Origin: Candidatus Nitrotoga sp. SPKER
Lineage (GTDB): Bacteria > Pseudomonadota > Gammaproteobacteria > Burkholderiales > Gallionellaceae
DNA length: 64,000 bases
Assembly: GCA_003402285.1 (NCBI GenBank)
Contig: QFXG01000028.1
Location: 233,422-297,421 of the forward strand
Reading direction: 5' to 3'
Each line of letters begins with the position of its first letter. Position 1 is the first letter of the stretch. The notes beneath the pieces are model-generated. The model saw only the letters and a program-made list of their open reading frames with translations. It did not search any database and was not told the DNA's origin. This document shows, in pieces, positions 1-64,000 of this stretch. Both the position numbers and the translations under genes were made by a program.

Positions 1-512
1 TTACTAATAAAATGCTGCATGCCATAAATCGCACTATGCCAAGATGGCACCAACGTCATCTCGAAATCCCACGCTATCATCGTGCCGTATAATACAAACG
101 TATAGGGAATCCAATTTGCAATATTGTGGAAGCGTTGCTGATCTTCCTTGCTGCGATCACTTACCTCCTGCCGCTTGATAAACACCCAAAAAATGGTCAT
201 TACTGCCAACATACCAAGTACTTGGCGTATCACCAAAAATGTGTAGTTATGCCAAGCGGGAAGATGATGCCCATGCTCAGTAGCCGTACTCAACCATGGG
301 AAAGTTTTTTCGCCGCCAACTAATAGTATGATCAACAATACAAACGCTAACGGGAAAAGTGCAAACAAAGATACTGCTAATCGGCGAATTTCATAGCGCC
401 ATTGGGCACCTACCAAGTGCAACACTGCACTCAATGTCACCCCCCCCAGCGCAAGATAAAGTACCACCAAAAAACTCACTGTCAAAACTGACCAATTGCT
501 ATACGAAATCAT
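1..512 (-). CDS. actF: Alternative complex III subunit ActF, 3'-truncated by window edge
   Basis: The reading frame opens at the ATG at 510-512 and stays open to the edge of the window, so about 170 N-terminal residues are present and the C-terminus is missing. The product begins MISYSNWSVLTVSFLVVLYL and shows hydrophobic segments with charged loops, as expected of the NrfD-like polytopic membrane subunits of alternative complex III. It follows actE by 13 bases on the same strand and is the last gene of the act order A-B-C-D-E-F, which supports ActF over another NrfD paralog. ActF is thought to help form the quinol-binding, proton-conducting membrane part of the complex. The assignment rests on position and hydropathy because the fragment is short. 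Confidence 0.8.
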   Translation of the reverse strand, partial: MISYSNWSVLTVSFLVVLYLALGGVTLSAVLHLVGAQWRYEIRRLAVSLFALFPLAFVLLIILLVGGEKTFPWLSTATEHGHHLPAWHNYTFLVIRQVLGMLAVMTIFWVFIKRQEVSDRSKEDQQRFHNIANWIPYTFVLYGTMIAWDFEMTLVPSWHSAIYGMQHFIS

Positions 513-525
513 TTGCTGCACTCCC

Positions 526-1065
526 TTATTTGGCTGTAGGCGTTACTGCCACGGCAGATTGCCCATTTTGCAGCACCTTGCGCACATAGTTGATTACATT
601 CCAGCGTTCCGTAACTGACAGATCATTCGCATACGATGGCATGACCGCACCACCGAACGTCATATAGCCCCAGATGAAACCATCAGACCGCTCTTTAGTT
701 TGATCAGCTGTCAAATCAAACGGCTTTAACAATAATTTCGCTCCAACTAATCCATCGCCCTTTCCAGCATATCCGTGACAAGGAGTACAATAAATTTGAA
801 ACAGCTTCCCGCCAAGCGCCACTGATTTGTCGTCTGCTGGAATCGGATTCATCTGCTTTTCAGACGCACTCATATCCTTCACCAGAGATGTAGCACCAGG
901 AATAGGTATTGAATGTTTTGGAAATGGCTTCATTCCAGGATTTTTCAAATCTACGCTTTCCTGTGGTTTAATACTAATCTGGTTGGCCATGTCGTGCGAC
1001 CATGGCCACGCTTGCGCAAACGTAGGCACCAACAGTAATGCAATTGCCAAGGATATTTTCATCAT
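526..1065 (-). CDS. actE: Alternative complex III monohaem cytochrome c subunit ActE
   Basis: This 179-residue protein has an N-terminal signal peptide ending near AQAWPWS and one haem c site, CTPCH, near residue 93, followed by a class I cytochrome fold with a candidate methionine ligand in VMPSY. It lies between actD and actF. Its ATG overlaps the actD stop (ATGA), which indicates translational coupling. In alternative complex III, ActE is a periplasmic monohaem cytochrome that takes part in electron transfer towards the soluble acceptor. The signal peptide lacks a lipobox cysteine, so this copy seems not to be a lipoprotein, unlike the acylated ActE seen in some solved complexes. Confidence 0.9.
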   Translation of the reverse strand: MMKISLAIALLLVPTFAQAWPWSHDMANQISIKPQESVDLKNPGMKPFPKHSIPIPGATSLVKDMSASEKQMNPIPADDKSVALGGKLFQIYCTPCHGYAGKGDGLVGAKLLLKPFDLTADQTKERSDGFIWGYMTFGGAVMPSYANDLSVTERWNVINYVRKVLQNGQSAVAVTPTAK

Positions 1066-1589
1066 TTTCCCGCCTCTTCCTGAATCTCAAGTGCCTTATG
1101 CTTGGTAAAAATCGTCTTAAAAATAGCCACTGCCGATTCATCCCCTTTCACCAAAATACCAATTTGGTCTTCCGATACTTTGGCGCTATATAACGATGAC
1201 CGCTTAGCTGGCAAACCTGCACAAATTAAGAACCCAAGGATGGTGATGAATACACCGCCAAGAATGAACATTTCATAAGTCAGCACGAAATCAGGTGGCA
1301 ATGGCACAATTGGTTTGCCACCCTTAATTTGAGAAAAGAAGTTTGCTTGCGCCCCCGAGACAAGAAAAAATGCTAACAAGGCACCGGTACAAGCTCCAAT
1401 TAAAGTAAACCATTGCACATGGACTGGTTTGTCGCCCAATACTTTTTCAACTTCAGGGTGCTCAATAGGTGACTTGAGTATCAAGTCATCCATGTTAAAC
1501 CCCTTGATATTGGCCGCGCGTAATTCGGAAATTGCAGCCACGGCCTCATCAAAATCGTTAAACAGTGCCAGTAAATGACGCTTGCTCAT
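1062..1589 (-). CDS. actD: Alternative complex III membrane subunit ActD (DUF3341)
   Basis: This is a 175-residue protein of the DUF3341 family. A cytoplasmic N-terminal domain (about residues 1-75, beginning with a MSKRHLLALFNDFDEA motif) precedes two transmembrane helices, near residues 80-100 and 120-145. It lies directly downstream of actC and overlaps actE by four bases, as is usual in act operons. ActD is a membrane-anchored accessory subunit with no cofactor. Family membership is clear from both sequence pattern and gene order. Confidence 0.9.
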   Translation of the reverse strand: MSKRHLLALFNDFDEAVAAISELRAANIKGFNMDDLILKSPIEHPEVEKVLGDKPVHVQWFTLIGACTGALLAFFLVSGAQANFFSQIKGGKPIVPLPPDFVLTYEMFILGGVFITILGFLICAGLPAKRSSLYSAKVSEDQIGILVKGDESAVAIFKTIFTKHKALEIQEEAGK

Positions 1590-2954
1590 TTAGTATTCTC
1601 CCTTCACAGCAGGTTTGTGCTTCAGTGCTAGACTGCGGTGATATACCATTTCTTTGACTTCATACATAGAAACGGATGGGAATACCTTGCAGAAGACCAT
1701 AAACAATAGAGTAAACCAACCAAAACTACCAAACACGATACCCCACTGCACTAAGCTTGGCCATTGATCATGATCCCAAGTCCAAGGATAGTGACCGTGC
1801 GCAAAACTCGGGGAGATGATCATCCAACGCTCCAACCACATACCCACGTTGAGCAATATCGACACTACGAACAATATCGGGAGATGAGTCTGGAAACGTT
1901 TAAATGCTAGCATCAAAGGTAAAATGGACCCAAAGAAGATCATTGCCCAAAAGAACGGGGCATAAGGACCAGTAGCCTTAAAAATTAATTGATCCTTAGC
2001 AGTCTGGTCATGCCCATACCAGACTGAAGCAAACTCGATCAGATTGAGGTAAGTCCACACCATTGCAATAGCGAAAGTCAGGCGTACTAGCTTCTTCATT
2101 ATAGGCAACGTCATGTACTCTTCAAACCTGAACACATAACGCAAAATAATAAATAGCGTGATGATCGCCGCACAACCGGAATACAAAGCGCCCGCAACAA
2201 AGTATGGCGGGAACGATGTAACGTGCCAACCTGGCATATTCGACATAGCAAAGTCAGAAGCCACGATGGAGTGAACGGAAACTGCCAGCGGAATCAGGAA
2301 ACAAGCTATCGTTAAATATGTGATGCGGAAATTGCGCCACTGGCGATCAGTTCCTTCCCAGCCAAGTGACATCACGGTGTAAAGCTTCTTACGCCAGCCC
2401 GCGTGGATATTGTCACGACAGATTGCCAGATCAGGGATCATACCAACATAAAGGAAAAGGACAGAAGAGCTTAAATAGGTGGCAATCGCAAACATATCCC
2501 ATACTAATGGCGATTGAAAATTTGGCCAGACCCAGCGCTCGTTAGGGTAAGGCATCACATAATAAACCTGCCATAAACGGCCTAAGTGCACCATAACAAA
2601 TAAGCCTGCCGTCATCAACGAGAAGGTTGTCATCGCCTCGGCAAAACGGTAAATAGGTTTACGCCAATCGGCATGCATTAAATGCAAAATCGCCGACAGC
2701 AATGTTCCCGAATGGCTCATTCCTATCCAAAAAATGAAGGTGGCAATGTATAAGCTCCAAACATGTGAGTTATTTTTATTGGAAACACCCATACCAGTCG
2801 TATACTGATAGATCTCACATCCCACCGCCACACCGATCATTGCAAGTGCGATCAATAAGATTACCCAGTACATCCTTTTTGGACTCTCTATGCTTTTGAG
2901 CACATCTTTATTAATCTGTGCCCAAGCTATATCTTCGCGTATATCTTTTCCCAT
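1590..2954 (-). CDS. actC: Alternative complex III NrfD-like quinol-oxidising subunit ActC
   Basis: This 454-residue polytopic membrane protein has about ten transmembrane helices and the NrfD/PsrC fold. Features typical of ActC include WIGMSHSGTLLSAILHL in the first helical bundle, the PDLAICRD loop and the SFDWxxLL-like segment near the C-terminus. ActC carries the quinol-binding site next to the Fe-S subunit and is proposed to contribute a proton path. The gene follows actB2 after 77 bases and abuts actD, whose start codon lies right after the actC stop. The length matches the family. Confidence 0.93.
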   Translation of the reverse strand: MGKDIREDIAWAQINKDVLKSIESPKRMYWVILLIALAMIGVAVGCEIYQYTTGMGVSNKNNSHVWSLYIATFIFWIGMSHSGTLLSAILHLMHADWRKPIYRFAEAMTTFSLMTAGLFVMVHLGRLWQVYYVMPYPNERWVWPNFQSPLVWDMFAIATYLSSSVLFLYVGMIPDLAICRDNIHAGWRKKLYTVMSLGWEGTDRQWRNFRITYLTIACFLIPLAVSVHSIVASDFAMSNMPGWHVTSFPPYFVAGALYSGCAAIITLFIILRYVFRFEEYMTLPIMKKLVRLTFAIAMVWTYLNLIEFASVWYGHDQTAKDQLIFKATGPYAPFFWAMIFFGSILPLMLAFKRFQTHLPILFVVSILLNVGMWLERWMIISPSFAHGHYPWTWDHDQWPSLVQWGIVFGSFGWFTLLFMVFCKVFPSVSMYEVKEMVYHRSLALKHKPAVKGEY

Positions 2955-3031
2955 TGCTCTATTTCCTCCCCTTGTGCTTGCGTGAAAGTAGCTTCAATAC
3001 CGCTTCCCACGCGGCATTCCCATTGCGCTGC

Positions 3032-3886
3032 TTAAATAGCGCTTTCACGCAACTGCTCCAGATACATTACCGACGGATAAGTGCGCAGCTCTTCCAAAAT
3101 GCGATAGCCACGCACTTTGGCAGCCTCCTCTGCTGCGTTCTTTGCTTGTTTATCTTTATTCAGCTCAACCTGCTGTGTCATCCACTGTTTACCAACTTTT
3201 GCCAATGGGTCAACCAGATTTCCAAACGATATAGCTCCCGTCGGACAAACTTGCTGACAGGCAGTCAGCACTTCACCATCTAACACACTTCGTCCTTCGC
3301 TACGTGCATTGCTCTTGGCGACAGTCAATCTCTGCACACAGAACGTACATTTTTCCATCACACCCTTACCACGCACTGTCACATCCGGATTAAGCTGCTG
3401 CTCCATCGGCTCCGGCCACACATTATCAGTAGTCGGATAATCATACCAGTTGAAGTAACGAGCCTTATAAGGACAGTTTGCGTTACAGTAGCGTGAGCCG
3501 ACGCAGCGGTTATAAACCTGCGAGTTCAGACCATCCGCCGTGTGGTTGGTAGCACCTACAGGGCAAACCGTTTCGCACGGTGCAGACTCACAATGCTGGC
3601 ATAACATAGGCAAAAACTGCGCCCCCTGATCGGCAAATTCGCGACCATCATTATCCCAATAACGTTCGATGCGTATCCAATGGTGGGAATGTCCATGTGC
3701 AAATTTCTCCTTGCCAACCACGGGCAAGTTGTTCTCTGCATAACACGCCACGCTACAGGCGTTGCAACCCGTGCATGCATCCAAGTCTATGCTCATCGCC
3801 CATTTGTATTCCCGGTGCGGCCTATCATCCGACGGATGCTGTTGGCGAAAATCAGACCAGTTTTCTAATAAGTTAGTAATGGACAC
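3032..3886 (-). CDS. actB2: Alternative complex III iron-sulfur protein (B2 part of ActB, separate gene)
   Basis: This 284-residue protein corresponds to the C-terminal iron-sulfur domain of a fused ActB. The cysteine groups are CTGCNACSVAC, CQHCESAPCETVC, CVGSRYCNANC and CTFC with a distal CQQVC. These give about fifteen ligands, enough for three [4Fe-4S] and one [3Fe-4S] cluster, the set known for this complex. The start is a GTG at 3884-3886 with AGGAGG eight bases upstream inside the end of actB1. Only three bases separate the two genes, which suggests coupled translation and one-to-one assembly. The clusters would carry electrons from quinol at ActC towards the haem subunits. Confidence 0.92.
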   Translation of the reverse strand: MSITNLLENWSDFRQQHPSDDRPHREYKWAMSIDLDACTGCNACSVACYAENNLPVVGKEKFAHGHSHHWIRIERYWDNDGREFADQGAQFLPMLCQHCESAPCETVCPVGATNHTADGLNSQVYNRCVGSRYCNANCPYKARYFNWYDYPTTDNVWPEPMEQQLNPDVTVRGKGVMEKCTFCVQRLTVAKSNARSEGRSVLDGEVLTACQQVCPTGAISFGNLVDPLAKVGKQWMTQQVELNKDKQAKNAAEEAAKVRGYRILEELRTYPSVMYLEQLRESAI

Positions 3887-3889
3887 CTT

Positions 3890-6100
3890 CTACACCTCCT
3901 TCGAAAGATTCACTTTATCAGATGACATTCTCACCGCTATTTTTCTGCCCATCTGATTGCCACCGGCAGGGCCTTCATCTTTAACTATGATCACACGCTG
4001 CCCAGCTTTGCTGACTTTAACGCGCGTTTCATGCATAGCCAACTCTCCGGTTTCCTTATCAAAAACTGGATCAAGAATTTTGAAGGCATTAACACCGACA
4101 CCTTTTGCATAACGCCCCATCGCCTCATGACCATAACCTAGCGGCACTGAAATTACATCGGGATGAATACCGGTAAACACATAGACCTGCGCCTTAATAG
4201 AGCCACTTTTTGAAGCCACTTCGACAATGTCGCCTTCCACAATACCCAGCTTGGCAGCGGTCTTAGGATGCATCTCCACCCAACTATCCCACACGATCGT
4301 AGTTAAAGGATCTGGTGATTCTTGTAGCCAAGGTTCATTGGCATTACGACCATCACGTAAACTGGCGCTCACTGCAGGAATCAGGTGCAACGGATATGCA
4401 CTATCTTCCACAAACGGGGCTGGCACCACCAAACCATTGGCGGATATATGGCTGGATATATTGACAGGTGAACCCGCCAATTTCACCATACCATGGCTTA
4501 GAGCTGCTTCCCAAAATGTATCGTCGTCCGCATTCGCACCACCCAACGCACCCTTGTTCGACACCATTGCATTTCGCAAGTATGAATAAAAATCTTCATA
4601 ACCCTTGTATTCATCTGGCCTACGTTGTTTGAGCAAGGCAAGCAACATATCACCCATACCAAGTGTGCCGGGGTGCAATTTTTCCATTAACGGTTGCCGA
4701 ATATTTAGCTGCGCACCTTCGGCAATATATTCGGGCATGACCGTTCCCCAGTCCTCTAGCGCAGAATTCAACGGCAGCACCAAATCGGCCTCTACTGCAG
4801 TTTCATCCATGTAATGAGCAAACGCCACCTTGAAAGGCACTTTCTTTAAGCTTTCTTTCAATTTCATGGATGCAGGTGCAGTGAACACTGGATTGGCACC
4901 ATAGCTAAATAACACTTTAACCTTGTCTTGTAGCATATTATCATTGAGTACCTGTAACGCTTGGCGACTTCCAGCACTCGGCGTCATCTGCGGAAATGGC
5001 ATACTAAATGACCCTTCTACCGTCTTACCAACGTTGCCTAATACTTGATTCAACAAAGCAATAGCAGCGGCATTCTGCGAACCGTGCGCATAACCTTCGG
5101 CAGCGCTACCGGCAATTATTAAGCTAGGACTACGCCCCTTCAGTAACGCTGCAAGCTTGCCTATATGCTCAACAGACACCCCGGTATCTTTGCTTACCCG
5201 ATCTGTAGTGTATTCCTTTACAACAGCAGCAACATCTCCAGGCACAGACAATCCTGCTGCAGCTAGCGCATTGATCAATCCCAGCGCAAGAATACCTTCG
5301 GTACCAGGGCGTATAGCCAACCAACGATCTGCATTCGCACCAGTTAATGTCATTTTGGATTCAACTTGCACTAGCACCCCACGCTCACCATTATCGGCCT
5401 TACGGAAGCGAGCATACTGCTGGGAGAAATGTACCGGTGAAATCCACGAACCAAGGAAATCTGCCCCGAAGGAAAGGATAACCTTAGCCTTGTCCAAGCG
5501 TAAGCGCGGCATTTCAACACCATAAGCTCTTTTATTAGCTGCACGCATAATTGACGGTGCAACTGCCTCATAAACGTAATGATGACCAGAACCAAGCGCA
5601 TCTAAATAATTTTTCAATAATACTTTGACATGTCCACTAACACCACCTGTCAGGAAAGCGATATTCTCTGCTCCCACACCGCCAACTTTTTCGTTGATTA
5701 ACCCCAGTGCTTTTTCCCATGTTATCGCTTCGCCTTTATCACCATTACGCAAAAGCGGCTCGCGGATGCGATCAGGGTTATAATGCGCTTGCACTCCGGC
5801 CTGCCCCAATCCGCACATTTTGCCGTTATTAATGGATGATTTTGGATTGCCTTCCAATTTAAGCACGCGACCTTCTCGCACTCGCCCCATAATGCCGCAC
5901 CCAGCATCACACTGCGCACAAGTCGAGTTAAAGTATGTGCCAATACTAGGAATAATATAGTCCGCCGTCTGAACATAGGAAGTTACAAATTCCTTCCCAT
6001 CCTCAACTGAAGTATTGCCACATCCGCTTAACGCGACCGTCGCACCACCCCACCCCAGCACCTTCAGAAAAGCTCGCCGATTAAAACTGTTTTCAATCAT
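3890..6100 (-). CDS. actB1: Alternative complex III molybdopterin-oxidoreductase-like protein (B1 part of ActB)
   Basis: This 736-residue protein has a twin-arginine signal (NRRAFLKVLGWGG) ending in a lipobox (LSGC), so it is expected to be exported folded and acylated. The body matches the molybdopterin oxidoreductase fold, with an N-terminal CAQCDAGCG...KMCG cysteine motif near residues 60-100 and a C-terminal beta-barrel domain. In solved alternative complex III structures this domain carries no molybdenum cofactor and is structural. Most ActB proteins are fused to the Fe-S domain, but here the protein stops before it and the Fe-S part follows as its own gene. Absence of cofactor is family knowledge and is not visible in the sequence. 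Confidence 0.92.
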   Translation of the reverse strand: MIENSFNRRAFLKVLGWGGATVALSGCGNTSVEDGKEFVTSYVQTADYIIPSIGTYFNSTCAQCDAGCGIMGRVREGRVLKLEGNPKSSINNGKMCGLGQAGVQAHYNPDRIREPLLRNGDKGEAITWEKALGLINEKVGGVGAENIAFLTGGVSGHVKVLLKNYLDALGSGHHYVYEAVAPSIMRAANKRAYGVEMPRLRLDKAKVILSFGADFLGSWISPVHFSQQYARFRKADNGERGVLVQVESKMTLTGANADRWLAIRPGTEGILALGLINALAAAGLSVPGDVAAVVKEYTTDRVSKDTGVSVEHIGKLAALLKGRSPSLIIAGSAAEGYAHGSQNAAAIALLNQVLGNVGKTVEGSFSMPFPQMTPSAGSRQALQVLNDNMLQDKVKVLFSYGANPVFTAPASMKLKESLKKVPFKVAFAHYMDETAVEADLVLPLNSALEDWGTVMPEYIAEGAQLNIRQPLMEKLHPGTLGMGDMLLALLKQRRPDEYKGYEDFYSYLRNAMVSNKGALGGANADDDTFWEAALSHGMVKLAGSPVNISSHISANGLVVPAPFVEDSAYPLHLIPAVSASLRDGRNANEPWLQESPDPLTTIVWDSWVEMHPKTAAKLGIVEGDIVEVASKSGSIKAQVYVFTGIHPDVISVPLGYGHEAMGRYAKGVGVNAFKILDPVFDKETGELAMHETRVKVSKAGQRVIIVKDEGPAGGNQMGRKIAVRMSSDKVNLSKEV

Positions 6101-6142
6101 TGCTGATACCTCTTGGAAATCTTTATCTTGTAAACGCGCCGA

Positions 6143-6748
6143 TTATTTATGACACTGCCAGCAGTCGTTCGGGCCGTGAGTCGTCTTTGTGGATGTTGCA
6201 TCTACTGGATGATCTTTCTGATGACAGCTTACACACCAACCCATAGAGAGTGGCTTTTGGCGACGTGCGACCGTCATTGTTTTTACATCGCCGTGACAAT
6301 AACCACAAGCCTCCTGCACCGGTTTGTTTTGCGCGAAAACAAAACGCTGAATGTGACGCTCATGGTTAAAGCGCACGAAATCAGGAAGATCGTGCACCTT
6401 TTTCCAAGGTACTGCTTTCTTAGCCTCCCAATATTCGAACAATTTCTTGATACGTGGAGTTTCCCTTACCGACTCAATACTTTGATGGCAACCGATACAT
6501 TTCTGTAACGGCGGAATACCTGCCACAATGCTACGGCGCGCATAGGTATGACAGTACATGCAATTTATCTGCATACCGCCTTTTGCAGCATCACCAGCGT
6601 GACGATCATGGGGAAACTCAATTGGCTGCTCGACTTTAGGACCCAAGTCATCAGCTGTAGTGAGGGGCTGCACCGCATTAGCGGCATAGCTGCTAGCGGA
6701 AAAAATCAATCCAACAAGCAGAACGGACAAACGTAAAAAACAATACAT
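6143..6748 (-). CDS. actA: Alternative complex III pentahaem cytochrome c subunit ActA
   Basis: The product has 201 residues from the ATG at 6746-6748, which has GGGGGAG about eight bases upstream. Longer in-frame starts reach 6844 but would put extra hydrophobic sequence before the signal peptide (MYCFLRLSVLLVGLIFSASS). Five haem c sites are visible: CMYCH, CIGCH, CGYCH, CVSCH and CWQCH, matching the pentahaem ActA subunit. It is the first gene of the operon and would relay electrons at the periplasmic face to ActE or to a soluble cytochrome. The count of exactly five CxxCH motifs and the position upstream of actB make the call secure. Confidence 0.92.
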   Translation of the reverse strand: MYCFLRLSVLLVGLIFSASSYAANAVQPLTTADDLGPKVEQPIEFPHDRHAGDAAKGGMQINCMYCHTYARRSIVAGIPPLQKCIGCHQSIESVRETPRIKKLFEYWEAKKAVPWKKVHDLPDFVRFNHERHIQRFVFAQNKPVQEACGYCHGDVKTMTVARRQKPLSMGWCVSCHQKDHPVDATSTKTTHGPNDCWQCHK

Positions 6749-6953
6749 CGTAAGTAGCTCCCCCAACAAACAAATTAGACTGCCGACCAGAAAAAACGTC
6801 GGCATGCATATCACATTTACAACAGGTAATTTAAAACGGTGCAATATCGCTTAAGTATTTACAACTTAACTGGCACATACCCCCTCCGCAAGGGATAGAT
6901 GCGATAAAACGACGGCATAATGTCCAGTTTGGAAAATAAAGTCAACAGTGCAA

Positions 6954-6982
6954 AGTATAGCGCGCTAATTTTTGCACACAAA
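6954..6982 (-). promoter_or_regulatory. Candidate promoter of the act operon
   Basis: On the minus strand a TATACT -10 box (6954-6959) lies 17 bases from a weak TTTGTG -35 element (6977-6982). It would give a 5' leader of about 200 bases before actA. The rest of the 446-base gap between actA and lgt (6749-7194) is AT-rich and shows no convincing ORF or RNA. The -35 match is poor, so this is tentative. Confidence 0.3.
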
Positions 6983-7194
6983 TTTACAAGAAAATTACAT
7001 ATAAACATAGTACTAAATTTTTATATTTATAGTTTTTTGCGTACAGAATAACTTTTACGCATGTCGCACTTCTAACAAAACACAACCCCATCTTCGCTTA
7101 CGCTGGTATATCTCAAAATCAATCCATCAAACTGGCATCAAGTTCAAATCCAAAGATCGACAGGTATCAATAAATTCAAGCAAAATACACGAAA

Positions 7195-7989
7195 TTATTT
7201 AGCCGTAATCGATTTTCGTTGTCCCCGCAGCATTAATACTATCCCCCCAACCACCATTGGTAGACTGAGCCACTGACCCATGCTAATACCAAAACTCATT
7301 AAACCAAATATGCCATCATCTGGGTTACGTGTATATTCCACAAGAAAGCGAAAGCTGCCATAGCCAAAAAGGAACAAACCAGATACAGCCCCTACTGGAC
7401 GCGGCTTGCGCGAATATAGCCACATAAGCGCAAACAGAACCAAACCTTCCAGTATAAATTCATAAAGCTGGGAAGGGTGACGCGGCAGATCATCTACATT
7501 AGGAAACACCATCCCCCAAGCCACACCTGTAGGCCGCCCCCATAATTCAGCATTAACAAAGTTGCCAATACGTCCTGCGCCCAACCCAAGCGGCACCAAC
7601 GGAGCTATAAAGTCCATCAATTGCAGCCAGGGAAGTTTGCGTTGACGAGCAAAAAGCGCCATCGCCACTAATACGCCTAGAAAACCACCATGGAATGACA
7701 TCCCTCCCTGCCACACCGCGAGAATTTCAAGCGGACGAGATACATAGTAACCAGGGTTGTAAAACAGCACCTCGCCCAACCGCCCACCCAGCACAACACC
7801 GAGAATCCCATAAAACAGTAGATCATCCATCATTTTGTCATCCCATCCAGGACGATTGAGTATGCGTATGCGTAATTTCCCCAGCCATAAGAAGAGCATG
7901 AAGGCAAGCAAATACATCAATCCGTACCAGTGCACTGCAAGAGGACCAAGATGTATGGCCACAGGATCAAACTGAGGATGGATGAGCAT
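7195..7989 (-). CDS. lgt: Prolipoprotein diacylglyceryl transferase Lgt
   Basis: This is a 264-residue inner-membrane protein of about seven helices. It transfers diacylglycerol from phosphatidylglycerol to the lipobox cysteine of prolipoproteins. The Lgt signature is present: HWYGLMYL near the N-terminus, GGMSFHGG, the [16 protein letters not shown] catalytic and substrate-binding stretch near residue 140, and HPSQLYE. Length and topology match the family. It reads in the same direction as the act operon but is separated from it by 446 bases. Several predicted lipoproteins in this window (ActB1, LivJ, the FixH-like and thioredoxin-like proteins) would be its substrates. Confidence 0.96.
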
Positions 7990-8186
7990 ACTGAGCGAAT
8001 ATCTAAATGATGATTTTTAAGATCAATATTATACGTGATTTAGATATCACTCTTAAATTCTGATACGTAGCAAATAGAAGTTGCTACGCTTGAAGCAAGA
8101 TTTGTCAACTACAAGTTAGAGATATGCGTTATTGTCTACACTGCCTAGTGTCTTACAGTTTGCAAACACAATGGAGTTAGTTAAAA

Positions 8187-8215
8187 TGGCATGGGCAGCA
8201 ATGTCTAATTATAAT
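8187..8215 (+). promoter_or_regulatory. Likely sigma70 promoter of the c551-type cytochrome gene
   Basis: A perfect TATAAT -10 box (8210-8215) sits 17 bases after TGGCAT (8187-8192), a partial -35 match. Transcription would start near 8222, about 30 bases before the start codon at 8254. Confidence 0.5.
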
Positions 8216-8253
8216 TTAATTGTAAGAAAACTTAATTTATGGAGCTTAAGAAA

Positions 8254-8631
8254 ATGAAATCTATCATCGTTAGCATGGTTGCAACAGCAGGCCTAATGGC
8301 AGCAGGTAGCGTTTTAGCAACAACCGAGATGCCGGAACTGGCCAAAAAAAGCGGTTGTACTGCTTGCCACAAAATTGATTCGAAATTAGTTGGGCCCGCT
8401 TGGATGGATGTTTCCAAGAAGTATAAAGGCGTTAAAGAGTATGCATATTCACCAACTGGCAGTGCTACTGCTGGTGCCAAGAAAATGTCATTGGAAGAGG
8501 GTCTGATTATGAAAGTATCTAAGGGTGGTACTGGCAACTGGGGTAGCGTACCAATGACTGCTAACTCTCCTAAAGTAAGCGATGCGGACATCAAGACACT
8601 GGTTCATTTCGTACTGGATCTAGCGAAGTAA
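8254..8631 (+). CDS. Class I cytochrome c, c551/c552-like
   Basis: This is a 125-residue periplasmic monohaem cytochrome. A signal peptide (MKSIIVSMVATAGLMAAGSVLA) precedes a mature domain with CTACH and the c551-type methionine-ligand motif WGSVPMTAN, followed by the usual C-terminal helix. The start at 8254 is preferred over the in-frame ATG at 8239, because GGAG at 8241-8244 lies nine bases before it and because it gives a clean signal peptide. The gene has its own promoter and a strong terminator, so it is a single-gene unit. As a small soluble cytochrome it could accept electrons from alternative complex III and pass them to a terminal oxidase. That partnership is inference. Confidence 0.9.
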   Translation: MKSIIVSMVATAGLMAAGSVLATTEMPELAKKSGCTACHKIDSKLVGPAWMDVSKKYKGVKEYAYSPTGSATAGAKKMSLEEGLIMKVSKGGTGNWGSVPMTANSPKVSDADIKTLVHFVLDLAK

Positions 8632-8651
8632 TCAAGGGGTTAATTTCTCTT

Positions 8652-8686
8652 AGCAGAAATCGGCATTAGCCGATTTCTGCTTTCTG
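8652..8686 (+). terminator. Rho-independent terminator after the cytochrome c gene
   Basis: A perfect 13-bp stem (8652-8664 with 8669-8681) around a 4-base ATTA loop starts about 20 bases after the stop codon. It is followed by a short T-rich stretch. Confidence 0.85.
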
Positions 8687-8689
8687 TAT

Positions 8690-9195
8690 GACAATTCAAT
8701 TAACTACTTAAATAATACTACGTGCACAAGCAAAGCAAACTGTACGACTGGCTTGCGCTGGTATTAATTGATTGACATTTCAGTTGCAATTTTAAACATC
8801 TAACAAATTGACACTGATCACTATGCAGCACATATCACGTAAGATTTTGAATATAGTAACATTTTTTAATATTTTGCGCCCCTACTCCACATGATGCGTT
8901 GGTACTAGCAGCAATAATTTTTAGGCCTAATTACTTGCCAACCTGCTTGATCTTAGCAGGCCTGAGACTACAAGCATTGATTACTAGTTGGCTACTGTTG
9001 TTACCAAATAGTGTTCTTAATTTTATGACTAACCCAATTAGCAAAAAATAATTTACACACGGACGAACGCCTCCCGAAAGTATATGAACTGGTTAGATTA
9101 TTACATCAGGCCTTGTTCAAAATATGTTCGACTGACAAGAATATGACATACTAAACATAATCCATTCAATAATTTGATTGCCCTCTAAATCTATC
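8690..9195. other. Non-coding stretch upstream of livJ
   Basis: No supported gene lies in these roughly 500 AT-rich bases. One small imperfect hairpin (CCTGCT...AGCAGG, around 8940-8961) is visible. The region presumably holds the promoter of the liv genes, but no clear -35/-10 pair could be picked out. No typical Shine-Dalgarno sequence precedes livJ. Confidence 0.5.
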
Positions 9196-10380
9196 ATGCC
9201 GCATAACCAGCCATTTCTGCTGCTCATCTTGAGCTTCATTGCAATTCTTTCGGCTTGCGGCGAATCAAAAAAAACCGTTAACAGCAGCATGGATGAACTA
9301 GTGGTAAAGATTGGTGCCGCTGCTCCACTCACCGGGCCGCAGGCTCATATTGGCAAGGACAATGAAAACGGTACGCGCATGGCAATCGAGGACGCTAATA
9401 CCAAGGGAGTAATAATTGGCGGACGTAAGGTACGTTTTGAACTAATCAGTGAAGATGACCAAGCGGATCCGAAAACTGCGACTATCGTGGCACAAAAACT
9501 GGTAGATGCAAAAGTGAATGGCGTAATCGGCCATCTCAATTCCGGTACCTCTATTCCGGCTTCTAGAATCTATAGCGATAACGGCATCCCCCAGATTTCC
9601 CCTTCCGCAACAGCGGTAAGTTACACATCCCAAGGCCTTAAGACCGCCTTCCGCGTGATGTCTAATGACGGGCAACAAGGCAAGGCACTAGGCGAATTCG
9701 CAGCAAAGACCTTGAATGCTAAAAAAATTGCAGTTATAGATGATCGCTCTGCCTATGGCCAAGGACTGGCCGACGAATTCATCAAATCTGTACAAGCCAA
9801 CGGGGTACAAATCGTAGCGCGTGAATACACTACTGACAAAGCGGTAGACTTTACTGCAGTACTTACCTCCATTAAGGGCAAGCACCCCGATTTGTTATTT
9901 TTTGGTGGCATGGATCCACAGGGCGTACCGATGGCCAAACAACTCAAAACACTTGGTTTAAATGTTAAGTTTGTCATGGGTGACGGCGGTTACACGCCAA
10001 AATTACTGGATCTGGCTGGCGATGCCGCCAACGGAGTTTATGCTTCATTACCCGGCGTGCCACTGGAACAAATGCCCGGCGGCAAAGACTTCTCCCAGCG
10101 CTATGAAGCAAAATATAAACAACCCATCCAGCTGTATGCACCCTATTGTTATGATGCGGTGAATGTGATGATCGCCACGATGCAGAAAGCCGCTTCAGCC
10201 GATCCAGCGAAATACCTGCCCGAGCTCGCCAAAATTACCCATAGTGGCGTGACAGCGAACATCGCCTTCGATGAAAGAGGCGACCTTAAGGGCGGCGCTG
10301 TAACACTGTACCAAGTGCAGCAAGGCAAATGGCAACCGTTACAAACCATGAGCGGAAACACCGCGATATCCGCACATTGA
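9196..10380 (+). CDS. livJ: Branched-chain amino acid ABC transporter, substrate-binding lipoprotein
   Basis: The product is a 394-residue periplasmic binding protein of the Leu/Ile/Val-binding (type I fold) family. An N-terminal lipoprotein signal ending in LSAC is followed by the family start VVKIGAAAPLTGPQAHIGKDNENG. Later motifs include SGTSIPASRIY and the ligand-contacting SPSATA region. The ATG at 9196 is chosen; a TTG at 9178 in the same frame would add six residues, and neither has a clear ribosome binding site. The permease and ATPase genes follow immediately. Substrate is branched-chain amino acids by family, but related systems carry urea or amides and the sequence does not decide this. 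Confidence 0.9.
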   Translation: MPHNQPFLLLILSFIAILSACGESKKTVNSSMDELVVKIGAAAPLTGPQAHIGKDNENGTRMAIEDANTKGVIIGGRKVRFELISEDDQADPKTATIVAQKLVDAKVNGVIGHLNSGTSIPASRIYSDNGIPQISPSATAVSYTSQGLKTAFRVMSNDGQQGKALGEFAAKTLNAKKIAVIDDRSAYGQGLADEFIKSVQANGVQIVAREYTTDKAVDFTAVLTSIKGKHPDLLFFGGMDPQGVPMAKQLKTLGLNVKFVMGDGGYTPKLLDLAGDAANGVYASLPGVPLEQMPGGKDFSQRYEAKYKQPIQLYAPYCYDAVNVMIATMQKAASADPAKYLPELAKITHSGVTANIAFDERGDLKGGAVTLYQVQQGKWQPLQTMSGNTAISAH

Positions 10381-10404
10381 TAGGAATTAAATTAAAAAAC
10401 AAAG

Positions 10405-10427
10405 CGACACCTTGTGTGTCGTTTTTT
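10405..10427 (+). terminator. Terminator/attenuator between livJ and livH
   Basis: A 6-bp stem CGACAC/GTGTCG with a 5-base loop is followed directly by six Ts (10422-10427). It lies between the binding-protein gene and the permease genes, so it probably lets only part of the transcripts continue and keeps LivJ in excess. Confidence 0.7.
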
Positions 10428-10442
10428 GTTTGTGAATAACCT

Positions 10443-11366
10443 TTGGACACACTACTACAACAAATCGTCAACGGTTTCGTGCAAGGCAGCGTGTATGCCA
10501 TGGTTGCTTTGGGCTACACCATGGTGTACGGCATTCTTGGTCTTATTAATTTTGCACATGGCGAAGTGGTGATGATAGGGGCAATGGTGGCGATGTCAGT
10601 GATCCAGTTACTCATGAATTCTGGCTTGCCGCCGCTGCTAATCTTACTGATCAGCCTGATAATTTCGATTGCGGTATGCATAACGTTAGGTTATGGCATC
10701 GAGCGTATTGCCTACCGTCCATTACGTAATGCCCCACGTCTGGCCCCATTAATCACTGCAATTGGCGTATCAATTGTGCTGCAAAATCTGGCGATGATGT
10801 TCTGGGGACGCGAATACCATGCTTTTCAGACTTTACTGCCGAATAACTCGCATATGCTGTCAGGCGCAATCATTACGGAAGTGCAAATTTTTATTGTATT
10901 AGTAGCGTTGGGAATGATGGGTGGCCTGCTACTATTAATGTATCGCACCCGTCTGGGCCGCGCAATGCGCGCAGTAGCGGAAAATCCCAGCGCTGCCGTT
11001 CTAATGGGGGTGAATATCAACGGTGTAATTGCTGTTACGTTCATGCTGGGTTCCGCGCTGGCCGCAGTGGCAGGCATTATGATCAGTGCAAACTACGGCA
11101 TCGTACACTATTACATGGGTTCCATTCTGGGGCTTAAAGCATTCACTGCCGCTGTATTAGGCGGTATCGGCAACATGCGCGGGGCCATGGTAGGTGGTCT
11201 GCTACTGGGGTTAATTGAAAGTTTAGGAGCAGGCTATATTGGTGATCTCAGCGGTGGCTTTCTCGGTAGTCATTATCAAGATGTATTTGCCTTCTTTGTG
11301 CTGATTTCCGTGCTGGTCTTTCGTCCATCCGGCTTGTTAGGGGAGCGTGTTGCGGAACGTGCTTAA
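10443..11366 (+). CDS. livH: Branched-chain amino acid ABC transporter permease LivH
   Basis: This is a 307-residue inner-membrane permease with about eight helices. The family N-terminus LLQQIVNGFVQGSVYAMVAL and the motif GLINFAHGEVVMIGA are present, as is the GGIGNMRGAMVGGLLLG loop that contacts the ATPases. The start is a TTG at 10443, since the next ATG would remove conserved residues. It forms a heterodimer with LivM. The gene sits 62 bases after livJ, behind the terminator there, and its end overlaps possible non-ATG starts of livM. Confidence 0.92.
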   Translation: MDTLLQQIVNGFVQGSVYAMVALGYTMVYGILGLINFAHGEVVMIGAMVAMSVIQLLMNSGLPPLLILLISLIISIAVCITLGYGIERIAYRPLRNAPRLAPLITAIGVSIVLQNLAMMFWGREYHAFQTLLPNNSHMLSGAIITEVQIFIVLVALGMMGGLLLLMYRTRLGRAMRAVAENPSAAVLMGVNINGVIAVTFMLGSALAAVAGIMISANYGIVHYYMGSILGLKAFTAAVLGGIGNMRGAMVGGLLLGLIESLGAGYIGDLSGGFLGSHYQDVFAFFVLISVLVFRPSGLLGERVAERA

Positions 11367-11379
11367 ACATCTGTTATCG

Positions 11380-12447
11380 ATGAATAGACGCAGCGCGTGG
11401 CTGGCGTTTGTCGTGCTCGCCATTGTGCTGCTCATATTACCCTTCTTTACCGATGAACTGTTCGGACGCGGTTGGGTACGCATCATCAATTTCACATTGC
11501 TATACATCATGCTGGCGTTGGGATTGAACATCGTAGTCGGTTACGCTGGCTTGCTCGACCTTGGTTACATCGCTTTTTTTGCGGTGGGTGCATATTGCTA
11601 TGCTTTGCTCAGCTCGCCTCAATTGGGCTTACATTTGCCATTTTGGATAGTCCTGCCGCTGGGCGCACTGCTGGCCTGTGTATTCGGCTTGCTACTAGGT
11701 GCGCCAACCTTGCGCCTACGCGGTGATTACCTCGCCATCGTCACCTTAGGATTTGGTGAAATAATTCGCATCTTCCTCAATAACCTTAACACACCGATTA
11801 ACATCACCAATGGCCCACAAGGGATCAGCATGATAGATCCTATCCGTTTTGGTGAATTTTCATTAGGTAACACGCACGAATTGTTTGGCCTCACTTTTCC
11901 TTCTGTACATCTGCATTACTATCTCTTCCTGTTCTTCACATTGCTGGTAATTTTTATTTCACTACGCCTGGAAGATTCGCGCATTGGACGTGCCTGGATG
12001 GCAATTCGCGAAGACGAAGTGGCAGCGAAAGCAATGGGCATCAATACCCGAAATATCAAACTACTGGCATTTGCCATGGGGGCAACTTTCGGCGGTTTAG
12101 CGGGTGGCTTGTTTGCCGGTTTTCAAGGTTTCGTCAGCCCGGAAAGCTTTGGTCTAACTGAATCCATCACAGTGTTATGCATGGTAGTACTAGGTGGTAT
12201 GGGCAACATCAGCGGCGTGCTGTTAGGCAGCATGCTGCTAGTAGTATTACCCGAAGCTTTACGCCACGGCTCAGGGCCGGCACAACAACTATTGTTTGGC
12301 AAAACGCTTATCGACCCGGAAAGCCTGCGCATGTTGTTATTCGGACTGGCGCTGATCACGGTCATGTTATGGCGACCTGCCGGATTGTGGCCCTCAAATC
12401 AACGCCGACGCGAACTGGTTGCCGAAAATGATGCAGCTCAGCGTTAA
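11380..12447 (+). CDS. livM: Branched-chain amino acid ABC transporter permease LivM
   Basis: This second membrane permease of the transporter has about 355 residues and eight to ten helices. Diagnostic motifs are NIVVGYAGLLDLGYIAFFA near the N-terminus, GAPTLRLRGDYLAIVTLGFGEIIR, and the C-terminal VVLGGMGNISGVLLG coupling loop. The ATG at 11380 directly precedes the first helix. In-frame GTG codons at 11347 and 11359 overlap the end of livH and cannot be excluded, since no start has a clear Shine-Dalgarno sequence. It pairs with LivH and precedes the two ATPase genes. Confidence 0.9.
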   Translation: MNRRSAWLAFVVLAIVLLILPFFTDELFGRGWVRIINFTLLYIMLALGLNIVVGYAGLLDLGYIAFFAVGAYCYALLSSPQLGLHLPFWIVLPLGALLACVFGLLLGAPTLRLRGDYLAIVTLGFGEIIRIFLNNLNTPINITNGPQGISMIDPIRFGEFSLGNTHELFGLTFPSVHLHYYLFLFFTLLVIFISLRLEDSRIGRAWMAIREDEVAAKAMGINTRNIKLLAFAMGATFGGLAGGLFAGFQGFVSPESFGLTESITVLCMVVLGGMGNISGVLLGSMLLVVLPEALRHGSGPAQQLLFGKTLIDPESLRMLLFGLALITVMLWRPAGLWPSNQRRRELVAENDAAQR

Positions 12448-12462
12448 TTAGGATATCTGAGC

Positions 12463-13281
12463 ATGGAAACACCCCTTAAATTTGATATCAATTTACTCGA
12501 ATTGTCCGGTGTAGCCAAACGCTTCGGTGGTCTATCTGTACTAAGCGATATTTCACTGCACATTCGGCGTGGAGAAATTTATGGCTTGATCGGCCCCAAT
12601 GGGGCGGGTAAAACGACGCTCTTTAACATTTTGACTGGGCTATATCAGGCGGATAATGGGCGTTTTACATTTAATAACACAGAGTATAGCGGCCGCTGCA
12701 AACCACATGTGTTAGCGCAAGCAGGCATTGCGCGCACCTTTCAGAACATCCGCTTGTTCGCGAATATGACTGCACTAGAAAATGTCATGGTCGGTCGTCA
12801 CCTGCGCACCAGTAGCGGCATTTGGGGCGCATTGACCCGCAACGCTAAAGCACGCGTCGAAGAATATGAAATCGTGCAGCATGCACACACCTTACTGAAC
12901 TATGTAGGCATAGATCGCCCACACCAAACTTTGGCCAAAAATCTATCTTATGGCGAACAACGCAGACTGGAAATTGCCCGTGCGCTGGCTACCGATCCAC
13001 AATTACTTGCACTAGATGAACCAGCGGCGGGCATGAATGCCACCGAAACTGAAAACCTGAAAGAGTTATTACTATCCATACGCACCCGTGGCATTACAGT
13101 GCTGCTCATCGAACATGATGTAAAGTTTATCCTCGGCCTGTGCGACCGCGTAGCCGTTCTTGATTACGGCAAAAAAATTGCCGAGGGCGTACCGGAACAA
13201 ATTCGATGCGATCCGGCAGTGATCACGGCTTATTTGGGAACAGAACCCATTATTCCCACGCAGGCAGGAATTCAATCATAA
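12463..13281 (+). CDS. livG: Branched-chain amino acid ABC transporter ATP-binding protein LivG
   Basis: This 272-residue ABC ATPase has Walker A GPNGAGKTTLFN near residue 45, signature LSYGEQRRLEIARAL, Walker B LLALDEPAAGMN and the switch histidine in LLIEHDVKF. It carries the LivG-type insertion between Walker A and the signature (RTFQNIRLFANMTALENVMVG). The last residues, PIIPTQAGIQS, look foreign: the DNA encoding them resembles a short dispersed palindrome that is often found between genes and is here read as the C-terminus. Together with LivF it powers transport through LivH and LivM. Confidence 0.93.
   Translation: METPLKFDINLLELSGVAKRFGGLSVLSDISLHIRRGEIYGLIGPNGAGKTTLFNILTGLYQADNGRFTFNNTEYSGRCKPHVLAQAGIARTFQNIRLFANMTALENVMVGRHLRTSSGIWGALTRNAKARVEEYEIVQHAHTLLNYVGIDRPHQTLAKNLSYGEQRRLEIARALATDPQLLALDEPAAGMNATETENLKELLLSIRTRGITVLLIEHDVKFILGLCDRVAVLDYGKKIAEGVPEQIRCDPAVITAYLGTEPIIPTQAGIQS
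13252..13271. repeat. REP-like palindromic sequence at the 3' end of livG
   Basis: An imperfect palindrome with ATTCC and GGAAT outer arms around a C-G-rich core lies inside the last codons of livG. In one frame it reads IPTQAGIQ, in the opposite strand SCLRGNNG, both of which are typical translations of short intergenic repeats in proteobacteria. A single copy was noticed in this window, so the repeat status is inferred from its form. Confidence 0.45.
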
Positions 13282-13317
13282 AAAATAGATGCTTCATATT
13301 GTTAGCATAACAAAACC

Positions 13318-14046
13318 ATGACTTCGTCTACATTAAGCCCATTGTTGCAGGTACGCGATCTAAAAGTAGCTTACGGCGGCATTCAGGCACTAAAAGGCAT
13401 CGATCTCGAGGTAGCGCCGGGCGAGCTGGTCACACTTATCGGCAGCAATGGTGCCGGTAAAACTACAACGCTTAAGGCGTTAGCTGGCTTGCTACCACCC
13501 TCTGCAGGAGAAATACATTACCGCGGCATATCTCTACAAAACCGCGCGGCACATCAGCTTATACAGCAAGGACTAGTATTAGTGCCTGAAGGACGTGGCG
13601 TATTCGCACGGCTAACGGTAGAAGAAAATTTGCAGATGGGTGCCTATTGCCGCAACGACAAATCTTCCATTGCGCAGGATATGCAGCATATCTACGAGTT
13701 GTTTCCGCGCCTGGCTGAGCGCCATATGCAACTGGCCGGCACGCTGTCCGGCGGAGAACAGCAAATGATGGCCCTGGGGCGCGCGTTAATGAGCCGCCCC
13801 AAACTATTGATGTTGGATGAACCCAGCATGGGACTGGCACCGATGATGGTAACCAAAATTTTTGAAACCATCCGCGACATTTCTGCTCAAGGCGTTTCAA
13901 TTCTGCTGGTTGAGCAGAATGCCAAGCTTGCCCTCGAAGTGGCACAACGCGGTTATGTGATGGAAAGCGGCCTGATTACATTATCCGACAGCGCCGCCAA
14001 TCTTCTGGGTAGCGCTGTGGTACATCGCGCCTATCTGGGTAGTTAG
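13318..14046 (+). CDS. livF: Branched-chain amino acid ABC transporter ATP-binding protein LivF
   Basis: This 242-residue ABC ATPase has Walker A GSNGAGKTTTLKAL, the LivF-type VPEGRGVFARLTVEENL segment, signature LSGGEQQMMALGRAL, Walker B LLMLDEPSMGLAP and switch region LLVEQNAKLAL. Length and motifs separate it from LivG, which has a longer insertion. It starts 36 bases after livG and is the last gene of the transporter run. It forms the heterodimeric motor with LivG. Confidence 0.93.
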   Translation: MTSSTLSPLLQVRDLKVAYGGIQALKGIDLEVAPGELVTLIGSNGAGKTTTLKALAGLLPPSAGEIHYRGISLQNRAAHQLIQQGLVLVPEGRGVFARLTVEENLQMGAYCRNDKSSIAQDMQHIYELFPRLAERHMQLAGTLSGGEQQMMALGRALMSRPKLLMLDEPSMGLAPMMVTKIFETIRDISAQGVSILLVEQNAKLALEVAQRGYVMESGLITLSDSAANLLGSAVVHRAYLGS

Positions 14047-14068
14047 TATTTGTGTTGGTGCAGCACAT

Positions 14069-14476
14069 TCAAATGTCAGGCGGGGGACTGTAGTGTGCAC
14101 CAGGGTTTATCTTAAACTCAGTAAATACAGCGTTGGAATACTCGTCCGCCATAGCTAAATCAAGCTTGCGCAAGGTCTGGTAAATTTCACGCACCTTTTC
14201 CCGTTTATCTTGAAAATAATAAGACACGCCCAAGTTAAACCACGCACTGGCCTTCTCTGGCTCAATACGCACCGCCTCCTCATACGCCAGACTCGCCAAT
14301 CCATATTTTTTAAGATTGCCATAGGTAATACCCAAGTTATACCAAGCATCGGCATACTCCGGTTGAAGACGCAGTACTTGCCGATATGCCTCAACTGCCT
14401 CCTCGTATTGTTTAAGATTGTCGCAGGATACGCCTTGGGCAAACCAAGCGTTGACATAAAAGCTTACTGAGTTCAT
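14069..14476 (-). CDS. Tetratricopeptide repeat protein
   Basis: This 135-residue soluble protein is built of about three TPR units, each with the W-LG-Y-A-P pattern (for example YADAWYNLGITYGNLKKYGL and KASAWFNLGVSYYFQ). The start at 14476 has AGGAG eight bases upstream; an in-frame ATG at 14497 lacks one. There is no signal peptide, so it is probably cytoplasmic. TPR domains mediate protein-protein contacts. No partner can be named, and the convergent livF and the next gene give no functional clue. Confidence 0.8.
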   Translation of the reverse strand: MNSVSFYVNAWFAQGVSCDNLKQYEEAVEAYRQVLRLQPEYADAWYNLGITYGNLKKYGLASLAYEEAVRIEPEKASAWFNLGVSYYFQDKREKVREIYQTLRKLDLAMADEYSNAVFTEFKINPGAHYSPPPDI

Positions 14477-14847
14477 AGCTTCTCCTAAATGGTGCAATAT
14501 AAATTCTTTATTTCGCGCAAAAAAACTGCCTAATTTGCAGTTTAATACGTTTCATTTTTTACCTTTTATAATCCCAATTTTATTTAATGTCTTAATTTGT
14601 GAATCACCAAATAACTTTGTAATAGCAGTAAAAACATTGTGGTATAAACAGCCCAAGACGGGATTTTAGCTTGATGTACATTTTATATTATATTTTTATT
14701 TGAATTCATCAAAAAATCACCAGCCTTCACCGCAATTGCGCCAAATAAAAACGGCCTTGGAGAAGCTATCCGGCAGTGCAATTGACGCCAAAATATCACT
14801 CCACAACAAAAGATTAGACAAAAATAGTCATTTATAAGGAGATCACC
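14477..14847. other. Intergenic stretch between the TPR gene and the EI24-family gene
   Basis: About 370 AT-rich bases with no supported ORF or RNA. It separates divergent genes and must contain their promoters, but no strong -35/-10 pair stands out. AAGGAG just before 14848 is the ribosome binding site of the next gene. Confidence 0.5.
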
Positions 14848-15594
14848 ATGACACAAATACTTGATGCAATCGTCTGCGCCATTCGCGACCTGTTCCAGTT
14901 TAAGGTGCTGTGGATCGTTATCTGGCCGATGTTGGTGGCGGCTTTATTGTGGATGGTTCTGGGCGTGGCCTTCTGGAGTACCTTTTCAGGGTGGATCGCG
15001 AGTGGCCTCACTGTTTTAGGCGTCCAAGATTGGCTTAAAGTACTCGAACCACGCTGGATCGCTAACGCTATTCAGACTATAGTGCACCTAATTCTGTTCG
15101 TACCTCTCGTGTTTACTACTGCGCTGCTGATCACGGCTTTTTTTGCCACGCCGGCACTGATTCGTTTGGTAGCAGATCGTGATTATCCGCAGCTAAAACG
15201 TGAACATGGCGGCAGCAATGTCGGCAACCTGCTGAACGCAGTACTTGCTATTGGCGTATTTATCGCGATCTGGATAATAAGTTTGCCGTTGTGGTTAATC
15301 GGCATTGGCGTAATCGTGCCCTTCATCGCGGCTACCTATCTTAATCAGCGTTTGTTTCGCTTCGATGCGGTGGCAGAACACGCTAGTAAAGAGGAGATGA
15401 AGAACATGTTTTCCACCTATCAGTCATCCTGGTGGGAGTTGGGATTATTGACCGGATTATTGCAGTTCATACCTATTTTAAACCTGTTTGCACCGGTGAT
15501 AACGGCCTTGGCCTTCATACATTTTGGCTTAGCTAGGTTGACCAGTTTACGCCAAGTTAGCGTTGCGCGAACACCAGCTTACCTGAATACATGA
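14848..15594 (+). CDS. EI24/CysZ-like integral membrane protein
   Basis: This 248-residue membrane protein of the EI24 domain family has about four to six hydrophobic segments (near residues 20-45, 70-100, 130-165 and 195-225). The opening IVCAIRDLFQFKVLWIVIWPM and the AxYLNQRLFRFDAVAEHAS region are typical. CysZ, the best known member, is a sulfate transporter, but no cysteine-pathway gene is nearby, so a sulfate role is not supported here. A clear AAGGAG precedes the ATG by about eight bases. Confidence 0.8.
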   Translation: MTQILDAIVCAIRDLFQFKVLWIVIWPMLVAALLWMVLGVAFWSTFSGWIASGLTVLGVQDWLKVLEPRWIANAIQTIVHLILFVPLVFTTALLITAFFATPALIRLVADRDYPQLKREHGGSNVGNLLNAVLAIGVFIAIWIISLPLWLIGIGVIVPFIAATYLNQRLFRFDAVAEHASKEEMKNMFSTYQSSWWELGLLTGLLQFIPILNLFAPVITALAFIHFGLARLTSLRQVSVARTPAYLNT

Positions 15595-15735
15595 TGGGAA
15601 ACTTCGGGGAGAAAATCCCATTTTCCCAAAAAATTCTCGCTCAAATCGGTGACACCCCTAAAGATACTATTTCCCCTTAAATATTAATATGTTATTAATT
15701 TACTTGTCAAAATTGCCGGACTCTACGGAATTTTT

Positions 15736-15995
15736 ATGAGCATCATAGATTTTTTAATGATCGGTGCAGTAGTCGCCGCAATCAATGCAGTACTCGGATA
15801 CTGGATCAAATCACGTATTGAAGGCTCCACAAACACAAGTACGACAAAGCACTGGAAAAGGTCAAATCAAAGTGGAAGCGAACCAATATTTTACTTGCCG
15901 AGCGTATGGCGGCATTCAAATTATTGCATAAAAAGTTCGTGTTAATTCGTCGTTACTGTGAAGCACGCATCAATTCCGCAAACAGTCTCACCTGA
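15736..15995 (+). pseudogene. Frameshifted small membrane/coiled-coil protein
   Basis: The first frame reads one transmembrane helix (MSIIDFLMIGAVVAAINAVL) and a charged stretch up to about position 15827. It then continues as unlike sequence to a stop at 15943-15945. In the neighbouring frame from there the DNA reads a plausible continuation, HKHKYDKALEKVKSKWKR..., ending at TGA 15993-15995. This fits the pattern of a membrane-anchored coiled-coil protein family with one small indel after IEGS. It is either a pseudogene or a sequencing error. The function of the family is not known to me. Confidence 0.65.
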
Positions 15996-16038
15996 TCTAT
16001 TTTCGAGACGTATTTCTATGCCGTGGTAAAATAATTGC

Positions 16039-16391
16039 GAAGCTGGCTAGACAGTCGCCGCGTCCACCAGTAAGGGCGGGGAGGAAAGTCCGGGCTCCAT
16101 AGAGCAAGATGCCGGTTAATGGCCGGACACCGTGAGGTGATGAAAAGTGCCACAGAGAATAGTCTGCCTAAGTTCTGCAAGGAAACGGCGAGGGTGAAAC
16201 GGCGGGGTAAGAGCCCACCGCGGACGTGGTAACACGGACGGCACGGTAAACTCCATCTGGAGCAAGACCAAATAGGCAGGTAATGACGCGGCTCGCGTCG
16301 CTTGCGGGTAGGTCGCTTGAGCGTCAGGTAACGAAACGCCTAGAGGAATGACTGTCCACGACAGAACCCGGCTTATCGGCTAGCTTCACTT
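16039..16391 (+). ncRNA. rnpB: RNase P RNA (bacterial type A)
   Basis: The catalytic RNA of RNase P removes 5' leaders from pre-tRNAs. The conserved 5' region GAAGCTGGCTAGACAGTCGC, the core GGGGAGGAAAGTCCGGGCTC near 16077, the ACAGAGAATAG region near 16152, the AACGGCGAGGGTGAAA segment and the 3' end AGAACCCGGCTTATCGGC followed by the return strand of helix P1 (TAGCTTC) are all present in order. The length of about 350 nt fits type A. Ends were set by pairing of the first and last bases and by comparison with the E. coli RNA from memory. Confidence 0.95.
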
Positions 16392-16704
16392 AATTTCAAT
16401 TCATATCCAAGAATAGTCTTCGAGCAACAACGGCTTTAAATATAGGCCCGCATAAAAAATATCACTGCCAAAAAAGCAGGCTCTAACAAGCTGTTGTTTT
16501 CATTGGCCTGTAACAAAAGAACCTTCAAATACCTCTTTCAATTCCGCAGGCCTAATTACATCCGCTCTGTCCCTCACAGACCTAACAAGCGTCATAAAAA
16601 GCTTTAGCCTTTTTGCGCAATCCATTATTTATTAAAGATATTAATGTAACATCAACTTTTAGCTCTAACTGCTTGTCGCGCAAAGAAAAATCTAATTTTA
16701 TTAC
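16392..16704. other. Intergenic stretch between rnpB and the mraZ promoter
   Basis: No supported gene is visible. A 63-codon minus-strand frame (16582-16773) runs across the mraZ promoter and operator and has no family resemblance, so it was not called. Confidence 0.5.
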
Positions 16705-16733
16705 TTGACCCAGGCTACTTTTTTCAATATAGT
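16705..16733 (+). promoter_or_regulatory. Sigma70 promoter of the dcw cluster (Pmra)
   Basis: TTGACC (16705-16710) and TATAGT (16728-16733) are separated by exactly 17 bases. Transcription would start near 16740, at the first MraZ box, and drive mraZ and the downstream division genes. Confidence 0.8.
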
Positions 16734-16741
16734 GAAACATA

Positions 16742-16767
16742 GTGGGGGAAAGTGGGTTTTTGTGGGT
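16742..16767 (+). promoter_or_regulatory. MraZ operator: three TGGG boxes at 10-bp spacing
   Basis: TGGG occurs at 16743-16746, 16753-16756 and 16763-16766, an exact 10-bp period that places all boxes on one face of the helix. This matches the known MraZ site of TGGGN repeats with 5-base spacers. The position at the predicted transcription start and just before mraZ supports autorepression of the dcw cluster. Confidence 0.85.
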
Positions 16768-16789
16768 AATCAAGTACAGGGTTGCGATA

Positions 16790-17236
16790 ATGTTTCAGGG
16801 AGCAACACAACTCAGTCTGGACAACAAAGGCAGGCTCGCGATACCAGCTCGGCATCGTGATATCTTGCTGGCGCATTTCGCTGGTCAGTTAGTGCTAACT
16901 GCTGATGCGGATGGCTGCTTACTTTGTTATCCACAGCCTGAATGGCAGCCGATACGCGACAAACTGCTTAAACTCTCCTCTCTAAATCCGCGCATACGTG
17001 CGCTACAGCGTCGCCTGATTGGTTACGCCGAAGATGTCGAAATGGATGCGGCAGGACGCGTGCTCATTTCTCCTGCCTTGCGTAGCTATGCGATGCTGGA
17101 TAAGCGCGTAATGCTAATTGGCCAAGGCAATAAACTCGAATTATGGGATGAGACAAAATGGACAGCGCAGCAGGAAATAGCGCTGTCGTTCTCCCATGGG
17201 GAGCTTCCCCCGGAACTGGAGGGATTCACGTTGTGA
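16790..17236 (+). CDS. mraZ: Transcriptional regulator MraZ
   Basis: The product has 148 residues from the ATG at 16790 and consists of two SpoVT/AbrB-type DNA-binding repeats. The first begins [23 protein letters not shown] and the second contains [18 protein letters not shown], each with the D-x3-GR core. A longer in-frame frame from 16742 would start inside the operator and is rejected. MraZ forms a ring-shaped oligomer that binds TGGG repeats upstream of its own gene and represses the dcw operon. The stop codon overlaps the start of rsmH. Confidence 0.95.
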
Positions 17237-18192
17237 GTGGTTGCTTATCTCACACACCCATATTGCTGCATGAAACAGTTTTATTGCACGAAGCCATTGA
17301 AGCATTGCAGATTAAACCGAATGGTGTCTACGTGGACGGCACGTTCGGACGAGGTGGGCACAGTCAGCTGATACTGCAAAAATTAGATGCAACGGGTCGT
17401 TTAATTGCGTTGGACAAAGATCCTGCGGCAGTAGCTGCAGCACAGACGATTACTGATCCGCGTTTTGTCATGGTGCACAGCGGATTCGCACATCTGACTA
17501 AGTTGTTGGACAGACTAGCGGTTAAAGAAATAGATGGGGTATTGCTCGATTTAGGGGTGTCTTCGCCCCAACTGGATGATGAGCAACGCGGCTTCAGCTT
17601 CCGTTTCGACGCGCCGCTGGACATGCGTATGGATACCAGCGGCGGACAAACCGCAGCAGAATGGCTGGCCACCGTAAATGAAAGTTTGCTTGGAGAGGTA
17701 ATACGTGACTATGGCGAGGAACGGTTTGCTACACAGATTGCAAGAGCGCTTGTTACTGCGCGCCAAGAGAAAACTATTTCCACTACGCGTCAGCTCAGCG
17801 AGATTGTTGCTCAGACCGTGCGTACCCGTGAGCCCGGGAAAAATCCGGCGACACGTACCTTTCAAGCTATACGGATTTATCTCAACCAGGAACTCGAAGA
17901 AATTTCGCGGGTTCTCCCGCAATGTGTGGACTGCCTAAAACCAGGAGGACGTATCGTGGTCATCAGTTTTCATTCGCTGGAAGACCGAATGGTAAAACAT
18001 TTTCTGCGCAACATGGCACAGGGCGATAAGTTACCGCGTAATTTACCCATACGCGCGGCAGAGATACCAAAAGGAAAACTACGTCTAATTGGCAAAGCAA
18101 TTCACGCCACCTCGCAAGAAGTGGCAACTAACCCACGAGCACGCAGTGCGGTGATGCGCGTAGCAGAAAGAATGGGCATAGCCGATGACTAG
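17233..18192 (+). CDS. rsmH: 16S rRNA (cytosine1402-N4)-methyltransferase RsmH
   Basis: The product has 319 residues from a GTG at 17233, which overlaps the mraZ stop (GTGA) and has GGAGGG ten bases upstream. The longer frame from 17158 lies within mraZ and is rejected. Motifs are [13 protein letters not shown], the SAM-binding [29 protein letters not shown] and the C-terminal [12 protein letters not shown]. It methylates C1402 in the ribosomal decoding centre and is conserved at this place in dcw clusters (older name mraW). Confidence 0.96.
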
Positions 18193-18463
18193 GGTGCATT
18201 TATTACTATTACTGATAGTGATCGTTTGCGCGCTGAGTGTTGTGACCTCACAAAACAAGGCGCGCAAATTATTTGCAGAACTACAAAAAGAAAAGGATCG
18301 CGCACAGCAAATGGAAGTGGAATGGGGGCAATTACGGCTTGAACAAAGTACTTGGGCGATGCCAGCGCGGGTAGAGAAAATCGCTGTCGACAAGCTGCAA
18401 ATGCAGCTCCCGAAAAGCCAGCAAATCCAATTTATTCGTGCTGAAGCGCTGAATAAACCTTGA
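18185..18463 (+). CDS. ftsL: Cell division protein FtsL
   Basis: This 92-residue bitopic protein has one transmembrane helix (residues 5-23) and a periplasmic coiled coil rich in heptad leucines and charged residues (about 26-65). It overlaps rsmH by eight bases and ftsI by a few, in the standard position. FtsL joins FtsB and FtsQ to recruit and activate FtsW and FtsI at the septum. Identification depends on position and topology as well as sequence, because FtsL is poorly conserved. Confidence 0.9.
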
Positions 18464-18471
18464 ACACAACC

Positions 18472-20205
18472 ATGAATTATCCCAGCAATATGCAGGCCGC
18501 AAAGCTTGCGGCATTACCGCCGTGGCGTTCTCGGCTGTTATTTGTCTTATTGCTATTTGGCATGGGTGCATTGATCGTGCGGGCAGTCTATTTGCAAAGC
18601 ATCAACAATAATTTCTTGCAGCAAAAAGGGAATGCACGTTCCAACCGTGTTGTCGACATTAGTGCGCACCGCGGCATGATTACCGACCGCAATGGAGAGC
18701 CGCTCGCTATCAGTACGCCTGTCGAATCGCTTTGGGTTAGCCCACAAGATGTAGAAGCGACACCACAACAAGTCAATCAATTAGCGCGAATCATGGGCAT
18801 GAATATCACCGAAGTGAAGAATCGTTTATTCGACACTACACGTGATTTCGTCTATCTCCAGCGTCAATTACCACCCGAACAGGCAGAAAAAATCGTAAAG
18901 CTGGGTATGCCCGGTGTGTCGCTACGGCGTGAGTACCGCCGCTATTACCCAAGTGGAGACATCACAGCACACCTACTCGGTTTCACTGACGTAGACGATA
19001 ACGGTCAGGAAGGACTAGAACTGGCACTCCAAAATCAGCTCGGTGGCAAAGTAGGCAGCCAACGCGTAATCAAGGATCGCAAGGGCCATATTGTTGATGA
19101 CGTCGCCAGCATTCGTGCGCCCAAGCCAGGTAGCAATCTAGCACTAAGTATAGACAGCAAAATCCAATATTTGGCTTACCGAGAAATAAAGCTGGCGGTC
19201 GAGCAACATCATGCCAAAGCCGGCTCTATTGTAGTGTTGGATGCTAAAACCGGCGAAGTGTTGGCGCTAGCCAATTGGCCAAGTTACAACCCTAATAATC
19301 GTGCCAAGTCCAATCTTCAGGTATTACGCAATCATGCGGTGACCGACTTATTCGAACCGGGTTCCACGCTCAAACCATTCACCGTGGCGGCAGCGCTGGA
19401 AACGGGTAATGTGACGCCACAAACCATTATCAATACCGAAAATGGGACAATGCTAGTCGGTAAACACAAGATTCATGACACGCATCCCGAAGAATCCCTC
19501 ACCGTGGCGCAAGTAATTCAGAAATCCAGTAACGTAGGCGCGGCTAAAATTGCATTATCGTTACCGCCAGAAAAAATCTGGCAAAGCCTCAATGAAAGTG
19601 GTTTCGGTATGCAAGCCGGCAGTGGTTTTCCCGGTGAAGCAGCAGGTAAATTACACGATTACAAGAAATGGCGACCCATTGAACAAGCCACCCTTTCTTA
19701 TGGTCATGGCATTTCCGTCAGCCTGTTACAACTGGCACGTGCCTATACTATCTTTGCAAATAATGGTGAATTAAGACCCGTGTCATGGCTTAAGCTGGAT
19801 GCACCTGCAAACGGCAAGAAAGTATATTCAAATGCCACCGCGCGCGAAATACTCGCTATGCTGGAACTGGCAGTTCTGCCAGGCGGCACCGCACCGCTGG
19901 CACAAATCAATGGCTACCGAGTAGCGGGTAAAACTGGCACTGCGCACAAGCTGGAGGGGGGGCGCTACATCAATCGTTATATTTCTTCTTTTGTTGGATT
20001 GGCACCCGCATCTAACCCACGTCTGATCGCAGCAGTGATGATCAACGAGCCTAACAACGGTCAGTATTACGGCGGCCTGGTTGCAGCCCCCGTATTTAGT
20101 AATGTGATGGGCGCTACGTTGCGTCTACTCAACGTGCCGAATGATACCCAACTCGGAAATATATTAATGCCGCTACCTGTCGATATTGTAAAGGAGGAAG
20201 TGTGA
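18472..20205 (+). CDS. ftsI: Septal peptidoglycan transpeptidase FtsI (PBP3)
   Basis: The product is a class B penicillin-binding protein of about 577 residues. It has an N-terminal membrane anchor (about residues 18-40), a pedestal domain beginning at ISAHRGMITDRNGEPLA, and a transpeptidase domain with the active serine in EPGSTLKPF, the SxN motif in KSSNVG and the KTG motif in AGKTGTAHK. The ATG at 18472 is chosen; a TTG at 18460 that overlaps the ftsL stop would add four residues. FtsI crosslinks septal peptidoglycan together with FtsW, encoded further down the cluster. Confidence 0.95.
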   Translation: MNYPSNMQAAKLAALPPWRSRLLFVLLLFGMGALIVRAVYLQSINNNFLQQKGNARSNRVVDISAHRGMITDRNGEPLAISTPVESLWVSPQDVEATPQQVNQLARIMGMNITEVKNRLFDTTRDFVYLQRQLPPEQAEKIVKLGMPGVSLRREYRRYYPSGDITAHLLGFTDVDDNGQEGLELALQNQLGGKVGSQRVIKDRKGHIVDDVASIRAPKPGSNLALSIDSKIQYLAYREIKLAVEQHHAKAGSIVVLDAKTGEVLALANWPSYNPNNRAKSNLQVLRNHAVTDLFEPGSTLKPFTVAAALETGNVTPQTIINTENGTMLVGKHKIHDTHPEESLTVAQVIQKSSNVGAAKIALSLPPEKIWQSLNESGFGMQAGSGFPGEAAGKLHDYKKWRPIEQATLSYGHGISVSLLQLARAYTIFANNGELRPVSWLKLDAPANGKKVYSNATAREILAMLELAVLPGGTAPLAQINGYRVAGKTGTAHKLEGGRYINRYISSFVGLAPASNPRLIAAVMINEPNNGQYYGGLVAAPVFSNVMGATLRLLNVPNDTQLGNILMPLPVDIVKEEV

Positions 20206-21731
20206 GCTTCCACCCCGATCTCATTACCTCCCTCGGCGTAAAGATCACACGGTTAGTGACGGATAGCCGCGCAGTTACGTCAGGTGATACATTCATGGCC
20301 TATCCCGGCAGCAAGGCAGATGGACGTCAGTTCATTAAGCAAGCTATCGCAAATGGTGCCAATGCGGTGATCTGGGAAGCATATGGATTTAGCTGGAACG
20401 AAGCATGGCAAATTCCCAATTTGGCAGTCGCCGATCTGCGCCATCATGCCGGAGAGATTGCTGACCATGTTTATGGCGGCCCCTCACAAAAAATGTGGGT
20501 AATTGGTATCACCGGCACCAATGGTAAAACATCATGCTGCCACTGGATTACTCAATCATTGTGCGCGCTAGGCAAAAAAACTGCGCTAATCGGAACCTTG
20601 GGCAACGGCTTTCCCTCTGCTTTGCAACCCACCTTGAACACCACACCCGATGCCATCCGCCTGCATGAATTATTAGCCGATTATCTCGCACAGGACGCAC
20701 AGGCAGTAGCAATGGAAGTGTCCTCTCATGCTTTGGAACAGGGGCGGGTGAATGGGGTGCAATTCGATGTAGCGCTGCTTACCAACCTCAGCCGCGACCA
20801 TCTCGATTATCACGGCGACATGCATAATTATGCGGCGGCCAAACGCCGCTTATTCGATTGGCACCAACTTAAATACGTTGTACTCAATCTGGATGATGCT
20901 TTCGGCACCGAAATTGCCGAACAACTACAGGACAAAGGAGTAGAAGTGGTGGGCTACGGTCTAAACGATGCCGCCCTAGCCCTGGCAGAGCGCCTCGGTT
21001 TACGCATGGTTTACGGTAGTACATTACGTATGGATAGACAGGGATGCAGCCTGAAAATACATTCCAGCTGGGGCGGTGGTGAGCTGCATAACGCACTGAT
21101 CGGACGCTTTAATGTTACCAATCTGTTGGGCGTAATGGCGGTGTTGCTGGTGAGCGGCGTAACGTTAAGCAATGCGCTGCTCGCATTATCAAATATCAGC
21201 GCGGTGCCCGGACGCATGGAGACTTTTGGTGAGAGCGGTCGCCCCACTGTGGTAGTGGATTATGCACATACCCCGGATGCACTGGAAAAAGTGCTACAGG
21301 CCGTACGTGAAGTCGTCGGGCATGAAATAGTCAAGACTGATAAGGGCAAAGTGATTTGTGTGTTCGGCTGTGGTGGCGATCGCGACCGCGGCAAACGCCC
21401 AATTATGGGAGCTATCGCTGCCAAATTGGCAGATGTCTCTATTATTACCAGCGACAACCCGCGCAGTGAAGCGCCGCTCGACATTATCGCAGCTATTGTA
21501 TCCGGCATTACCTCTGAAAGAAGGGAGCCGAACGGCACCTACCAAATCATCGAAGATCGCGCCTCAGCCATCGCACAAGCAGTGCTCGGCGCACATGCAA
21601 GGGATATCGTACTGATCGCCGGTAAAGGGCACGAGTCATATCAAGAAATCAAGGGAGTGAAATATCCGTTCAGCGACGCTGAGGTCGCCCAGCGCGCATT
21701 GTTGGCTTGGCGCGATGAGGTGCGAGCATGA
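20202..21731 (+). CDS. murE: UDP-MurNAc-tripeptide synthetase MurE
   Basis: This 509-residue Mur ligase adds the third residue to UDP-MurNAc-L-Ala-D-Glu. It has the ATP-binding loop GITGTNGKTSCCHW and the carbamylated-lysine region, and the motif TSDNPRSEAP that in MurE marks specificity for meso-diaminopimelate. The start is a GTG overlapping the ftsI stop (GTGA) with AAGGAGG nine bases upstream. Standard dcw position. Confidence 0.96.
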   Translation: MSFHPDLITSLGVKITRLVTDSRAVTSGDTFMAYPGSKADGRQFIKQAIANGANAVIWEAYGFSWNEAWQIPNLAVADLRHHAGEIADHVYGGPSQKMWVIGITGTNGKTSCCHWITQSLCALGKKTALIGTLGNGFPSALQPTLNTTPDAIRLHELLADYLAQDAQAVAMEVSSHALEQGRVNGVQFDVALLTNLSRDHLDYHGDMHNYAAAKRRLFDWHQLKYVVLNLDDAFGTEIAEQLQDKGVEVVGYGLNDAALALAERLGLRMVYGSTLRMDRQGCSLKIHSSWGGGELHNALIGRFNVTNLLGVMAVLLVSGVTLSNALLALSNISAVPGRMETFGESGRPTVVVDYAHTPDALEKVLQAVREVVGHEIVKTDKGKVICVFGCGGDRDRGKRPIMGAIAAKLADVSIITSDNPRSEAPLDIIAAIVSGITSERREPNGTYQIIEDRASAIAQAVLGAHARDIVLIAGKGHESYQEIKGVKYPFSDAEVAQRALLAWRDEVRA

Positions 21732-23161
21732 TGCTGCTATCGCAGGCCGCAAAAGTATTGGGCTGCGAGCTTATCGGCCACGATGTATTGTTTACTTCGG
21801 TGTCTAGCGATAGTCGAACAATCAATGCAGGCGATCTGTTTGTAGCGTTGCAGGGAGAAAATTACGACGGCACTGCATTTATTGCCAGTGCAACGCAAAG
21901 TGGCGCAGTCGCTGCATTGGTAAAAACGACAAGCTATCGAGGCGCTGAGTCACCTTGTCCATTGCTACTGGTCGAAGACACGCGTCTAGCATTAGGTCGT
22001 CTGGCAGCTCACTGGCGGATGCAGTTCAAGATCCCCGTAATAGCAGTGACCGGCAGCAACGGCAAGACCACGGTGAAAGAAATGCTGGCAAGCATATTGC
22101 GCACGGCAACGGGCGATGATAAGGCAGTGCTAGCAACGCTTGGAAATCTCAATAATGACATTGGTGTGCCACTTACTTTGCTTAAGCTGCAGGCTGTTCA
22201 TCACTATGCGGTGATCGAGATGGGTATGAACCATCAGGGAGAAATTGAATATCTGACCCAGTTAGCAAGGCCAGATGTTGCCATTGTCAACAACGCGGGC
22301 AGCGCACACTTGGCCGGACTGGGTTCGGTGAACGCAGTGGCACGCGCTAAAGGAGAAATTTTCACAGGGTTGCCGCCTCAAGGCATTGCGGTCATTAATA
22401 CCGATGATGCTTATGCGCCACTATGGCGCGAGCTAGCAGACGGTCATACGATGATTGAATTCGGTCTGGAAAAAAATGGGGCGGTGCATGCACAATGGCA
22501 AGTAAGGGATTATGGCGCACATATCGAAGTGAATACGCCGCAGGGTAGCTTCAGTGCTCAGTTGCAAGTACCGGGAGGGCATAACGTACGCAACGCGCTG
22601 GCCGCTACTGCGGCAGCGCTGGCCTTGCATGTGCCCTTGCCAACAATTGCAGCAGGGCTGGAACGATTTTCTGGCGTGGCCGCTCGTTTGCAGCGTAAAA
22701 CTGCCCTGCATGGTGCGATGCTGATAGATGACAGCTATAACGCCAATCCTGCCTCACTACACGCCGCGCTTGAAGTATTGGCGCAGAGCACCGGTAAAAA
22801 GATTTTGGTCCTGGGCGACATGGGAGAGTTAGGAGAAGACGCCGTACGCCTACATAGCAAAATTGGCGCAGAGGCCCGCCGTTTTCGGGTGAACCAGTTA
22901 TTGGCGCTGGGCACATTGACGCCTCATGCAGTACATGAATTTGGCACAGGCGCTCGTCACTTTGAACGCATTGAAGATTTATTCGCCGTGCTGGATAAAA
23001 ATTTAGATAGCGAGAGCACGGTACTCGTGAAGGGCTCGCGCTTCATGCGCATGGAGCGAGTAGTGCAGCACTGCACTGGAACAAACACGGTAAAAACGGA
23101 AAGAAACAAGGAAGAATCCCTGCAAAAGCTTCACCCCCCTTCCTTAACCCTTACCTCTTAA
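21728..23161 (+). CDS. murF: UDP-MurNAc-tripeptide:D-Ala-D-Ala ligase MurF
   Basis: This 477-residue Mur ligase completes the cytoplasmic pentapeptide precursor. It has the N-terminal [16 protein letters not shown] motif, the ATP loop [14 protein letters not shown] and the [11 protein letters not shown] motif of MurF. The ATG overlaps the murE stop (ATGA). The last 25 or so residues, rich in Lys, Glu, Pro and Thr, extend beyond the usual fold and look like a non-conserved tail. Confidence 0.96.
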
Positions 23162-23184
23162 CTGCCCGGACGAAAGAAACAAAA

Positions 23185-24270
23185 ATGTTACTTAAATTCG
23201 CGCAATGGTTATCACAATATGTCAGTGTATTCAGCGTATTCAATTACATCACACTACGCGCCGTGCTGGCTGCAATAACTGCGTTGTCTATTTCTTTTCT
23301 GGTTGGACCGATGATGATACGCAAGCTAACTGCCTATAAGATAGGCCAAGCGGTGCGAGATGACGGTCCCCAGACACATCTGATAAAAGCGGGCACGCCA
23401 ACCATGGGGGGCGCATTAATTCTCACCTCGATCGCCATCACCACATTATTGTGGGCCGATCTGAACAACAGATATGTATGGGTGGTATTACTCACCACCT
23501 TAGGTTTCGGCGCGATCGGCTGGGTCGATGACTATCGCAAAGTCGTTCATCGCAACCCTAAGGGATTATCTGCCAAAGCCAAGATGTTGTGGCAATCCAT
23601 CATTGCAGTAATCGTGGCGGCGTACTTGTGGCAACACGCCAGCCTGCCTGCGCATACTGAACTGATCGTGCCCTTCTTCAAGCATCTGGTATTTCCGCTG
23701 GCGGCATTCACATTCATTCTGCTGGCCAGTCTGGTTATCGTTGGCACCAGTAACGCAGTCAATTTGACCGATGGTCTGGACGGCTTGGCGATCATGCCTA
23801 CGGTGATGATAAGCAGTGCGCTGGCGATCTTCGCTTATGTGGCGGGCCATGCAGTATTCGCCAAATATCTTGGTATGCCGCATGTCCCGGGTGCGAGCGA
23901 GTTGGCGGTGTTCTGTGGCGCAATTGCGGGCGCGGGGTTAGCTTTCTTGTGGTTTAACGCTTATCCGGCTGAGGTGTTCATGGGCGATGTCGGTGCGCTG
24001 GCACTGGGCGCTGCACTCGGCACAGTAGCGGTGATCGTGCGCCAGGAAATTGTCCTGCTTATCATGGGCGGAGTATTCGTACTGGAAACATTGTCGGTGG
24101 TCATCCAGGTGGCTTCTTTCAAGCTTACTGGCAAGCGTATCTTTCGCATGGCACCGCTCCATCATCATTATGAATTAAAGGGCTGGAAAGAGAATCAAGT
24201 GGTTGTTCGGTTTTGGATTATTTCAATGATGTTGGTATTAATCGGATTGACTACACTGAAATTACGATGA
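23185..24270 (+). CDS. mraY: Phospho-MurNAc-pentapeptide translocase MraY
   Basis: This 361-residue protein with about ten transmembrane helices makes lipid I from UDP-MurNAc-pentapeptide and undecaprenyl phosphate. Key motifs are the aspartate pair in [31 protein letters not shown] and the [11 protein letters not shown] motif near the C-terminus. Length is typical. It follows murF by 23 bases. Confidence 0.97.
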
Positions 24271-25667
24271 TGCCATTAACAAATAAATTAGTACTGGTGC
24301 TGGGTCTCGGCGAGACCGGATTATCGCTTGTGCGCTGGCTTAGTGCGCAAGGTGCGCGGGTGCGCGCTGCCGACAGTCGTGATCTCCCCCCATATCTGGA
24401 TACATTACGAACACAATTGCCTGAGACAGAGCTGCACTGCGGTGTATTTCGCAGCGAATTGCTCAACGGTATCGATTTGATCGCCATTAGTCCAGGTATG
24501 CCATTGAGCAATCCATTGGTAGTACAGGCAGTGACACGTGGTATTCCCGTCATGGGCGATATTGAATTATTTGCTCAATCATTGCCACAAGATCGATGCC
24601 CGAAAATTATTGCCATCACCGGTGCCAATGGTAAATCCACGGTAACCAGCATGGTCGGTGCAATGTGCCGTGCCGCAGGTTTGGATACGGAAGTGGCTGG
24701 CAATATTTCGCCCGCAGTGCTGGATGTGCTATTACAACGCCAAGGACTGCAACCGGATGTTTGGGTGCTTGAACTTTCCAGCTTTCAATTAGAAACCACA
24801 TCCTCGCTCAGTGCGGATGCTGCAACAGTACTCAACATCAGCGAAGACCATCTCGATCGTTATTCCGACATAAACGAATATATAGCCGCCAAGGCGCGCA
24901 TCTTCCGTAACAATGGCCAGAAAAGCGTGCAAGTGCTCAATCGCGATGACGAAAATAGTACTGGCATGGCGTTATCAGGGCGTATACAAAATTCATTTGG
25001 TTTGAATACACCACCTCCCACCGATAATGACTGGGGTATAGACAGCAGCAACGAGGGTGTATGGTTAATGCATGGTCAACGACGTGTGATGAATGCCAAC
25101 GAGTTGCAAGTGGCGGGGCTACATAATGTAGCGAATGCACTGGCTGCTCTGGCCTTGTGCCATGGCATCGGTTTGCCGCTGACACCGTTACTGAATGCAT
25201 TACGAGCGTTCGAAGGTTTGCCTCATCGCGTGCAGCCCATCGCAGAAATCAACGACATCGTTTATTACGACGACTCCAAAGGAACGAATGTCGGCGCTAC
25301 CATAGCGGCGCTACAGGGTTTAAGTCGGCCTACCGTATTAATTGCCGGTGGAGAGGGCAAAGGACAGGATTTTGCACCGCTCTCCGCGGTAGTGATGCAG
25401 TATGCGCGTGCAGTAGTGCTTATCGGACGCGATGCTGACAAAATTGCAGTGACGCTACAAAGTTGCGGTGTGCCTGTGGTTCATGCACAGACCATGATCG
25501 ATGCAGTACTTCAGAGTGCCGCTCTGGCACAACCAGGCGACGCAGTCCTGCTATCGCCAGCCTGCGCCAGCTTTGACATGTTCCGTAATTACAGCCATCG
25601 TGCAGAAGTATTTGTCGCCGCAGTGCATGCTTTGCGGGGGGATGCGTCATGCTTGCCGCAAGCCTGA
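24267..25667 (+). CDS. murD: UDP-MurNAc-L-alanine:D-glutamate ligase MurD
   Basis: The product has 466 residues from the ATG at 24267, which overlaps the mraY stop (ATGA). The longer frame from 24213 lies inside mraY. An N-terminal Rossmann-like segment ([17 protein letters not shown]) is followed by the ATP loop [15 protein letters not shown] and the C-terminal [12 protein letters not shown] motif. It adds D-glutamate to UDP-MurNAc-L-Ala. Standard dcw position before ftsW. Confidence 0.96.
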
Positions 25668-26812
25668 CCAGCCGCCACCCTGCATTAGTGGAATACGACG
25701 AGATATTGTCGTGGATAACCATCGCATTGCTGGCGTTCGGGCTAGTAATGGTGTATTCGGCTTCTATTGCCACTGCCGAAGCGAGTAAGTTCACTGACTT
25801 TCAGCCTACCTATTATTTGATACGGCATGGCCTGTATATTCTCGTAGGTATCGTGCTCGGATTAATGGCGTTCCAAGTGTCGCTAGACAATTGGCAGAAG
25901 CTGGCGCCCTACCTGTTTTTGCTTGGCGTAGCACTACTCATTCTAGTACTTCTTCCCGGCATCGGACGCGCAGTGAACGGCAGCCGCCGCTGGCTTTCAC
26001 TGTTCGTCATTAATCTCCAACCCTCTGAGCTCATAAAATTATTTGCCGTACTGTATGCCGCCGATTACACCGTGCGCAAAGGCTTAGTCAAAAATCACTG
26101 GGGTCAAGCATTTCTGCCAATGTTCGCGGTGATGGCACTGGTCGGAGGCCTGTTATTACTCGAGCCGGATATGGGTTCTTTCGTGGTGATTTGTATTGTC
26201 GCGATCTCTATTCTGTTTCTTGGCGGTTTTAATATCAAAGTGTTCGCCGGATTGGTGGTTGCCCTGCCTATCGCATTTGCAGCTCTGATTTTTTCATCAC
26301 CCTATCGCATGCAGCGCGTGGTCGGTTTTATGGATCCATGGTCTGACCCTTACGGCAAAGGTTACCAGTTAAGCCATGCGCTGATCGCGTTTGGTCGCGG
26401 CGAATGGTTCGGAGTGGGATTGGGCGGCAGTTTACAAAAATTATTTTACTTACCAGAAGCCCATACCGATTTTTTACTCGCAGTCATTGCTGAAGAACTG
26501 GGCTTCGTTGGTGTATGCATAGTGATCCTGTTATTTGCTGGGCTGATTATTCGCGCTTTTGCCATTGGCCGCCAAGCCGCCAATCTTGATCGTCAGTTTG
26601 CCGCCTTGGTGGCACAGGGTATTGCCGTGTGGCTGGGCGTGCAAGCAATGATCAATATTGGCGTAAACACGGGCGTATTGCCCACCAAGGGATTAACTCT
26701 ACCCTTTCTTAGTTTTGGAGGTAGCAGCGTAGTAGTGAGTTGCATTGCGGCAGCGCTGCTACTGCGCATCGATTGGGAAAACAGACGAATATTGAGAGGT
26801 CTGCCAATATGA
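25649..26812 (+). CDS. ftsW: Septal peptidoglycan polymerase FtsW (SEDS family)
   Basis: This 387-residue SEDS-family membrane protein has about ten helices. Typical segments are [10 protein letters not shown], the GSRRWLSL loop, [10 protein letters not shown], the catalytic-loop region around the [18 protein letters not shown] segment, and [11 protein letters not shown] near the C-terminus. FtsW polymerises septal glycan strands with FtsI as partner. The gene overlaps murD by 19 bases. Confidence 0.95.
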
Positions 26813-27870
26813 CTCGTAAAATCTTGATCATGGCGGGCGGAACGGGTGGTCATATCTTCCCAGCTTTGGCTGTGGCTGATTACCTACGCTCAAAAGACTG
26901 GTGCATTATTTGGCTGGGCGCGCCCGGAAGCATGGAGGCACAGTTGATACCCCAACATGGCTATGAAATGGCTAGTGTGCGTTTCTCCGGCCTGCGCGGA
27001 AAGGGGCTGTTACGCAAATTGATGCTCCCACTAAATCTGCTGCTGGCATTGGGGCAGAGCAGTGCGGCATTGTTTCGTCATCGTCCCGACGTGGTGCTGG
27101 GCATGGGAGGTTACATCACCTTTCCTGGCGGTATCATGGCTGCATTGATGCGCCGTCCGTTGTTAATTCACGAACAAAACTCTATTGCCGGGCTGAGCAA
27201 CAAAGTTCTGGCGCGATTAGCCGCAAGAGTGTTAAGCGGTTTTCCGCACGTACTGCCAGCGGCTGAATGGTGTGGCAATCCAGTACGCGACAGTATCACC
27301 CAACTACCCGAGCCACACCTACGCTACGCCGCACGCAGCGGAGTACTTAATCTATTAGTGCTGGGCGGTAGTTTGGGTGCAAAAGCAGTCAATGAATGTG
27401 TGCCACAGGCATTGGCATTATTGCCACAGGCTACACGCCACAATGTGTTACACCAAACTGGCAAGCAGCATTTGGAAACGGTGCGTACCGCCTATCAGCT
27501 GGCGGCAGTAAACGCCGAGTCTCAAGCATTTTTAGATGATATGGCGCAGCACTATGCCTGGGCGGACGTTGTAATTTGTCGTGCTGGAGCATTGACTATC
27601 GCCGAACTGGCCGCAGCTGGCGTGGCCAGCATACTGGTGCCATTCCCCTTCGCGGTGGATGACCATCAGACCAGCAATGCACGCTTTCTCAGTGAACAAG
27701 GCGCGGCCACCCTACTACCACAGACCGAATTGAAACCACAACCCTTGGCAAATTTATTACAGAAAATAACCCGTGAACATGCGCTGAACATGGCGCAAAG
27801 TGCACGCAAACTGGCCAAACCGGAAGCAACACAATGTGTTGCACAGGTATGTATGGAGTTGGCGAGATGA
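26809..27870 (+). CDS. murG: UDP-GlcNAc:lipid I N-acetylglucosaminyltransferase MurG
   Basis: The product has 353 residues from the ATG at 26809, which overlaps the ftsW stop (ATGA). The longer frame from 26740 is inside fts[15 protein letters not shown] near the N-terminus, [23 protein letters not shown] and the C-terminal [17 protein letters not shown] motif identify MurG. It is a GT-B peripheral membrane enzyme that converts lipid I to lipid II. Confidence 0.96.
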
Positions 27871-29285
27871 AGCATAAAGTTAAACACATCCACTTCGTTG
27901 GCATCGGCGGCTCCGGCATGAGCGGAATCGCAGAAGTCTTACTCAATTTGGGTTATCAGGTGAGTGGCTCTGATCTGGCTGACAATGCAATCACACAGCG
28001 TCTGAAACAACTCGGCGCGACGTTGTATCTAGGACATGCCAGTAATCATTCGGCAAATGCCAATGCAGTGGTGGTGTCTTCCGCAGTAACCCCAGACAAC
28101 CCAGAGATCGTGGCCGCACGTGCGCACAATATTCCAGTGGTGCCGCGCGCAATGATGCTGGCAGAATTGATGCGCTTACGCCAAGGAATCGCCGTGGCCG
28201 GCACACATGGTAAGACCACCACTACCAGCCTGACCGCGAGCGTGTTAGCTAAAGGGGGTTTTGACCCAACCTTTGTCATCGGCGGAAAGCTTAACAGTAG
28301 CGGCACCAACGCCAAGCTGGGAACGGGCGAGTTTATCGTAGTAGAAGCCGATGAATCGGATGCTTCATTTTTGTACCTGCAACCCATCCTGGCTGTGATT
28401 ACCAACATAGATGCTGATCACATGGAAACCTACGAGCATGATTTCTCAAAACTGAAGCAGGCATTCGTGGATTTCGTCGAACATTTGCCATTCTATGGCA
28501 TGGTCATGGTGTGCGTGGATGATGCCAACATACGCGACATCCTGCCCAGTATTAGCAAGCCCGTTACCACTTACGGTTTTGCCGAAAGCGCGCAGATCCG
28601 TGCAGTGAATGTACGCCACCAAGATGGCAAGATGCGATTTACCGCGCTTTGCCGACAAAACGGGCAGCCACGTGATCTGGATATCATACTCAATCTGCCC
28701 GGGCAGCATAACGTACAAAATGCGCTGGCAGCAATCGCCGTGGGGCTGGAAGTCGGCGTAGCAGATGATGCCATCGTTAGCGCACTAGGTGAATTCGAGG
28801 GCGTTGGTCGGCGTTTTCAACGCTACGGCGAAATTCCACTAGCCAACAGTGGCACCTTTACCCTGATCGATGATTATGGCCATCATCCCATCGAAATACT
28901 GGCGACAATTAATGCTGTGCGCGGGGCATTTCCAGGACGGCGTTTATTAGTGGCATTTCAGCCCCATCGCTACACGCGTACGCGTGATTTATTTGAAGAT
29001 TTCGTCAAGGTATTAAACGGAGTAGATGTGCTGCTGCTAGCCGAAGTATATGCCGCAGGTGAGACACCCATCGTAGCAGCAGACGGGCGAGCCCTAACAC
29101 ACGCGTTACGTGTGGCCGGGCAAAACAAAGTGCTGTTCGTGGAACAAATTCAAGATATGCCGCGGGCTATTCTGGATAGGGCACAAGCCGGTGATGTGGT
29201 CGTAACCATGGGAGCAGGTTCGATCGGTGGTGTAGCGAGCATGCTAAAAAATATAGCCACAAATATTGGCCTATCTCCTAAATGA
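27867..29285 (+). CDS. murC: UDP-MurNAc:L-alanine ligase MurC
   Basis: The product has 472 residues from the ATG at 27867, overlapping the murG stop. Motifs are [20 protein letters not shown], the ATP loop [21 protein letters not shown] and [10 protein letters not shown]. MurC adds the first amino acid of the stem peptide in the cytoplasm. The longer upstream frame (from 27834) lies within murG and lacks a better start. Confidence 0.96.
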
Positions 29286-30265
29286 ACATGATCGAACCAA
29301 CCCAATTTGTTACAGAAGCGTTGCGCGGAACGTTACGCAGTAACGTCGCTATGAGCCGCCACACTAGTTGGCGTGCTGGTGGCTATGCTGAACGAGTCTA
29401 CCAACCCGCTGATCTGGCCGACTTGATCGTTTTTCTGCGTACCTTACCAGCAGATGAACCGGTAGTCGCGGTGGGATTAGGTAGCAACTTATTGGTACGT
29501 GATGGCGGTCTACGCGGCACGGTGCTGCTATTACATGCGGCGCTCACAGAAATGCGTATCGAAGCAGATGGATCGATCTATGTGCAGGCTGGTGTATCTG
29601 GTGCCAAGCTAGCCCGCTTCGCTGCGAAGCATAACCTAAAAGGTGCGGAATTTTTCGCCGGAATACCCGGCACACTAGGTGGAATGTTGGCAATGAACGC
29701 TGGCTGCTACGGTAGTGAAATCTGGAATGTGGTAGCAAATGTACAGACGCTAATGCGTAGCGGGAAACTATTGGAACGTAAACCAGATGATTATGAAATT
29801 GGCTATCGGCATGTTGTGTTGCGAAATAAGGATAAATATCTTGAACAAGACGACGCTTGCATCGCTAATTTCTCGCCTTTTCTCCAAAAGGAATTTTTCG
29901 TCGGTGCGAGACTGCGCTTGCCAGCCGGTGACGGCGACATCGCTCGCCGCGAAATTAAGTCGCTGCTATCCAAGCGCATTGCCTCTCAGCCCTTAAGTTT
30001 ACCCAATGCCGGATCAGTGTTCCGCAATCCACCAAGTGATTATGCGGCACGTCTGATTGAGCAATGCGGGTTAAAAGGCTTGCAGATCGGCGGCGCACGC
30101 GTATCAGAAAAACATGGCAACTTTATCGTAAACGTGGGCGGAGCCACAGCGACAGACATTGAAAATCTGATTAACGAAGTACAAATAAATGTGCAGCATA
30201 AAACCGGAATTCATCTGCATCCGGAAGTGCGAATCATAGGCGAGTACAGAAGCATTCATGAATAA
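29282..30265 (+). CDS. murB: UDP-N-acetylenolpyruvoylglucosamine reductase MurB
   Basis: This 327-residue FAD enzyme reduces UDP-GlcNAc-enolpyruvate to UDP-MurNAc with NADPH. FAD-binding motifs [16 protein letters not shown] and [11 protein letters not shown] are present, and AGSVFRNP supplies the catalytic serine. The YGSE segment and a C-terminal HPEVRIIG with the conserved glutamate place it in type I. The ATG overlaps murC (ATGA) and the end overlaps ddl by eight bases. Confidence 0.95.
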
Positions 30266-31205
30266 CCAATACCTTTCCCCAAACTCTCTGTCCTCCACAC
30301 AGCATGGAAAAGTTGCGGTCTTGTGTGGCGGGCGCTCCGCCGAACGCGAAATCTCGCTCAAAAGTGGTGCCGCAGTACTGACTGCGCTACTAAAAAGTGG
30401 GGTTGATGCCGAAGCATTTGATCCTGCCGAACAAGATTTACATAAACTGCTGGAGGGTGGTTTTCAACGCGCCTTCATTGCGCTACACGGACGCTTGGGC
30501 GAAGACGGCACAATGCAAGGTGCACTGGAGTTAATGAACATCCCTTATACCGGTAGCGGAGTATTGGCTTCAGCGCTAGCCATGGACAAGTGGCGCAGCA
30601 AATTGGTGTGGCAGGCTGCAGGACTGCCTATTCCGGCTTATGAAATGCTCGATGCAGCCAGCGATTTGGTTGTAATAGTGAAACAACTAGGCTTACCGCT
30701 ATTCATCAAGCCAGCCAATGAAGGCTCCAGTGTAGGCATCAATAAAGTGAAACAGGCCAGTGAACTGCAAGCTGCATATGCAGAAGCGGCAAAACACGAC
30801 AAGCTGGTAATTGCGGAGACATTCATTAGCGGGGGTGAATACACGGTCGCTATCCTTGGTGAGCATGCACTGCCTGTAATCAAGATAGAACCAGCGAATG
30901 AATTTTATGACTATGAAGCAAAGTATTTACGCAACGATACACGCTATCTATGCCCCGCAGGTTTGTCGCAAGAAAAAGAAGCTGAGATGCAACGCCTGGC
31001 ACTACAAGGCTTTGCCCTGATAGGAGGCGCGGGCTGGGGACGAGTGGATTTTTTGATGGATGAGGCTGGACAACCTTATTTGCTGGAAATCAATACCGTA
31101 CCCGGCATGACCGACCATAGCTTGGTGCCGATGGCGGCACGTCAAGCCGGAATGAATTTCGAGCAACTGGTATTGACCATACTGGAGTTGACCCATGTGG
31201 GATAA
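30258..31205 (+). CDS. ddl: D-alanine:D-alanine ligase
   Basis: This 315-residue ATP-grasp ligase makes the D-Ala-D-Ala dipeptide used by Mur[20 protein letters not shown] at the N-terminus, [27 protein letters not shown] and the metal-binding [12 protein letters not shown] are all clear. It corresponds to the DdlB located in dcw clusters. The frame begins at an ATG overlapping the murB end and runs 11 bases into ftsQ. Confidence 0.96.
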
Positions 31206-31995
31206 ACCGGAGTCACTAAACATGCTTTCCAACACGCTGTTCGGCATTTGCTTCGTACTGATTTTATATGGCGCGTTGCACTATGCATTGCATTTGCCAG
31301 TATTTGCGCTACGCAGCGTATCTATTAGCACAGCACCGCACCAAGTGGTTCCCGCTCACATTGAGGCTATGGTGCGCAATGAATTGCACGGTAATTTTTT
31401 CACTATAGATTTAGAACAAACACGACGGGCTTTTGAGAACATCCCCTGGGTGCGTAAAGTAAGTATGCGGCGCCATTTCCCATGGGGGCTGGAAATTAAT
31501 TTGGAAGAGCATGTAGCGCTGGCGCATTGGAACGAGGCAGGGTTGGTGAGTACCCACGGCGAAGTGTTCTCGGCTGAGACAGACACGCTATTGCCCAAAT
31601 TCATCGGGCAACCCGATAGCGCAGCCGAAGTAACCGAGATGTATGCCGCATTTACTGAACAGCTTGCCCCGCTTAAACAGGAAATTACAGAAATCAGCCT
31701 GTCTCCACGCCGTTCATGGCGGTTGCGCCTGAACAACGGCATGCTGCTGGAATTGGGGCGCGAACAATCCAAGCAGCGCTTAGCGCGTTTTGTAGCGGTC
31801 TATCCGTACAGCATAATGCCGATGCAACAAAATTACGAATTTGTTCACGCGGAAAAAACTCCGCATAAAAATGGACTACCACGCAGAACAGAATATGTGG
31901 ATTTACGTTATCGCAATGGCTTCGCCGCTTACCTGTCGAGTACAGCAAACGGTCTGGGCGTGAACGAGAAAAAAAATGGTGTAGGACGAAGCTAA
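31195..31995 (+). CDS. ftsQ: Cell division protein FtsQ
   Basis: This 266-residue bitopic protein has a short cytoplasmic start, one transmembrane helix (about residues 10-30) and a POTRA domain. That domain begins with VFALRSVSI and continues through [21 protein letters not shown] and [16 protein letters not shown]. FtsQ bridges early and late divisome proteins through FtsB and FtsL. It overlaps ddl by 11 bases and is followed by a 96-base gap before ftsA, where many clusters overlap. Confidence 0.93.
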
Positions 31996-32091
31996 AAATG
32001 CCACAAATAATTTTTCTCATGATGAAACACCTATTTCAGTACAGACATCGTTCATACAACGCAAAAAAAGTTTAGGCAGTGGAGAAATGCA

Positions 32092-33327
32092 ATGAGTAAT
32101 AGCAGGGAAAACAAGAATTTGATCATAGGGCTGGATATTGGTACTTCCAAGATTGTCACTATCGTCGCCGAGGTCAAATCAGAAGGAACGATGGAAGTCA
32201 TTGGCGTAGGAATGTATGAGTCCTCCGGCATGAAGAAGGGAATGGTCGTCAATATTGATGCAACAGTGGCGGCAATTCAACGAGCACTGGGTGATGCCGA
32301 ACTAATGGCTGATTGCAAGATTCGTGAAGTTTACACGGGCATCGCGGGCAGCCATATTAAAAGTTCCAATGCCAATGGAATGGTCAAGATTAAAGATCGA
32401 GAAGTTGCGCAGGCTGATATCGACCGAGCAGTTGAAACCGCGAGCTCGTTAAGCTTGCCTGGTGACCAGCAAATATTACACATTCTGGAACAAGAATTCA
32501 GCATCGATGGGCAAGGGAATATCAAAAAGCCGCTGGGTATGAGCGGTATGCGCCTTGAGGTTGAGGTACATATCGTTACGGGTGCGGTCGCAGCGGCACA
32601 GAACATCATGAAGTGCGTACACCGCTGCGGGCTGGAGGTGCGAGAAATGATCCTGCAACCTTTAGCATCCAGCAAAGCGGTTCTGTCGGACGATGAGAGA
32701 GATTTAGGCGTTTGCTTAGTGGACATTGGCGGCGGTACGACCGATGTGGCGATTTTTACGGGTGGCGCGATTCGCCATACCGCCGTCATTCCGATTGCAG
32801 GTGACCAGATTACGAATGATGTCGCAATGGCTTTGCGCACTCCGACTACCGATGCGGAAGACATCAAAATTAAATATGGCTGCGCTCTGCGCCAGCTCGC
32901 TGACGATGGCCCGATCGGCGTCCCTGGAGTGGGTGAACGAGGTATCCGTATGTTGTCGCGGCAAACCTTAGCAGAGGTCATTGAGCCACGCGTAGAGGAG
33001 CTGTATATGCTGGTGCAAGCTGAATTACGCCGCAGTGGATTCGAAAATTTACTGTCCTCGGGCATCGTCATTACTGGCGGCAGCAGCGCAATGCAAGGCA
33101 TGGTCGAACTGGGTGAGGAAATATTCCATATGCCGGTGCGTCTAGGACTACCGCGCTATATAGGAGGACTATCTGATGTGGTGAAAACACCCCGTTTTTC
33201 CACCGGTGTTGGCTTGCTACTCTATGGCTTGGAGCAGCACCAACACAATCAGACTGCGCGTCAACGTTTGAATTCTTTCAGCGAAATACTGGAGAGTATG
33301 AAAGCATGGTTCAAAGGAAATTTTTAA
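32092..33327 (+). CDS. ftsA: Cell division protein FtsA
   Basis: This 411-residue actin-like ATPase tethers FtsZ to the membrane. Actin-fold motifs IGLDIGTSKIVTIVAEV (phosphate 1), CLVDIGGGTTDVAIF (phosphate 2) and GIVITGGSSAMQG (adenosine) are present. The C-terminal LESMKAWFKGNF is the amphipathic membrane-targeting helix. GGAG lies about nine bases before the ATG. It precedes ftsZ by 79 bases. Confidence 0.97.
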   Translation: MSNSRENKNLIIGLDIGTSKIVTIVAEVKSEGTMEVIGVGMYESSGMKKGMVVNIDATVAAIQRALGDAELMADCKIREVYTGIAGSHIKSSNANGMVKIKDREVAQADIDRAVETASSLSLPGDQQILHILEQEFSIDGQGNIKKPLGMSGMRLEVEVHIVTGAVAAAQNIMKCVHRCGLEVREMILQPLASSKAVLSDDERDLGVCLVDIGGGTTDVAIFTGGAIRHTAVIPIAGDQITNDVAMALRTPTTDAEDIKIKYGCALRQLADDGPIGVPGVGERGIRMLSRQTLAEVIEPRVEELYMLVQAELRRSGFENLLSSGIVITGGSSAMQGMVELGEEIFHMPVRLGLPRYIGGLSDVVKTPRFSTGVGLLLYGLEQHQHNQTARQRLNSFSEILESMKAWFKGNF

Positions 33328-33406
33328 TGGAATAATTTCTAGCTAAACATAATCAAGTGAATTATTAAGCATTTAAATTTATATCGTAAACAATAAGGAG
33401 AAAACA

Positions 33407-34564
33407 ATGTTTGAACTCGAAAATGTACAACTTCAAGACGCAGTAATTAAGGTTATCGGCGTAGGCGGCTGCGGCGGTAATGCAGTAGATCACATGATTC
33501 AAAAAGGCGTGCAGGGTGTAGAGTTCATCGTTATTAATACTGATGCCCAAGCACTCAATCGCAACAAAGCCCGCACCCAATTACAAATTGGTGCCACGAT
33601 TACCAAGGGGTTAGGTGCAGGGGCCATTCCAGATGTTGGACGAGCCGCTGCTGAGGAGGATCGTGAGCGCATTGCTGATTTGATCCAGGGTGCCAATATG
33701 ATATTTATTACCGCAGGAATGGGGGGCGGCACGGGCACCGGCGCGGCACCCGTAGTAGCCCAGATAGCCAAGGAAATGGATATTCTCACCGTGGCCGTGG
33801 TGACCAAGCCCTTTCTTCACGAAGGCAAACGCATGCGTTTGGCACAAGCGGGCATCGAAGCATTGTGCGAGTCTGTGGACTCGCTCATCATCGTGCCAAA
33901 TGAAAAGCTAATGACTGTGCTGGGCGAAGATACGAGCTTACTGGATGCATTCAGTGCCTCCAATAGTGTGTTGCAGGGCGCAGTAGCGGGCATTGCCGAG
34001 GTAATTAATGTACCTGGCCTGATGAATGTGGACTTTGCCGATGTGCGCACCCTTATGTCTGAAAACGGGATGGCAATGATGGGATCGGCTACAGCTTCAG
34101 GATCAGATCGCGCTAAAGTTGCGGCAGAACGCGCCATGTCTAGTCCTTTGTTAGAGGACGTTAATTTGGCAGGCGCGCGCGGTGTACTGATAAATATCAG
34201 CTCCAGTAGCAAACTTACCCTGAGAGAATTCAGAGAAATTACCAACAGCGTACAATTTGCCATTGAAGAAGCCACGGTAATAGTTGGCTCTGTCTTCGAT
34301 GAAAGCATGGGTGACGAACTACGAGTAACCATTGTAGCAACTGGCCTGGGTTCGCCACTAGAACGCAAGCAAACCAAACCGGAACTTGTTTATGGACTAC
34401 GCACAGGTACGCATAACGAACCAATCTTCGCGGGCAATTATAAAGAACTTGAAATGCCAGCGGTAATACGTAATGGCCGTCACCGCGAGGCAGTCGAGGC
34501 GATGAAGCAATCTGGCGTTGATACACTGGATATTCCATCGTTTCTGCGCAAGCAAGCAGATTAA
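33407..34564 (+). CDS. ftsZ: Cell division GTPase FtsZ
   Basis: This 385-residue tubulin homologue forms the cytokinetic ring. The GTP signature GGGTGTGAAPVVA lies near residue 108, IKVIGVGGCGGNAV near the N-terminus and the T7 loop in MNVDFADVRTLM. The C-terminal peptide LDIPSFLRKQAD binds FtsA and other partners. AAGGAG lies eight bases before the ATG. Length is typical. Confidence 0.98.
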   Translation: MFELENVQLQDAVIKVIGVGGCGGNAVDHMIQKGVQGVEFIVINTDAQALNRNKARTQLQIGATITKGLGAGAIPDVGRAAAEEDRERIADLIQGANMIFITAGMGGGTGTGAAPVVAQIAKEMDILTVAVVTKPFLHEGKRMRLAQAGIEALCESVDSLIIVPNEKLMTVLGEDTSLLDAFSASNSVLQGAVAGIAEVINVPGLMNVDFADVRTLMSENGMAMMGSATASGSDRAKVAAERAMSSPLLEDVNLAGARGVLINISSSSKLTLREFREITNSVQFAIEEATVIVGSVFDESMGDELRVTIVATGLGSPLERKQTKPELVYGLRTGTHNEPIFAGNYKELEMPAVIRNGRHREAVEAMKQSGVDTLDIPSFLRKQAD

Positions 34565-34833
34565 TACTGTTCCAGGAGTGCGAATATCCTTTCTTTAATT
34601 TGGGCATTATGATCAATAGACGCAAAAGCAGAATAATGAGTTGGAGATTTGCTTCAAAAAATGGGAAATCACTTTATGGTCATTTCCCTGCGTTTGATTG
34701 ATCTACATATCGGATTGACAGACTGCAAGATGAACGCAATCTATTTAAAAGTTCTTGTATAACATCGGTATAAACCGGTGCCAGAATGAACTATGTTAAA
34801 ATTTAAAATTATTTATAAACCTTTTAAAGCAAC

Positions 34834-35745
34834 ATGGTTAACCAACGCACATTAAAAAATTCGGTGCAAGCTACTGGGGTAGGGCTGCATACGGGTGAGC
34901 GAGTTAATCTTACCTTGTCCCCTGCACCTGCAAACAGCGGCATCGTATTCCGCCGGGTGGATGTTGTGCCAATGGTGGTGATACGCGCTGAAGCCCATGT
35001 GGTGCAAGACACCCGCTTGTCCACCTGCCTGGAAGTAAACGGCATGCGTATAGCCACTATAGAACACCTGATGTCCGCTTTTGCCGGACTTGGCGTGGAC
35101 AATGCTTTTGTTGATTTGACTAGCGCAGAAGTACCCATTATGGATGGAAGCGCTGGGACATTTATTTTTCTTTTGCAATCTGCAGGCATCATCGAACAAT
35201 CTGCGGCAAAGAAATTCATCCGTATAAAAAAAATGATAGAGATCAAGGATGGTGATAAATGGGTGCGCTTCGAGCCATTCAACGGCTATAAACTTAACTT
35301 TACTATTAATTTTTCCCATCCTGTATTTGCCTCTACCAAACAGCATGTAACAGTAGATCTGGGAGAACACTCTTACATCAAAGAAGTAAGCCGCGCACGC
35401 ACCTTTGGATTCATGCATGACGTTGAAAATATGCGAGCTCAAGGATTAGCACTGGGTGGCAATTTGGACAACGCCATCGTGATGGATGAATATCGAGTCA
35501 TCAACCCAGATGGGTTGCGCTTTGAAGACGAGTTCGTCAAGCACAAAATTCTGGATGCCATTGGTGATCTATATTTGCTCGGGCACCCGTTGATCGGTGC
35601 TTTCTCTGGTTATAAATCCGGCCATGCCCTGAACAATGCCCTGTTACGGAGCTTGCTTGCTGATGAACAGGCGTGGGAGTTCGTGACTTTCAACAAGACT
35701 GAAGAAGCACCAGCATTCCTGCGCTTACAATTACAGACTGTCTGA
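34834..35745 (+). CDS. lpxC: UDP-3-O-acyl-N-acetylglucosamine deacetylase LpxC
   Basis: This 303-residue zinc enzyme commits UDP-GlcNAc derivatives to lipid A synthesis. [33 protein letters not shown] with the first zinc histidine, [12 protein letters not shown], and [18 protein letters not shown] with the other zinc ligands are all present. [13 protein letters not shown] supplies the late catalytic histidine. It closes the dcw cluster, as is usual in proteobacteria. The 269-base gap before it suggests its own promoter. Confidence 0.97.
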
Positions 35746-35837
35746 TTTTTCATCAGCCCCCTCAATTCATCACCGACAAGCGAAGTAAGAATTAGCGAAA
35801 GTTAAATTCACCGAATCAACTGTAAAGGATAAATACT

Positions 35838-36038
35838 TTGCTGATTTTGCGTCTACTACTCGTCTTGGCCGCTCTTTTCATTGTATTTTCTGGTGGAGCA
35901 TACATAATTACCCGCAATCGCCGCTATCTAAATCTAGCTTGGCAGATAGTACGCTTCGTGATTTTCATGCTGTTGATATTTGTTGTGTTGTTTTTATTGG
36001 AGCGCTATATTTTGATAGGTTGGGGCATTTTTGTTTAA
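35838..36038 (+). CDS. Small two-helix membrane protein
   Basis: This 66-residue protein has two transmembrane helices (about residues 4-24 and 38-60) joined by a short basic loop, ITRNRRYLNLAW. The start is a TTG at 35838, supported by AAGGA nine bases upstream. It follows lpxC by 92 bases on the same strand. I do not recognise the family. It is too short to tell apart from other small inner-membrane proteins. Confidence 0.6.
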   Translation: MLILRLLLVLAALFIVFSGGAYIITRNRRYLNLAWQIVRFVIFMLLIFVVLFLLERYILIGWGIFV

Positions 36039-36249
36039 GATTAACGGTCCATGAACAACCATAAAAATTTCATATTTATTTTTAATTAGCAATAAATAAT
36101 TAAATCGACATTCTGAGATGAGGGTTGCGCAATCTGAAGCGCATCCAGCCTAGTATCGAACAAATATATTTTCTGATGAGAGGAGCTTAAGCGCATCTCT
36201 AGCGCAAAATAAACCCACGCTCAACATAAAAGATCAAGAGTTACACAAC

Positions 36250-36651
36250 TCAATGTATTGAGCTTCCAGAATCTTTATCAATATGTTGCATAAACTTTGC
36301 AGCAGCTTTAAGCACATCGTCGAGAGGCAGAATAAATGTTAGTTCAACCTCACCCATAAATACCCGTAAAGCGCATTCAGCAGCAGTTCGGCCAACCGCT
36401 AATTCAATATGCTGTGCGGGAAGTGCATTTTTTGGGCCAGACCAAGTTTGTACTTTTAAATCCGGTTCTTTTGCCCATTTTGAAGCAAGTCCAAGAACTG
36501 GGTACATAAGAGCATTCAATCCTTCTGGATTAATAATGAATTCCGTTTCAGCACCATTAGTATCTGTTAGTGCAAGACAAATTACATTGTTTGAATCGGT
36601 AGGGTATGTACGAACTGAAGCTATTGGTCTTAATTGTTTTTCGTTTGACAT
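36250..36651 (-). CDS. Hypothetical protein, 133 residues
   Basis: This soluble 133-residue protein has no signal peptide or membrane segment. It reads as mixed alpha/beta with a repeated pattern of beta strands in the first half (residues 10-40 and 70-105) and a helix near residues 110-125. I recognise no motif. Neighbours are the small membrane protein after lpxC and a tiny membrane protein on the other strand, which give no functional hint. Codon use looks like its neighbours, so it is probably a real gene. Confidence 0.6.
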   Translation of the reverse strand: MSNEKQLRPIASVRTYPTDSNNVICLALTDTNGAETEFIINPEGLNALMYPVLGLASKWAKEPDLKVQTWSGPKNALPAQHIELAVGRTAAECALRVFMGEVELTFILPLDDVLKAAAKFMQHIDKDSGSSIH

Positions 36652-36925
36652 TTTTTTCTTACGGTAGGAGTAGTGATTGATATTTTACACATTTAGTTGC
36701 ATAACACCTCACTTAGAGACGCAACCGCGACAAAGTATCACCAAGAGAGAAATACACTGACCAGAATTAGACTAGTCATAATAATTCATATAAATATTAT
36801 ATTGTTTCTGTATCAGGCATGCAATGCTTGATTGTGAGAAATACTTGCGTGCCGAATATCTTTTAGATACACTTAACTATTAGGCAACAATGGTTATTTT
36901 AAATAATAATTTAAGGAGTAATGTC

Positions 36926-37036
36926 ATGGAAGTATTCGTTCCCATAATAATTTTCGGCATAGGCATTATTATCGCCACAACCTTGGCTGGCTTAGGTATT
37001 GAGCGGGTTATAGAGAGTCAAAAAAGTAATAAGTAA
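36926..37036 (+). CDS. Single-helix membrane microprotein, 36 residues
   Basis: The ATG at 36926 has AAGGAG eight bases upstream and opens a 36-codon frame ending in TAA at 37034-37036. The product is a single transmembrane helix (about residues 5-22) with a charged C-terminal tail, RVIESQKSNK. A strong terminator follows 64 bases later. Its place before a half-size oxidase-subunit-like gene suggests it could be a small respiratory-complex subunit, but this is inference from position and shape only. Confidence 0.6.
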   Translation: MEVFVPIIIFGIGIIIATTLAGLGIERVIESQKSNK

Positions 37037-37100
37037 ATATTACTTAGTTTCTATTACAAATTCTAAAAACGATAGCAATCGTTATCCTGTTATTCGCTTA

Positions 37101-37128
37101 AGCACGGCCATATATGGCCGTGCTTTCG
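37101..37128 (+). terminator. Terminator after the 36-residue gene
   Basis: The sequence AGCACGGCCA TATA TGGCCGTGCT forms a perfect 10-bp stem with a 4-base loop (37101-37124), followed by TTCGTT. It can function on either strand, but lies downstream of the 36-residue gene on the plus strand. Confidence 0.75.
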
Positions 37129-37156
37129 TTATTGAAGCATCACACTGACATTTCCC

Positions 37157-37675
37157 ATGCGTTTAAACAACACTAAGTTTCCCCACTTAATTAAGTTCTT
37201 GTTAGTTTCCACAATTTCTTTTTTTTTCGGTGCAATGCATGGCATGTTGCAAGTGGTTCCATCCATACGAGCCTGGCTGGATTCTATCGGCAGCCCTTAC
37301 GGGGGACCTGGGCACATGATAGATCCTTTGGCACATGCACACATAAACTTAATTGGAGGACTAGTAATACTGGCAATGGGAACCATGTATTATTTGTTAC
37401 CCATTATTAGCGGAAAGGCAATTTACTCTTTGCGTTTGATAAACCATTCGTTTTGGTGGACAACTATCGGGGTGTTTTATTTTTACGTTACACAAGTAGT
37501 TTTTGGCATTCTGGAAGGAAATTTATTACTAGACAATAACCTGCAAGGAATGGCACAAGTACACCGCTTTTATGGACCCATCGTAGCCAGCTCAGGAATG
37601 GTCATGGCGACAGGTTTTTGCATCTATCTTGCTAACGTCTTACTCACCCTTAAAAATAAAGACCAGAATCTTTAG
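37157..37675 (+). CDS. Half-size haem-copper oxidase subunit I-like membrane protein
   Basis: This 172-residue protein has four transmembrane helices. The second contains HAHINLIGGLVILAMGTMYY and the third begins with YSLRLINHSFWWTTIG. These match paired-helix blocks of cbb3 subunit I and NorB, for example the HxH...LG...Y-P segment and the following HFW segment. It is about one third of a full subunit I and lacks the copper-site helices, so it cannot be an oxidase catalytic subunit alone. The histidines could bind haem b. A second copy of the same design lies at 53961-54473. Function unknown. Confidence 0.75.
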   Translation: MRLNNTKFPHLIKFLLVSTISFFFGAMHGMLQVVPSIRAWLDSIGSPYGGPGHMIDPLAHAHINLIGGLVILAMGTMYYLLPIISGKAIYSLRLINHSFWWTTIGVFYFYVTQVVFGILEGNLLLDNNLQGMAQVHRFYGPIVASSGMVMATGFCIYLANVLLTLKNKDQNL

Positions 37676-37687
37676 AAGCTTTTATTC

Positions 37688-38116
37688 CTAAGGCGACAAA
37701 TTCAACGGAAAACGTAGGACTCCTTCAGCACCGTTGCGTTTTATTTGTACCTGTAACACGGATCGAGTGCCTGGAGCAACTTTCGCCGCTCTGCGATAGA
37801 CACCCACCTCCCCATCTTGTATTGCCTGTATCCATTGGTCTTGATCATCAGTGCGCACCGAAACCATAATGTCATGAACCGGCCCACGCTGACCAGTCAC
37901 TATCACCAAGAACTCGTTTACTCCAGGACGCGGCGGACTGGGCCTGGATTCGACTCGTACCTCCGCATCCTGCCATTTTTGCGGTTGTGTATCGGCAACT
38001 TGGTCTCCGCCACATGCTGATAACAGCACCAAAAAAAATAGTTTAATATATTTTATATTTTTGCTCCGCAATAAGTTAACTGAGGTATACAAATTATTTT
38101 TCTGTATTGAGCTCAT
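37688..38116 (-). CDS. FixH/YtkA-like lipoprotein
   Basis: The product has 142 residues from the ATG at 38116, chosen because it is downstream of most of the preceding gene; a longer frame reaches 38266 within that gene. The N-terminus has a lipoprotein signal with lipobox LLSAC. The rest is a beta-sandwich-like domain of FixH/YtkA type (RPGVNEFLVIVTGQRGPVHD...). FixH/CcoH proteins help assemble cbb3 oxidases, and this gene follows a CcoG homologue and an uncharacterised membrane protein in the same operon. The domain match is by pattern only. Confidence 0.6.
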   Translation of the reverse strand: MSSIQKNNLYTSVNLLRSKNIKYIKLFFLVLLSACGGDQVADTQPQKWQDAEVRVESRPSPPRPGVNEFLVIVTGQRGPVHDIMVSVRTDDQDQWIQAIQDGEVGVYRRAAKVAPGTRSVLQVQIKRNGAEGVLRFPLNLSP

Positions 38117-38525
38117 GGGATTGCTCTTTATTATTTTTATCTGAATCCAGCATGCCACCAATCGACGATCCATATAAATTAACCATGAAACGAACAAAAG
38201 CGCTTCCGGCAGCAACATAAAATAAAGCGATGATGAATCCCCAATCCACCCAAGGACGCGTATCACCCGGACGGAGACCCCAAAACGGAAAGCTTAAACC
38301 CACCGCAACCAGTAACACCGCAACTGTCACGCCTATAAACCAATACGGTATCTTTTTTTGCGATTCAGGTATGGTTTCTACCAATTCCCAATCTTCAAGT
38401 CCACGTTTCGCCATACGTTCTTCATCAGAAGCATAACCAAAATGATCATCCGGCTTCTCTCCCCAGCGCGGCTCATCTACTTTCGATAAACTTTGAGTTT
38501 TCTCACCAATATCACTGGCGATCAT
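38094..38525 (-). CDS. Two-helix membrane protein in the ccoG operon
   Basis: This 143-residue protein has a long acidic cytoplasmic N-terminus (to about residue 62), two transmembrane helices (about 63-84 and 94-115) and a charged tail. Its ATG overlaps the ccoG stop (ATGA) and its end overlaps the FixH-like gene, so it belongs to the same operon. I recognise no family. The context implies a role in oxidase assembly, which is inference. Confidence 0.65.
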   Translation of the reverse strand: MIASDIGEKTQSLSKVDEPRWGEKPDDHFGYASDEERMAKRGLEDWELVETIPESQKKIPYWFIGVTVAVLLVAVGLSFPFWGLRPGDTRPWVDWGFIIALFYVAAGSAFVRFMVNLYGSSIGGMLDSDKNNKEQSHELNTEK

Positions 38526-39862
38526 AGTTTGCTCCTTTGTTCGGCAAAATGTTGAACAGGGAATCGCCTCATCCAGGTATCACCTGCTGAAACTTCGACT
38601 ACAACAGAATATAAGCCTCGTGGCAAATTCTGCGCAATAGAAAGAATAAGCGACTCTCGCCCGATCGGCGATAATTTAACGTCTTCAGCGCTAAGCTGAT
38701 AACTCCCCGGTGGTAAACCTAACACTCGCACATGTAGCTCCGCTGAGTGATACAGTTTATTGGTAAGCGCAATGCGATATTCTTGAACCGTACGACCTTG
38801 CTGGATATCCGCATTACCTACTGCTACATGATAAGGTTGGTATGACCATAATCCCCAAATAAACATCACCGCACCCAATACCACGAAGGGGGACGTCCAG
38901 CCCATCCGGGTAAACAAAGAAATTGCGACGCCACGAAATTTATTTACGCTTTTATTTGTGCGCTTTAGCATATCAAAACGCAATAACCCAGGAACTCCTT
39001 GTTTATTATGCAAACGATTGCAAGCATCAACACAATCACCACAATTGATGCAGCTGTCGTAAATATCAGTTTTGCGCGGGTCCAGATCGATAAAGCAAGA
39101 AGTGACACAATAATTACATTTAGCGCATTCGTCACTACGACTTGTATCATATGCTATATGCAAAGTCTGCTTGGTCTTAAACGAATGCATCCAAACCCTA
39201 TAAATGCAAGCGTAGCGGCACCAGAAATGTCTTATTAACGCAATGTCTATGAAAATGATCACGACACATACCGCATAAATCCAATGCAACGATGCAGCCA
39301 ACTTAGCATTTTCTTGCAGTATAACGAAAGACCACACCACACTTGGCTGATAGAAATAAAATAATGGGATTAGCGCAAAAAACATAGCCGCCCCCAAAAA
39401 TGCCACTCCAAGCAGCATCCAATTCATAATCTTATTCTTGGCACCCGCCACACGCGGTGCTTCGCCGGTTAAGCTGACTTCGGCATGCTTACCTAATAAC
39501 TTGTGTGTAAGATTGTTAGCCCACTCGGCCATAGTATTTTGAGGACAGGCCCAACCGCAAAACACAGTACCTGCAGTCGAGTACAGTAACACCAAACTAC
39601 TCGCTAAAAAAAGCCATGCTCCGGTTACCAAAGAAAAATCAGCCAGCCATATCTGCCGATCCAGCACAACAAAAGCCGCCGCACCTGGATCAATACGAAA
39701 TAGGCCGCTAGCCGGAATTAATACAACAAGAATCAGAACCAGCATCTGCAACAACCGCCGCTTCCAACGGAATTCAGAATAAACTGGCTTAGAACCTACG
39801 ACCGTGCCGATAACCTTAACTGGAATACTGGAAATAGATTTATACTTTACGCCACTGGCCAT
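38522..39862 (-). CDS. ccoG: CcoG-like polyferredoxin membrane protein
   Basis: The product has about 446 residues from the ATG at 39862, which starts seven bases after the preceding stop. An earlier in-frame start at 39928 would overlap that gene. Five hydrophobic segments surround CGWACPQNTMAEW and CRYACIYR cysteine motifs. Two ferredoxin-type groups follow, CAKCNYC and CINCGDC with associated cysteines. The C-terminal domain is immunoglobulin-like (about residues 340-440). CcoG is a copper reductase needed for cbb3 oxidase maturation. The divergent ccoN-like cluster 8 kb away may be its client. Confidence 0.85.
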   Translation of the reverse strand: MASGVKYKSISSIPVKVIGTVVGSKPVYSEFRWKRRLLQMLVLILVVLIPASGLFRIDPGAAAFVVLDRQIWLADFSLVTGAWLFLASSLVLLYSTAGTVFCGWACPQNTMAEWANNLTHKLLGKHAEVSLTGEAPRVAGAKNKIMNWMLLGVAFLGAAMFFALIPLFYFYQPSVVWSFVILQENAKLAASLHWIYAVCVVIIFIDIALIRHFWCRYACIYRVWMHSFKTKQTLHIAYDTSRSDECAKCNYCVTSCFIDLDPRKTDIYDSCINCGDCVDACNRLHNKQGVPGLLRFDMLKRTNKSVNKFRGVAISLFTRMGWTSPFVVLGAVMFIWGLWSYQPYHVAVGNADIQQGRTVQEYRIALTNKLYHSAELHVRVLGLPPGSYQLSAEDVKLSPIGRESLILSIAQNLPRGLYSVVVEVSAGDTWMRRFPVQHFAEQRSKL

Positions 39863-39869
39863 GATTAAG

Positions 39870-42485
39870 TTAATTTCCTGTCGTATTTGCTTCACGGTCA
39901 AGCGGGCTAAGCTCCAATAAGTGCGCACGACTCAATTCCGCGTGTGCATCGCCAGCTTTACGCTCAATGCGCCACAACGCACGCACTGTTTCTACGTGAT
40001 ATGGATTTAGACGCAAAATTTTTTGCAACGCCTCTTTCTCGTTCAAACCATACTCGCGCGCCTGTGCTAAAGACGAAAACATATTATCAGCCAACGCATA
40101 AGCAATCCAGCGATCTTTTGCATTCGCCTTATAAGCCAAGTGCGTCAATTGGTTAGCCTGTTGCGTTGCGCCACGTGCAGCCGCAAGCCAGCTACGCGTC
40201 ATCAACTCGCTCCCTACATAAGCACGTTCGAAAGCATCTTTATCATTGTCACGAATGCCCAGCAAATTTACAGCAACCTCCATTTTCGGCCTGGTTTTCA
40301 GCAAAATCTGTAATAGTTTTGCCACATCTAATTCACCCGCGTAACGCGCGTGCGGCAGACTAAATTCAATCACTGGCGACCACTCGTCTTGCACCTGTTG
40401 CCGAGTACCCGGCAATGGTCCCCAGTAGCGCCCAAGCCACGTCCACCCTCCTTCGCCTGCCGTCGCCTCATCCTGTTGCTTCCCGGACATACGCTGTAAA
40501 TTATGCAGCAATCCCTGCGCTCCCATAAACTTCTGCCGTGGACCGACCAAAGCTAAATGCATTCCATCGAGAAATATTTGCGCATCTGGAAAAGCCAGCC
40601 GAAAACTGTTAAAAATCACGTTTAACGATTTATTGTCAAATTGATTGAGTGCCAACCACTGAACAAATAATCCATTTTCGCTTAGCCGATTACGCACGCG
40701 CTGAAATTGCTGCACTGATAGCAATGAACTTGAACCCGCCAAATCCGGATGAAATACGTCGCCGATTATGACGTCATATTGATCCCGACTGGCGCTTACA
40801 AAATGCCGCACGTCATCTCGTTCCACTTTGGTTTGCCGCAGCACATTGCGATTTAATGGGGCAAACCAGCTCGCTGCAGAATTAATCGCGCCCTGTGACA
40901 ATTCAACAGCACTACGCTCTAAATCAGGAAACGCTAGAGAACCAGCCACGGAAATTCCAGTGCCCAATCCGAGAAATAGTACCGAGCGAGGCTGTTCATG
41001 CAAGAGCAATGGAAGACGCGCTTGATTAGACTGCACGAACACCGCTGTAGGATCAGTTGAAGCATCCATTCTCTGCAAATCGGTTAATAACACACGCTGA
41101 CCGTCTTGTTGCTCCACCACATGGGTCATCGAAATGGCATCTTCGTAAAAATATAAATCTTTGCTTCCCGCTTGCGCCAAAGGCAATAGCATATTAACTG
41201 GCGGTAACTTTACAACTGGCCACGCTGCCATTAAAAAAAACAGTACAGCCAGCCATGCAGTACGCGACTGTGCCCAAGTTAACCCCAAAATCAGCAACAC
41301 TGAAGCTGCCACCGCCACCGTAGCAGCGCTGCCCCAAACCGGAATCAACACTACCCCCGCAACGATCGCACCAAACGCCGCGCCCAACGAATTTGCTCCA
41401 TATAACCATACCCCACCACCATTCGAGCGGCTATTTAACAAAGGCAACCAAGCTCCAAGTGCCAACGTAACTGGCAAAGTTACCAGCGCGACTAGCAACC
41501 CTTGCATTCCCAATGCTGCAAATAAAGAAGCAAACTCAGCTCGCTCCACCCATGCCGAAAGCGCTGGAAGCAGCCATAAACTTAATATGGTGAATCCTCC
41601 AGCAGCAATGGGTAAAATGACAAACCACGTCTGCCTGTGTTGGCGCGGCGCGATCAAGCTGCCGATACCGATACCCAACAGAAATGACGCCAGAATCACT
41701 GTCAGTACATACTCGGTACGTAGCATCACCATCCCGAACAAGCGCGTCCAAGCTATTTGCAAGATCAGACTTGCCGCACCGATCCCGGCATAGGCGAACA
41801 AAAAAACTAAACGAGGTCGGCTCGCCGTAATGCTTTTCTCAGTAACCTGCGCTGTGGTATACCACGATGAAAGCAGCAACAGCGCAACAACTCCGAAACA
41901 GCCAATCGCGGCCACTACTCTGACTGCCCAGACCCAACCCAATGCTGGCAGCAGCCAAAGTGGCAACAGTGCGCCACAAGCAGCACCTAGCGTATTTAAA
42001 CCATAAATCCTACCCAGTCGTTCCGGCTTATTTCCCAAGGCTGCTAAAATCAACGGAAACCCTGCTCCCATGATGAAGGCTGGAACCAGCAACAAACACA
42101 ATGCAACACTCGCAATAAGGCCATACCATTGAAATAACGAGAGCTGCGCCGCCGCATATTCCATGCCCGCTGAGGTCATTTGCAGAATCAGCGGCAAAAG
42201 TAAAGCGTAAACAGCAATACTGCCTTCCAGTGCAGCAAGCAACAGCAAAGGCCTTTTAATTTGGGAAGCCCGACGTGCCGCAAACAAACTTCCCGCTCCC
42301 AACCCCCCCATAAATGCAGCAACGGTCAGCACCACCGCAAAAATACTCACACCGAATTGCAAAGAAAGTATGCGCGCCCACAATACCTCGTACGCCACGC
42401 TAGTCAGACCGAATAGTCCATACAATACCGCCAGCGGCCAATAACTACGCTTTGAAATTATTGATTGTGTCTCTTCTTCCAGCAT
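39870..42485 (-). CDS. Fused MFS-like/spermidine synthase-like membrane protein
   Basis: This 871-residue protein has three parts. The first is a polytopic membrane domain of about twelve helices (residues 15-440). The second is a spermidine-synthase/SAM-methyltransferase fold (about 480-690) with LFLGLGTGISVAGSLAF for nucleotide binding and YDVIIGDVFHP for the acidic pocket. The third is a C-terminal helical tail. Such fusions are common in proteobacteria, but their substrate is not established. It precedes ccoG by seven bases and is probably cotranscribed with it, which suggests a link with membrane or respiratory maturation rather than polyamine supply. Confidence 0.85.
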   Translation of the reverse strand: MLEEETQSIISKRSYWPLAVLYGLFGLTSVAYEVLWARILSLQFGVSIFAVVLTVAAFMGGLGAGSLFAARRASQIKRPLLLLAALEGSIAVYALLLPLILQMTSAGMEYAAAQLSLFQWYGLIASVALCLLLVPAFIMGAGFPLILAALGNKPERLGRIYGLNTLGAACGALLPLWLLPALGWVWAVRVVAAIGCFGVVALLLLSSWYTTAQVTEKSITASRPRLVFLFAYAGIGAASLILQIAWTRLFGMVMLRTEYVLTVILASFLLGIGIGSLIAPRQHRQTWFVILPIAAGGFTILSLWLLPALSAWVERAEFASLFAALGMQGLLVALVTLPVTLALGAWLPLLNSRSNGGGVWLYGANSLGAAFGAIVAGVVLIPVWGSAATVAVAASVLLILGLTWAQSRTAWLAVLFFLMAAWPVVKLPPVNMLLPLAQAGSKDLYFYEDAISMTHVVEQQDGQRVLLTDLQRMDASTDPTAVFVQSNQARLPLLLHEQPRSVLFLGLGTGISVAGSLAFPDLERSAVELSQGAINSAASWFAPLNRNVLRQTKVERDDVRHFVSASRDQYDVIIGDVFHPDLAGSSSLLSVQQFQRVRNRLSENGLFVQWLALNQFDNKSLNVIFNSFRLAFPDAQIFLDGMHLALVGPRQKFMGAQGLLHNLQRMSGKQQDEATAGEGGWTWLGRYWGPLPGTRQQVQDEWSPVIEFSLPHARYAGELDVAKLLQILLKTRPKMEVAVNLLGIRDNDKDAFERAYVGSELMTRSWLAAARGATQQANQLTHLAYKANAKDRWIAYALADNMFSSLAQAREYGLNEKEALQKILRLNPYHVETVRALWRIERKAGDAHAELSRAHLLELSPLDREANTTGN

Positions 42486-43014
42486 GAACTAACCTTAAAA
42501 TGGGTAACAATATAATTAGAACAAATGCTGATATCAGCGTAAGAATGTAAAAATAAAATTTGTTAAATAAAGCCGAATAAAATTAAAGAAGTTTGCAGCC
42601 GCATTACATATGTAATGGCGAGCGCAATTGAATATGCTATGCAATTGCAGGCGCAGTATGCGCGTTATTCTTAACACCAGTCTAAACCCGATGAATACTC
42701 TTTGATACGCCAACTCCGATTGGACATAAAGTCTATCTCATACAAGGAACGAAATATCAACGCTTCAGCACTGCGTCTATAAAGCAGACTCTATAAAAAA
42801 CAACTTTCTCCATTTAAGCCAAGCAAGAATCCATCTATATATCACAGCAGATTCATCGAAGAATCACCTAGGCCAGCAGGAGAAGCGGAACAGGAGCATC
42901 ATTTAATACGCAGAAGCGCTCAGAACGAACTAAATAATGTGGAAACATGCCGTTAGCAGAAAATGCAGGACTACGTGTAGAGGGAAATAAAAACCAGATC
43001 GTACTAGAATTGAA
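42486..43014. other. Non-coding stretch between the spermidine-synthase-like gene and the oxidase cluster
   Basis: About 530 bases without a supported gene. Two small palindromes (CATTACATATGTAATG near 42602, and a GCGCAATTG-type inverted repeat around 42623-42654) are visible. A 23-codon plus-strand frame at 42947 was not called for lack of support. The stretch probably holds the promoter of the minus-strand 39870 gene and the end of the 43015 operon. Confidence 0.45.
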
Positions 43015-43437
43015 TTAAAAAGGATAAAACCAAATAACACCCACAATAGCGTGTACAAAGGCCAGCGTGATAGTCAATCCAGCAGAAATCATATGCCACA
43101 CAAATACTTGCTTACCGTATATTCCCATAGCGATGCCTAGCCCCCCGGTAATTAGAAGCAAAATTAACAACGGCACACCCAATAAAAACATTGTCAGCTG
43201 TTTTTTTTGTATGGTTGAGGGCCTGTCTACTTTAATCTGACTGGCTTGCTGTTCAAACGCCTCCATTATCTTAGCGCTATCGCCCTTTTGAACATTATCA
43301 TCAGCTCGTGCAGTTGGTGGTACAACATCATCAGCTCGTGCAGTTGGTGGTACAACACAAAATAAAAATAACACTACTGTGATCAGCCAGCACACTATCA
43401 GATTTGGATAGGAACTATCTCTCGCACTCGCCATCAT
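43015..43437 (-). CDS. Membrane protein with duplicated signal-cleavage region
   Basis: This 140-residue protein begins with a signal peptide. The segment VVPPTARADD then occurs twice in tandem (about residues 28-47), the result of an exact 30-bp duplication. The mature part has a charged linker and two transmembrane helices (about 83-106 and 114-138) with histidines in VWHMISAG and FVHAIVG that could bind haem or metal. It is the last gene of the long oxidase-type operon and its ATG overlaps the previous stop. I do not recognise the family. Confidence 0.65.
   Translation of the reverse strand: MMASARDSSYPNLIVCWLITVVLFLFCVVPPTARADDVVPPTARADDNVQKGDSAKIMEAFEQQASQIKVDRPSTIQKKQLTMFLLGVPLLILLLITGGLGIAMGIYGKQVFVWHMISAGLTITLAFVHAIVGVIWFYPF
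43297..43356. repeat. Exact 30-bp tandem duplication
   Basis: Two identical 30-bp units (43297-43326 and 43327-43356) lie head to tail inside the 43015-43437 gene and keep its reading frame. Each encodes ten residues including an ARA-type signal peptidase site. Confidence 0.95.
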
Positions 43438-43682
43438 TTCTCACTCTCGACTGAAATTGCCTGCTGATCTTTCGGATCGACTTTGCTTTCCGCGTAATGC
43501 CATGTCAACACCGCTATTAAAATAAAAGGAACAAAAAGAACACCCAGCAGAAATAAAAATATATACCAGAGCGTATCAATATGCACATGAAGAAAACGGT
43601 AGCTATCCACTGCATAGCAAATTTTTGCAGAAGTCAATGCGAGACCAAGTACGACTCCCAAGTGCCACAAAATTTTGAGCAT
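43434..43682 (-). CDS. Small membrane protein in the oxidase cluster, 82 residues
   Basis: This 82-residue protein has an N-terminal hydrophobic segment (residues 5-23, possibly a signal ending near CYA) and a second long helix (about 36-62), followed by a charged tail. It overlaps the next gene by four bases (ATGA) and starts two bases after the SUMF1-like gene. No family is recognised. Its place makes it a likely accessory subunit or assembly factor of the same complex. Confidence 0.6.
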   Translation of the reverse strand: MLKILWHLGVVLGLALTSAKICYAVDSYRFLHVHIDTLWYIFLFLLGVLFVPFILIAVLTWHYAESKVDPKDQQAISVESEK

Positions 43683-43684
43683 AT

Positions 43685-44749
43685 TTACTCTCTTTTGTCC
43701 TTTACCCCGAGATTACTTGCACAACGGAATCCAAAAAAATCGGAAGCATAATTTGCAAAAGCAAAATTTCGATGAAACACTGCGGACGAGAATGGATCCC
43801 CCTTCCATGAGCCACCACGCAACACCTTGTAGCTTCCCCCAGTCGGCACAATGTCAATTTCTTTTCCATTTGTCGCCCGCACGATTTTTCCTTTGAACAA
43901 ATCTGAGGGCGCGTCAGATCCTGGATAAGGCGTAAACTCATCCGCCGTCCATTCATTCACGTTACCCGCCATATCCATTACTCCAAATGGACTAACACCA
44001 TTTGGATAAGCATTCACGTTGGTTGTAGAACCCACATTATAATAAGCATTCAATCGCTCCGGCTCCATCTTGTTGCCCCACGGCCAGCGTCTACCATCTG
44101 TTCCGCGGCCAGATTTTTCCCATTCTGCTTCAGAAGGCAGTCGCTTACCTGCCCACTTGGCATAAGCTGTTGCATCATACCAAGACACCATAGTAACGGG
44201 GCGCAACGCCTCGCCTTGAGGAATTTTTCCTTGTTTCCAGTTCAGTGGCGGACGGTGTGAAGTAGCGAATACAAATTTGGCGTATTGCGCATTAGTTACA
44301 GGATATTTGTCTATCGAGAAAGCAGGTAATTTAACAGTATGCTGAGGACGATTTTGTATATCTGCACGTTCTAAGTCTGTACCCATTGAAAAAGCCCCCG
44401 CAGGAATCAATACCATGCTATTTATTTCAAGCCACTCCTCTCTGGAGAGCAAATTTTCAATTTCCGCAGCGCTGTATCCTACCGTATGATTTTTTTCGGC
44501 CTCATGCACGCTATGCAATACTAAATCTTCACCAGCAGCGCGTATGTGCGATAACTCATCTTTCAACTCATAAGTTGCACGCGTGCGCATTTCACCCATA
44601 CGATCGAATCCCTGATTCACCACATACAAGGTAATCCCAATTGCTAACAAAACAAAACAAATTACAAATGTAGCCGATAAGTAACGTTTACGACGGACAT
44701 AATCTGCAGCAGGAAGCGCAGTTTTTCTGTTCGCAGAAGTAACCGCCAT
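43685..44749 (-). CDS. Membrane-anchored SUMF1 (formylglycine-enzyme-like) domain protein
   Basis: This 354-residue protein has one N-terminal transmembrane helix (about 23-44), a short coiled region, and a SUMF1/FGE-sulfatase domain from about residue 110. The domain shows MVLIPAGAFSMGTD, YPVTNAQYAKFV, KRLPSEAEWEKSGRG, WPWGN and VLRGGSWKGD motifs and ends with FFGFRCA. The paired active-site cysteines of true formylglycine-generating enzymes are not visible, so it is probably a binding or structural member such as those near nirK or oxidase genes. The orientation would place the domain in the periplasm. Neighbouring genes overlap or abut, so it is cotranscribed. Confidence 0.85.
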   Translation of the reverse strand: MAVTSANRKTALPAADYVRRKRYLSATFVICFVLLAIGITLYVVNQGFDRMGEMRTRATYELKDELSHIRAAGEDLVLHSVHEAEKNHTVGYSAAEIENLLSREEWLEINSMVLIPAGAFSMGTDLERADIQNRPQHTVKLPAFSIDKYPVTNAQYAKFVFATSHRPPLNWKQGKIPQGEALRPVTMVSWYDATAYAKWAGKRLPSEAEWEKSGRGTDGRRWPWGNKMEPERLNAYYNVGSTTNVNAYPNGVSPFGVMDMAGNVNEWTADEFTPYPGSDAPSDLFKGKIVRATNGKEIDIVPTGGSYKVLRGGSWKGDPFSSAVFHRNFAFANYASDFFGFRCASNLGVKDKRE

Positions 44750-45220
44750 CTAAATATCACTTTCTCTGTTGTCAGAGCGTTGCTTATATAAAAGATCTCG
44801 CGGACTTCTTCCGTAAGTTCCTTTCACCATGATTTCACCCATGACTCCACCAAAAGCTGCCGAAGTCATAACTACAGTCACAAGCAAAGCCCACATACCA
44901 AATGGCATTAACGATGCATCTTCCGGAATTCCACTTAAATAAATACTATCTAAGTAACTAATTGATTTTACTATTAACGGTGGGAAATAACATAACCATT
45001 TACCGCCCAGTCCAAAAATAACAGCAACCAATACTCCGACAAAAAAAGGTAACACCAACATATCTATGATCCATAGACTATTGAAGTTAAGAATACCGCG
45101 AAATAACTCGATTTTTACTCCAAGTAAACGGTCACCGAAGTAATTCAGCGCACAGCCCATGATAACTGCCACTACCCCGCTGGTAAATCGGGTTCCGATC
45201 AAGGGTAACAAGCTACTCAT
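44750..45220 (-). CDS. Four-helix membrane protein in the oxidase cluster
   Basis: This 156-residue protein has about four transmembrane helices (near 10-26, 50-74, 75-90 and 106-130). It overlaps the upstream cytochrome c gene by four bases and abuts the SUMF1 gene. I recognise no family. Tight packing in the operon points to a subunit or assembly role. Confidence 0.65.
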   Translation of the reverse strand: MSSLLPLIGTRFTSGVVAVIMGCALNYFGDRLLGVKIELFRGILNFNSLWIIDMLVLPFFVGVLVAVIFGLGGKWLCYFPPLIVKSISYLDSIYLSGIPEDASLMPFGMWALLVTVVMTSAAFGGVMGEIMVKGTYGRSPRDLLYKQRSDNRESDI

Positions 45221-45705
45221 GGGTGGGATTTTTGGCCTGTAAGTATTTCATGCTCAGATTTACGTGTTTCTTCGAGGTACCAATCTTGCACCTTCAGACT
45301 TGCCATATAGCGTGCCAACAATCGCCGTTCACTTTCCGGCAGGCGCGCATAAGATGGCATTTGATATTCTTTCTTTAAGCGGGATGGCAATATTGCCTGA
45401 GGATTTATCGCTGAAAAATACAGGTAAAACCAATCTTCACTTCGCAAAGAACCCATACCGTCCAATATTGGGGCAGGGACGGCTTTCATAAGATCACGCA
45501 CCGTCCACAATGAATGACAACTTTTACAATTTTGCTGGCGATAAATGTCCATAGCAGCACGCTCCAGAGTAGCTGAAGCAGTACTGTAATAAGGAATGCC
45601 TTTGTCGACTTCCTGAATAGTATTGAGACGCCATAGATTACGCCCCATAAAGCCTACAACCACAATAGCAATTACTACAAAAACAATTTTTTCACCTAGT
45701 TTCAT
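45217..45705 (-). CDS. Membrane-anchored monohaem cytochrome c
   Basis: This 162-residue protein has an N-terminal membrane anchor (MKLGEKIVFVVIAIVVVGFM) and a periplasmic cytochrome domain with CKSCH (Cys60, Cys63, His64) and a candidate methionine ligand in YQMPSYA. The N-terminus is closely similar to that of the cytochrome at 54454, which also begins MKLGEK and has one haem. It overlaps its neighbours on both sides by four bases. Its place next to a CcoN/CcoO-like pair suggests it supplies the haem c that would normally sit on CcoP. Confidence 0.85.
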   Translation of the reverse strand: MKLGEKIVFVVIAIVVVGFMGRNLWRLNTIQEVDKGIPYYSTASATLERAAMDIYRQQNCKSCHSLWTVRDLMKAVPAPILDGMGSLRSEDWFYLYFSAINPQAILPSRLKKEYQMPSYARLPESERRLLARYMASLKVQDWYLEETRKSEHEILTGQKSHP

Positions 45706-45980
45706 TGGCCCTGTTGCTTTTCTTTTTCCTGACGCTTCAATACACGCTCCCGATTCAACATCTGTGCGGCATTCACTTCACGACTTTTTGCATATTCTTG
45801 AGGTGACATTTTTTCTCTATCACCTTCATCAAATACTAGATATTTGATGTCTTCATCGAATTGTTCATTCTTCACTCCCCATCTAATCCAATAGATGACA
45901 GCAATAATAATAAGTCCACCAACCATAAGCCAAAGATAAATAGACCATCCGTCATCCAACGATTGCAAGTAACTTTCCAT
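45702..45980 (-). CDS. Single-helix membrane protein, CcoQ-like by shape
   Basis: This 92-residue protein has one transmembrane helix (about 15-36) and a long charged C-terminal tail with a predicted coiled coil. Size and topology recall CcoQ or the N-terminal anchor of CcoP, but the sequence match is weak. It overlaps the cytochrome c gene by four bases. Confidence 0.6.
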   Translation of the reverse strand: MESYLQSLDDGWSIYLWLMVGGLIIIAVIYWIRWGVKNEQFDEDIKYLVFDEGDREKMSPQEYAKSREVNAAQMLNRERVLKRQEKEKQQGQ

Positions 45981-46023
45981 ATTTTCCTCAGTTGATCGTT
46001 AGGTTACCATCCTAGCGGAGATT

Positions 46024-46344
46024 CTAGAAAAGATTACCGCCCAGCATTTGCAATCCGCCGAAAGTGACTGCAACAATGATGCCTATAATTATCAAGCCAA
46101 ACATCATTTTTTCGCCAGACCTCATTTTCTTTGGCGCATGATCTCCAAACATCACCATATATACGATGCCAGAAAACACCAATACTCCCAGCAGCATGAA
46201 AAAAAACACACCCGTGCTAAATTGCTGACTGCGCATTCCTTCTATGCTTAAATCTAATTTTGGTGAGTACGTTGCGTTAGTTAGCACATTTAAAACATTG
46301 CCTACATTTAATCCTTCAAGAAATGAATAAATAATTATCTCCAT
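46024..46344 (-). CDS. Two-helix membrane protein in the oxidase cluster
   Basis: This 106-residue protein has two clear transmembrane helices (about 45-66 and 79-103), with a loop HAPKKMRSGEKM between them and a periplasmic-like N-terminal half. It is the first gene after the internal terminator at 46366-46399. I recognise no family. Confidence 0.6.
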   Translation of the reverse strand: MEIIIYSFLEGLNVGNVLNVLTNATYSPKLDLSIEGMRSQQFSTGVFFFMLLGVLVFSGIVYMVMFGDHAPKKMRSGEKMMFGLIIIGIIVAVTFGGLQMLGGNLF

Positions 46345-46365
46345 TCATTCCAAATGAATCTTTGC

Positions 46366-46399
46366 AAAAAAGAGTATGCCGCCATAGGCGGCGGCATAC
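46366..46399 (-). terminator. Strong hairpin and T-run inside the oxidase gene run
   Basis: On the minus strand a 10-bp GC-rich perfect stem (46374-46383 paired with 46390-46399) with a 6-base loop is followed by TCTTTTTT. It separates the genes 50303-46428 from those at 46344-43015. It probably ends part of the transcripts, so the first group would be made in larger amounts. Confidence 0.85.
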
Positions 46400-46427
46400 A
46401 TTGTTTATTTAGCCTGCAACAACAATA

Positions 46428-46562
46428 CTAGTTATTTTTTGACCTTATTTGAGGGGTTTTCTTATCATAATGGTCAACAAAAAAGCTATAAATAAATGGA
46501 GCAAAAAACCCAATTGCCACCACTCCCGCAAATAGGGGGGGGCCATAATCAAAATCTATCAT
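46428..46562 (-). CDS. Single-helix membrane microprotein, 44 residues
   Basis: The ATG at 46560-46562 has AGGAGG eight bases upstream and opens a 44-codon frame ending at 46428. The product has a short acidic start (MIDFDYGPP), one transmembrane helix (about 9-29) and a basic tail. It follows the CcoP-like gene and precedes the strong terminator. Size and topology recall small subunits of cbb3 oxidases such as CcoM or CcoQ. The ribosome binding site makes expression likely. Confidence 0.7.
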   Translation of the reverse strand: MIDFDYGPPLFAGVVAIGFFAPFIYSFFVDHYDKKTPQIRSKNN

Positions 46563-46589
46563 TTGATGCCTCCTGAATATAATTAAAAA

Positions 46590-47255
46590 TTAAACGTTAT
46601 GTCGTCTATCACCGTGACGAGGATCACTATCATGATGACGAGGCTGCCATTGATAGGGAGGTAACCGTTTCACAGTAATTGTTACACCAACAAAAAACAT
46701 CGTAAGATAAAATAAGTCAATCGTGTATCCCTTGTCCCACCAAGGCTGCTGACGCTCTCGCTTACCATTAGAACGGTAATTACCCTCAAAATTAGCAATT
46801 TTTACCTCTGGACCCACAACGGTATAATCTTTAAGATCCACATCTGGAAGCTTCATGATCTCCTCAATTTGAGGTTTGATAACACGTAGATCATCCATAG
46901 TAACCGGATGACGGCCTTGCTGACCATTGAACGGACTATTTTTATTAATTTCAACAATACGCTTCATTGCTGCATCATCACCCTGGGTTTCTTGTATTGA
47001 CAAAATTTCAGGGGTATCCATAGCTTTAATATAATCAACATAAATAGCGGCTGTTGGACGCTGACCCCATAGAGGAATAGTTGTCAAAAATGCCGTTGCA
47101 ACTGTTAATAAAACAAGAATAACAACAGGTACAGGTAAACGATTATTATCCTCTGTCATTCCACCAAGATCCTCAGCTTCCCAAAGCTGCTTGGACCGAG
47201 CTACAGTATCCGCGTGTGTCAAAGTTACTAGCGGTTCATTAAATACCCAAGGCAT
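46590..47255 (-). CDS. Two-helix protein with CcoP-like N-terminus but no haem site
   Basis: This 221-residue protein has a cytoplasmic start with the segment GGMTEDNNRLPVPV, a transmembrane helix (about 44-63), a hydrophilic domain, and a second helix near 180-197. The start resembles the EDNNPLP stretch before the first helix of CcoP, but there is no CxxCH anywhere, so it cannot carry the haems of CcoP. It sits directly after the CcoO-like gene, where ccoP or ccoQ would be expected. A structural role in the oxidase is plausible. Confidence 0.65.
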   Translation of the reverse strand: MPWVFNEPLVTLTHADTVARSKQLWEAEDLGGMTEDNNRLPVPVVILVLLTVATAFLTTIPLWGQRPTAAIYVDYIKAMDTPEILSIQETQGDDAAMKRIVEINKNSPFNGQQGRHPVTMDDLRVIKPQIEEIMKLPDVDLKDYTVVGPEVKIANFEGNYRSNGKRERQQPWWDKGYTIDLFYLTMFFVGVTITVKRLPPYQWQPRHHDSDPRHGDRRHNV

Positions 47256-47270
47256 ATCGTTCCCCTTAAA

Positions 47271-48233
47271 TTATTTCAGATTTACAACAAAATCAATTAA
47301 GTTCCTAATTTCGCTATCTTTAGCGTACATGGGCACGTCTGGAGGAGTAGTGATTTTACCTTCCCGATATTCATCGTATTCAGAACGCCATTTTTTGAAA
47401 TCAATTTTTTTGCCATCAGCGTCAACTTCACCCCATAAATAATCAAAACGCGGCATGATGGAATGAGGTTGCACTAAGCGTGGATTAAAGAAATGTAACA
47501 TCATCCACTCCCTCGACGCATTACGTGACCCCACATGCAATAAATCTGGTCCTTTGCGGTCAGATCCAAAGGCTGTTGGAGACTCTCCATTAAAATCACC
47601 TAGCATAGGAGGAGCGCCAAACACTTGCCAATCTTGCGTTTGTTCCGGCAGTAATGTATGACACCACCAACAACCCTCTCGTACAAACATGGTTTTTCCA
47701 GAGCCAGCGTGTAGTATATCTGAATCTGCAGCCTGCTTTAAAACCTCATCTGGCGTCCAGCCTTTCGTGGCCGTCGCATTTTCCACATATGAAAGCGGTT
47801 TATCCTCAAAAGTCAGCAATTGGTCACTTTTTTTAATCAAAAATACAGCACCATTTTCTTTTTTTGCTTCGGTTATACGGCCCTGCTTGACGCTTAATTC
47901 CTCAACCCCCTTGCCCAAATTTGCAGTATGCGTCACCCCGTTCGGCAATGACGTACCCGCAGGATATACATAGGCATACACTGGCTCCATCGGCTCGCCG
48001 CTTTTCGGATCTTTTCTGACTAGCACTTTCAATGGCTTATTCAGGCCGTTCAGAAATGGATCTGCAATTTGCCACCCTGAATCCCACCCTGAAGTCAATT
48101 GCTTATCTAAACCAACCTCAGAACTAATTGAAGCCGCGAGATCAAAACTTGGAAAAAACAAGGTAATACTCATCGACAACCCAAATGCTAATCCAAACGC
48201 TCTGGAACCAACCTTATACTCTCTAAAATTCAT
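47271..48233 (-). CDS. ccoO: CcoO-like monohaem cytochrome c oxidase subunit with long insertion
   Basis: This 320-residue protein has an N-terminal membrane segment (about 8-30) and a periplasmic cytochrome c domain. The haem site is CWWCH (Cys188, Cys191, His192) inside REGCWWCHT, followed by the CcoO motifs GPDLLHVGSRNASREW and HFFNPRLVQPHSIMPRFDYLW. Classical CcoO is about 200 residues. Here an extra stretch of roughly 110 residues (about 50-165) separates the anchor from the haem domain. It follows the CcoN-like gene by 35 bases. The motifs make the relation to CcoO firm, while the symbol marks family rather than orthology. Confidence 0.85.
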   Translation of the reverse strand: MNFREYKVGSRAFGLAFGLSMSITLFFPSFDLAASISSEVGLDKQLTSGWDSGWQIADPFLNGLNKPLKVLVRKDPKSGEPMEPVYAYVYPAGTSLPNGVTHTANLGKGVEELSVKQGRITEAKKENGAVFLIKKSDQLLTFEDKPLSYVENATATKGWTPDEVLKQAADSDILHAGSGKTMFVREGCWWCHTLLPEQTQDWQVFGAPPMLGDFNGESPTAFGSDRKGPDLLHVGSRNASREWMMLHFFNPRLVQPHSIMPRFDYLWGEVDADGKKIDFKKWRSEYDEYREGKITTPPDVPMYAKDSEIRNLIDFVVNLK

Positions 48234-48268
48234 TATTTTCTCCCCAGATTCTGGTTTAAATTTTCAGT

Positions 48269-49678
48269 TTAACGTTCGTAGGCTAATTCATGTGGCATAC
48301 GTCCGGCCGGGATAACGGTACCTTCACGCGCAGTCATCCACATGTTGTATAACCAAAGAATGGTTGAAGAAAATACCATAGTACCGCCCAGCCAACGAGC
48401 AATCATATAGGGATGCTCGGCGATCACGACATCAATGTATGGCACCTCATAGATTTTACCAGCGCCCTGAATTAACCCGGCAATCGTCATTGATATCCAG
48501 TAAGTACTGAATCCAATTAGTAACAACCAAAAATGAAGGTTTCCTAACGTCAACGAATATAGCTTGCGCTTCATCAATGTTTGCAAACCAAGATATACGG
48601 CCGCGGCCTCAAGAAATGTCGAGAACCCTAGCAAAGCAAGATGTGCGTGCGCCACCATCCAACCTGTACCGTGAATATACCAATTAATCGAGCGCGTTTG
48701 CTGAAAACCACCTTGCATGTTGAGTGGAATAGCCAGCAACACACCGACCACAGTAAAACGTATCTCAAGATTCTCAACAAACATGTTCCATTTACCCTGC
48801 ATAGTCAAAAGTATATTTGACACAAATGCGATCGCTGGCACCAGAATTAAAACACCTTCAACTGAAGCGAAGGATTTTAGCCACTCAGGCAAGGGAGCTG
48901 ACATCAAATGATGTGCGGCAGGAGTTGAATAAAACACAACAATCGACCAGAAGTGTAAATGGCCTATACGGTGAGAATACAATGGATTACCAGTCACCTT
49001 TGGAATAACATAATATGCAATGGCTGCAGCAACGGGAGTTATCCACAATCCCAAAACATTATGCGCAAACCACCACGTCATATAGGCCTCAGTTAGACCG
49101 GTAAGATGAAAATACTCCGGTAAATTTCCAACCAAAAATACAATAATCAACATAAAAGTTGACGCTGCAAAAAACCAGTTAGTCGTATAGATACCTTGGG
49201 TGCGGCGTTTTATTATGGTCATCCATACATTAACCGCCAAAGGAATAGATATAAATGCTGCCACAGCAAGATCCAGTGGCCATGGGAAGTCAGAATACTC
49301 GCGTCCGGATGTCACCCCCATCCACATTAGACTCAACCCTAAAGCCAGACAGATATTCCACATCATACAATTCCACAAACCAAGCTTCTCTGACCACAGC
49401 CTTGTGTTCCCTAATATCGGGGTGATATACATCATAGCCATTGCAAACGCCATCGAAATCCAACCAAAGATTACTGCCAGCACGTGTACCTGACGCATAT
49501 GACCGAAGGCGAACATCTCCGTCCCCGTTACAAAATCGGGGAAAGCAAGCTTGGCCGCATTAAATGACCCCAACCCAGTCCCGATCATAAACCAAACAAT
49601 CGCAGAAAAACCGAAGAAAATCGCCGCCGAACCGACCGGGATAGCCTCATTTTTAGCAAACAAATACTTAAGAATCAT
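48269..49678 (-). CDS. ccoN: cbb3-type haem-copper oxidase subunit I-like protein (CcoN-like)
   Basis: This 469-residue protein has about twelve helices. By comparison with remembered P. stutzeri CcoN: His65 for the low-spin haem in MRQVHV, His206 in WWFAHNVLG and His256/His257 in AAHHL for CuB, and His344 and His346 in VAHAHLALLG for the haems. Tyr250 lies where the crosslinked catalytic tyrosine is found, which favours oxygen reduction over an NO reductase. A glutamate conserved in cbb3 and NorB (Glu323 in P. stutzeri) aligns with Gln322 here. AAGGAGATG precedes the start. No sequence alignment could be run, so residue matches are manual. Confidence 0.88.
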   Translation of the reverse strand: MILKYLFAKNEAIPVGSAAIFFGFSAIVWFMIGTGLGSFNAAKLAFPDFVTGTEMFAFGHMRQVHVLAVIFGWISMAFAMAMMYITPILGNTRLWSEKLGLWNCMMWNICLALGLSLMWMGVTSGREYSDFPWPLDLAVAAFISIPLAVNVWMTIIKRRTQGIYTTNWFFAASTFMLIIVFLVGNLPEYFHLTGLTEAYMTWWFAHNVLGLWITPVAAAIAYYVIPKVTGNPLYSHRIGHLHFWSIVVFYSTPAAHHLMSAPLPEWLKSFASVEGVLILVPAIAFVSNILLTMQGKWNMFVENLEIRFTVVGVLLAIPLNMQGGFQQTRSINWYIHGTGWMVAHAHLALLGFSTFLEAAAVYLGLQTLMKRKLYSLTLGNLHFWLLLIGFSTYWISMTIAGLIQGAGKIYEVPYIDVVIAEHPYMIARWLGGTMVFSSTILWLYNMWMTAREGTVIPAGRMPHELAYER

Positions 49679-49760
49679 GCTGCATCTCCTTTTTTAGCTC
49701 TAGGCAGACTTAATGGCTGCCGCAATTTGCGTTAATTCCACTATATATAATTTTAAAGGG

Positions 49761-49964
49761 TTATTTTTTCGAGGTCTTATGCGGCGCTATCGAACCTATC
49801 TCTTCTTGAATTATATCGCCCATCGTGCCGCCCACCACTTCACCTAAAGCATCCGTACCATCCGCCAAATGAATACGCTTGTGCGGCATTAACACATACC
49901 ACGACAGCCACATACTAGAAAACGCCAAAAGCATACAGAACGTCCCTGCTATTATCGCAAGCAT
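49761..49964 (-). CDS. Small single-helix membrane protein before ccoN
   Basis: This 67-residue protein has one N-terminal transmembrane helix (about 4-26) and a hydrophilic tail rich in Gly, Asp and Lys. GGAGGG lies eight bases before the ATG. It precedes the ccoN-like gene by 82 bases. I recognise no family; CcoS is of similar size but no convincing match is seen. Confidence 0.65.
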   Translation of the reverse strand: MLAIIAGTFCMLLAFSSMWLSWYVLMPHKRIHLADGTDALGEVVGGTMGDIIQEEIGSIAPHKTSKK

Positions 49965-50021
49965 GTTTTCCCTCCTTAATTTAGGTCGTCAGATTTTAAA
50001 GAAATTTTTTAAACAGGCCAA

Positions 50022-50303
50022 CTATACATGACGTGCATTTTCGATCGCATCATGACGTTTTAAACCAAGCGCCAGCATTAAACAAAACACAAAGCCAAAT
50101 GCAAGCATCCAAAAACTCATAAAACCATTAAAAGTTGTAGGTATATATGAAGCAGCACCTATACCACCCCAATCTTCGAATCCTCCGCGCCCCATCCAAC
50201 ACATAAGAGCAGCTCCGAACACGCTGCCATTACCCATACCCGTTACAAATCCCGCAATTATAATAATCCAAAAAGATCTAGATGGTATTGACTGCCTTTG
50301 CAT
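50022..50303 (-). CDS. Two-helix membrane protein at the head of the oxidase operon
   Basis: This 93-residue protein has two transmembrane helices (about 11-36 and 59-82) with a glycine-rich loop, CWMGRGGFEDWGGIGA. A GGGGGA sequence lies about 9-14 bases before the ATG. It is the first gene of the minus-strand run leading into ccoN. I recognise no family. Confidence 0.65.
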   Translation of the reverse strand: MQRQSIPSRSFWIIIIAGFVTGMGNGSVFGAALMCWMGRGGFEDWGGIGAASYIPTTFNGFMSFWMLAFGFVFCLMLALGLKRHDAIENARHV

Positions 50304-50451
50304 TATGTATTTCCCCCGGTTTTTTATCTAAAAAATTCAGATATTTTTACTAATTTTTTAAGCGGAACTCGGATATTTTCAAACAAGTTTACTTTTGCAA
50401 CCAAACTTTTTAGTAAAAGACAATTCTAGATACTTAGCAATTACTAAAATT

Positions 50452-50479
50452 CAGTGATATAAAAATGCAGTGATATAAT
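50452..50479 (+). promoter_or_regulatory. Direct repeat with extended -10 promoter
   Basis: The 11-base sequence CAGTGATATAA occurs at 50452-50462 and again at 50468-50478. The second copy forms a perfect extended -10 element (TGATATAAT, 50471-50479), with no -35 match. It would start transcription near 50486, upstream of the gene at 50532. The repeat lies in the 228-base divergent region that also serves the oxidase operon. Confidence 0.5.
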
Positions 50480-50531
50480 AAAACCCTACGCTTAACCTTG
50501 TCAAGGCATAGTGCGCCTAAACTAAACAATA

Positions 50532-52007
50532 ATGCTGATTATGAACATTAATACTTTCTTGTCGCGTATCCCTCTTCGTTATTGGGGATATCTTTCGTTG
50601 TCATTATGGGGTGTGGCGATCCTTTTTTTATTACGCCCGGACCCTTACAATTTAGACGAAGGTTCTGCCAAGTCGCTTTTATTGGTATGGTCAGTAGCTG
50701 ATCAGGTAGCAGCTTCAGTTGTAACTTTTGGCGCGCCCGATTTACGTGCATTGTTGTTTTTACCTGTGGCATTTCTTTGGACGGGCAATGTTTTTGCTGC
50801 TAAAGTTTTCACTGCACTTTTGCTAGCCCTTGCTATTTGGTTACTTTACTTGTGGAATCGACATAACGTCAATGCCGAAAATGCTTTAATTGCTAGTGGA
50901 CTGCTGATCATATCCCCGTTAATACTAAATCAAATTGATACACTTTCTTCCGGCATTTACCTGTTGCCGGCATTTGCATTTGGCGCTTGGTTAAATGTGG
51001 AATACCGCTTAAATCCTCGTCCAGGTGGCGGCTGGTATTTTGCCCAGTTACTGATCAGCGCGTTTAGCGTAAGCTTGCACCCCATTGGTCTGGCATACCC
51101 ATTAGCCCTACTTTGGTCATGGTATAAAGAACCACTGGACCAAACACAACAAAAATACTTTTTTACCGGCATCAGTTTTGTTGTTCTCTTTACCTTGTTC
51201 ATGTTAGGAGGCTGGAGTTACGTAGCATGGTTTCAAAACCCAATTAAAAGTCTCTCAATTACTATACTCGGACCATCTTTGGGCAGTGAATTATCGGCTG
51301 TCAGCTGGGTAGTAGGAGGGCTCATGCTTACAGGGCTTATAATTGTCGTATTCAAACAGTACCGCAATCTATGGTCAGATTTTACGGGACGCACTTTTCT
51401 TATTGGCTTGACACTGGGAGTTACAACCAGTGATTCGGCGTGGGGAATAATTGCGTTAAGTCTTATTTTGTATTTTGGAATTCCCTTGTTACTACAATTG
51501 CATCATATCCGCGCAGGCAAGGGGTTTATTCAGCAACGTGGCTTAATGATGTTATTTATTATTATTCTTTCCACAGTATTTATGCGAGCAGATAAAAGTT
51601 ACTACGAAATTCGGCAATCCGGCTTTTTATCTGACGAAGATCAATTAATTTATATTCTTGCTGAAGAAGCTGAGAATGCCCGCAAAATCGCAGAAGAAGA
51701 CAAAAGTGGAAAAAATCCTGTTTTATTACGTGTAGCCAGCCAATGGCCAAGCCGTACTATGATTGCATGTAAATGCGATACCTTGCCGTTACCCCCCGCA
51801 GCACAGGACCCACAGACTCAGCTTACTATGCTGCGCAGCATTTCCCACTTATTATTCAATCCACGGCAAGCCAGCAATGCAGCGCTCGCCCGGAATCTAT
51901 CTATTCTTGGTGGAGAGATTATTGAAACCATCGCATTACAACCGGGTGGGGTGCTTTTACATTTCAAAAACGCAAAGGCACCAGTCAATCCGACGCGTAC
52001 TAAGTGA
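50532..52007 (+). CDS. Polytopic membrane protein, glycosyltransferase-C-like topology
   Basis: This 491-residue protein has about ten to eleven transmembrane helices in the first 360 residues and a soluble C-terminal domain of about 110 residues. An early acidic motif near residue 42 (NLDEGSAKSLL) resembles the first-loop DE of GT-C/ArnT-type glycosyltransferases. This is only a shape-level match. The gene is divergent from the oxidase operon and has a predicted extended -10 promoter. The start at 50532 is one option; an in-frame ATG at 50541 could also be used. Confidence 0.65.
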   Translation: MLIMNINTFLSRIPLRYWGYLSLSLWGVAILFLLRPDPYNLDEGSAKSLLLVWSVADQVAASVVTFGAPDLRALLFLPVAFLWTGNVFAAKVFTALLLALAIWLLYLWNRHNVNAENALIASGLLIISPLILNQIDTLSSGIYLLPAFAFGAWLNVEYRLNPRPGGGWYFAQLLISAFSVSLHPIGLAYPLALLWSWYKEPLDQTQQKYFFTGISFVVLFTLFMLGGWSYVAWFQNPIKSLSITILGPSLGSELSAVSWVVGGLMLTGLIIVVFKQYRNLWSDFTGRTFLIGLTLGVTTSDSAWGIIALSLILYFGIPLLLQLHHIRAGKGFIQQRGLMMLFIIILSTVFMRADKSYYEIRQSGFLSDEDQLIYILAEEAENARKIAEEDKSGKNPVLLRVASQWPSRTMIACKCDTLPLPPAAQDPQTQLTMLRSISHLLFNPRQASNAALARNLSILGGEIIETIALQPGGVLLHFKNAKAPVNPTRTK

Positions 52008-52124
52008 GTGAGTTATAGGTGAACGATGTGACCTTCCGAAAATAATTTTCCGGCAATTCTTAATAAAGGTTAACCTGATTTATTTGCTTCATGCCACTAT
52101 TAGCAAGAAATTTACTTTAAATAT

Positions 52125-52337
52125 ATGAATAAACTTATACAGGAAATTATAATTTATTTGGTTGTAGCTCTCAGCTCTCTGTTCATTATGAGCTATGCTG
52201 TACACATGCTAGTTGGTGGCTTGGTTAGCAAAGAAACTGAACATTTGCTAATTGCAGTAACTTGTCTGATTGGTGTAATGGCTATAGGATTCATGGTTTG
52301 GGATGTAACGCAACGACGCAAAGGTATTAATAAATAG
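52125..52337 (+). CDS. Small two-helix membrane protein, 70 residues
   Basis: This 70-residue protein has two transmembrane helices (about 9-31 and 42-60) and a basic C-terminus, TQRRKGINK. It follows the 50532 gene on the same strand after about 120 bases. No family recognised. Confidence 0.6.
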   Translation: MNKLIQEIIIYLVVALSSLFIMSYAVHMLVGGLVSKETEHLLIAVTCLIGVMAIGFMVWDVTQRRKGINK

Positions 52338-52360
52338 TGACCCCTTATACTACTAAAACA

Positions 52361-52747
52361 CTAGGATTCTACAAGTAGGGCACCTGTAAAAATAACCAAA
52401 GCTCGCACCAGTAACACAGCTCGGCCTTGAGCATGATGATCAGTACGCATGCTATTATCACAACGAAGCAAACGCAAGGCAGTCTTAACTTGCATTACAT
52501 ATAACGCATACATCATCACAAGCATCATAAAATGTATCCACACTAGAAATGAGGTCAATTCACTTTCCACAATCAAACGCCGATGCCAATCCTTATAAAG
52601 GTACAGATAAATCGGCATCCCCAAATCAAACAATATTACAGAAACCATTATCAGAACATGAAATATGCGTTGCTTAGCGTATCGAAACGCAGCCAACATT
52701 AACACATAGGTTACCAGTGCAATCCAGACTGTACCTGCTGTTAACAT
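52361..52747 (-). CDS. Membrane protein with four helices
   Basis: The product has 128 residues from the ATG at 52747, which begins right at a transmembrane segment. A longer frame to 52798 adds a basic stretch that does not look native. About four helices are visible (near 4-22, 27-47, 65-88 and 110-126). It contains several histidines and arginines near helix ends. It is downstream of the cytochrome/half-size oxidase operon but 218 bases apart from it. No family recognised with confidence. Confidence 0.55.
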   Translation of the reverse strand: MLTAGTVWIALVTYVLMLAAFRYAKQRIFHVLIMVSVILFDLGMPIYLYLYKDWHRRLIVESELTSFLVWIHFMMLVMMYALYVMQVKTALRLLRCDNSMRTDHHAQGRAVLLVRALVIFTGALLVES

Positions 52748-52964
52748 ATTATGTTCTGTCCCGCACCTTATTATTCTCCTAATAGCCCTTCTAAACAACT
52801 TTAACTACTCGTTAATTCCGCAACCATTTATTCACTTCGCTTTAGTCTAATTTAAATATATCTAGATAGATACAGGAAACTTAAACCTTAGCTCATCGAA
52901 CAAATCTACATTTTTAGATACTGTTAAATCAAATTGCATTTAAGTAATTTTTATAAATTGATTT

Positions 52965-53414
52965 CTAGCTAGTTCTAAGATTTTCCTGAACCGCTTGATA
53001 TTCTTTTATGCTAGAAAATTGTCCTTTATGAAATACAAATTGCAAACGCTGGCCTAATTTATCCAGCCCTGCCAGACCAAACGAACGACCTGAATAGTCT
53101 GAATAAATTCGCAAATCTTGCACCAAGCCCACGTGCTCCCCATTGCGCATAATAATTCGAGTTACCTGCTTATCTATCTCAATTGCAATAGGCGCGGTAG
53201 GCAATAACATTAACCGGGTTTTCAATATACGATTGGCACCAGCGATAAAAAAGAAACTGGCCAGAAACGAAAACAAATATGCCAAACTGACATCCCCGCC
53301 ATACCAAAATTTAACTACCATTGACAGTAAAGCTACGACTGTAGGAACATACAACATCAAATCCCACACCATCCCTTTGCGGTCTTGCACTAAACTGAAA
53401 CGTGTATCGCTCAT
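52965..53414 (-). CDS. Membrane protein with C-terminal beta domain
   Basis: This 149-residue protein has two transmembrane helices (about 19-38 and 46-64) and a C-terminal domain of beta strands (residues 75-140), similar in outline to PH-like membrane proteins. It lies ten bases after the thioredoxin-like gene and is probably cotranscribed. Family not recognised. Confidence 0.6.
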   Translation of the reverse strand: MSDTRFSLVQDRKGMVWDLMLYVPTVVALLSMVVKFWYGGDVSLAYLFSFLASFFFIAGANRILKTRLMLLPTAPIAIEIDKQVTRIIMRNGEHVGLVQDLRIYSDYSGRSFGLAGLDKLGQRLQFVFHKGQFSSIKEYQAVQENLRTS

Positions 53415-53424
53415 ATTTTTATGA

Positions 53425-53964
53425 TCAACCCGCGCGACTTTCTATTCCTACCTTCAGGATTTTTGTGATTCCCGCCTCCATTTCACCATGCAACATACGG
53501 CCCGGTTGAACACCACTAACAATACCTTTATCATCGATAAAGAAAGTCCAGGGATCACCCATCACACGATATGCCTTGAATGCTTGCGGATTTTGATATT
53601 GATCCATATGCAAAAAAAGTACCTGGGTTTGATATTTTTCCATCAAAGCTTTCATTATCTGCAACTGACCATCGCATACAGTGCAATGACCAGGCGTGGC
53701 AAATTCCAAGACTATAGGCTTACCGAGCGCCAGCGCTTTATCTAATGAGTATTGGTACATGCGCGCATCTGGTTGACGATATGTCGTCATTTTACTCATG
53801 TCTCCACCAACATCTGCCAATGTTTTGGTGGGCAAACTAGGCGCAAGCATACCCTGCTGCAACACTCCCATTGAAGCTCCCCCTATGCCCCATGAAGAAA
53901 ATTGTTCACCGCAGCCGCAAACAAGGCAGGAGACAATGAGCAACCATAATATTTTTATATTCAC
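53425..53964 (-). CDS. Thioredoxin-like lipoprotein
   Basis: This 179-residue protein begins with a lipoprotein signal whose lipobox is LVCGC, and then has a thioredoxin fold. The active motif CTVC in FATPGHCTVCDGQ lies near residue 95, and the cis-proline region is at MGDPWTFFID. It would act in the periplasm on thiols, for instance in cytochrome c or CuA maturation. The ATG overlaps the end of the half-size oxidase-like gene (ATGA). Its place among cytochrome genes supports a maturation role. Confidence 0.8.
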   Translation of the reverse strand: MNIKILWLLIVSCLVCGCGEQFSSWGIGGASMGVLQQGMLAPSLPTKTLADVGGDMSKMTTYRQPDARMYQYSLDKALALGKPIVLEFATPGHCTVCDGQLQIMKALMEKYQTQVLFLHMDQYQNPQAFKAYRVMGDPWTFFIDDKGIVSGVQPGRMLHGEMEAGITKILKVGIESRAG

Positions 53965-54473
53965 CTAGGCCGGTTCCATCCATTACAAGTACGATATATA
54001 TTATATCCCCAGATAATATTAGCCAGCAAAACCACGCTACCAAACATGCCTGCGAGTGACATAAAACGTGATGCCACCGACTCTGCATCGTCCTCAATAA
54101 AAATACCAATCAACCCCGCAGAGCTGAAGAAAACCACGACTCCCAGCAAGCCAAGGTTATGCATCCAGAAATGGATCTTGACCAAACGCAGACTGTAGAT
54201 GGAACGACGCACCAGCCTTGGAATAAGATAATACACCGCGCCAAAAATAGCCATTTCCACCCATCCCAACAAATTAATATGGGTATGTCCTAAAACGATC
54301 CTGTGGCCGGGTATTCCACTATTAACAAAATGCCTAAAGGTGGGAACTCCACCCATTAGGGCTCCCCAAGAAAAACCGATTATGCTGTAAATAATGCACG
54401 CATAAATAAACCACAGTGTATATTTGGTATATTCTTTATCCTGAGCCCAAGGCTCATTTAGTTCCTGCATCAT
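53961..54473 (-). CDS. Second half-size haem-copper oxidase subunit I-like protein
   Basis: This 170-residue protein has about four transmembrane helices, with GHTHINLLGWVEMAIFGAVYYLIPRL in the second and YSLRLVKIHFWMHNLGLL in the third. It shares these blocks and its size with the protein at 37157-37675 and both relate to one four-helix part of CcoN or NorB. The copper-site and catalytic tyrosine motifs are absent. It overlaps the upstream cytochrome c gene by 20 bases and the downstream thioredoxin-like gene by four, so a tight operon with a monohaem cytochrome is clear. Confidence 0.75.
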   Translation of the reverse strand: MMQELNEPWAQDKEYTKYTLWFIYACIIYSIIGFSWGALMGGVPTFRHFVNSGIPGHRIVLGHTHINLLGWVEMAIFGAVYYLIPRLVRRSIYSLRLVKIHFWMHNLGLLGVVVFFSSAGLIGIFIEDDAESVASRFMSLAGMFGSVVLLANIIWGYNIYRTCNGWNRPR

Positions 54474-55050
54474 GCTGATTCTCTCTCACTTTTAATTTCA
54501 CTTCTTCACGTACATCCTTATAATCCGATTTCCAGCTGTCTGGCGCCCACATCCTAACCATCTCATCAATAAACTTAGATTCTCCGCCTACTGGGGGAAG
54601 TCGCGACGCATTAGACCCTGGGTTGGCTCGCAACTCAGCAAGAAACTGAGCAATCGCTCGCAAGTCCGCTTGTGGCAATTTCGCTACAAAAGCAGCCCCC
54701 TTAGAAGAACCGTGATCCATCGTCGTTCCAGGGTAAGTCGCTTCTGGATCTGTTAAAAATTTATTAAGATACTCAAGAGTTCGTTTGGAACCAATACCAT
54801 CGAGAACCAGCCCCATATTTGTACCATTGCGCATTGCCCGGTGACAGACGGTACATCCCGCTGTACGAAATAATTCTGACCCGCGCAAGCCTTCTGTGGA
54901 AAAATCATACTGAAGAACTGGGTACATCGGCTTATCTAAGCGGGACCTGACAACCTCTAGCACTAACCAACTGATAAAAGCCATAATGAAAATCAGCGCA
55001 AAACCTCCAAATAGCAATTTTTCTCCAAGTTTCATATTGCTAATTGCCAT
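54454..55050 (-). CDS. Membrane-anchored monohaem cytochrome c (paralog of 45217-45705)
   Basis: This 198-residue protein has an N-terminal membrane anchor (about residues 12-34) followed by a cytochrome domain with CTVCH (Cys66, Cys69, His70) and a likely methionine ligand downstream. It begins MAISNMKLGEK; an in-frame ATG gives MKLGEK, the same start as the cytochrome at 45217. The gene heads an operon with the half-size oxidase-like and thioredoxin-like genes. The pair cytochrome c plus small haem-b-like membrane protein recalls NorC/NorB or a quinol-cytochrome module, but the role is not known. Confidence 0.85.
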   Translation of the reverse strand: MAISNMKLGEKLLFGGFALIFIMAFISWLVLEVVRSRLDKPMYPVLQYDFSTEGLRGSELFRTAGCTVCHRAMRNGTNMGLVLDGIGSKRTLEYLNKFLTDPEATYPGTTMDHGSSKGAAFVAKLPQADLRAIAQFLAELRANPGSNASRLPPVGGESKFIDEMVRMWAPDSWKSDYKDVREEVKLKVRENQHDAGTK

Positions 55051-55092
55051 GCTAAATTACCCCCGACTACTTAATATGCTTTTCCAATAAAC

Positions 55093-55129
55093 AAATTCCC
55101 CGCGTCTGGAATATCGACGCGGGGAATTT
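55093..55129 (-). terminator. Terminator between the cytochrome c4 gene and the next operon
   Basis: A perfect 14-bp stem (55093-55106 with 55116-55129) around a 9-base loop lies 32 bases after the cytochrome c4 stop. It has a moderate T-rich tail on the minus strand and could also act on the other strand. Confidence 0.8.
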
Positions 55130-55161
55130 ACAAACAGAAGCTATCCAATAGCTAAGAACTG

Positions 55162-55941
55162 CTACCGATGTAAAACCTGCTCCAGAACAGTCTGATTATC
55201 AATAACAAGACCATCCCTTACATTAACTGGCGGAGCACTAGTAAGATATGCAGCGACATTATAAATGTCATCATCTGTGAGGGTTTTCGCCACCGCTTGC
55301 ATCATTGAAACTCCTCCAACTACAGGATCATTATTCCTTGTGCCATCACGCCAACTTTTTAACTGATTAACCAAATACACATACTTCTGATTGCCAATTG
55401 CCGGAAACATAGGGTCAGCACCGCGACCATTAAATCCATGGCACGAATAACAAGAAGCCACCTTACCCTTTACCCCACTATGAACCAGAAGCTTTCCTAA
55501 ATACGGCTTACCAACCTGCTGCCCTTCTGCTTTTAGGGCTTTCAAATCAGATGGCTCATATTTTCTCGGCAAACTATCTACAAATGCAGCCACATCACGA
55601 CGGTCTTGCTCGCTTAATGCCTTAGCAAATCCGTTCATTACCGCGCCTAATCCAGAGGGAACCCGCTTATCAGCGGCAAAATTAGTAAGCTGTTTAACTA
55701 TATAAACATAACCAATATTGGCTAAACGAGGCGCACCCATAGCATCATTACCCAATGCATTTTCACCATGACAGGACAGGCAAGCAGGAACATCCCCTTT
55801 TCCTTGGGTAAAGATTATTTTACCGTTAGCAGGATTCGCGCTAACTTTTCCAGCTTCCGCAGAAGCGGCCGTTCCTGATACTAGTACAGTGATAGCTATT
55901 GTTGCAAGCCATGACGACAACATGGATGTAGATTTGCGCAT
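55162..55941 (-). CDS. Diheme cytochrome c4-family protein
   Basis: This 259-residue periplasmic protein has a signal peptide (to about residue 28) and two class I cytochrome domains. The first has CLSCH near residue 54 and the second CYSCH near residue 164, each with a candidate methionine ligand. Both have the cytochrome c4-like pattern of haem motif followed by GxGxDxxxP. A run of Gs lies just before the ATG. It is transcribed alone and ends at a strong terminator. Cytochrome c4 proteins donate electrons to cbb3-type oxidases in several bacteria, which fits the nearby genes. Confidence 0.88.
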   Translation of the reverse strand: MRKSTSMLSSWLATIAITVLVSGTAASAEAGKVSANPANGKIIFTQGKGDVPACLSCHGENALGNDAMGAPRLANIGYVYIVKQLTNFAADKRVPSGLGAVMNGFAKALSEQDRRDVAAFVDSLPRKYEPSDLKALKAEGQQVGKPYLGKLLVHSGVKGKVASCYSCHGFNGRGADPMFPAIGNQKYVYLVNQLKSWRDGTRNNDPVVGGVSMMQAVAKTLTDDDIYNVAAYLTSAPPVNVRDGLVIDNQTVLEQVLHR

Positions 55942-56100
55942 TTCCCCCCCTTATTTCTTGAAATTCTTCAATTTAATCTTCCCTAACAACTTTACAAGTT
56001 GCCGGTCTTTACAATCGCCATCACTTTAAAGACGCACCGTGTTTTCGGAAGACATCCAAAAACCATATTTCCTTTATCCACAGTATTATTTAGCCTTGCT

Positions 56101-56125
56101 TTATTTAAGAATTCTTCTTAAATAA
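56101..56125. repeat. AT-rich perfect inverted repeat
   Basis: TTATTTAAGAA and its reverse complement flank a 3-base TTC loop, so an 11-bp stem spans the end of the 33-residue gene. Without a T-run it is a doubtful terminator, but it may stabilise the mRNA end. Confidence 0.7.
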
Positions 56126-56206
56126 GATTGCGGCCATGCCAAAAATAAATCCAAAAATACACACATACATCAAAAGAACTTGGCCAGTAGTCACATTATC
56201 AAACAT
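56105..56206 (-). CDS. Single-helix membrane microprotein, 33 residues
   Basis: The ATG at 56206 has AAGGAGAGG in the preceding bases and opens a 33-codon frame ending in TAA at 56105-56107. The product is one transmembrane helix (about residues 9-29) with a short polar start (MFDNVTTGQ) and a KKNS tail. The AT-rich inverted repeat at 56101-56125 includes its stop codon. It lies 164 bases before the cytochrome c4 gene on the same strand. It resembles the tiny single-helix subunits of respiratory oxidases. The strong ribosome binding site is the main support. Confidence 0.65.
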   Translation of the reverse strand: MFDNVTTGQVLLMYVCIFGFIFGMAAILFKKNS

Positions 56207-56441
56207 AACCTCTCCTTTTCTCTAAAATAGTACTTTGATTAAAAAACTTATTGTGCTCATGGTCTTTCTAGACTAACAGATTTTATCACTGCCAATTTAT
56301 ATTACGCAAGTTCTTTAACAATTCCGACTCTCAAGATCGCTCCAGATCGAAACACATCTTCATCCCCAAGCTTAGTGGGCCTCAGCCGTTGCTACAGCGT
56401 GCATGATAAGCATGGGTACGTTATACTACTGTTCTTGGAAA

Positions 56442-56518
56442 GCGCCCGTAGCTCAGCTGGATAGAGTATTGGTTTCCGAAGCCAAGGGTCGTGGGTTCGA
56501 CTCCCGCCGGGCGCACCA
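56442..56518 (+). tRNA. tRNA-Arg (anticodon CCG), CCA encoded
   Basis: A full cloverleaf is visible. The acceptor stem is GCGCCCG paired with CGGGCGC, the D-loop AGCTCAGCTGGATAGAGT, the anticodon loop TTCCGAA with anticodon CCG, and the T-arm GTGGGTTCGACTCCCGC. CCA is encoded at 56516-56518. It decodes CGG. A TATACT -10 box lies 14 bases upstream (56422-56427) but no good -35 is seen. Confidence 0.97.
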
Positions 56519-56880
56519 GTGGTCGAAATTATGACCGTTTTGGACTAATTCTATAGCAACGCAATCTCTAGCAACCCATGTGACACCGCTGCTAGTACAA
56601 GACACAACAGCCGTCATTAGCAGACGGAAAGCCGTCTTAAAATCAAAAATAGGACGAAATCCAATTAGATAACTTAAAACCCATGATACTTCTTAAAAAT
56701 CAATAAATGCACCGACTCAACTTAATAGGCCGCGATCCATTTATGCAGCACATCAACGATATCATGAACAGCCCAACATAAATATAACTATCAATAAAGC
56801 TATACCATACCCCATCGACTTTGGGATCATTCGTAAAACGACTGAATGCATGCCATCTCAATCCACTAGCGAAAAAATCC
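56519..56880. other. Non-coding stretch between tRNA-Arg and argA
   Basis: About 360 bases with no supported gene. A GGTC-gaaattat-GACC hairpin followed by GTTTT right after the tRNA (56521-56541) may terminate it. A 60-codon minus-strand frame (56700-56882) crosses the argA start and was not called. The promoter of argA should be here but is not clear. Confidence 0.45.
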
Positions 56881-58206
56881 ATGCCATACAGCCCCGTGCC
56901 TCCTACTGAATTCGTTGCCTGGTTTCGTTCAGTTGCGCCTTACATCAACGCCTTTCGTGGTCGTACTTTCGTGATCGCGTTCGGCGGTGAAGTCGTAGCG
57001 GATGGTAAATTCGTTGAGCTGACTCACGACTTTAACCTACTTTCCAGCCTAGGAGTACGACTCATATTAGTACATGGCGCTCGCCCACAAATCGAACATC
57101 ATTTATCGCGCAACAATCTTGAAGATCACTATCATCATGGTATCCGCCTAACCAATTCAGAAACCATGCAATGCGTAAAAGAAGCGGTAGGTCGCGTGCG
57201 AGTAGAAATCGAAGCTCTACTGTCGATGGGCTTGGCAAATTCTCCCATGGCTAACGCTGATATTCGCGTTGCGGGCGGCAACTTTATTACTGCCCAGCCA
57301 ATGGGCGTAATACATGGTGTGGATTTACTGCATACTGGCAGCGTGCGTAAAGTAGATGTTGTAGCGATCAAAGACCGGCTTGAGCACAATGAAGTCGTTT
57401 TACTTTCCCCGCTTGGTTATTCGCCTACTGGCGAGGTGTTCAACCTTACTCTGGAAGAGGTGGCAACACGTACTGCTATCGCACTCGACGCAGATAAACT
57501 GATTTTCCTGATGGAAATGGACGGTGTGCAGGATAAACACGACAATTTACTGCGTGAATTAACCGTTGCCGATGCCAATACCATCTTATCCGCAAAAAAC
57601 AAAGTGCCCGAAGATGTATCACTGTTCCTACCATGCGCTGTGCATGCCTGCGAGGCAGGCGTAGCACGTACGCACCTTATCAGCCGCCATATTGATGGTG
57701 CTATTTTACAAGAATTGTTTAGTGATATCGGTATCGGCAGTATGGTGGTGGAAAGCACACTCAACATTTTACGTGATGCCACTATTAATGATGTAGGTGG
57801 CATTTTGCAACTACTGCAACCATTGGAAGCTGAAGGCGTACTGGTACGACGTGGCCGCGAGCGACTGGAACGTGAAATCGGGCGTTTCGTAGTGCTGGAA
57901 CATGACCACCGTATCATCGGCTGTGCCGCATTGTATCCATTTGTCGAAGAACAAGCCGCCGAGCTTGCCTGTCTCGCCGTGCAAACCAATTACCGCAAAC
58001 AAGGTTACGGCGACATTCTGCTTAAGCACGTCCTGGCTCAAGCACAAGCCCAAGGTTTACACAAATTATTTGTGCTGACTACGCGTACTGCTCACTGGTT
58101 TATTGAACGGGGATTCAAAGAAACAGACGTTGGACAATTACCTACGCAGAAAAAAATGCTTTACAACTATCAGCGCCGCTCCAAAGTATTTCTGAAAAAT
58201 CTATGA
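56881..58206 (+). CDS. argA: N-acetylglutamate synthase ArgA
   Basis: This 441-residue two-domain enzyme acetylates glutamate with acetyl-CoA in the first step of arginine synthesis. Residues about 15-290 are an amino acid kinase-like domain (FRGRTFVIAFGGEVVADG, ILVHGARPQIEH, VAGGNFITAQP). Residues about 295-435 are a GNAT domain with TNYRKQGYGDILL for acetyl-CoA. The ATG at 56881 fits the family start; a TTG at 56821 would add 20 residues. The arginine tRNA upstream is a coincidence or a loose link. Confidence 0.94.
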   Translation: MPYSPVPPTEFVAWFRSVAPYINAFRGRTFVIAFGGEVVADGKFVELTHDFNLLSSLGVRLILVHGARPQIEHHLSRNNLEDHYHHGIRLTNSETMQCVKEAVGRVRVEIEALLSMGLANSPMANADIRVAGGNFITAQPMGVIHGVDLLHTGSVRKVDVVAIKDRLEHNEVVLLSPLGYSPTGEVFNLTLEEVATRTAIALDADKLIFLMEMDGVQDKHDNLLRELTVADANTILSAKNKVPEDVSLFLPCAVHACEAGVARTHLISRHIDGAILQELFSDIGIGSMVVESTLNILRDATINDVGGILQLLQPLEAEGVLVRRGRERLEREIGRFVVLEHDHRIIGCAALYPFVEEQAAELACLAVQTNYRKQGYGDILLKHVLAQAQAQGLHKLFVLTTRTAHWFIERGFKETDVGQLPTQKKMLYNYQRRSKVFLKNL

Positions 58207-58298
58207 TCAAATTGTGTATGGAATGAAATTGGATCTTTGCGACGTTCATGATTAATGTCAAAATTAAAACGCTAAACTAAATATCGGAGAACTTAATA

Positions 58299-58571
58299 AT
58301 GACAAGAATGGTACAGTGCATCAAATTAGGCCACGAAGCAGAAGGATTGGAGCGCGCGCCATACCCTGGCGCATTGGGGCAACGCATTTTCGAACAGGTT
58401 TCGAAAGACGCTTGGGCCGCGTGGCTCAAACACCAGACCATGCTGGTCAACGAAAACCGTCTAAATCTTGCAGAAGCGCATGCACGCAAGTACTTAGCCC
58501 AACAAATGGAAAATCATTTCTTTGGAGATGGTGCGGAAATGCCTTCCGGCTATGTACCGCCGGGCAAATAG
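58299..58571 (+). CDS. yggX: Fe(II)-trafficking protein YggX
   Basis: This 90-residue cytoplasmic protein shows the YggX pattern: [21 protein letters not shown] near the N-terminus, [20 protein letters not shown], and [18 protein letters not shown] at the end. Only one cysteine, in the usual position near residue 7, is present. YggX protects iron-sulfur enzymes from oxidative damage. GGAG precedes the ATG. Gene order next to argA is not informative. Confidence 0.93.
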
Positions 58572-58685
58572 AATAGTCGACGCACCATTGACGCGGCCAT
58601 CAACTTAAAAAATTCATATCTCTCAGTCAACCTTGCTGCTTGCTCTTCCGCAAGCGGCAAAAAAGGTAAGGTCGCTCAGGAAAAA

Positions 58686-59624
58686 TTACAAGCTAATGTG
58701 ATAGCCAAAATTTTTCTGAAACAACAAAACAAGCTCGTCGCGCGTTGGCTTGTGGTTTTGCCCGCCGCGGCTGGCGATTTTCAGCGAACCTAGCAAAGAA
58801 GCAAGGCGTCCGGTGGTATCCCAATCCCAGCCTTGCTGAATACCGTACAGTAAACCTGCACGATAAGCATCACCGCAACCAGTGGGGTCCAGCAATGTCT
58901 CAGCCATAGGCGTTGGGATGCGCACTTCCTTGCCATTTGCATAAATGAGCGATCCTTCTGCACCGAGAGTAATAATGAACGCCTGTGTCAGCTTACTAAG
59001 TTCTTCAATTTTTTTTCCAGTTTTATCCTGCAATAACTTAGCCTCGTAATCATTCACTGTCACGTAATCCGCCTGCTTGACGAAGTTCAATAATTCATCA
59101 CTACTAAACATCGGCATACCTTGACCCGGATCGAACACGAAGGGAATGCCCGCCGCATGAAATTCCTGCGCATGCTGCAGCATACCTGCTCGCCCGTCTG
59201 GTGATACGATGCCGAGCGAGACATCCTTAGCATCAAATACATGGTTCTGTTCAGAAAAGCCCATCGCACCAGGATGGAAGGCGGTAATTTGATTATCATC
59301 CAGATCGGTTGTGATAAAAGCCTGACCAGTGAAACTGTCCGGTACAAGACGAATATATTGTTGCGATAAGCCTAATTTTTCCAGGCGTGAAGTATAAGGA
59401 CCAAAATCATCACCTACCGTCGCCATGATCAGCGGCTTACCGCCGAGTAGTTTCAAATTATAGGCAATGTTCCCTGCGCAGCCGCCAAACTCCCGACGCA
59501 TCTCCGGCACCAGAAAGGAAACATTCAAGATGTGTATCTGCTCAGGCAAGATGTGTTTTTTGAACTGATCGTTAAACACCATAATAGTGTCGTAAGCTAA
59601 GGAGCCGCAGATGAGCGTATGCAT
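58686..59624 (-). CDS. PfkB-family sugar or nucleoside kinase
   Basis: This 312-residue PfkB kinase has the C-terminal signature LLDPTGCGDAYRAGLLYG with the catalytic aspartate, the N-terminal GGCAGNIAYNLKLLGG motif, and DPGQGMPMFS in the middle. Related proteins in betaproteobacteria are annotated as adenosine kinase or carbohydrate kinase. Sequence alone does not fix the substrate. It is convergent with yggX and stands alone. Confidence 0.85.
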   Translation of the reverse strand: MHTLICGSLAYDTIMVFNDQFKKHILPEQIHILNVSFLVPEMRREFGGCAGNIAYNLKLLGGKPLIMATVGDDFGPYTSRLEKLGLSQQYIRLVPDSFTGQAFITTDLDDNQITAFHPGAMGFSEQNHVFDAKDVSLGIVSPDGRAGMLQHAQEFHAAGIPFVFDPGQGMPMFSSDELLNFVKQADYVTVNDYEAKLLQDKTGKKIEELSKLTQAFIITLGAEGSLIYANGKEVRIPTPMAETLLDPTGCGDAYRAGLLYGIQQGWDWDTTGRLASLLGSLKIASRGGQNHKPTRDELVLLFQKNFGYHISL

Positions 59625-59758
59625 AGTGATCGCGTAAGTTGAATAATGGGGACGTAGATTATAACAGCCCGCATAATATCAATTTGACATAGCCCTCACA
59701 GCCCTTCCTGATTTAACCATCTCGACACCTCAAATATCTTGGGTAAAGGAGATGCGTG

Positions 59759-59967
59759 ATGAATATCAACCCGGTTCAGCTTCAAAAGAGGTTGTCGATG
59801 ACGTCATTCATCGAACGCTACGGAACACAGAAAAGCCACGCTGCGGTGATCTCTCTGTGCTGGCTTAACAGATTTGTCTGCCCGATCTGAAGCCCGCCTA
59901 CTCGGGAACTTACCATGCTTTCAACTTTGCCAACTATGTTCAACATTATCTTGCTGAGGTCAACTGA
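59759..59967 (+). pseudogene. Remnant of an IS1595-family transposase
   Basis: The frame starts MNINPVQLQKRLSMTSFIER and continues with a WLNRFVCP segment, matching the start of IS1595-type transposases up to the zinc-ribbon. A TGA stop follows. In a shifted frame the text then reads GTYHAFNFANYVQHYLAEVN, close to the C-terminal end of the same family. The catalytic core between is missing, so a large internal deletion has joined the two ends. Terminal inverted repeats were not found. Confidence 0.7.
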
Positions 59968-60100
59968 ACTTGGTGACTAATCAGGAGCGACTTTAAGGGG
60001 GCCAAGCAATATCACCAGATATAGCAAAATTACAGGGCATGGAAATCTTAAGCGTCACGGCGCATAATCCATTAAGCATCATGATTGATAGGGGCAAGCG

Positions 60101-61390
60101 ATGTTTGATAATTTTCTAAAACTGATTCCGACACAAATTTCGACAGCTTGGCTGGCGCCAGTATTTGCAATTGCTTTTGCGTGCTGGAAATTCTTTCGAG
60201 AGCAAGAACGGTTGGAAGAAACCGTGGAAATTGAAAAAACAAAAGTGGTGAAACTGGAAGCGGCGCTGGAACAGCAGAAACTCTCAAACGAGTTATTGCA
60301 TCAAGGCTTGCTGGAAATGCAACAGTACAAGGAACAACTCGACACATTGCTGGCTGATGCGCGCAGCCAGATTCGTGCAGTAGCTGATTCTATTATTATT
60401 CGCAATCCCTATTCTGATCAAGCTTTGGTGTTTTTGATTGCACATGGCCCAGCCGCGCAGAGTGTAGTCAAAATGCAAATTGATTTACACGGCAGTCAGG
60501 CGGGGGAAGTATACCTGTCACGCAAAACTTCAATTTATTCGCCTGCGATGGCGAATAAGACACATGAAAAACGGCTGGATACCAAATCTGGTTTTCAATC
60601 AAATAATATTCTTACCAAGCCTTTATTGAAATTTGGCAGCGAGCTGGTTGGTGTGGTGCAGTTTCTCAATGAAGATCGCACTACGCCATTTACGGTGGAG
60701 GATGAGAAAAAAATCGAATCGATCTGTGTCAAATTGGCATTCGCGGTTTCAAACATCATTGCTGATCCGAGCAATCTGGTGCATTTGGGTGTCGTACTTG
60801 ATCCACACATCAATCAAGCTACGATTCTGTTTACTGATATCACCAATTCCGACTTGCTGTTTCAACAATTAGCCGTGGCTGATGCGACCGCGTTGGTGGA
60901 TGAATATCTGGAACGTTTAGGTGCAATTGGTGTACAGCATGGTGCACGCATCGATAAATATCTGGGCGATGGCATGATGCTGAGTTTTGAAACAGCAGGT
61001 GCTGAAAATGCCCCAAAGGCACTGCGAGCAGCGCTCGAAATGCAGCGAGAGTTTTATGAGATCAAACAGGAATGGCAACGTTTAAATTACACGCTGGATT
61101 TGCTGGATCATCGGATAGGCATTGCGAGCGGGCCGGTTTACGGACGCCGCATGGGTTACAGTGGTACCAGTATCTTTACAATCATGGGTGCACCCGTTAA
61201 TTTGGCTGCACATCTTTGTGACCAGGCACGTACTGCCAGTGAGCGCATTCTGATCAGTGAAGATACCGAACAAAAATTACGTCACGTCATGCCATCCGGC
61301 TGGTATTTGGAACGTTTTTCGTTACCGCGCTATGCAGCTTATCAAGTCAGCAATAACGCCGCCGGACAAATGGTCGAAGTAGTTGCATAA
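60101..61390 (+). CDS. GAF domain/class III adenylate cyclase-like protein
   Basis: This 429-residue protein has a short N-terminal hydrophobic segment (about 12-30), a coiled coil (about 33-85), a GAF-like domain (about 90-220) and a class III cyclase domain. Metal-binding Asp246 (ILFTDITNSD) and Asp290 (KYLGDGMM) and substrate lysine 286 are present, and Thr360 sits at the adenine-specifying position. The transition-state arginine is replaced by His371 (VNLAAHL), with Asn367 kept. Its product may be cAMP, or it may have reduced activity. It stands alone after the transposase remnant. Confidence 0.85.
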   Translation: MFDNFLKLIPTQISTAWLAPVFAIAFACWKFFREQERLEETVEIEKTKVVKLEAALEQQKLSNELLHQGLLEMQQYKEQLDTLLADARSQIRAVADSIIIRNPYSDQALVFLIAHGPAAQSVVKMQIDLHGSQAGEVYLSRKTSIYSPAMANKTHEKRLDTKSGFQSNNILTKPLLKFGSELVGVVQFLNEDRTTPFTVEDEKKIESICVKLAFAVSNIIADPSNLVHLGVVLDPHINQATILFTDITNSDLLFQQLAVADATALVDEYLERLGAIGVQHGARIDKYLGDGMMLSFETAGAENAPKALRAALEMQREFYEIKQEWQRLNYTLDLLDHRIGIASGPVYGRRMGYSGTSIFTIMGAPVNLAAHLCDQARTASERILISEDTEQKLRHVMPSGWYLERFSLPRYAAYQVSNNAAGQMVEVVA

Positions 61391-61406
61391 TTTGCAATTT
61401 CAAATG

Positions 61407-62507
61407 CTAGTCGATCCTGCTCGGAACTTTCGGCGTGGCGCATACCACGTCTGCGTTCTGAGCTCGGTGACGCAGAGCATGATCGATTAGTACCAAGGCC
61501 AACATGGCCTCCGCAATGGGCGTCGCGCGAATACCTACGCACGGGTCGTGTCGACCATGGGTTTCCACGAGCGTTGATTCACCCGCTTTATTGATGGAGC
61601 GGCGCGGCAGGCGGATGCTGGAAGTAGGTTTTATGGCGATATGCGCCACAATATCCTGGCCGGTGGAAATGCCGCCCAATATACCGCCAGCATGGTTGGA
61701 TAAAAAACCTTGCGGAGTGATTTCGTCACTATGTTCACTGCCTCTCTGCGTTACGGAAGCGAAGCCGGCACCAATCTCTACCCCTTTTACAGCATTAATG
61801 CTCATCATGGCATAGCCAATTTCGGCATCGAGACGGTCATACACCGGCTCGCCCCAGCCTACCGGCATATGTTCAGCCACGACCGTAAGCTTTGCACCAA
61901 TGGAATCGCCGGATTTACGTAGCGCATCCATGTACGCTTCCAGTTGTTCAACATAATTGTCATCGGCGACAAAGAAGGGATTGCTGTTGACGTCATCCCA
62001 ATTCTTGAATGGCACGACTATTTCACCCAATTGTGATAAATAACCGCGTATCACGACACCATAACGCTCATTCAGCCATTTTTTTGCAATCGCTCCAGCT
62101 GCTACCCGCACCGCGGTCTCGCGCGCAGACGCCCGCCCGCCGCCACGATGGTCACGAATACCGTATTTCTGCCAGTACGTATAATCGGCATGGCCGGGAC
62201 GAAAACTTTCGGCAATGTTGCCGTAGTCTTTGCTACGTTGGTCTTCATTGCGGATCAATAAGGCAATCGGTGTGCCAGTAGTCTTGCCTTCAAAGATGCC
62301 GGATAAAATTTCTACGGTATCTGTCTCGCGCCTTTGGGTGACGTGACGCGAAGTGCCCGGCTTACGTCGATCCAGCTCGCATTGGATGTCTGCTGTGCTT
62401 AATGCCATCCCCGGCGGACAACCATCTACCAGGCAACCGATTGCAGCTCCATGCGATTCGCCGAAAGATGTCACGCAAAATAAAGTACCAAATGTATTTC
62501 CTGACAT
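61407..62507 (-). CDS. aroC: Chorismate synthase AroC
   Basis: This 366-residue enzyme removes phosphate from EPSP with reduced FMN to give chorismate, the last common step of aromatic synthesis. Motifs include [19 protein letters not shown], the [14 protein letters not shown] loop, [22 protein letters not shown] and the C-terminal [23 protein letters not shown]. Length is typical. It is convergent with the cyclase gene. Confidence 0.97.
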
Positions 62508-62577
62508 GACTAAGCTCGCTAAATTGATAAGGCAAGTTTAACATACCACCCCCAACCATCCATTCCTGGTTATACAA

Positions 62578-63076
62578 ATGAAAGTAATTTTAATGACCGC
62601 AGCGGGCAACCCCGATGTGCTACAACCGCGTGAAATTCCCCTACCTGAACTTCCCTCAGAACACCATGTACGGGTCAAACTGGCCACCAGTGGGCATCAA
62701 TCCGCTAAACACCAAGTTGCGCATCGAGCCAGTCTACTACCCCAACAAACTTCCCGCGATTTTGTGTTGTGATGGTGCCGAAATCATCAATGCCATGGGC
62801 ACGGCTGTAACACGTTTTACGGTCGGTAACGCGGTCTACTTCTGTAACGGTGGCATCGACAACGAACCCGGTTGCTATGCTGAGTAGGCCAATGTGCATG
62901 AAGATTACTGTGCTTTTAAACCAGCCAACCTTAGCCTGCATGAAAGCGCTGCGCTACCACTGGTACTAATCACAGTGTGGGAAGCATTAATTAAACGTGT
63001 CAATCTACGAGCCAACCAAACAATCCTCATCCATACCGCAGTCGCAGGTAAGCTCGGCGGGCTGGCGATGGATTAA
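62578..63076 (+). pseudogene. Decayed NADPH:quinone oxidoreductase (MDR family)
   Basis: The frame begins MKVILMTAAGNPDVLQPREI and shows the start of a zinc-free MDR quinone reductase. Near position 62690 it shifts by one frame to GINPLNTKLR and VYFCNGGIDNEPGCYAE. A TAG at 62885-62887 then interrupts it. The same frame continues ANVHEDYCAFKPANLSLHESAALPL to a stop at 63074-63076. The C-terminal half is missing, cut short just before ubiD. Frameshift, nonsense codon and truncation together mark a clear pseudogene. Confidence 0.85.
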
Positions 63077-63085
63077 CACGGACAA

Positions 63086-64000
63086 CTACAAGCCAAGCTC
63101 TCCCCACATTGCATCTACACGGCGTTTGGTCACTTCGTCCATCGCAATTGGCGTGCCCCACTCTCGTTGCGTTTCACCCGGCCATTTGTTGGTCGCATCC
63201 AGACCCATCTTGCTGCCCAGACCAGATACCGGGCTGGCGAAATCGAGATAATCAATGGGCGTGTGATCCACCAGCAGTGTATCGCGTGTAGGATCGACGC
63301 GGGTGGTAATCGCCCAGATTACTTCCTTCCACTGACGGATATCAATGTCGTCGTCCACCACGATGATGAACTTGGTATACATGAACTGGCGCAGATAGGA
63401 CCAGATACCGAACATCACACGCATGGCATGTCCCGGATACTGCTTCTTCATGGATACAATTGCCAAACGATAAGAACAGCCTTCTGGCGGTAGATAGAAA
63501 TCCGAAATCTCGGGAAACTGCTTCTGTAGAAGTGGCACGAACACTTCATTCAATGCCACGCCCAAAATGGCCGGTTCATCTGGCGGTTTGCCGGTATAGG
63601 TGGAGTGATAAATGGGATTGCGACGCATGGTGATGCGTTCAATAGTGAATACCGGAAATTTTTCCTGCTCATTGTAATAACCAGTATGGTCACCAAACGG
63701 GCCTTCCAATGCAATTTCATGAGGGTGAATTATTCCTTCCAGCACGATCTCGGCGCTGGCGGGTACTTGCAAATCGTTACCAATACATTTAACCAGTTCG
63801 GTTTTTGATCCACGTAACAAGCCGGAAAATTGATATTCAGACAAGCTATCCGGCACCGGCGTGACCGCACCCAAAATTGTGGCCGGGTCGGCACCGATCA
63901 CCACTGTCAATGGAAACGGCTGGCCTGGATACGTTTTGCACCACTCCTGGAAATCCAGCGCGCCTCCACGATGCGCCAGCCAGCGCATAATGACTTTATT
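63086..64000 (-). CDS. ubiD: UbiD-family decarboxylase, C-terminal part (5' end beyond window)
   Basis: The frame is open from the window edge to the stop at 63086, giving about 304 C-terminal residues of a protein usually near 490. Motifs of UbiD are visible: [53 protein letters not shown] and [19 protein letters not shown]. UbiD uses prenylated FMN to decarboxylate 3-octaprenyl-4-hydroxybenzoate in ubiquinone synthesis. The ATG at 63988 lies inside conserved sequence and is not the start. Assignment to UbiD rather than another member of the family is likely but not proven by the fragment. Confidence 0.9.

Follow-up and report, generated by a model that had tools for sequence, protein, structure and literature searches.

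A conserved thirteen-gene block around a distal-type CcoN, without a diheme CcoP, in Candidatus Nitrotoga

Which enzyme is encoded by a run of minus-strand genes that contains relatives of CcoN and CcoO but no diheme CcoP? The run lies at positions 43015–50303 of the 64,000-nucleotide stretch of Candidatus Nitrotoga sp. SPKER analysed here (contig QFXG01000028.1; “the window”), in a genome of 2.98 Mb. We propose, with a probability of about 0.85 and from sequence comparisons, that it encodes an oxygen-reducing haem-copper enzyme of the C family (cbb3 type) whose CcoN belongs to the “distal” lineage, and that this enzyme is most likely the principal, or even the sole, cytochrome c oxidase of a Nitrotoga-type nitrite oxidiser.

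The run comprises 13 minus-strand ORFs (A, B, N, O, P, Q, C, S, c, D, E, F and G; Table 1). A preliminary description, made from the sequence alone, had counted twelve; all the genes it named are present and on that strand. It also stated that the genes overlap by four bases or abut. This holds for three of the 12 junctions (overlaps of 4 nt) and for two others (gaps of 0 and 2 nt), but the seven remaining junctions have gaps of 15–83 nt. The CcoN-like, CcoO-like and SUMF1-fold assignments are borne out by Pfam (COX1 for N, FixO for O with a cut-off of 29.6 bits, FGE-sulfatase for E). Pfam searches gave no match for P, D, F and G, and an NCBIfam search gave none for A. The Pfam matches of C and S are sub-threshold, that of S being to FixS (E 0.0043, below the cut-off).

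Table 1. Features of the locus, in order of decreasing coordinates. The last column gives the number of loci with the feature among the best 80 of the 181 stretches encoding the family of P.
Feature	Coordinates	Strand	Description	Loci (of 80)
v	55162..55941	-	diheme cytochrome c (two CxxCH), possible electron donor	36
u	54454..55050	-	membrane-anchored monohaem cytochrome c (Cytochrom_C)	36
t	53961..54473	-	170 aa, four helices; matches COX1 positions 300-407 only, C-terminal part	
thioredoxin-like lipoprotein	53425..53964	-	AhpC-TSA just over cut-off; same place in L199, L204, L205	
149-aa membrane protein	52965..53414	-	same neighbour in L199, L204, L205	
A	50022..50303	-	opens the run; 93 aa, two membrane helices (predicted)	70
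B	49761..49964	-	67-aa single-helix protein	66
N	48269..49678	-	CcoN-like catalytic subunit, 469 aa; COX1 E 1.4e-77	76
O	47271..48233	-	CcoO-like monohaem cytochrome, 320 aa; FixO 65.8 bits	80
P	46590..47255	-	haem-less two-helix protein, 221 aa, family A1	80
Q	46428..46562	-	44 aa, single helix, CcoQ size, smallest ORF	80
terminator-like hairpin + T run	46374..46399	-	between Q and C, in one of the gaps	66
C	46024..46344	-	106 aa, two predicted helices	80
S	45702..45980	-	92 aa, weak FixS/CcoS likeness	80
c	45217..45705	-	membrane-anchored monohaem cytochrome c, 162 aa	80
D	44750..45220	-	156-aa membrane protein	76
E	43685..44749	-	membrane-anchored SUMF1/FGE-fold, 354 aa; FGE-sulfatase 192 bits	77
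F	43434..43682	-	82-aa membrane protein	70
G	43015..43437	-	140-aa membrane protein	68
H	39870..42485	-	fused MFS/spermidine-synthase-type, 871 aa; NF037959 90 bits, over cut-off	
I	38522..39862	-	CcoG-like iron-sulfur membrane protein, 446 aa from start used in relatives	
P'	38094..38525	-	143-aa second P-like haem-less protein; overlaps I by 4 nt	
J	37688..38116	-	small lipoprotein-like protein, true start unsure; relatives in 62/110 loci searched	

The best PDB match of N is CcoN, NorB being matched weakly (E 1.7e-5). Its six haem/CuB histidines and the active-site Tyr250 are kept in 117 distal-type CcoN sequences (the window's included, and some near-duplicates), the sole departure being one ambiguous letter at His65. 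In the two NOR controls the position of Tyr250 is occupied by Leu or Ile. Because these seven residues are kept, N is by its sequence an oxygen reductase. For comparison, the CuB histidines of P. stutzeri are residues 207, 257 and 258 according to the part of PMC3578206 consulted. N is nevertheless about 31% identical to classical CcoN and does not reach the cut-off of TIGR00780 (227 bits, cut-off 583). In a tree of 45 sequences, confined to Pseudomonadota and with long branches (L159 and L168 above all) that may be falsely joined according to a warning of the program, 24 distal CcoNs form one clade (99/98), 19 classical CcoNs stand beside it (93/83) and the two NORs fall outside. N is thus placed in a separate clade, outside the classical one. 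Relative to 13 classical sequences many polar positions of N are kept, but a Tyr (316 in our numbering) and a Ser (our 239) that are invariant in these sequences are replaced by Ala and Gly. We take both positions to belong to the proton channel of classical cbb3; because of these two replacements proton conduction may differ.

O falls below the cut-off of TIGR00781 (67 bits, cut-off 200), and its best PDB matches, by sequence and by fold, are CcoO chains. It is predicted to carry a beta domain, at about residues 68–152, between the membrane anchor and the haem domain. P, which follows CcoO in all 80 loci (best 80 of 181), has no CxxCH. It had been described as a haem-less protein with a CcoP-like N-terminus: it is indeed real, conserved and haem-less, but its relationship with CcoP is a weak one, since the likeness of its first helix to the CcoP anchor reaches in hhalign E values of 0.0044 (probability 8%) and 0.0017 (15%), while an unrelated control pair reached 0.0047. 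No PDB fold match was found for P. The absence of a diheme CcoP from the run is confirmed and extends further, as FixP_N, i.e. the CcoP anchor, has no match anywhere in the genome. A classical position of N, together with a ccoP gene elsewhere in the genome, had been named as what would speak against an unusual oxidase; N lies outside the classical CcoNs and the genome yielded no gene of the ccoP type, so that the earlier reading is not refuted on this ground. The claim that this is not a textbook cbb3 operon stands.

FixH was not found in the genome either. One full-length COX1 protein and one CydA are encoded, and no second full-length haem-copper oxidase was found. Given the lack of FixP_N, of FixH and of such a second oxidase, the enzyme is probably the only cytochrome c oxidase of this genome. 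A copper ATPase is also encoded, which we do not assign to cbb3 assembly.

Among the remaining proteins of the run, c exceeds the cut-off of Cytochrom_C (24.8 bits). As expected for the small cytochrome c announced by the preliminary description, it has one CxxCH and a candidate axial ligand, Met116, conserved in at least 95% of 80 sequences. In G, His115 and His129 lie 14 residues apart in the last predicted helix and are invariant in 69 sequences; this spacing is known from b-type cytochromes. Formylglycine-generating enzymes have a conserved catalytic Cys pair; in 75 sequences of E, none of the Cys residues of the domain reaches 95% conservation, which speaks against such an activity of E.

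To follow the block in other genomes, one genome per species (84,980 species) was scanned with peptide patterns of the family of P. This gave 181 encoding stretches, the best 80 of which constitute the set to which all counts out of 80 refer. In these 80 loci the order A-B-CcoN-CcoO-P-Q-C-S-cytc-D-SUMF1-F-G recurs, except where a gene is truncated away or escapes detection and, in a single locus, where genes lie elsewhere; the search for a conserved block suggested earlier thus has a positive outcome. Many of the missing genes fall at contig ends. D is undetected in L097 and L107 although both run on to E, F is undetected in L084, and in L059 the matches of A and B are located after G, not before N. 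The conservation of the block is well beyond chance. Of the same best 80 loci, 32 are named after groups that oxidise nitrite or iron (9 Nitrotoga, 12 Gallionella/Gallionellaceae, 3 Sideroxydans and 8 Ferrovum/Ferrovaceae), 4 are Chromatiales-type and 44 carry broad names only.

At the level of genomes, 42 of 398 sampled from the same phylum contain CcoN matches of at least 69% identity among the matches listed; the remaining listed matches are at or below 34%, and short fragments may escape such a count. The 42 genomes, the window's own apart, belong to three families that we assume to be Zetaproteobacteria. At the class level P is present in 23 of 274 genomes, the window's own included. Within the genus, distal-type CcoN was found in 14 of 18 genomes (complete in 13, truncated at the end of its contig in one). 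Of the other four, three have no CcoN match and one has a classical CcoN only; two of these four are 91% and 97% complete. Two individual genomes deserve mention. L186 (G010), of the same genus and 83% complete, encodes a classical CcoN and CcoO instead, by contamination or by a real replacement. The more divergent L194 (G528), with 69% CcoN identity, has a 321-aa protein with one CxxCH between Q and C.

It had been concluded that the genes are expressed together. Joint expression has to be qualified, because the gap after Q holds a conserved terminator-like hairpin. It is found there in 66 of the 80 loci (best 80 of 181), which are not independent, 11 of them being Nitrotoga or very near. After the other twelve genes hairpins are counted 0 to 9 times (of 66 to 80); with block-shuffled controls the count is 0 to 3. 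The stem is kept although its sequence varies. Partial termination may thus separate a structural module from one that would be expressed at a lower level.

The locus extends beyond both ends of the run, with the CcoG-like gene I and the second P-like gene P' downstream, and cytochromes and the short CcoN-like protein t upstream. H, I, P', J, v, u, t, the thioredoxin-like lipoprotein and the 149-aa membrane protein occupy the same positions in relatives wherever the contig reaches that far; in particular, L195, L199, L204 and L205 have a gene of about 870 aa at the place of H. I matches TIGR02745 below its cut-off (E 6.4e-32) and is the sole match of this model in the genome. P' shares 95.8% identity with its counterpart in L051, and the profile of P matches that counterpart. 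In the Nitrotoga loci the upstream part is separated from A by a plus-strand membrane-protein gene (50532–52007 in the window) and others, and the separating genes are missing from L199 and L205.

In t an HxH motif (His63 and His65) is invariant in 79 sequences. Another short four-helix protein with an HxH motif, which likewise corresponds to the C-terminal part of COX1 only, is encoded at 37157–37675 on the plus strand, so that short COX1-like proteins flank the oxidase locus on both sides. Both might bind haem b. Between the upstream part and A lies also a gene for a 145-aa membrane protein (52361–52798, minus strand); to the eye, L195 and L199 have similar proteins close to the far end of their loci. 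Elsewhere in the window, a minus-strand run at 526–6844 resembles alternative complex III, by eye from the ORF starts.

Could the enzyme reduce NO rather than O2? The lineage metabolises nitrite and N has the weak match to NorB, so that one might imagine a C-family oxidase that has turned into a nitric oxide reductase. We give this hardly any credence: the oxygen-reductase tyrosine, replaced in both NOR controls, is invariant (117/117), which disfavours NO reduction as the main function, the distal clade is far from the NORs in the tree, and the genome would be left without a cytochrome c oxidase. It is also improbable that we are dealing with a classical cbb3 in which another diheme cytochrome of the genome fills the role of CcoP. 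The candidate would be v, whose score against the ccoP model TIGR00782 is weak (49.6 bits, cut-off 180) and which is found in fewer than half of the best 80 loci, as compared with the constant presence of P behind CcoO; the lack of FixP_N in the genome and the position of N outside the classical clade also argue against it.

The hairpin raises a more serious objection. As it is conserved and divides two groups of genes, the oxidase could consist of A-B-N-O-P-Q only, and the genes behind it (SUMF1, cytochrome c, small membrane proteins) could encode a separate complex that travels with it. Against this, the two groups occur together and in order in Nitrotoga, Ferrovum, Chromatiales-type MAGs and other genomes of the phylum, and we regard a second complex as rather unlikely.

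In the C-family oxygen reductase that we favour, A, B, N, O, P and Q would form the structural complex, and the hairpin would lower the expression of the genes behind it, C to G, which together with the CcoG-like I would provide additional parts or serve in assembly. Nitrite would donate electrons that reach the haem of CcoO by way of a cytochrome c in the periplasm (v, u or c) and continue to haem b and to the b3-CuB site, where O2 would be reduced and protons moved. P would retain only the membrane-anchor role of CcoP, and separate one-haem cytochromes would take over from its two haems. Weighing against this reading are the two replaced polar residues of N, the four genomes of the genus in which no distal-type CcoN was found, the lack of FixH, the long branches and narrow sampling of the tree, and the response of the distal form of Sideroxydans ES-1 to thiosulfate instead of Fe(II). 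Nitrite and Fe(II) oxidisers obtain little energy per electron. It is conceivable, and we suggest it tentatively, that the block defines a separate C-family subclass of a dozen or more subunits, with the haem-less P, P' and one-haem cytochromes for CcoP, extra b haems in G and in the short CcoN-like proteins t and x, and a rebuilt proton channel, possibly to suit electron donors of high potential like nitrite and Fe(II); its odds are lowered by the reported rise of the distal cbb3 of Sideroxydans with thiosulfate. The block amounts to a parts list, conserved in several lineages and including P with no known fold matched, for the terminal enzyme of such oxidisers, which has to accept electrons from high-potential donors and still build a proton gradient. 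The label “cbb3, high affinity”, given to the oxidase of Nitrotoga fabula in the literature consulted, assumes the properties of classical enzymes.

How does this locus compare with known systems? The excerpts consulted of PMC8788666, PMC7029218 and PMC10734462, which deal with Sideroxydans, Zetaproteobacteria and Gallionellaceae, distinguish a proximal from a distal cbb3. The distal one has a CcoN lineage of its own, occurs in these families next to classical cbb3 and differs in subunit composition. A CcoN subtree apart from classical CcoN and in iron-oxidiser families is what we found, and our block is very probably this “distal cbb3” already named for iron oxidisers; its identity with the distal subtree of Ducluzeau 2008 rests on the use of the term in these later papers. 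In Sideroxydans ES-1 the distal ccoN/ccoO are highly expressed, about threefold above the proximal ones; expression of the distal form rose in cultures grown with thiosulfate, that of the proximal form in cultures with Fe(II)-citrate (same papers). The link with iron and nitrite oxidisers drawn by the preliminary description is supported by the 32 loci cited above; the expression in ES-1 speaks against a role confined to iron or nitrite. The 13-gene block, P, P', the hairpin and the CcoG-like gene are not described in those excerpts, and we found no description of the full block in the parts of the literature searched.

The cluster FERRO_02510-02610 of Ferrovum JA12, described in 2016, likewise has cbb3 subunits I and II without III and co-localised c-type cytochromes, a neighbouring one being proposed as substitute subunit III (PMC4725956). 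The spacing of its locus tags seems to fit N-O-P-Q-C-S-c; the remaining genes of the block are not described in the part of that account consulted. The distinct class suggested earlier is therefore supported as a separate CcoN clade but not as an undescribed one: this appears to be an enzyme lineage already named, with a conserved architecture that is little described, and not a new enzyme class. Nitrospina gracilis is, in the part of PMC3578206 consulted, also a nitrite oxidiser with a C-family oxidase, but there three subunits are fused into one protein of 954 aa with one plus two haem c sites. With classical cbb3 (CcoNOQP; P. stutzeri 3mk7) the block shares the ligands of the binuclear centre, a monohaem CcoO, a CcoQ-sized protein and a CcoG-like factor; it differs by the lack of diheme CcoP and FixH, by its divergent CcoN, by the added domain of CcoO and by the extra proteins A, B, C, c, D, E, F and G.
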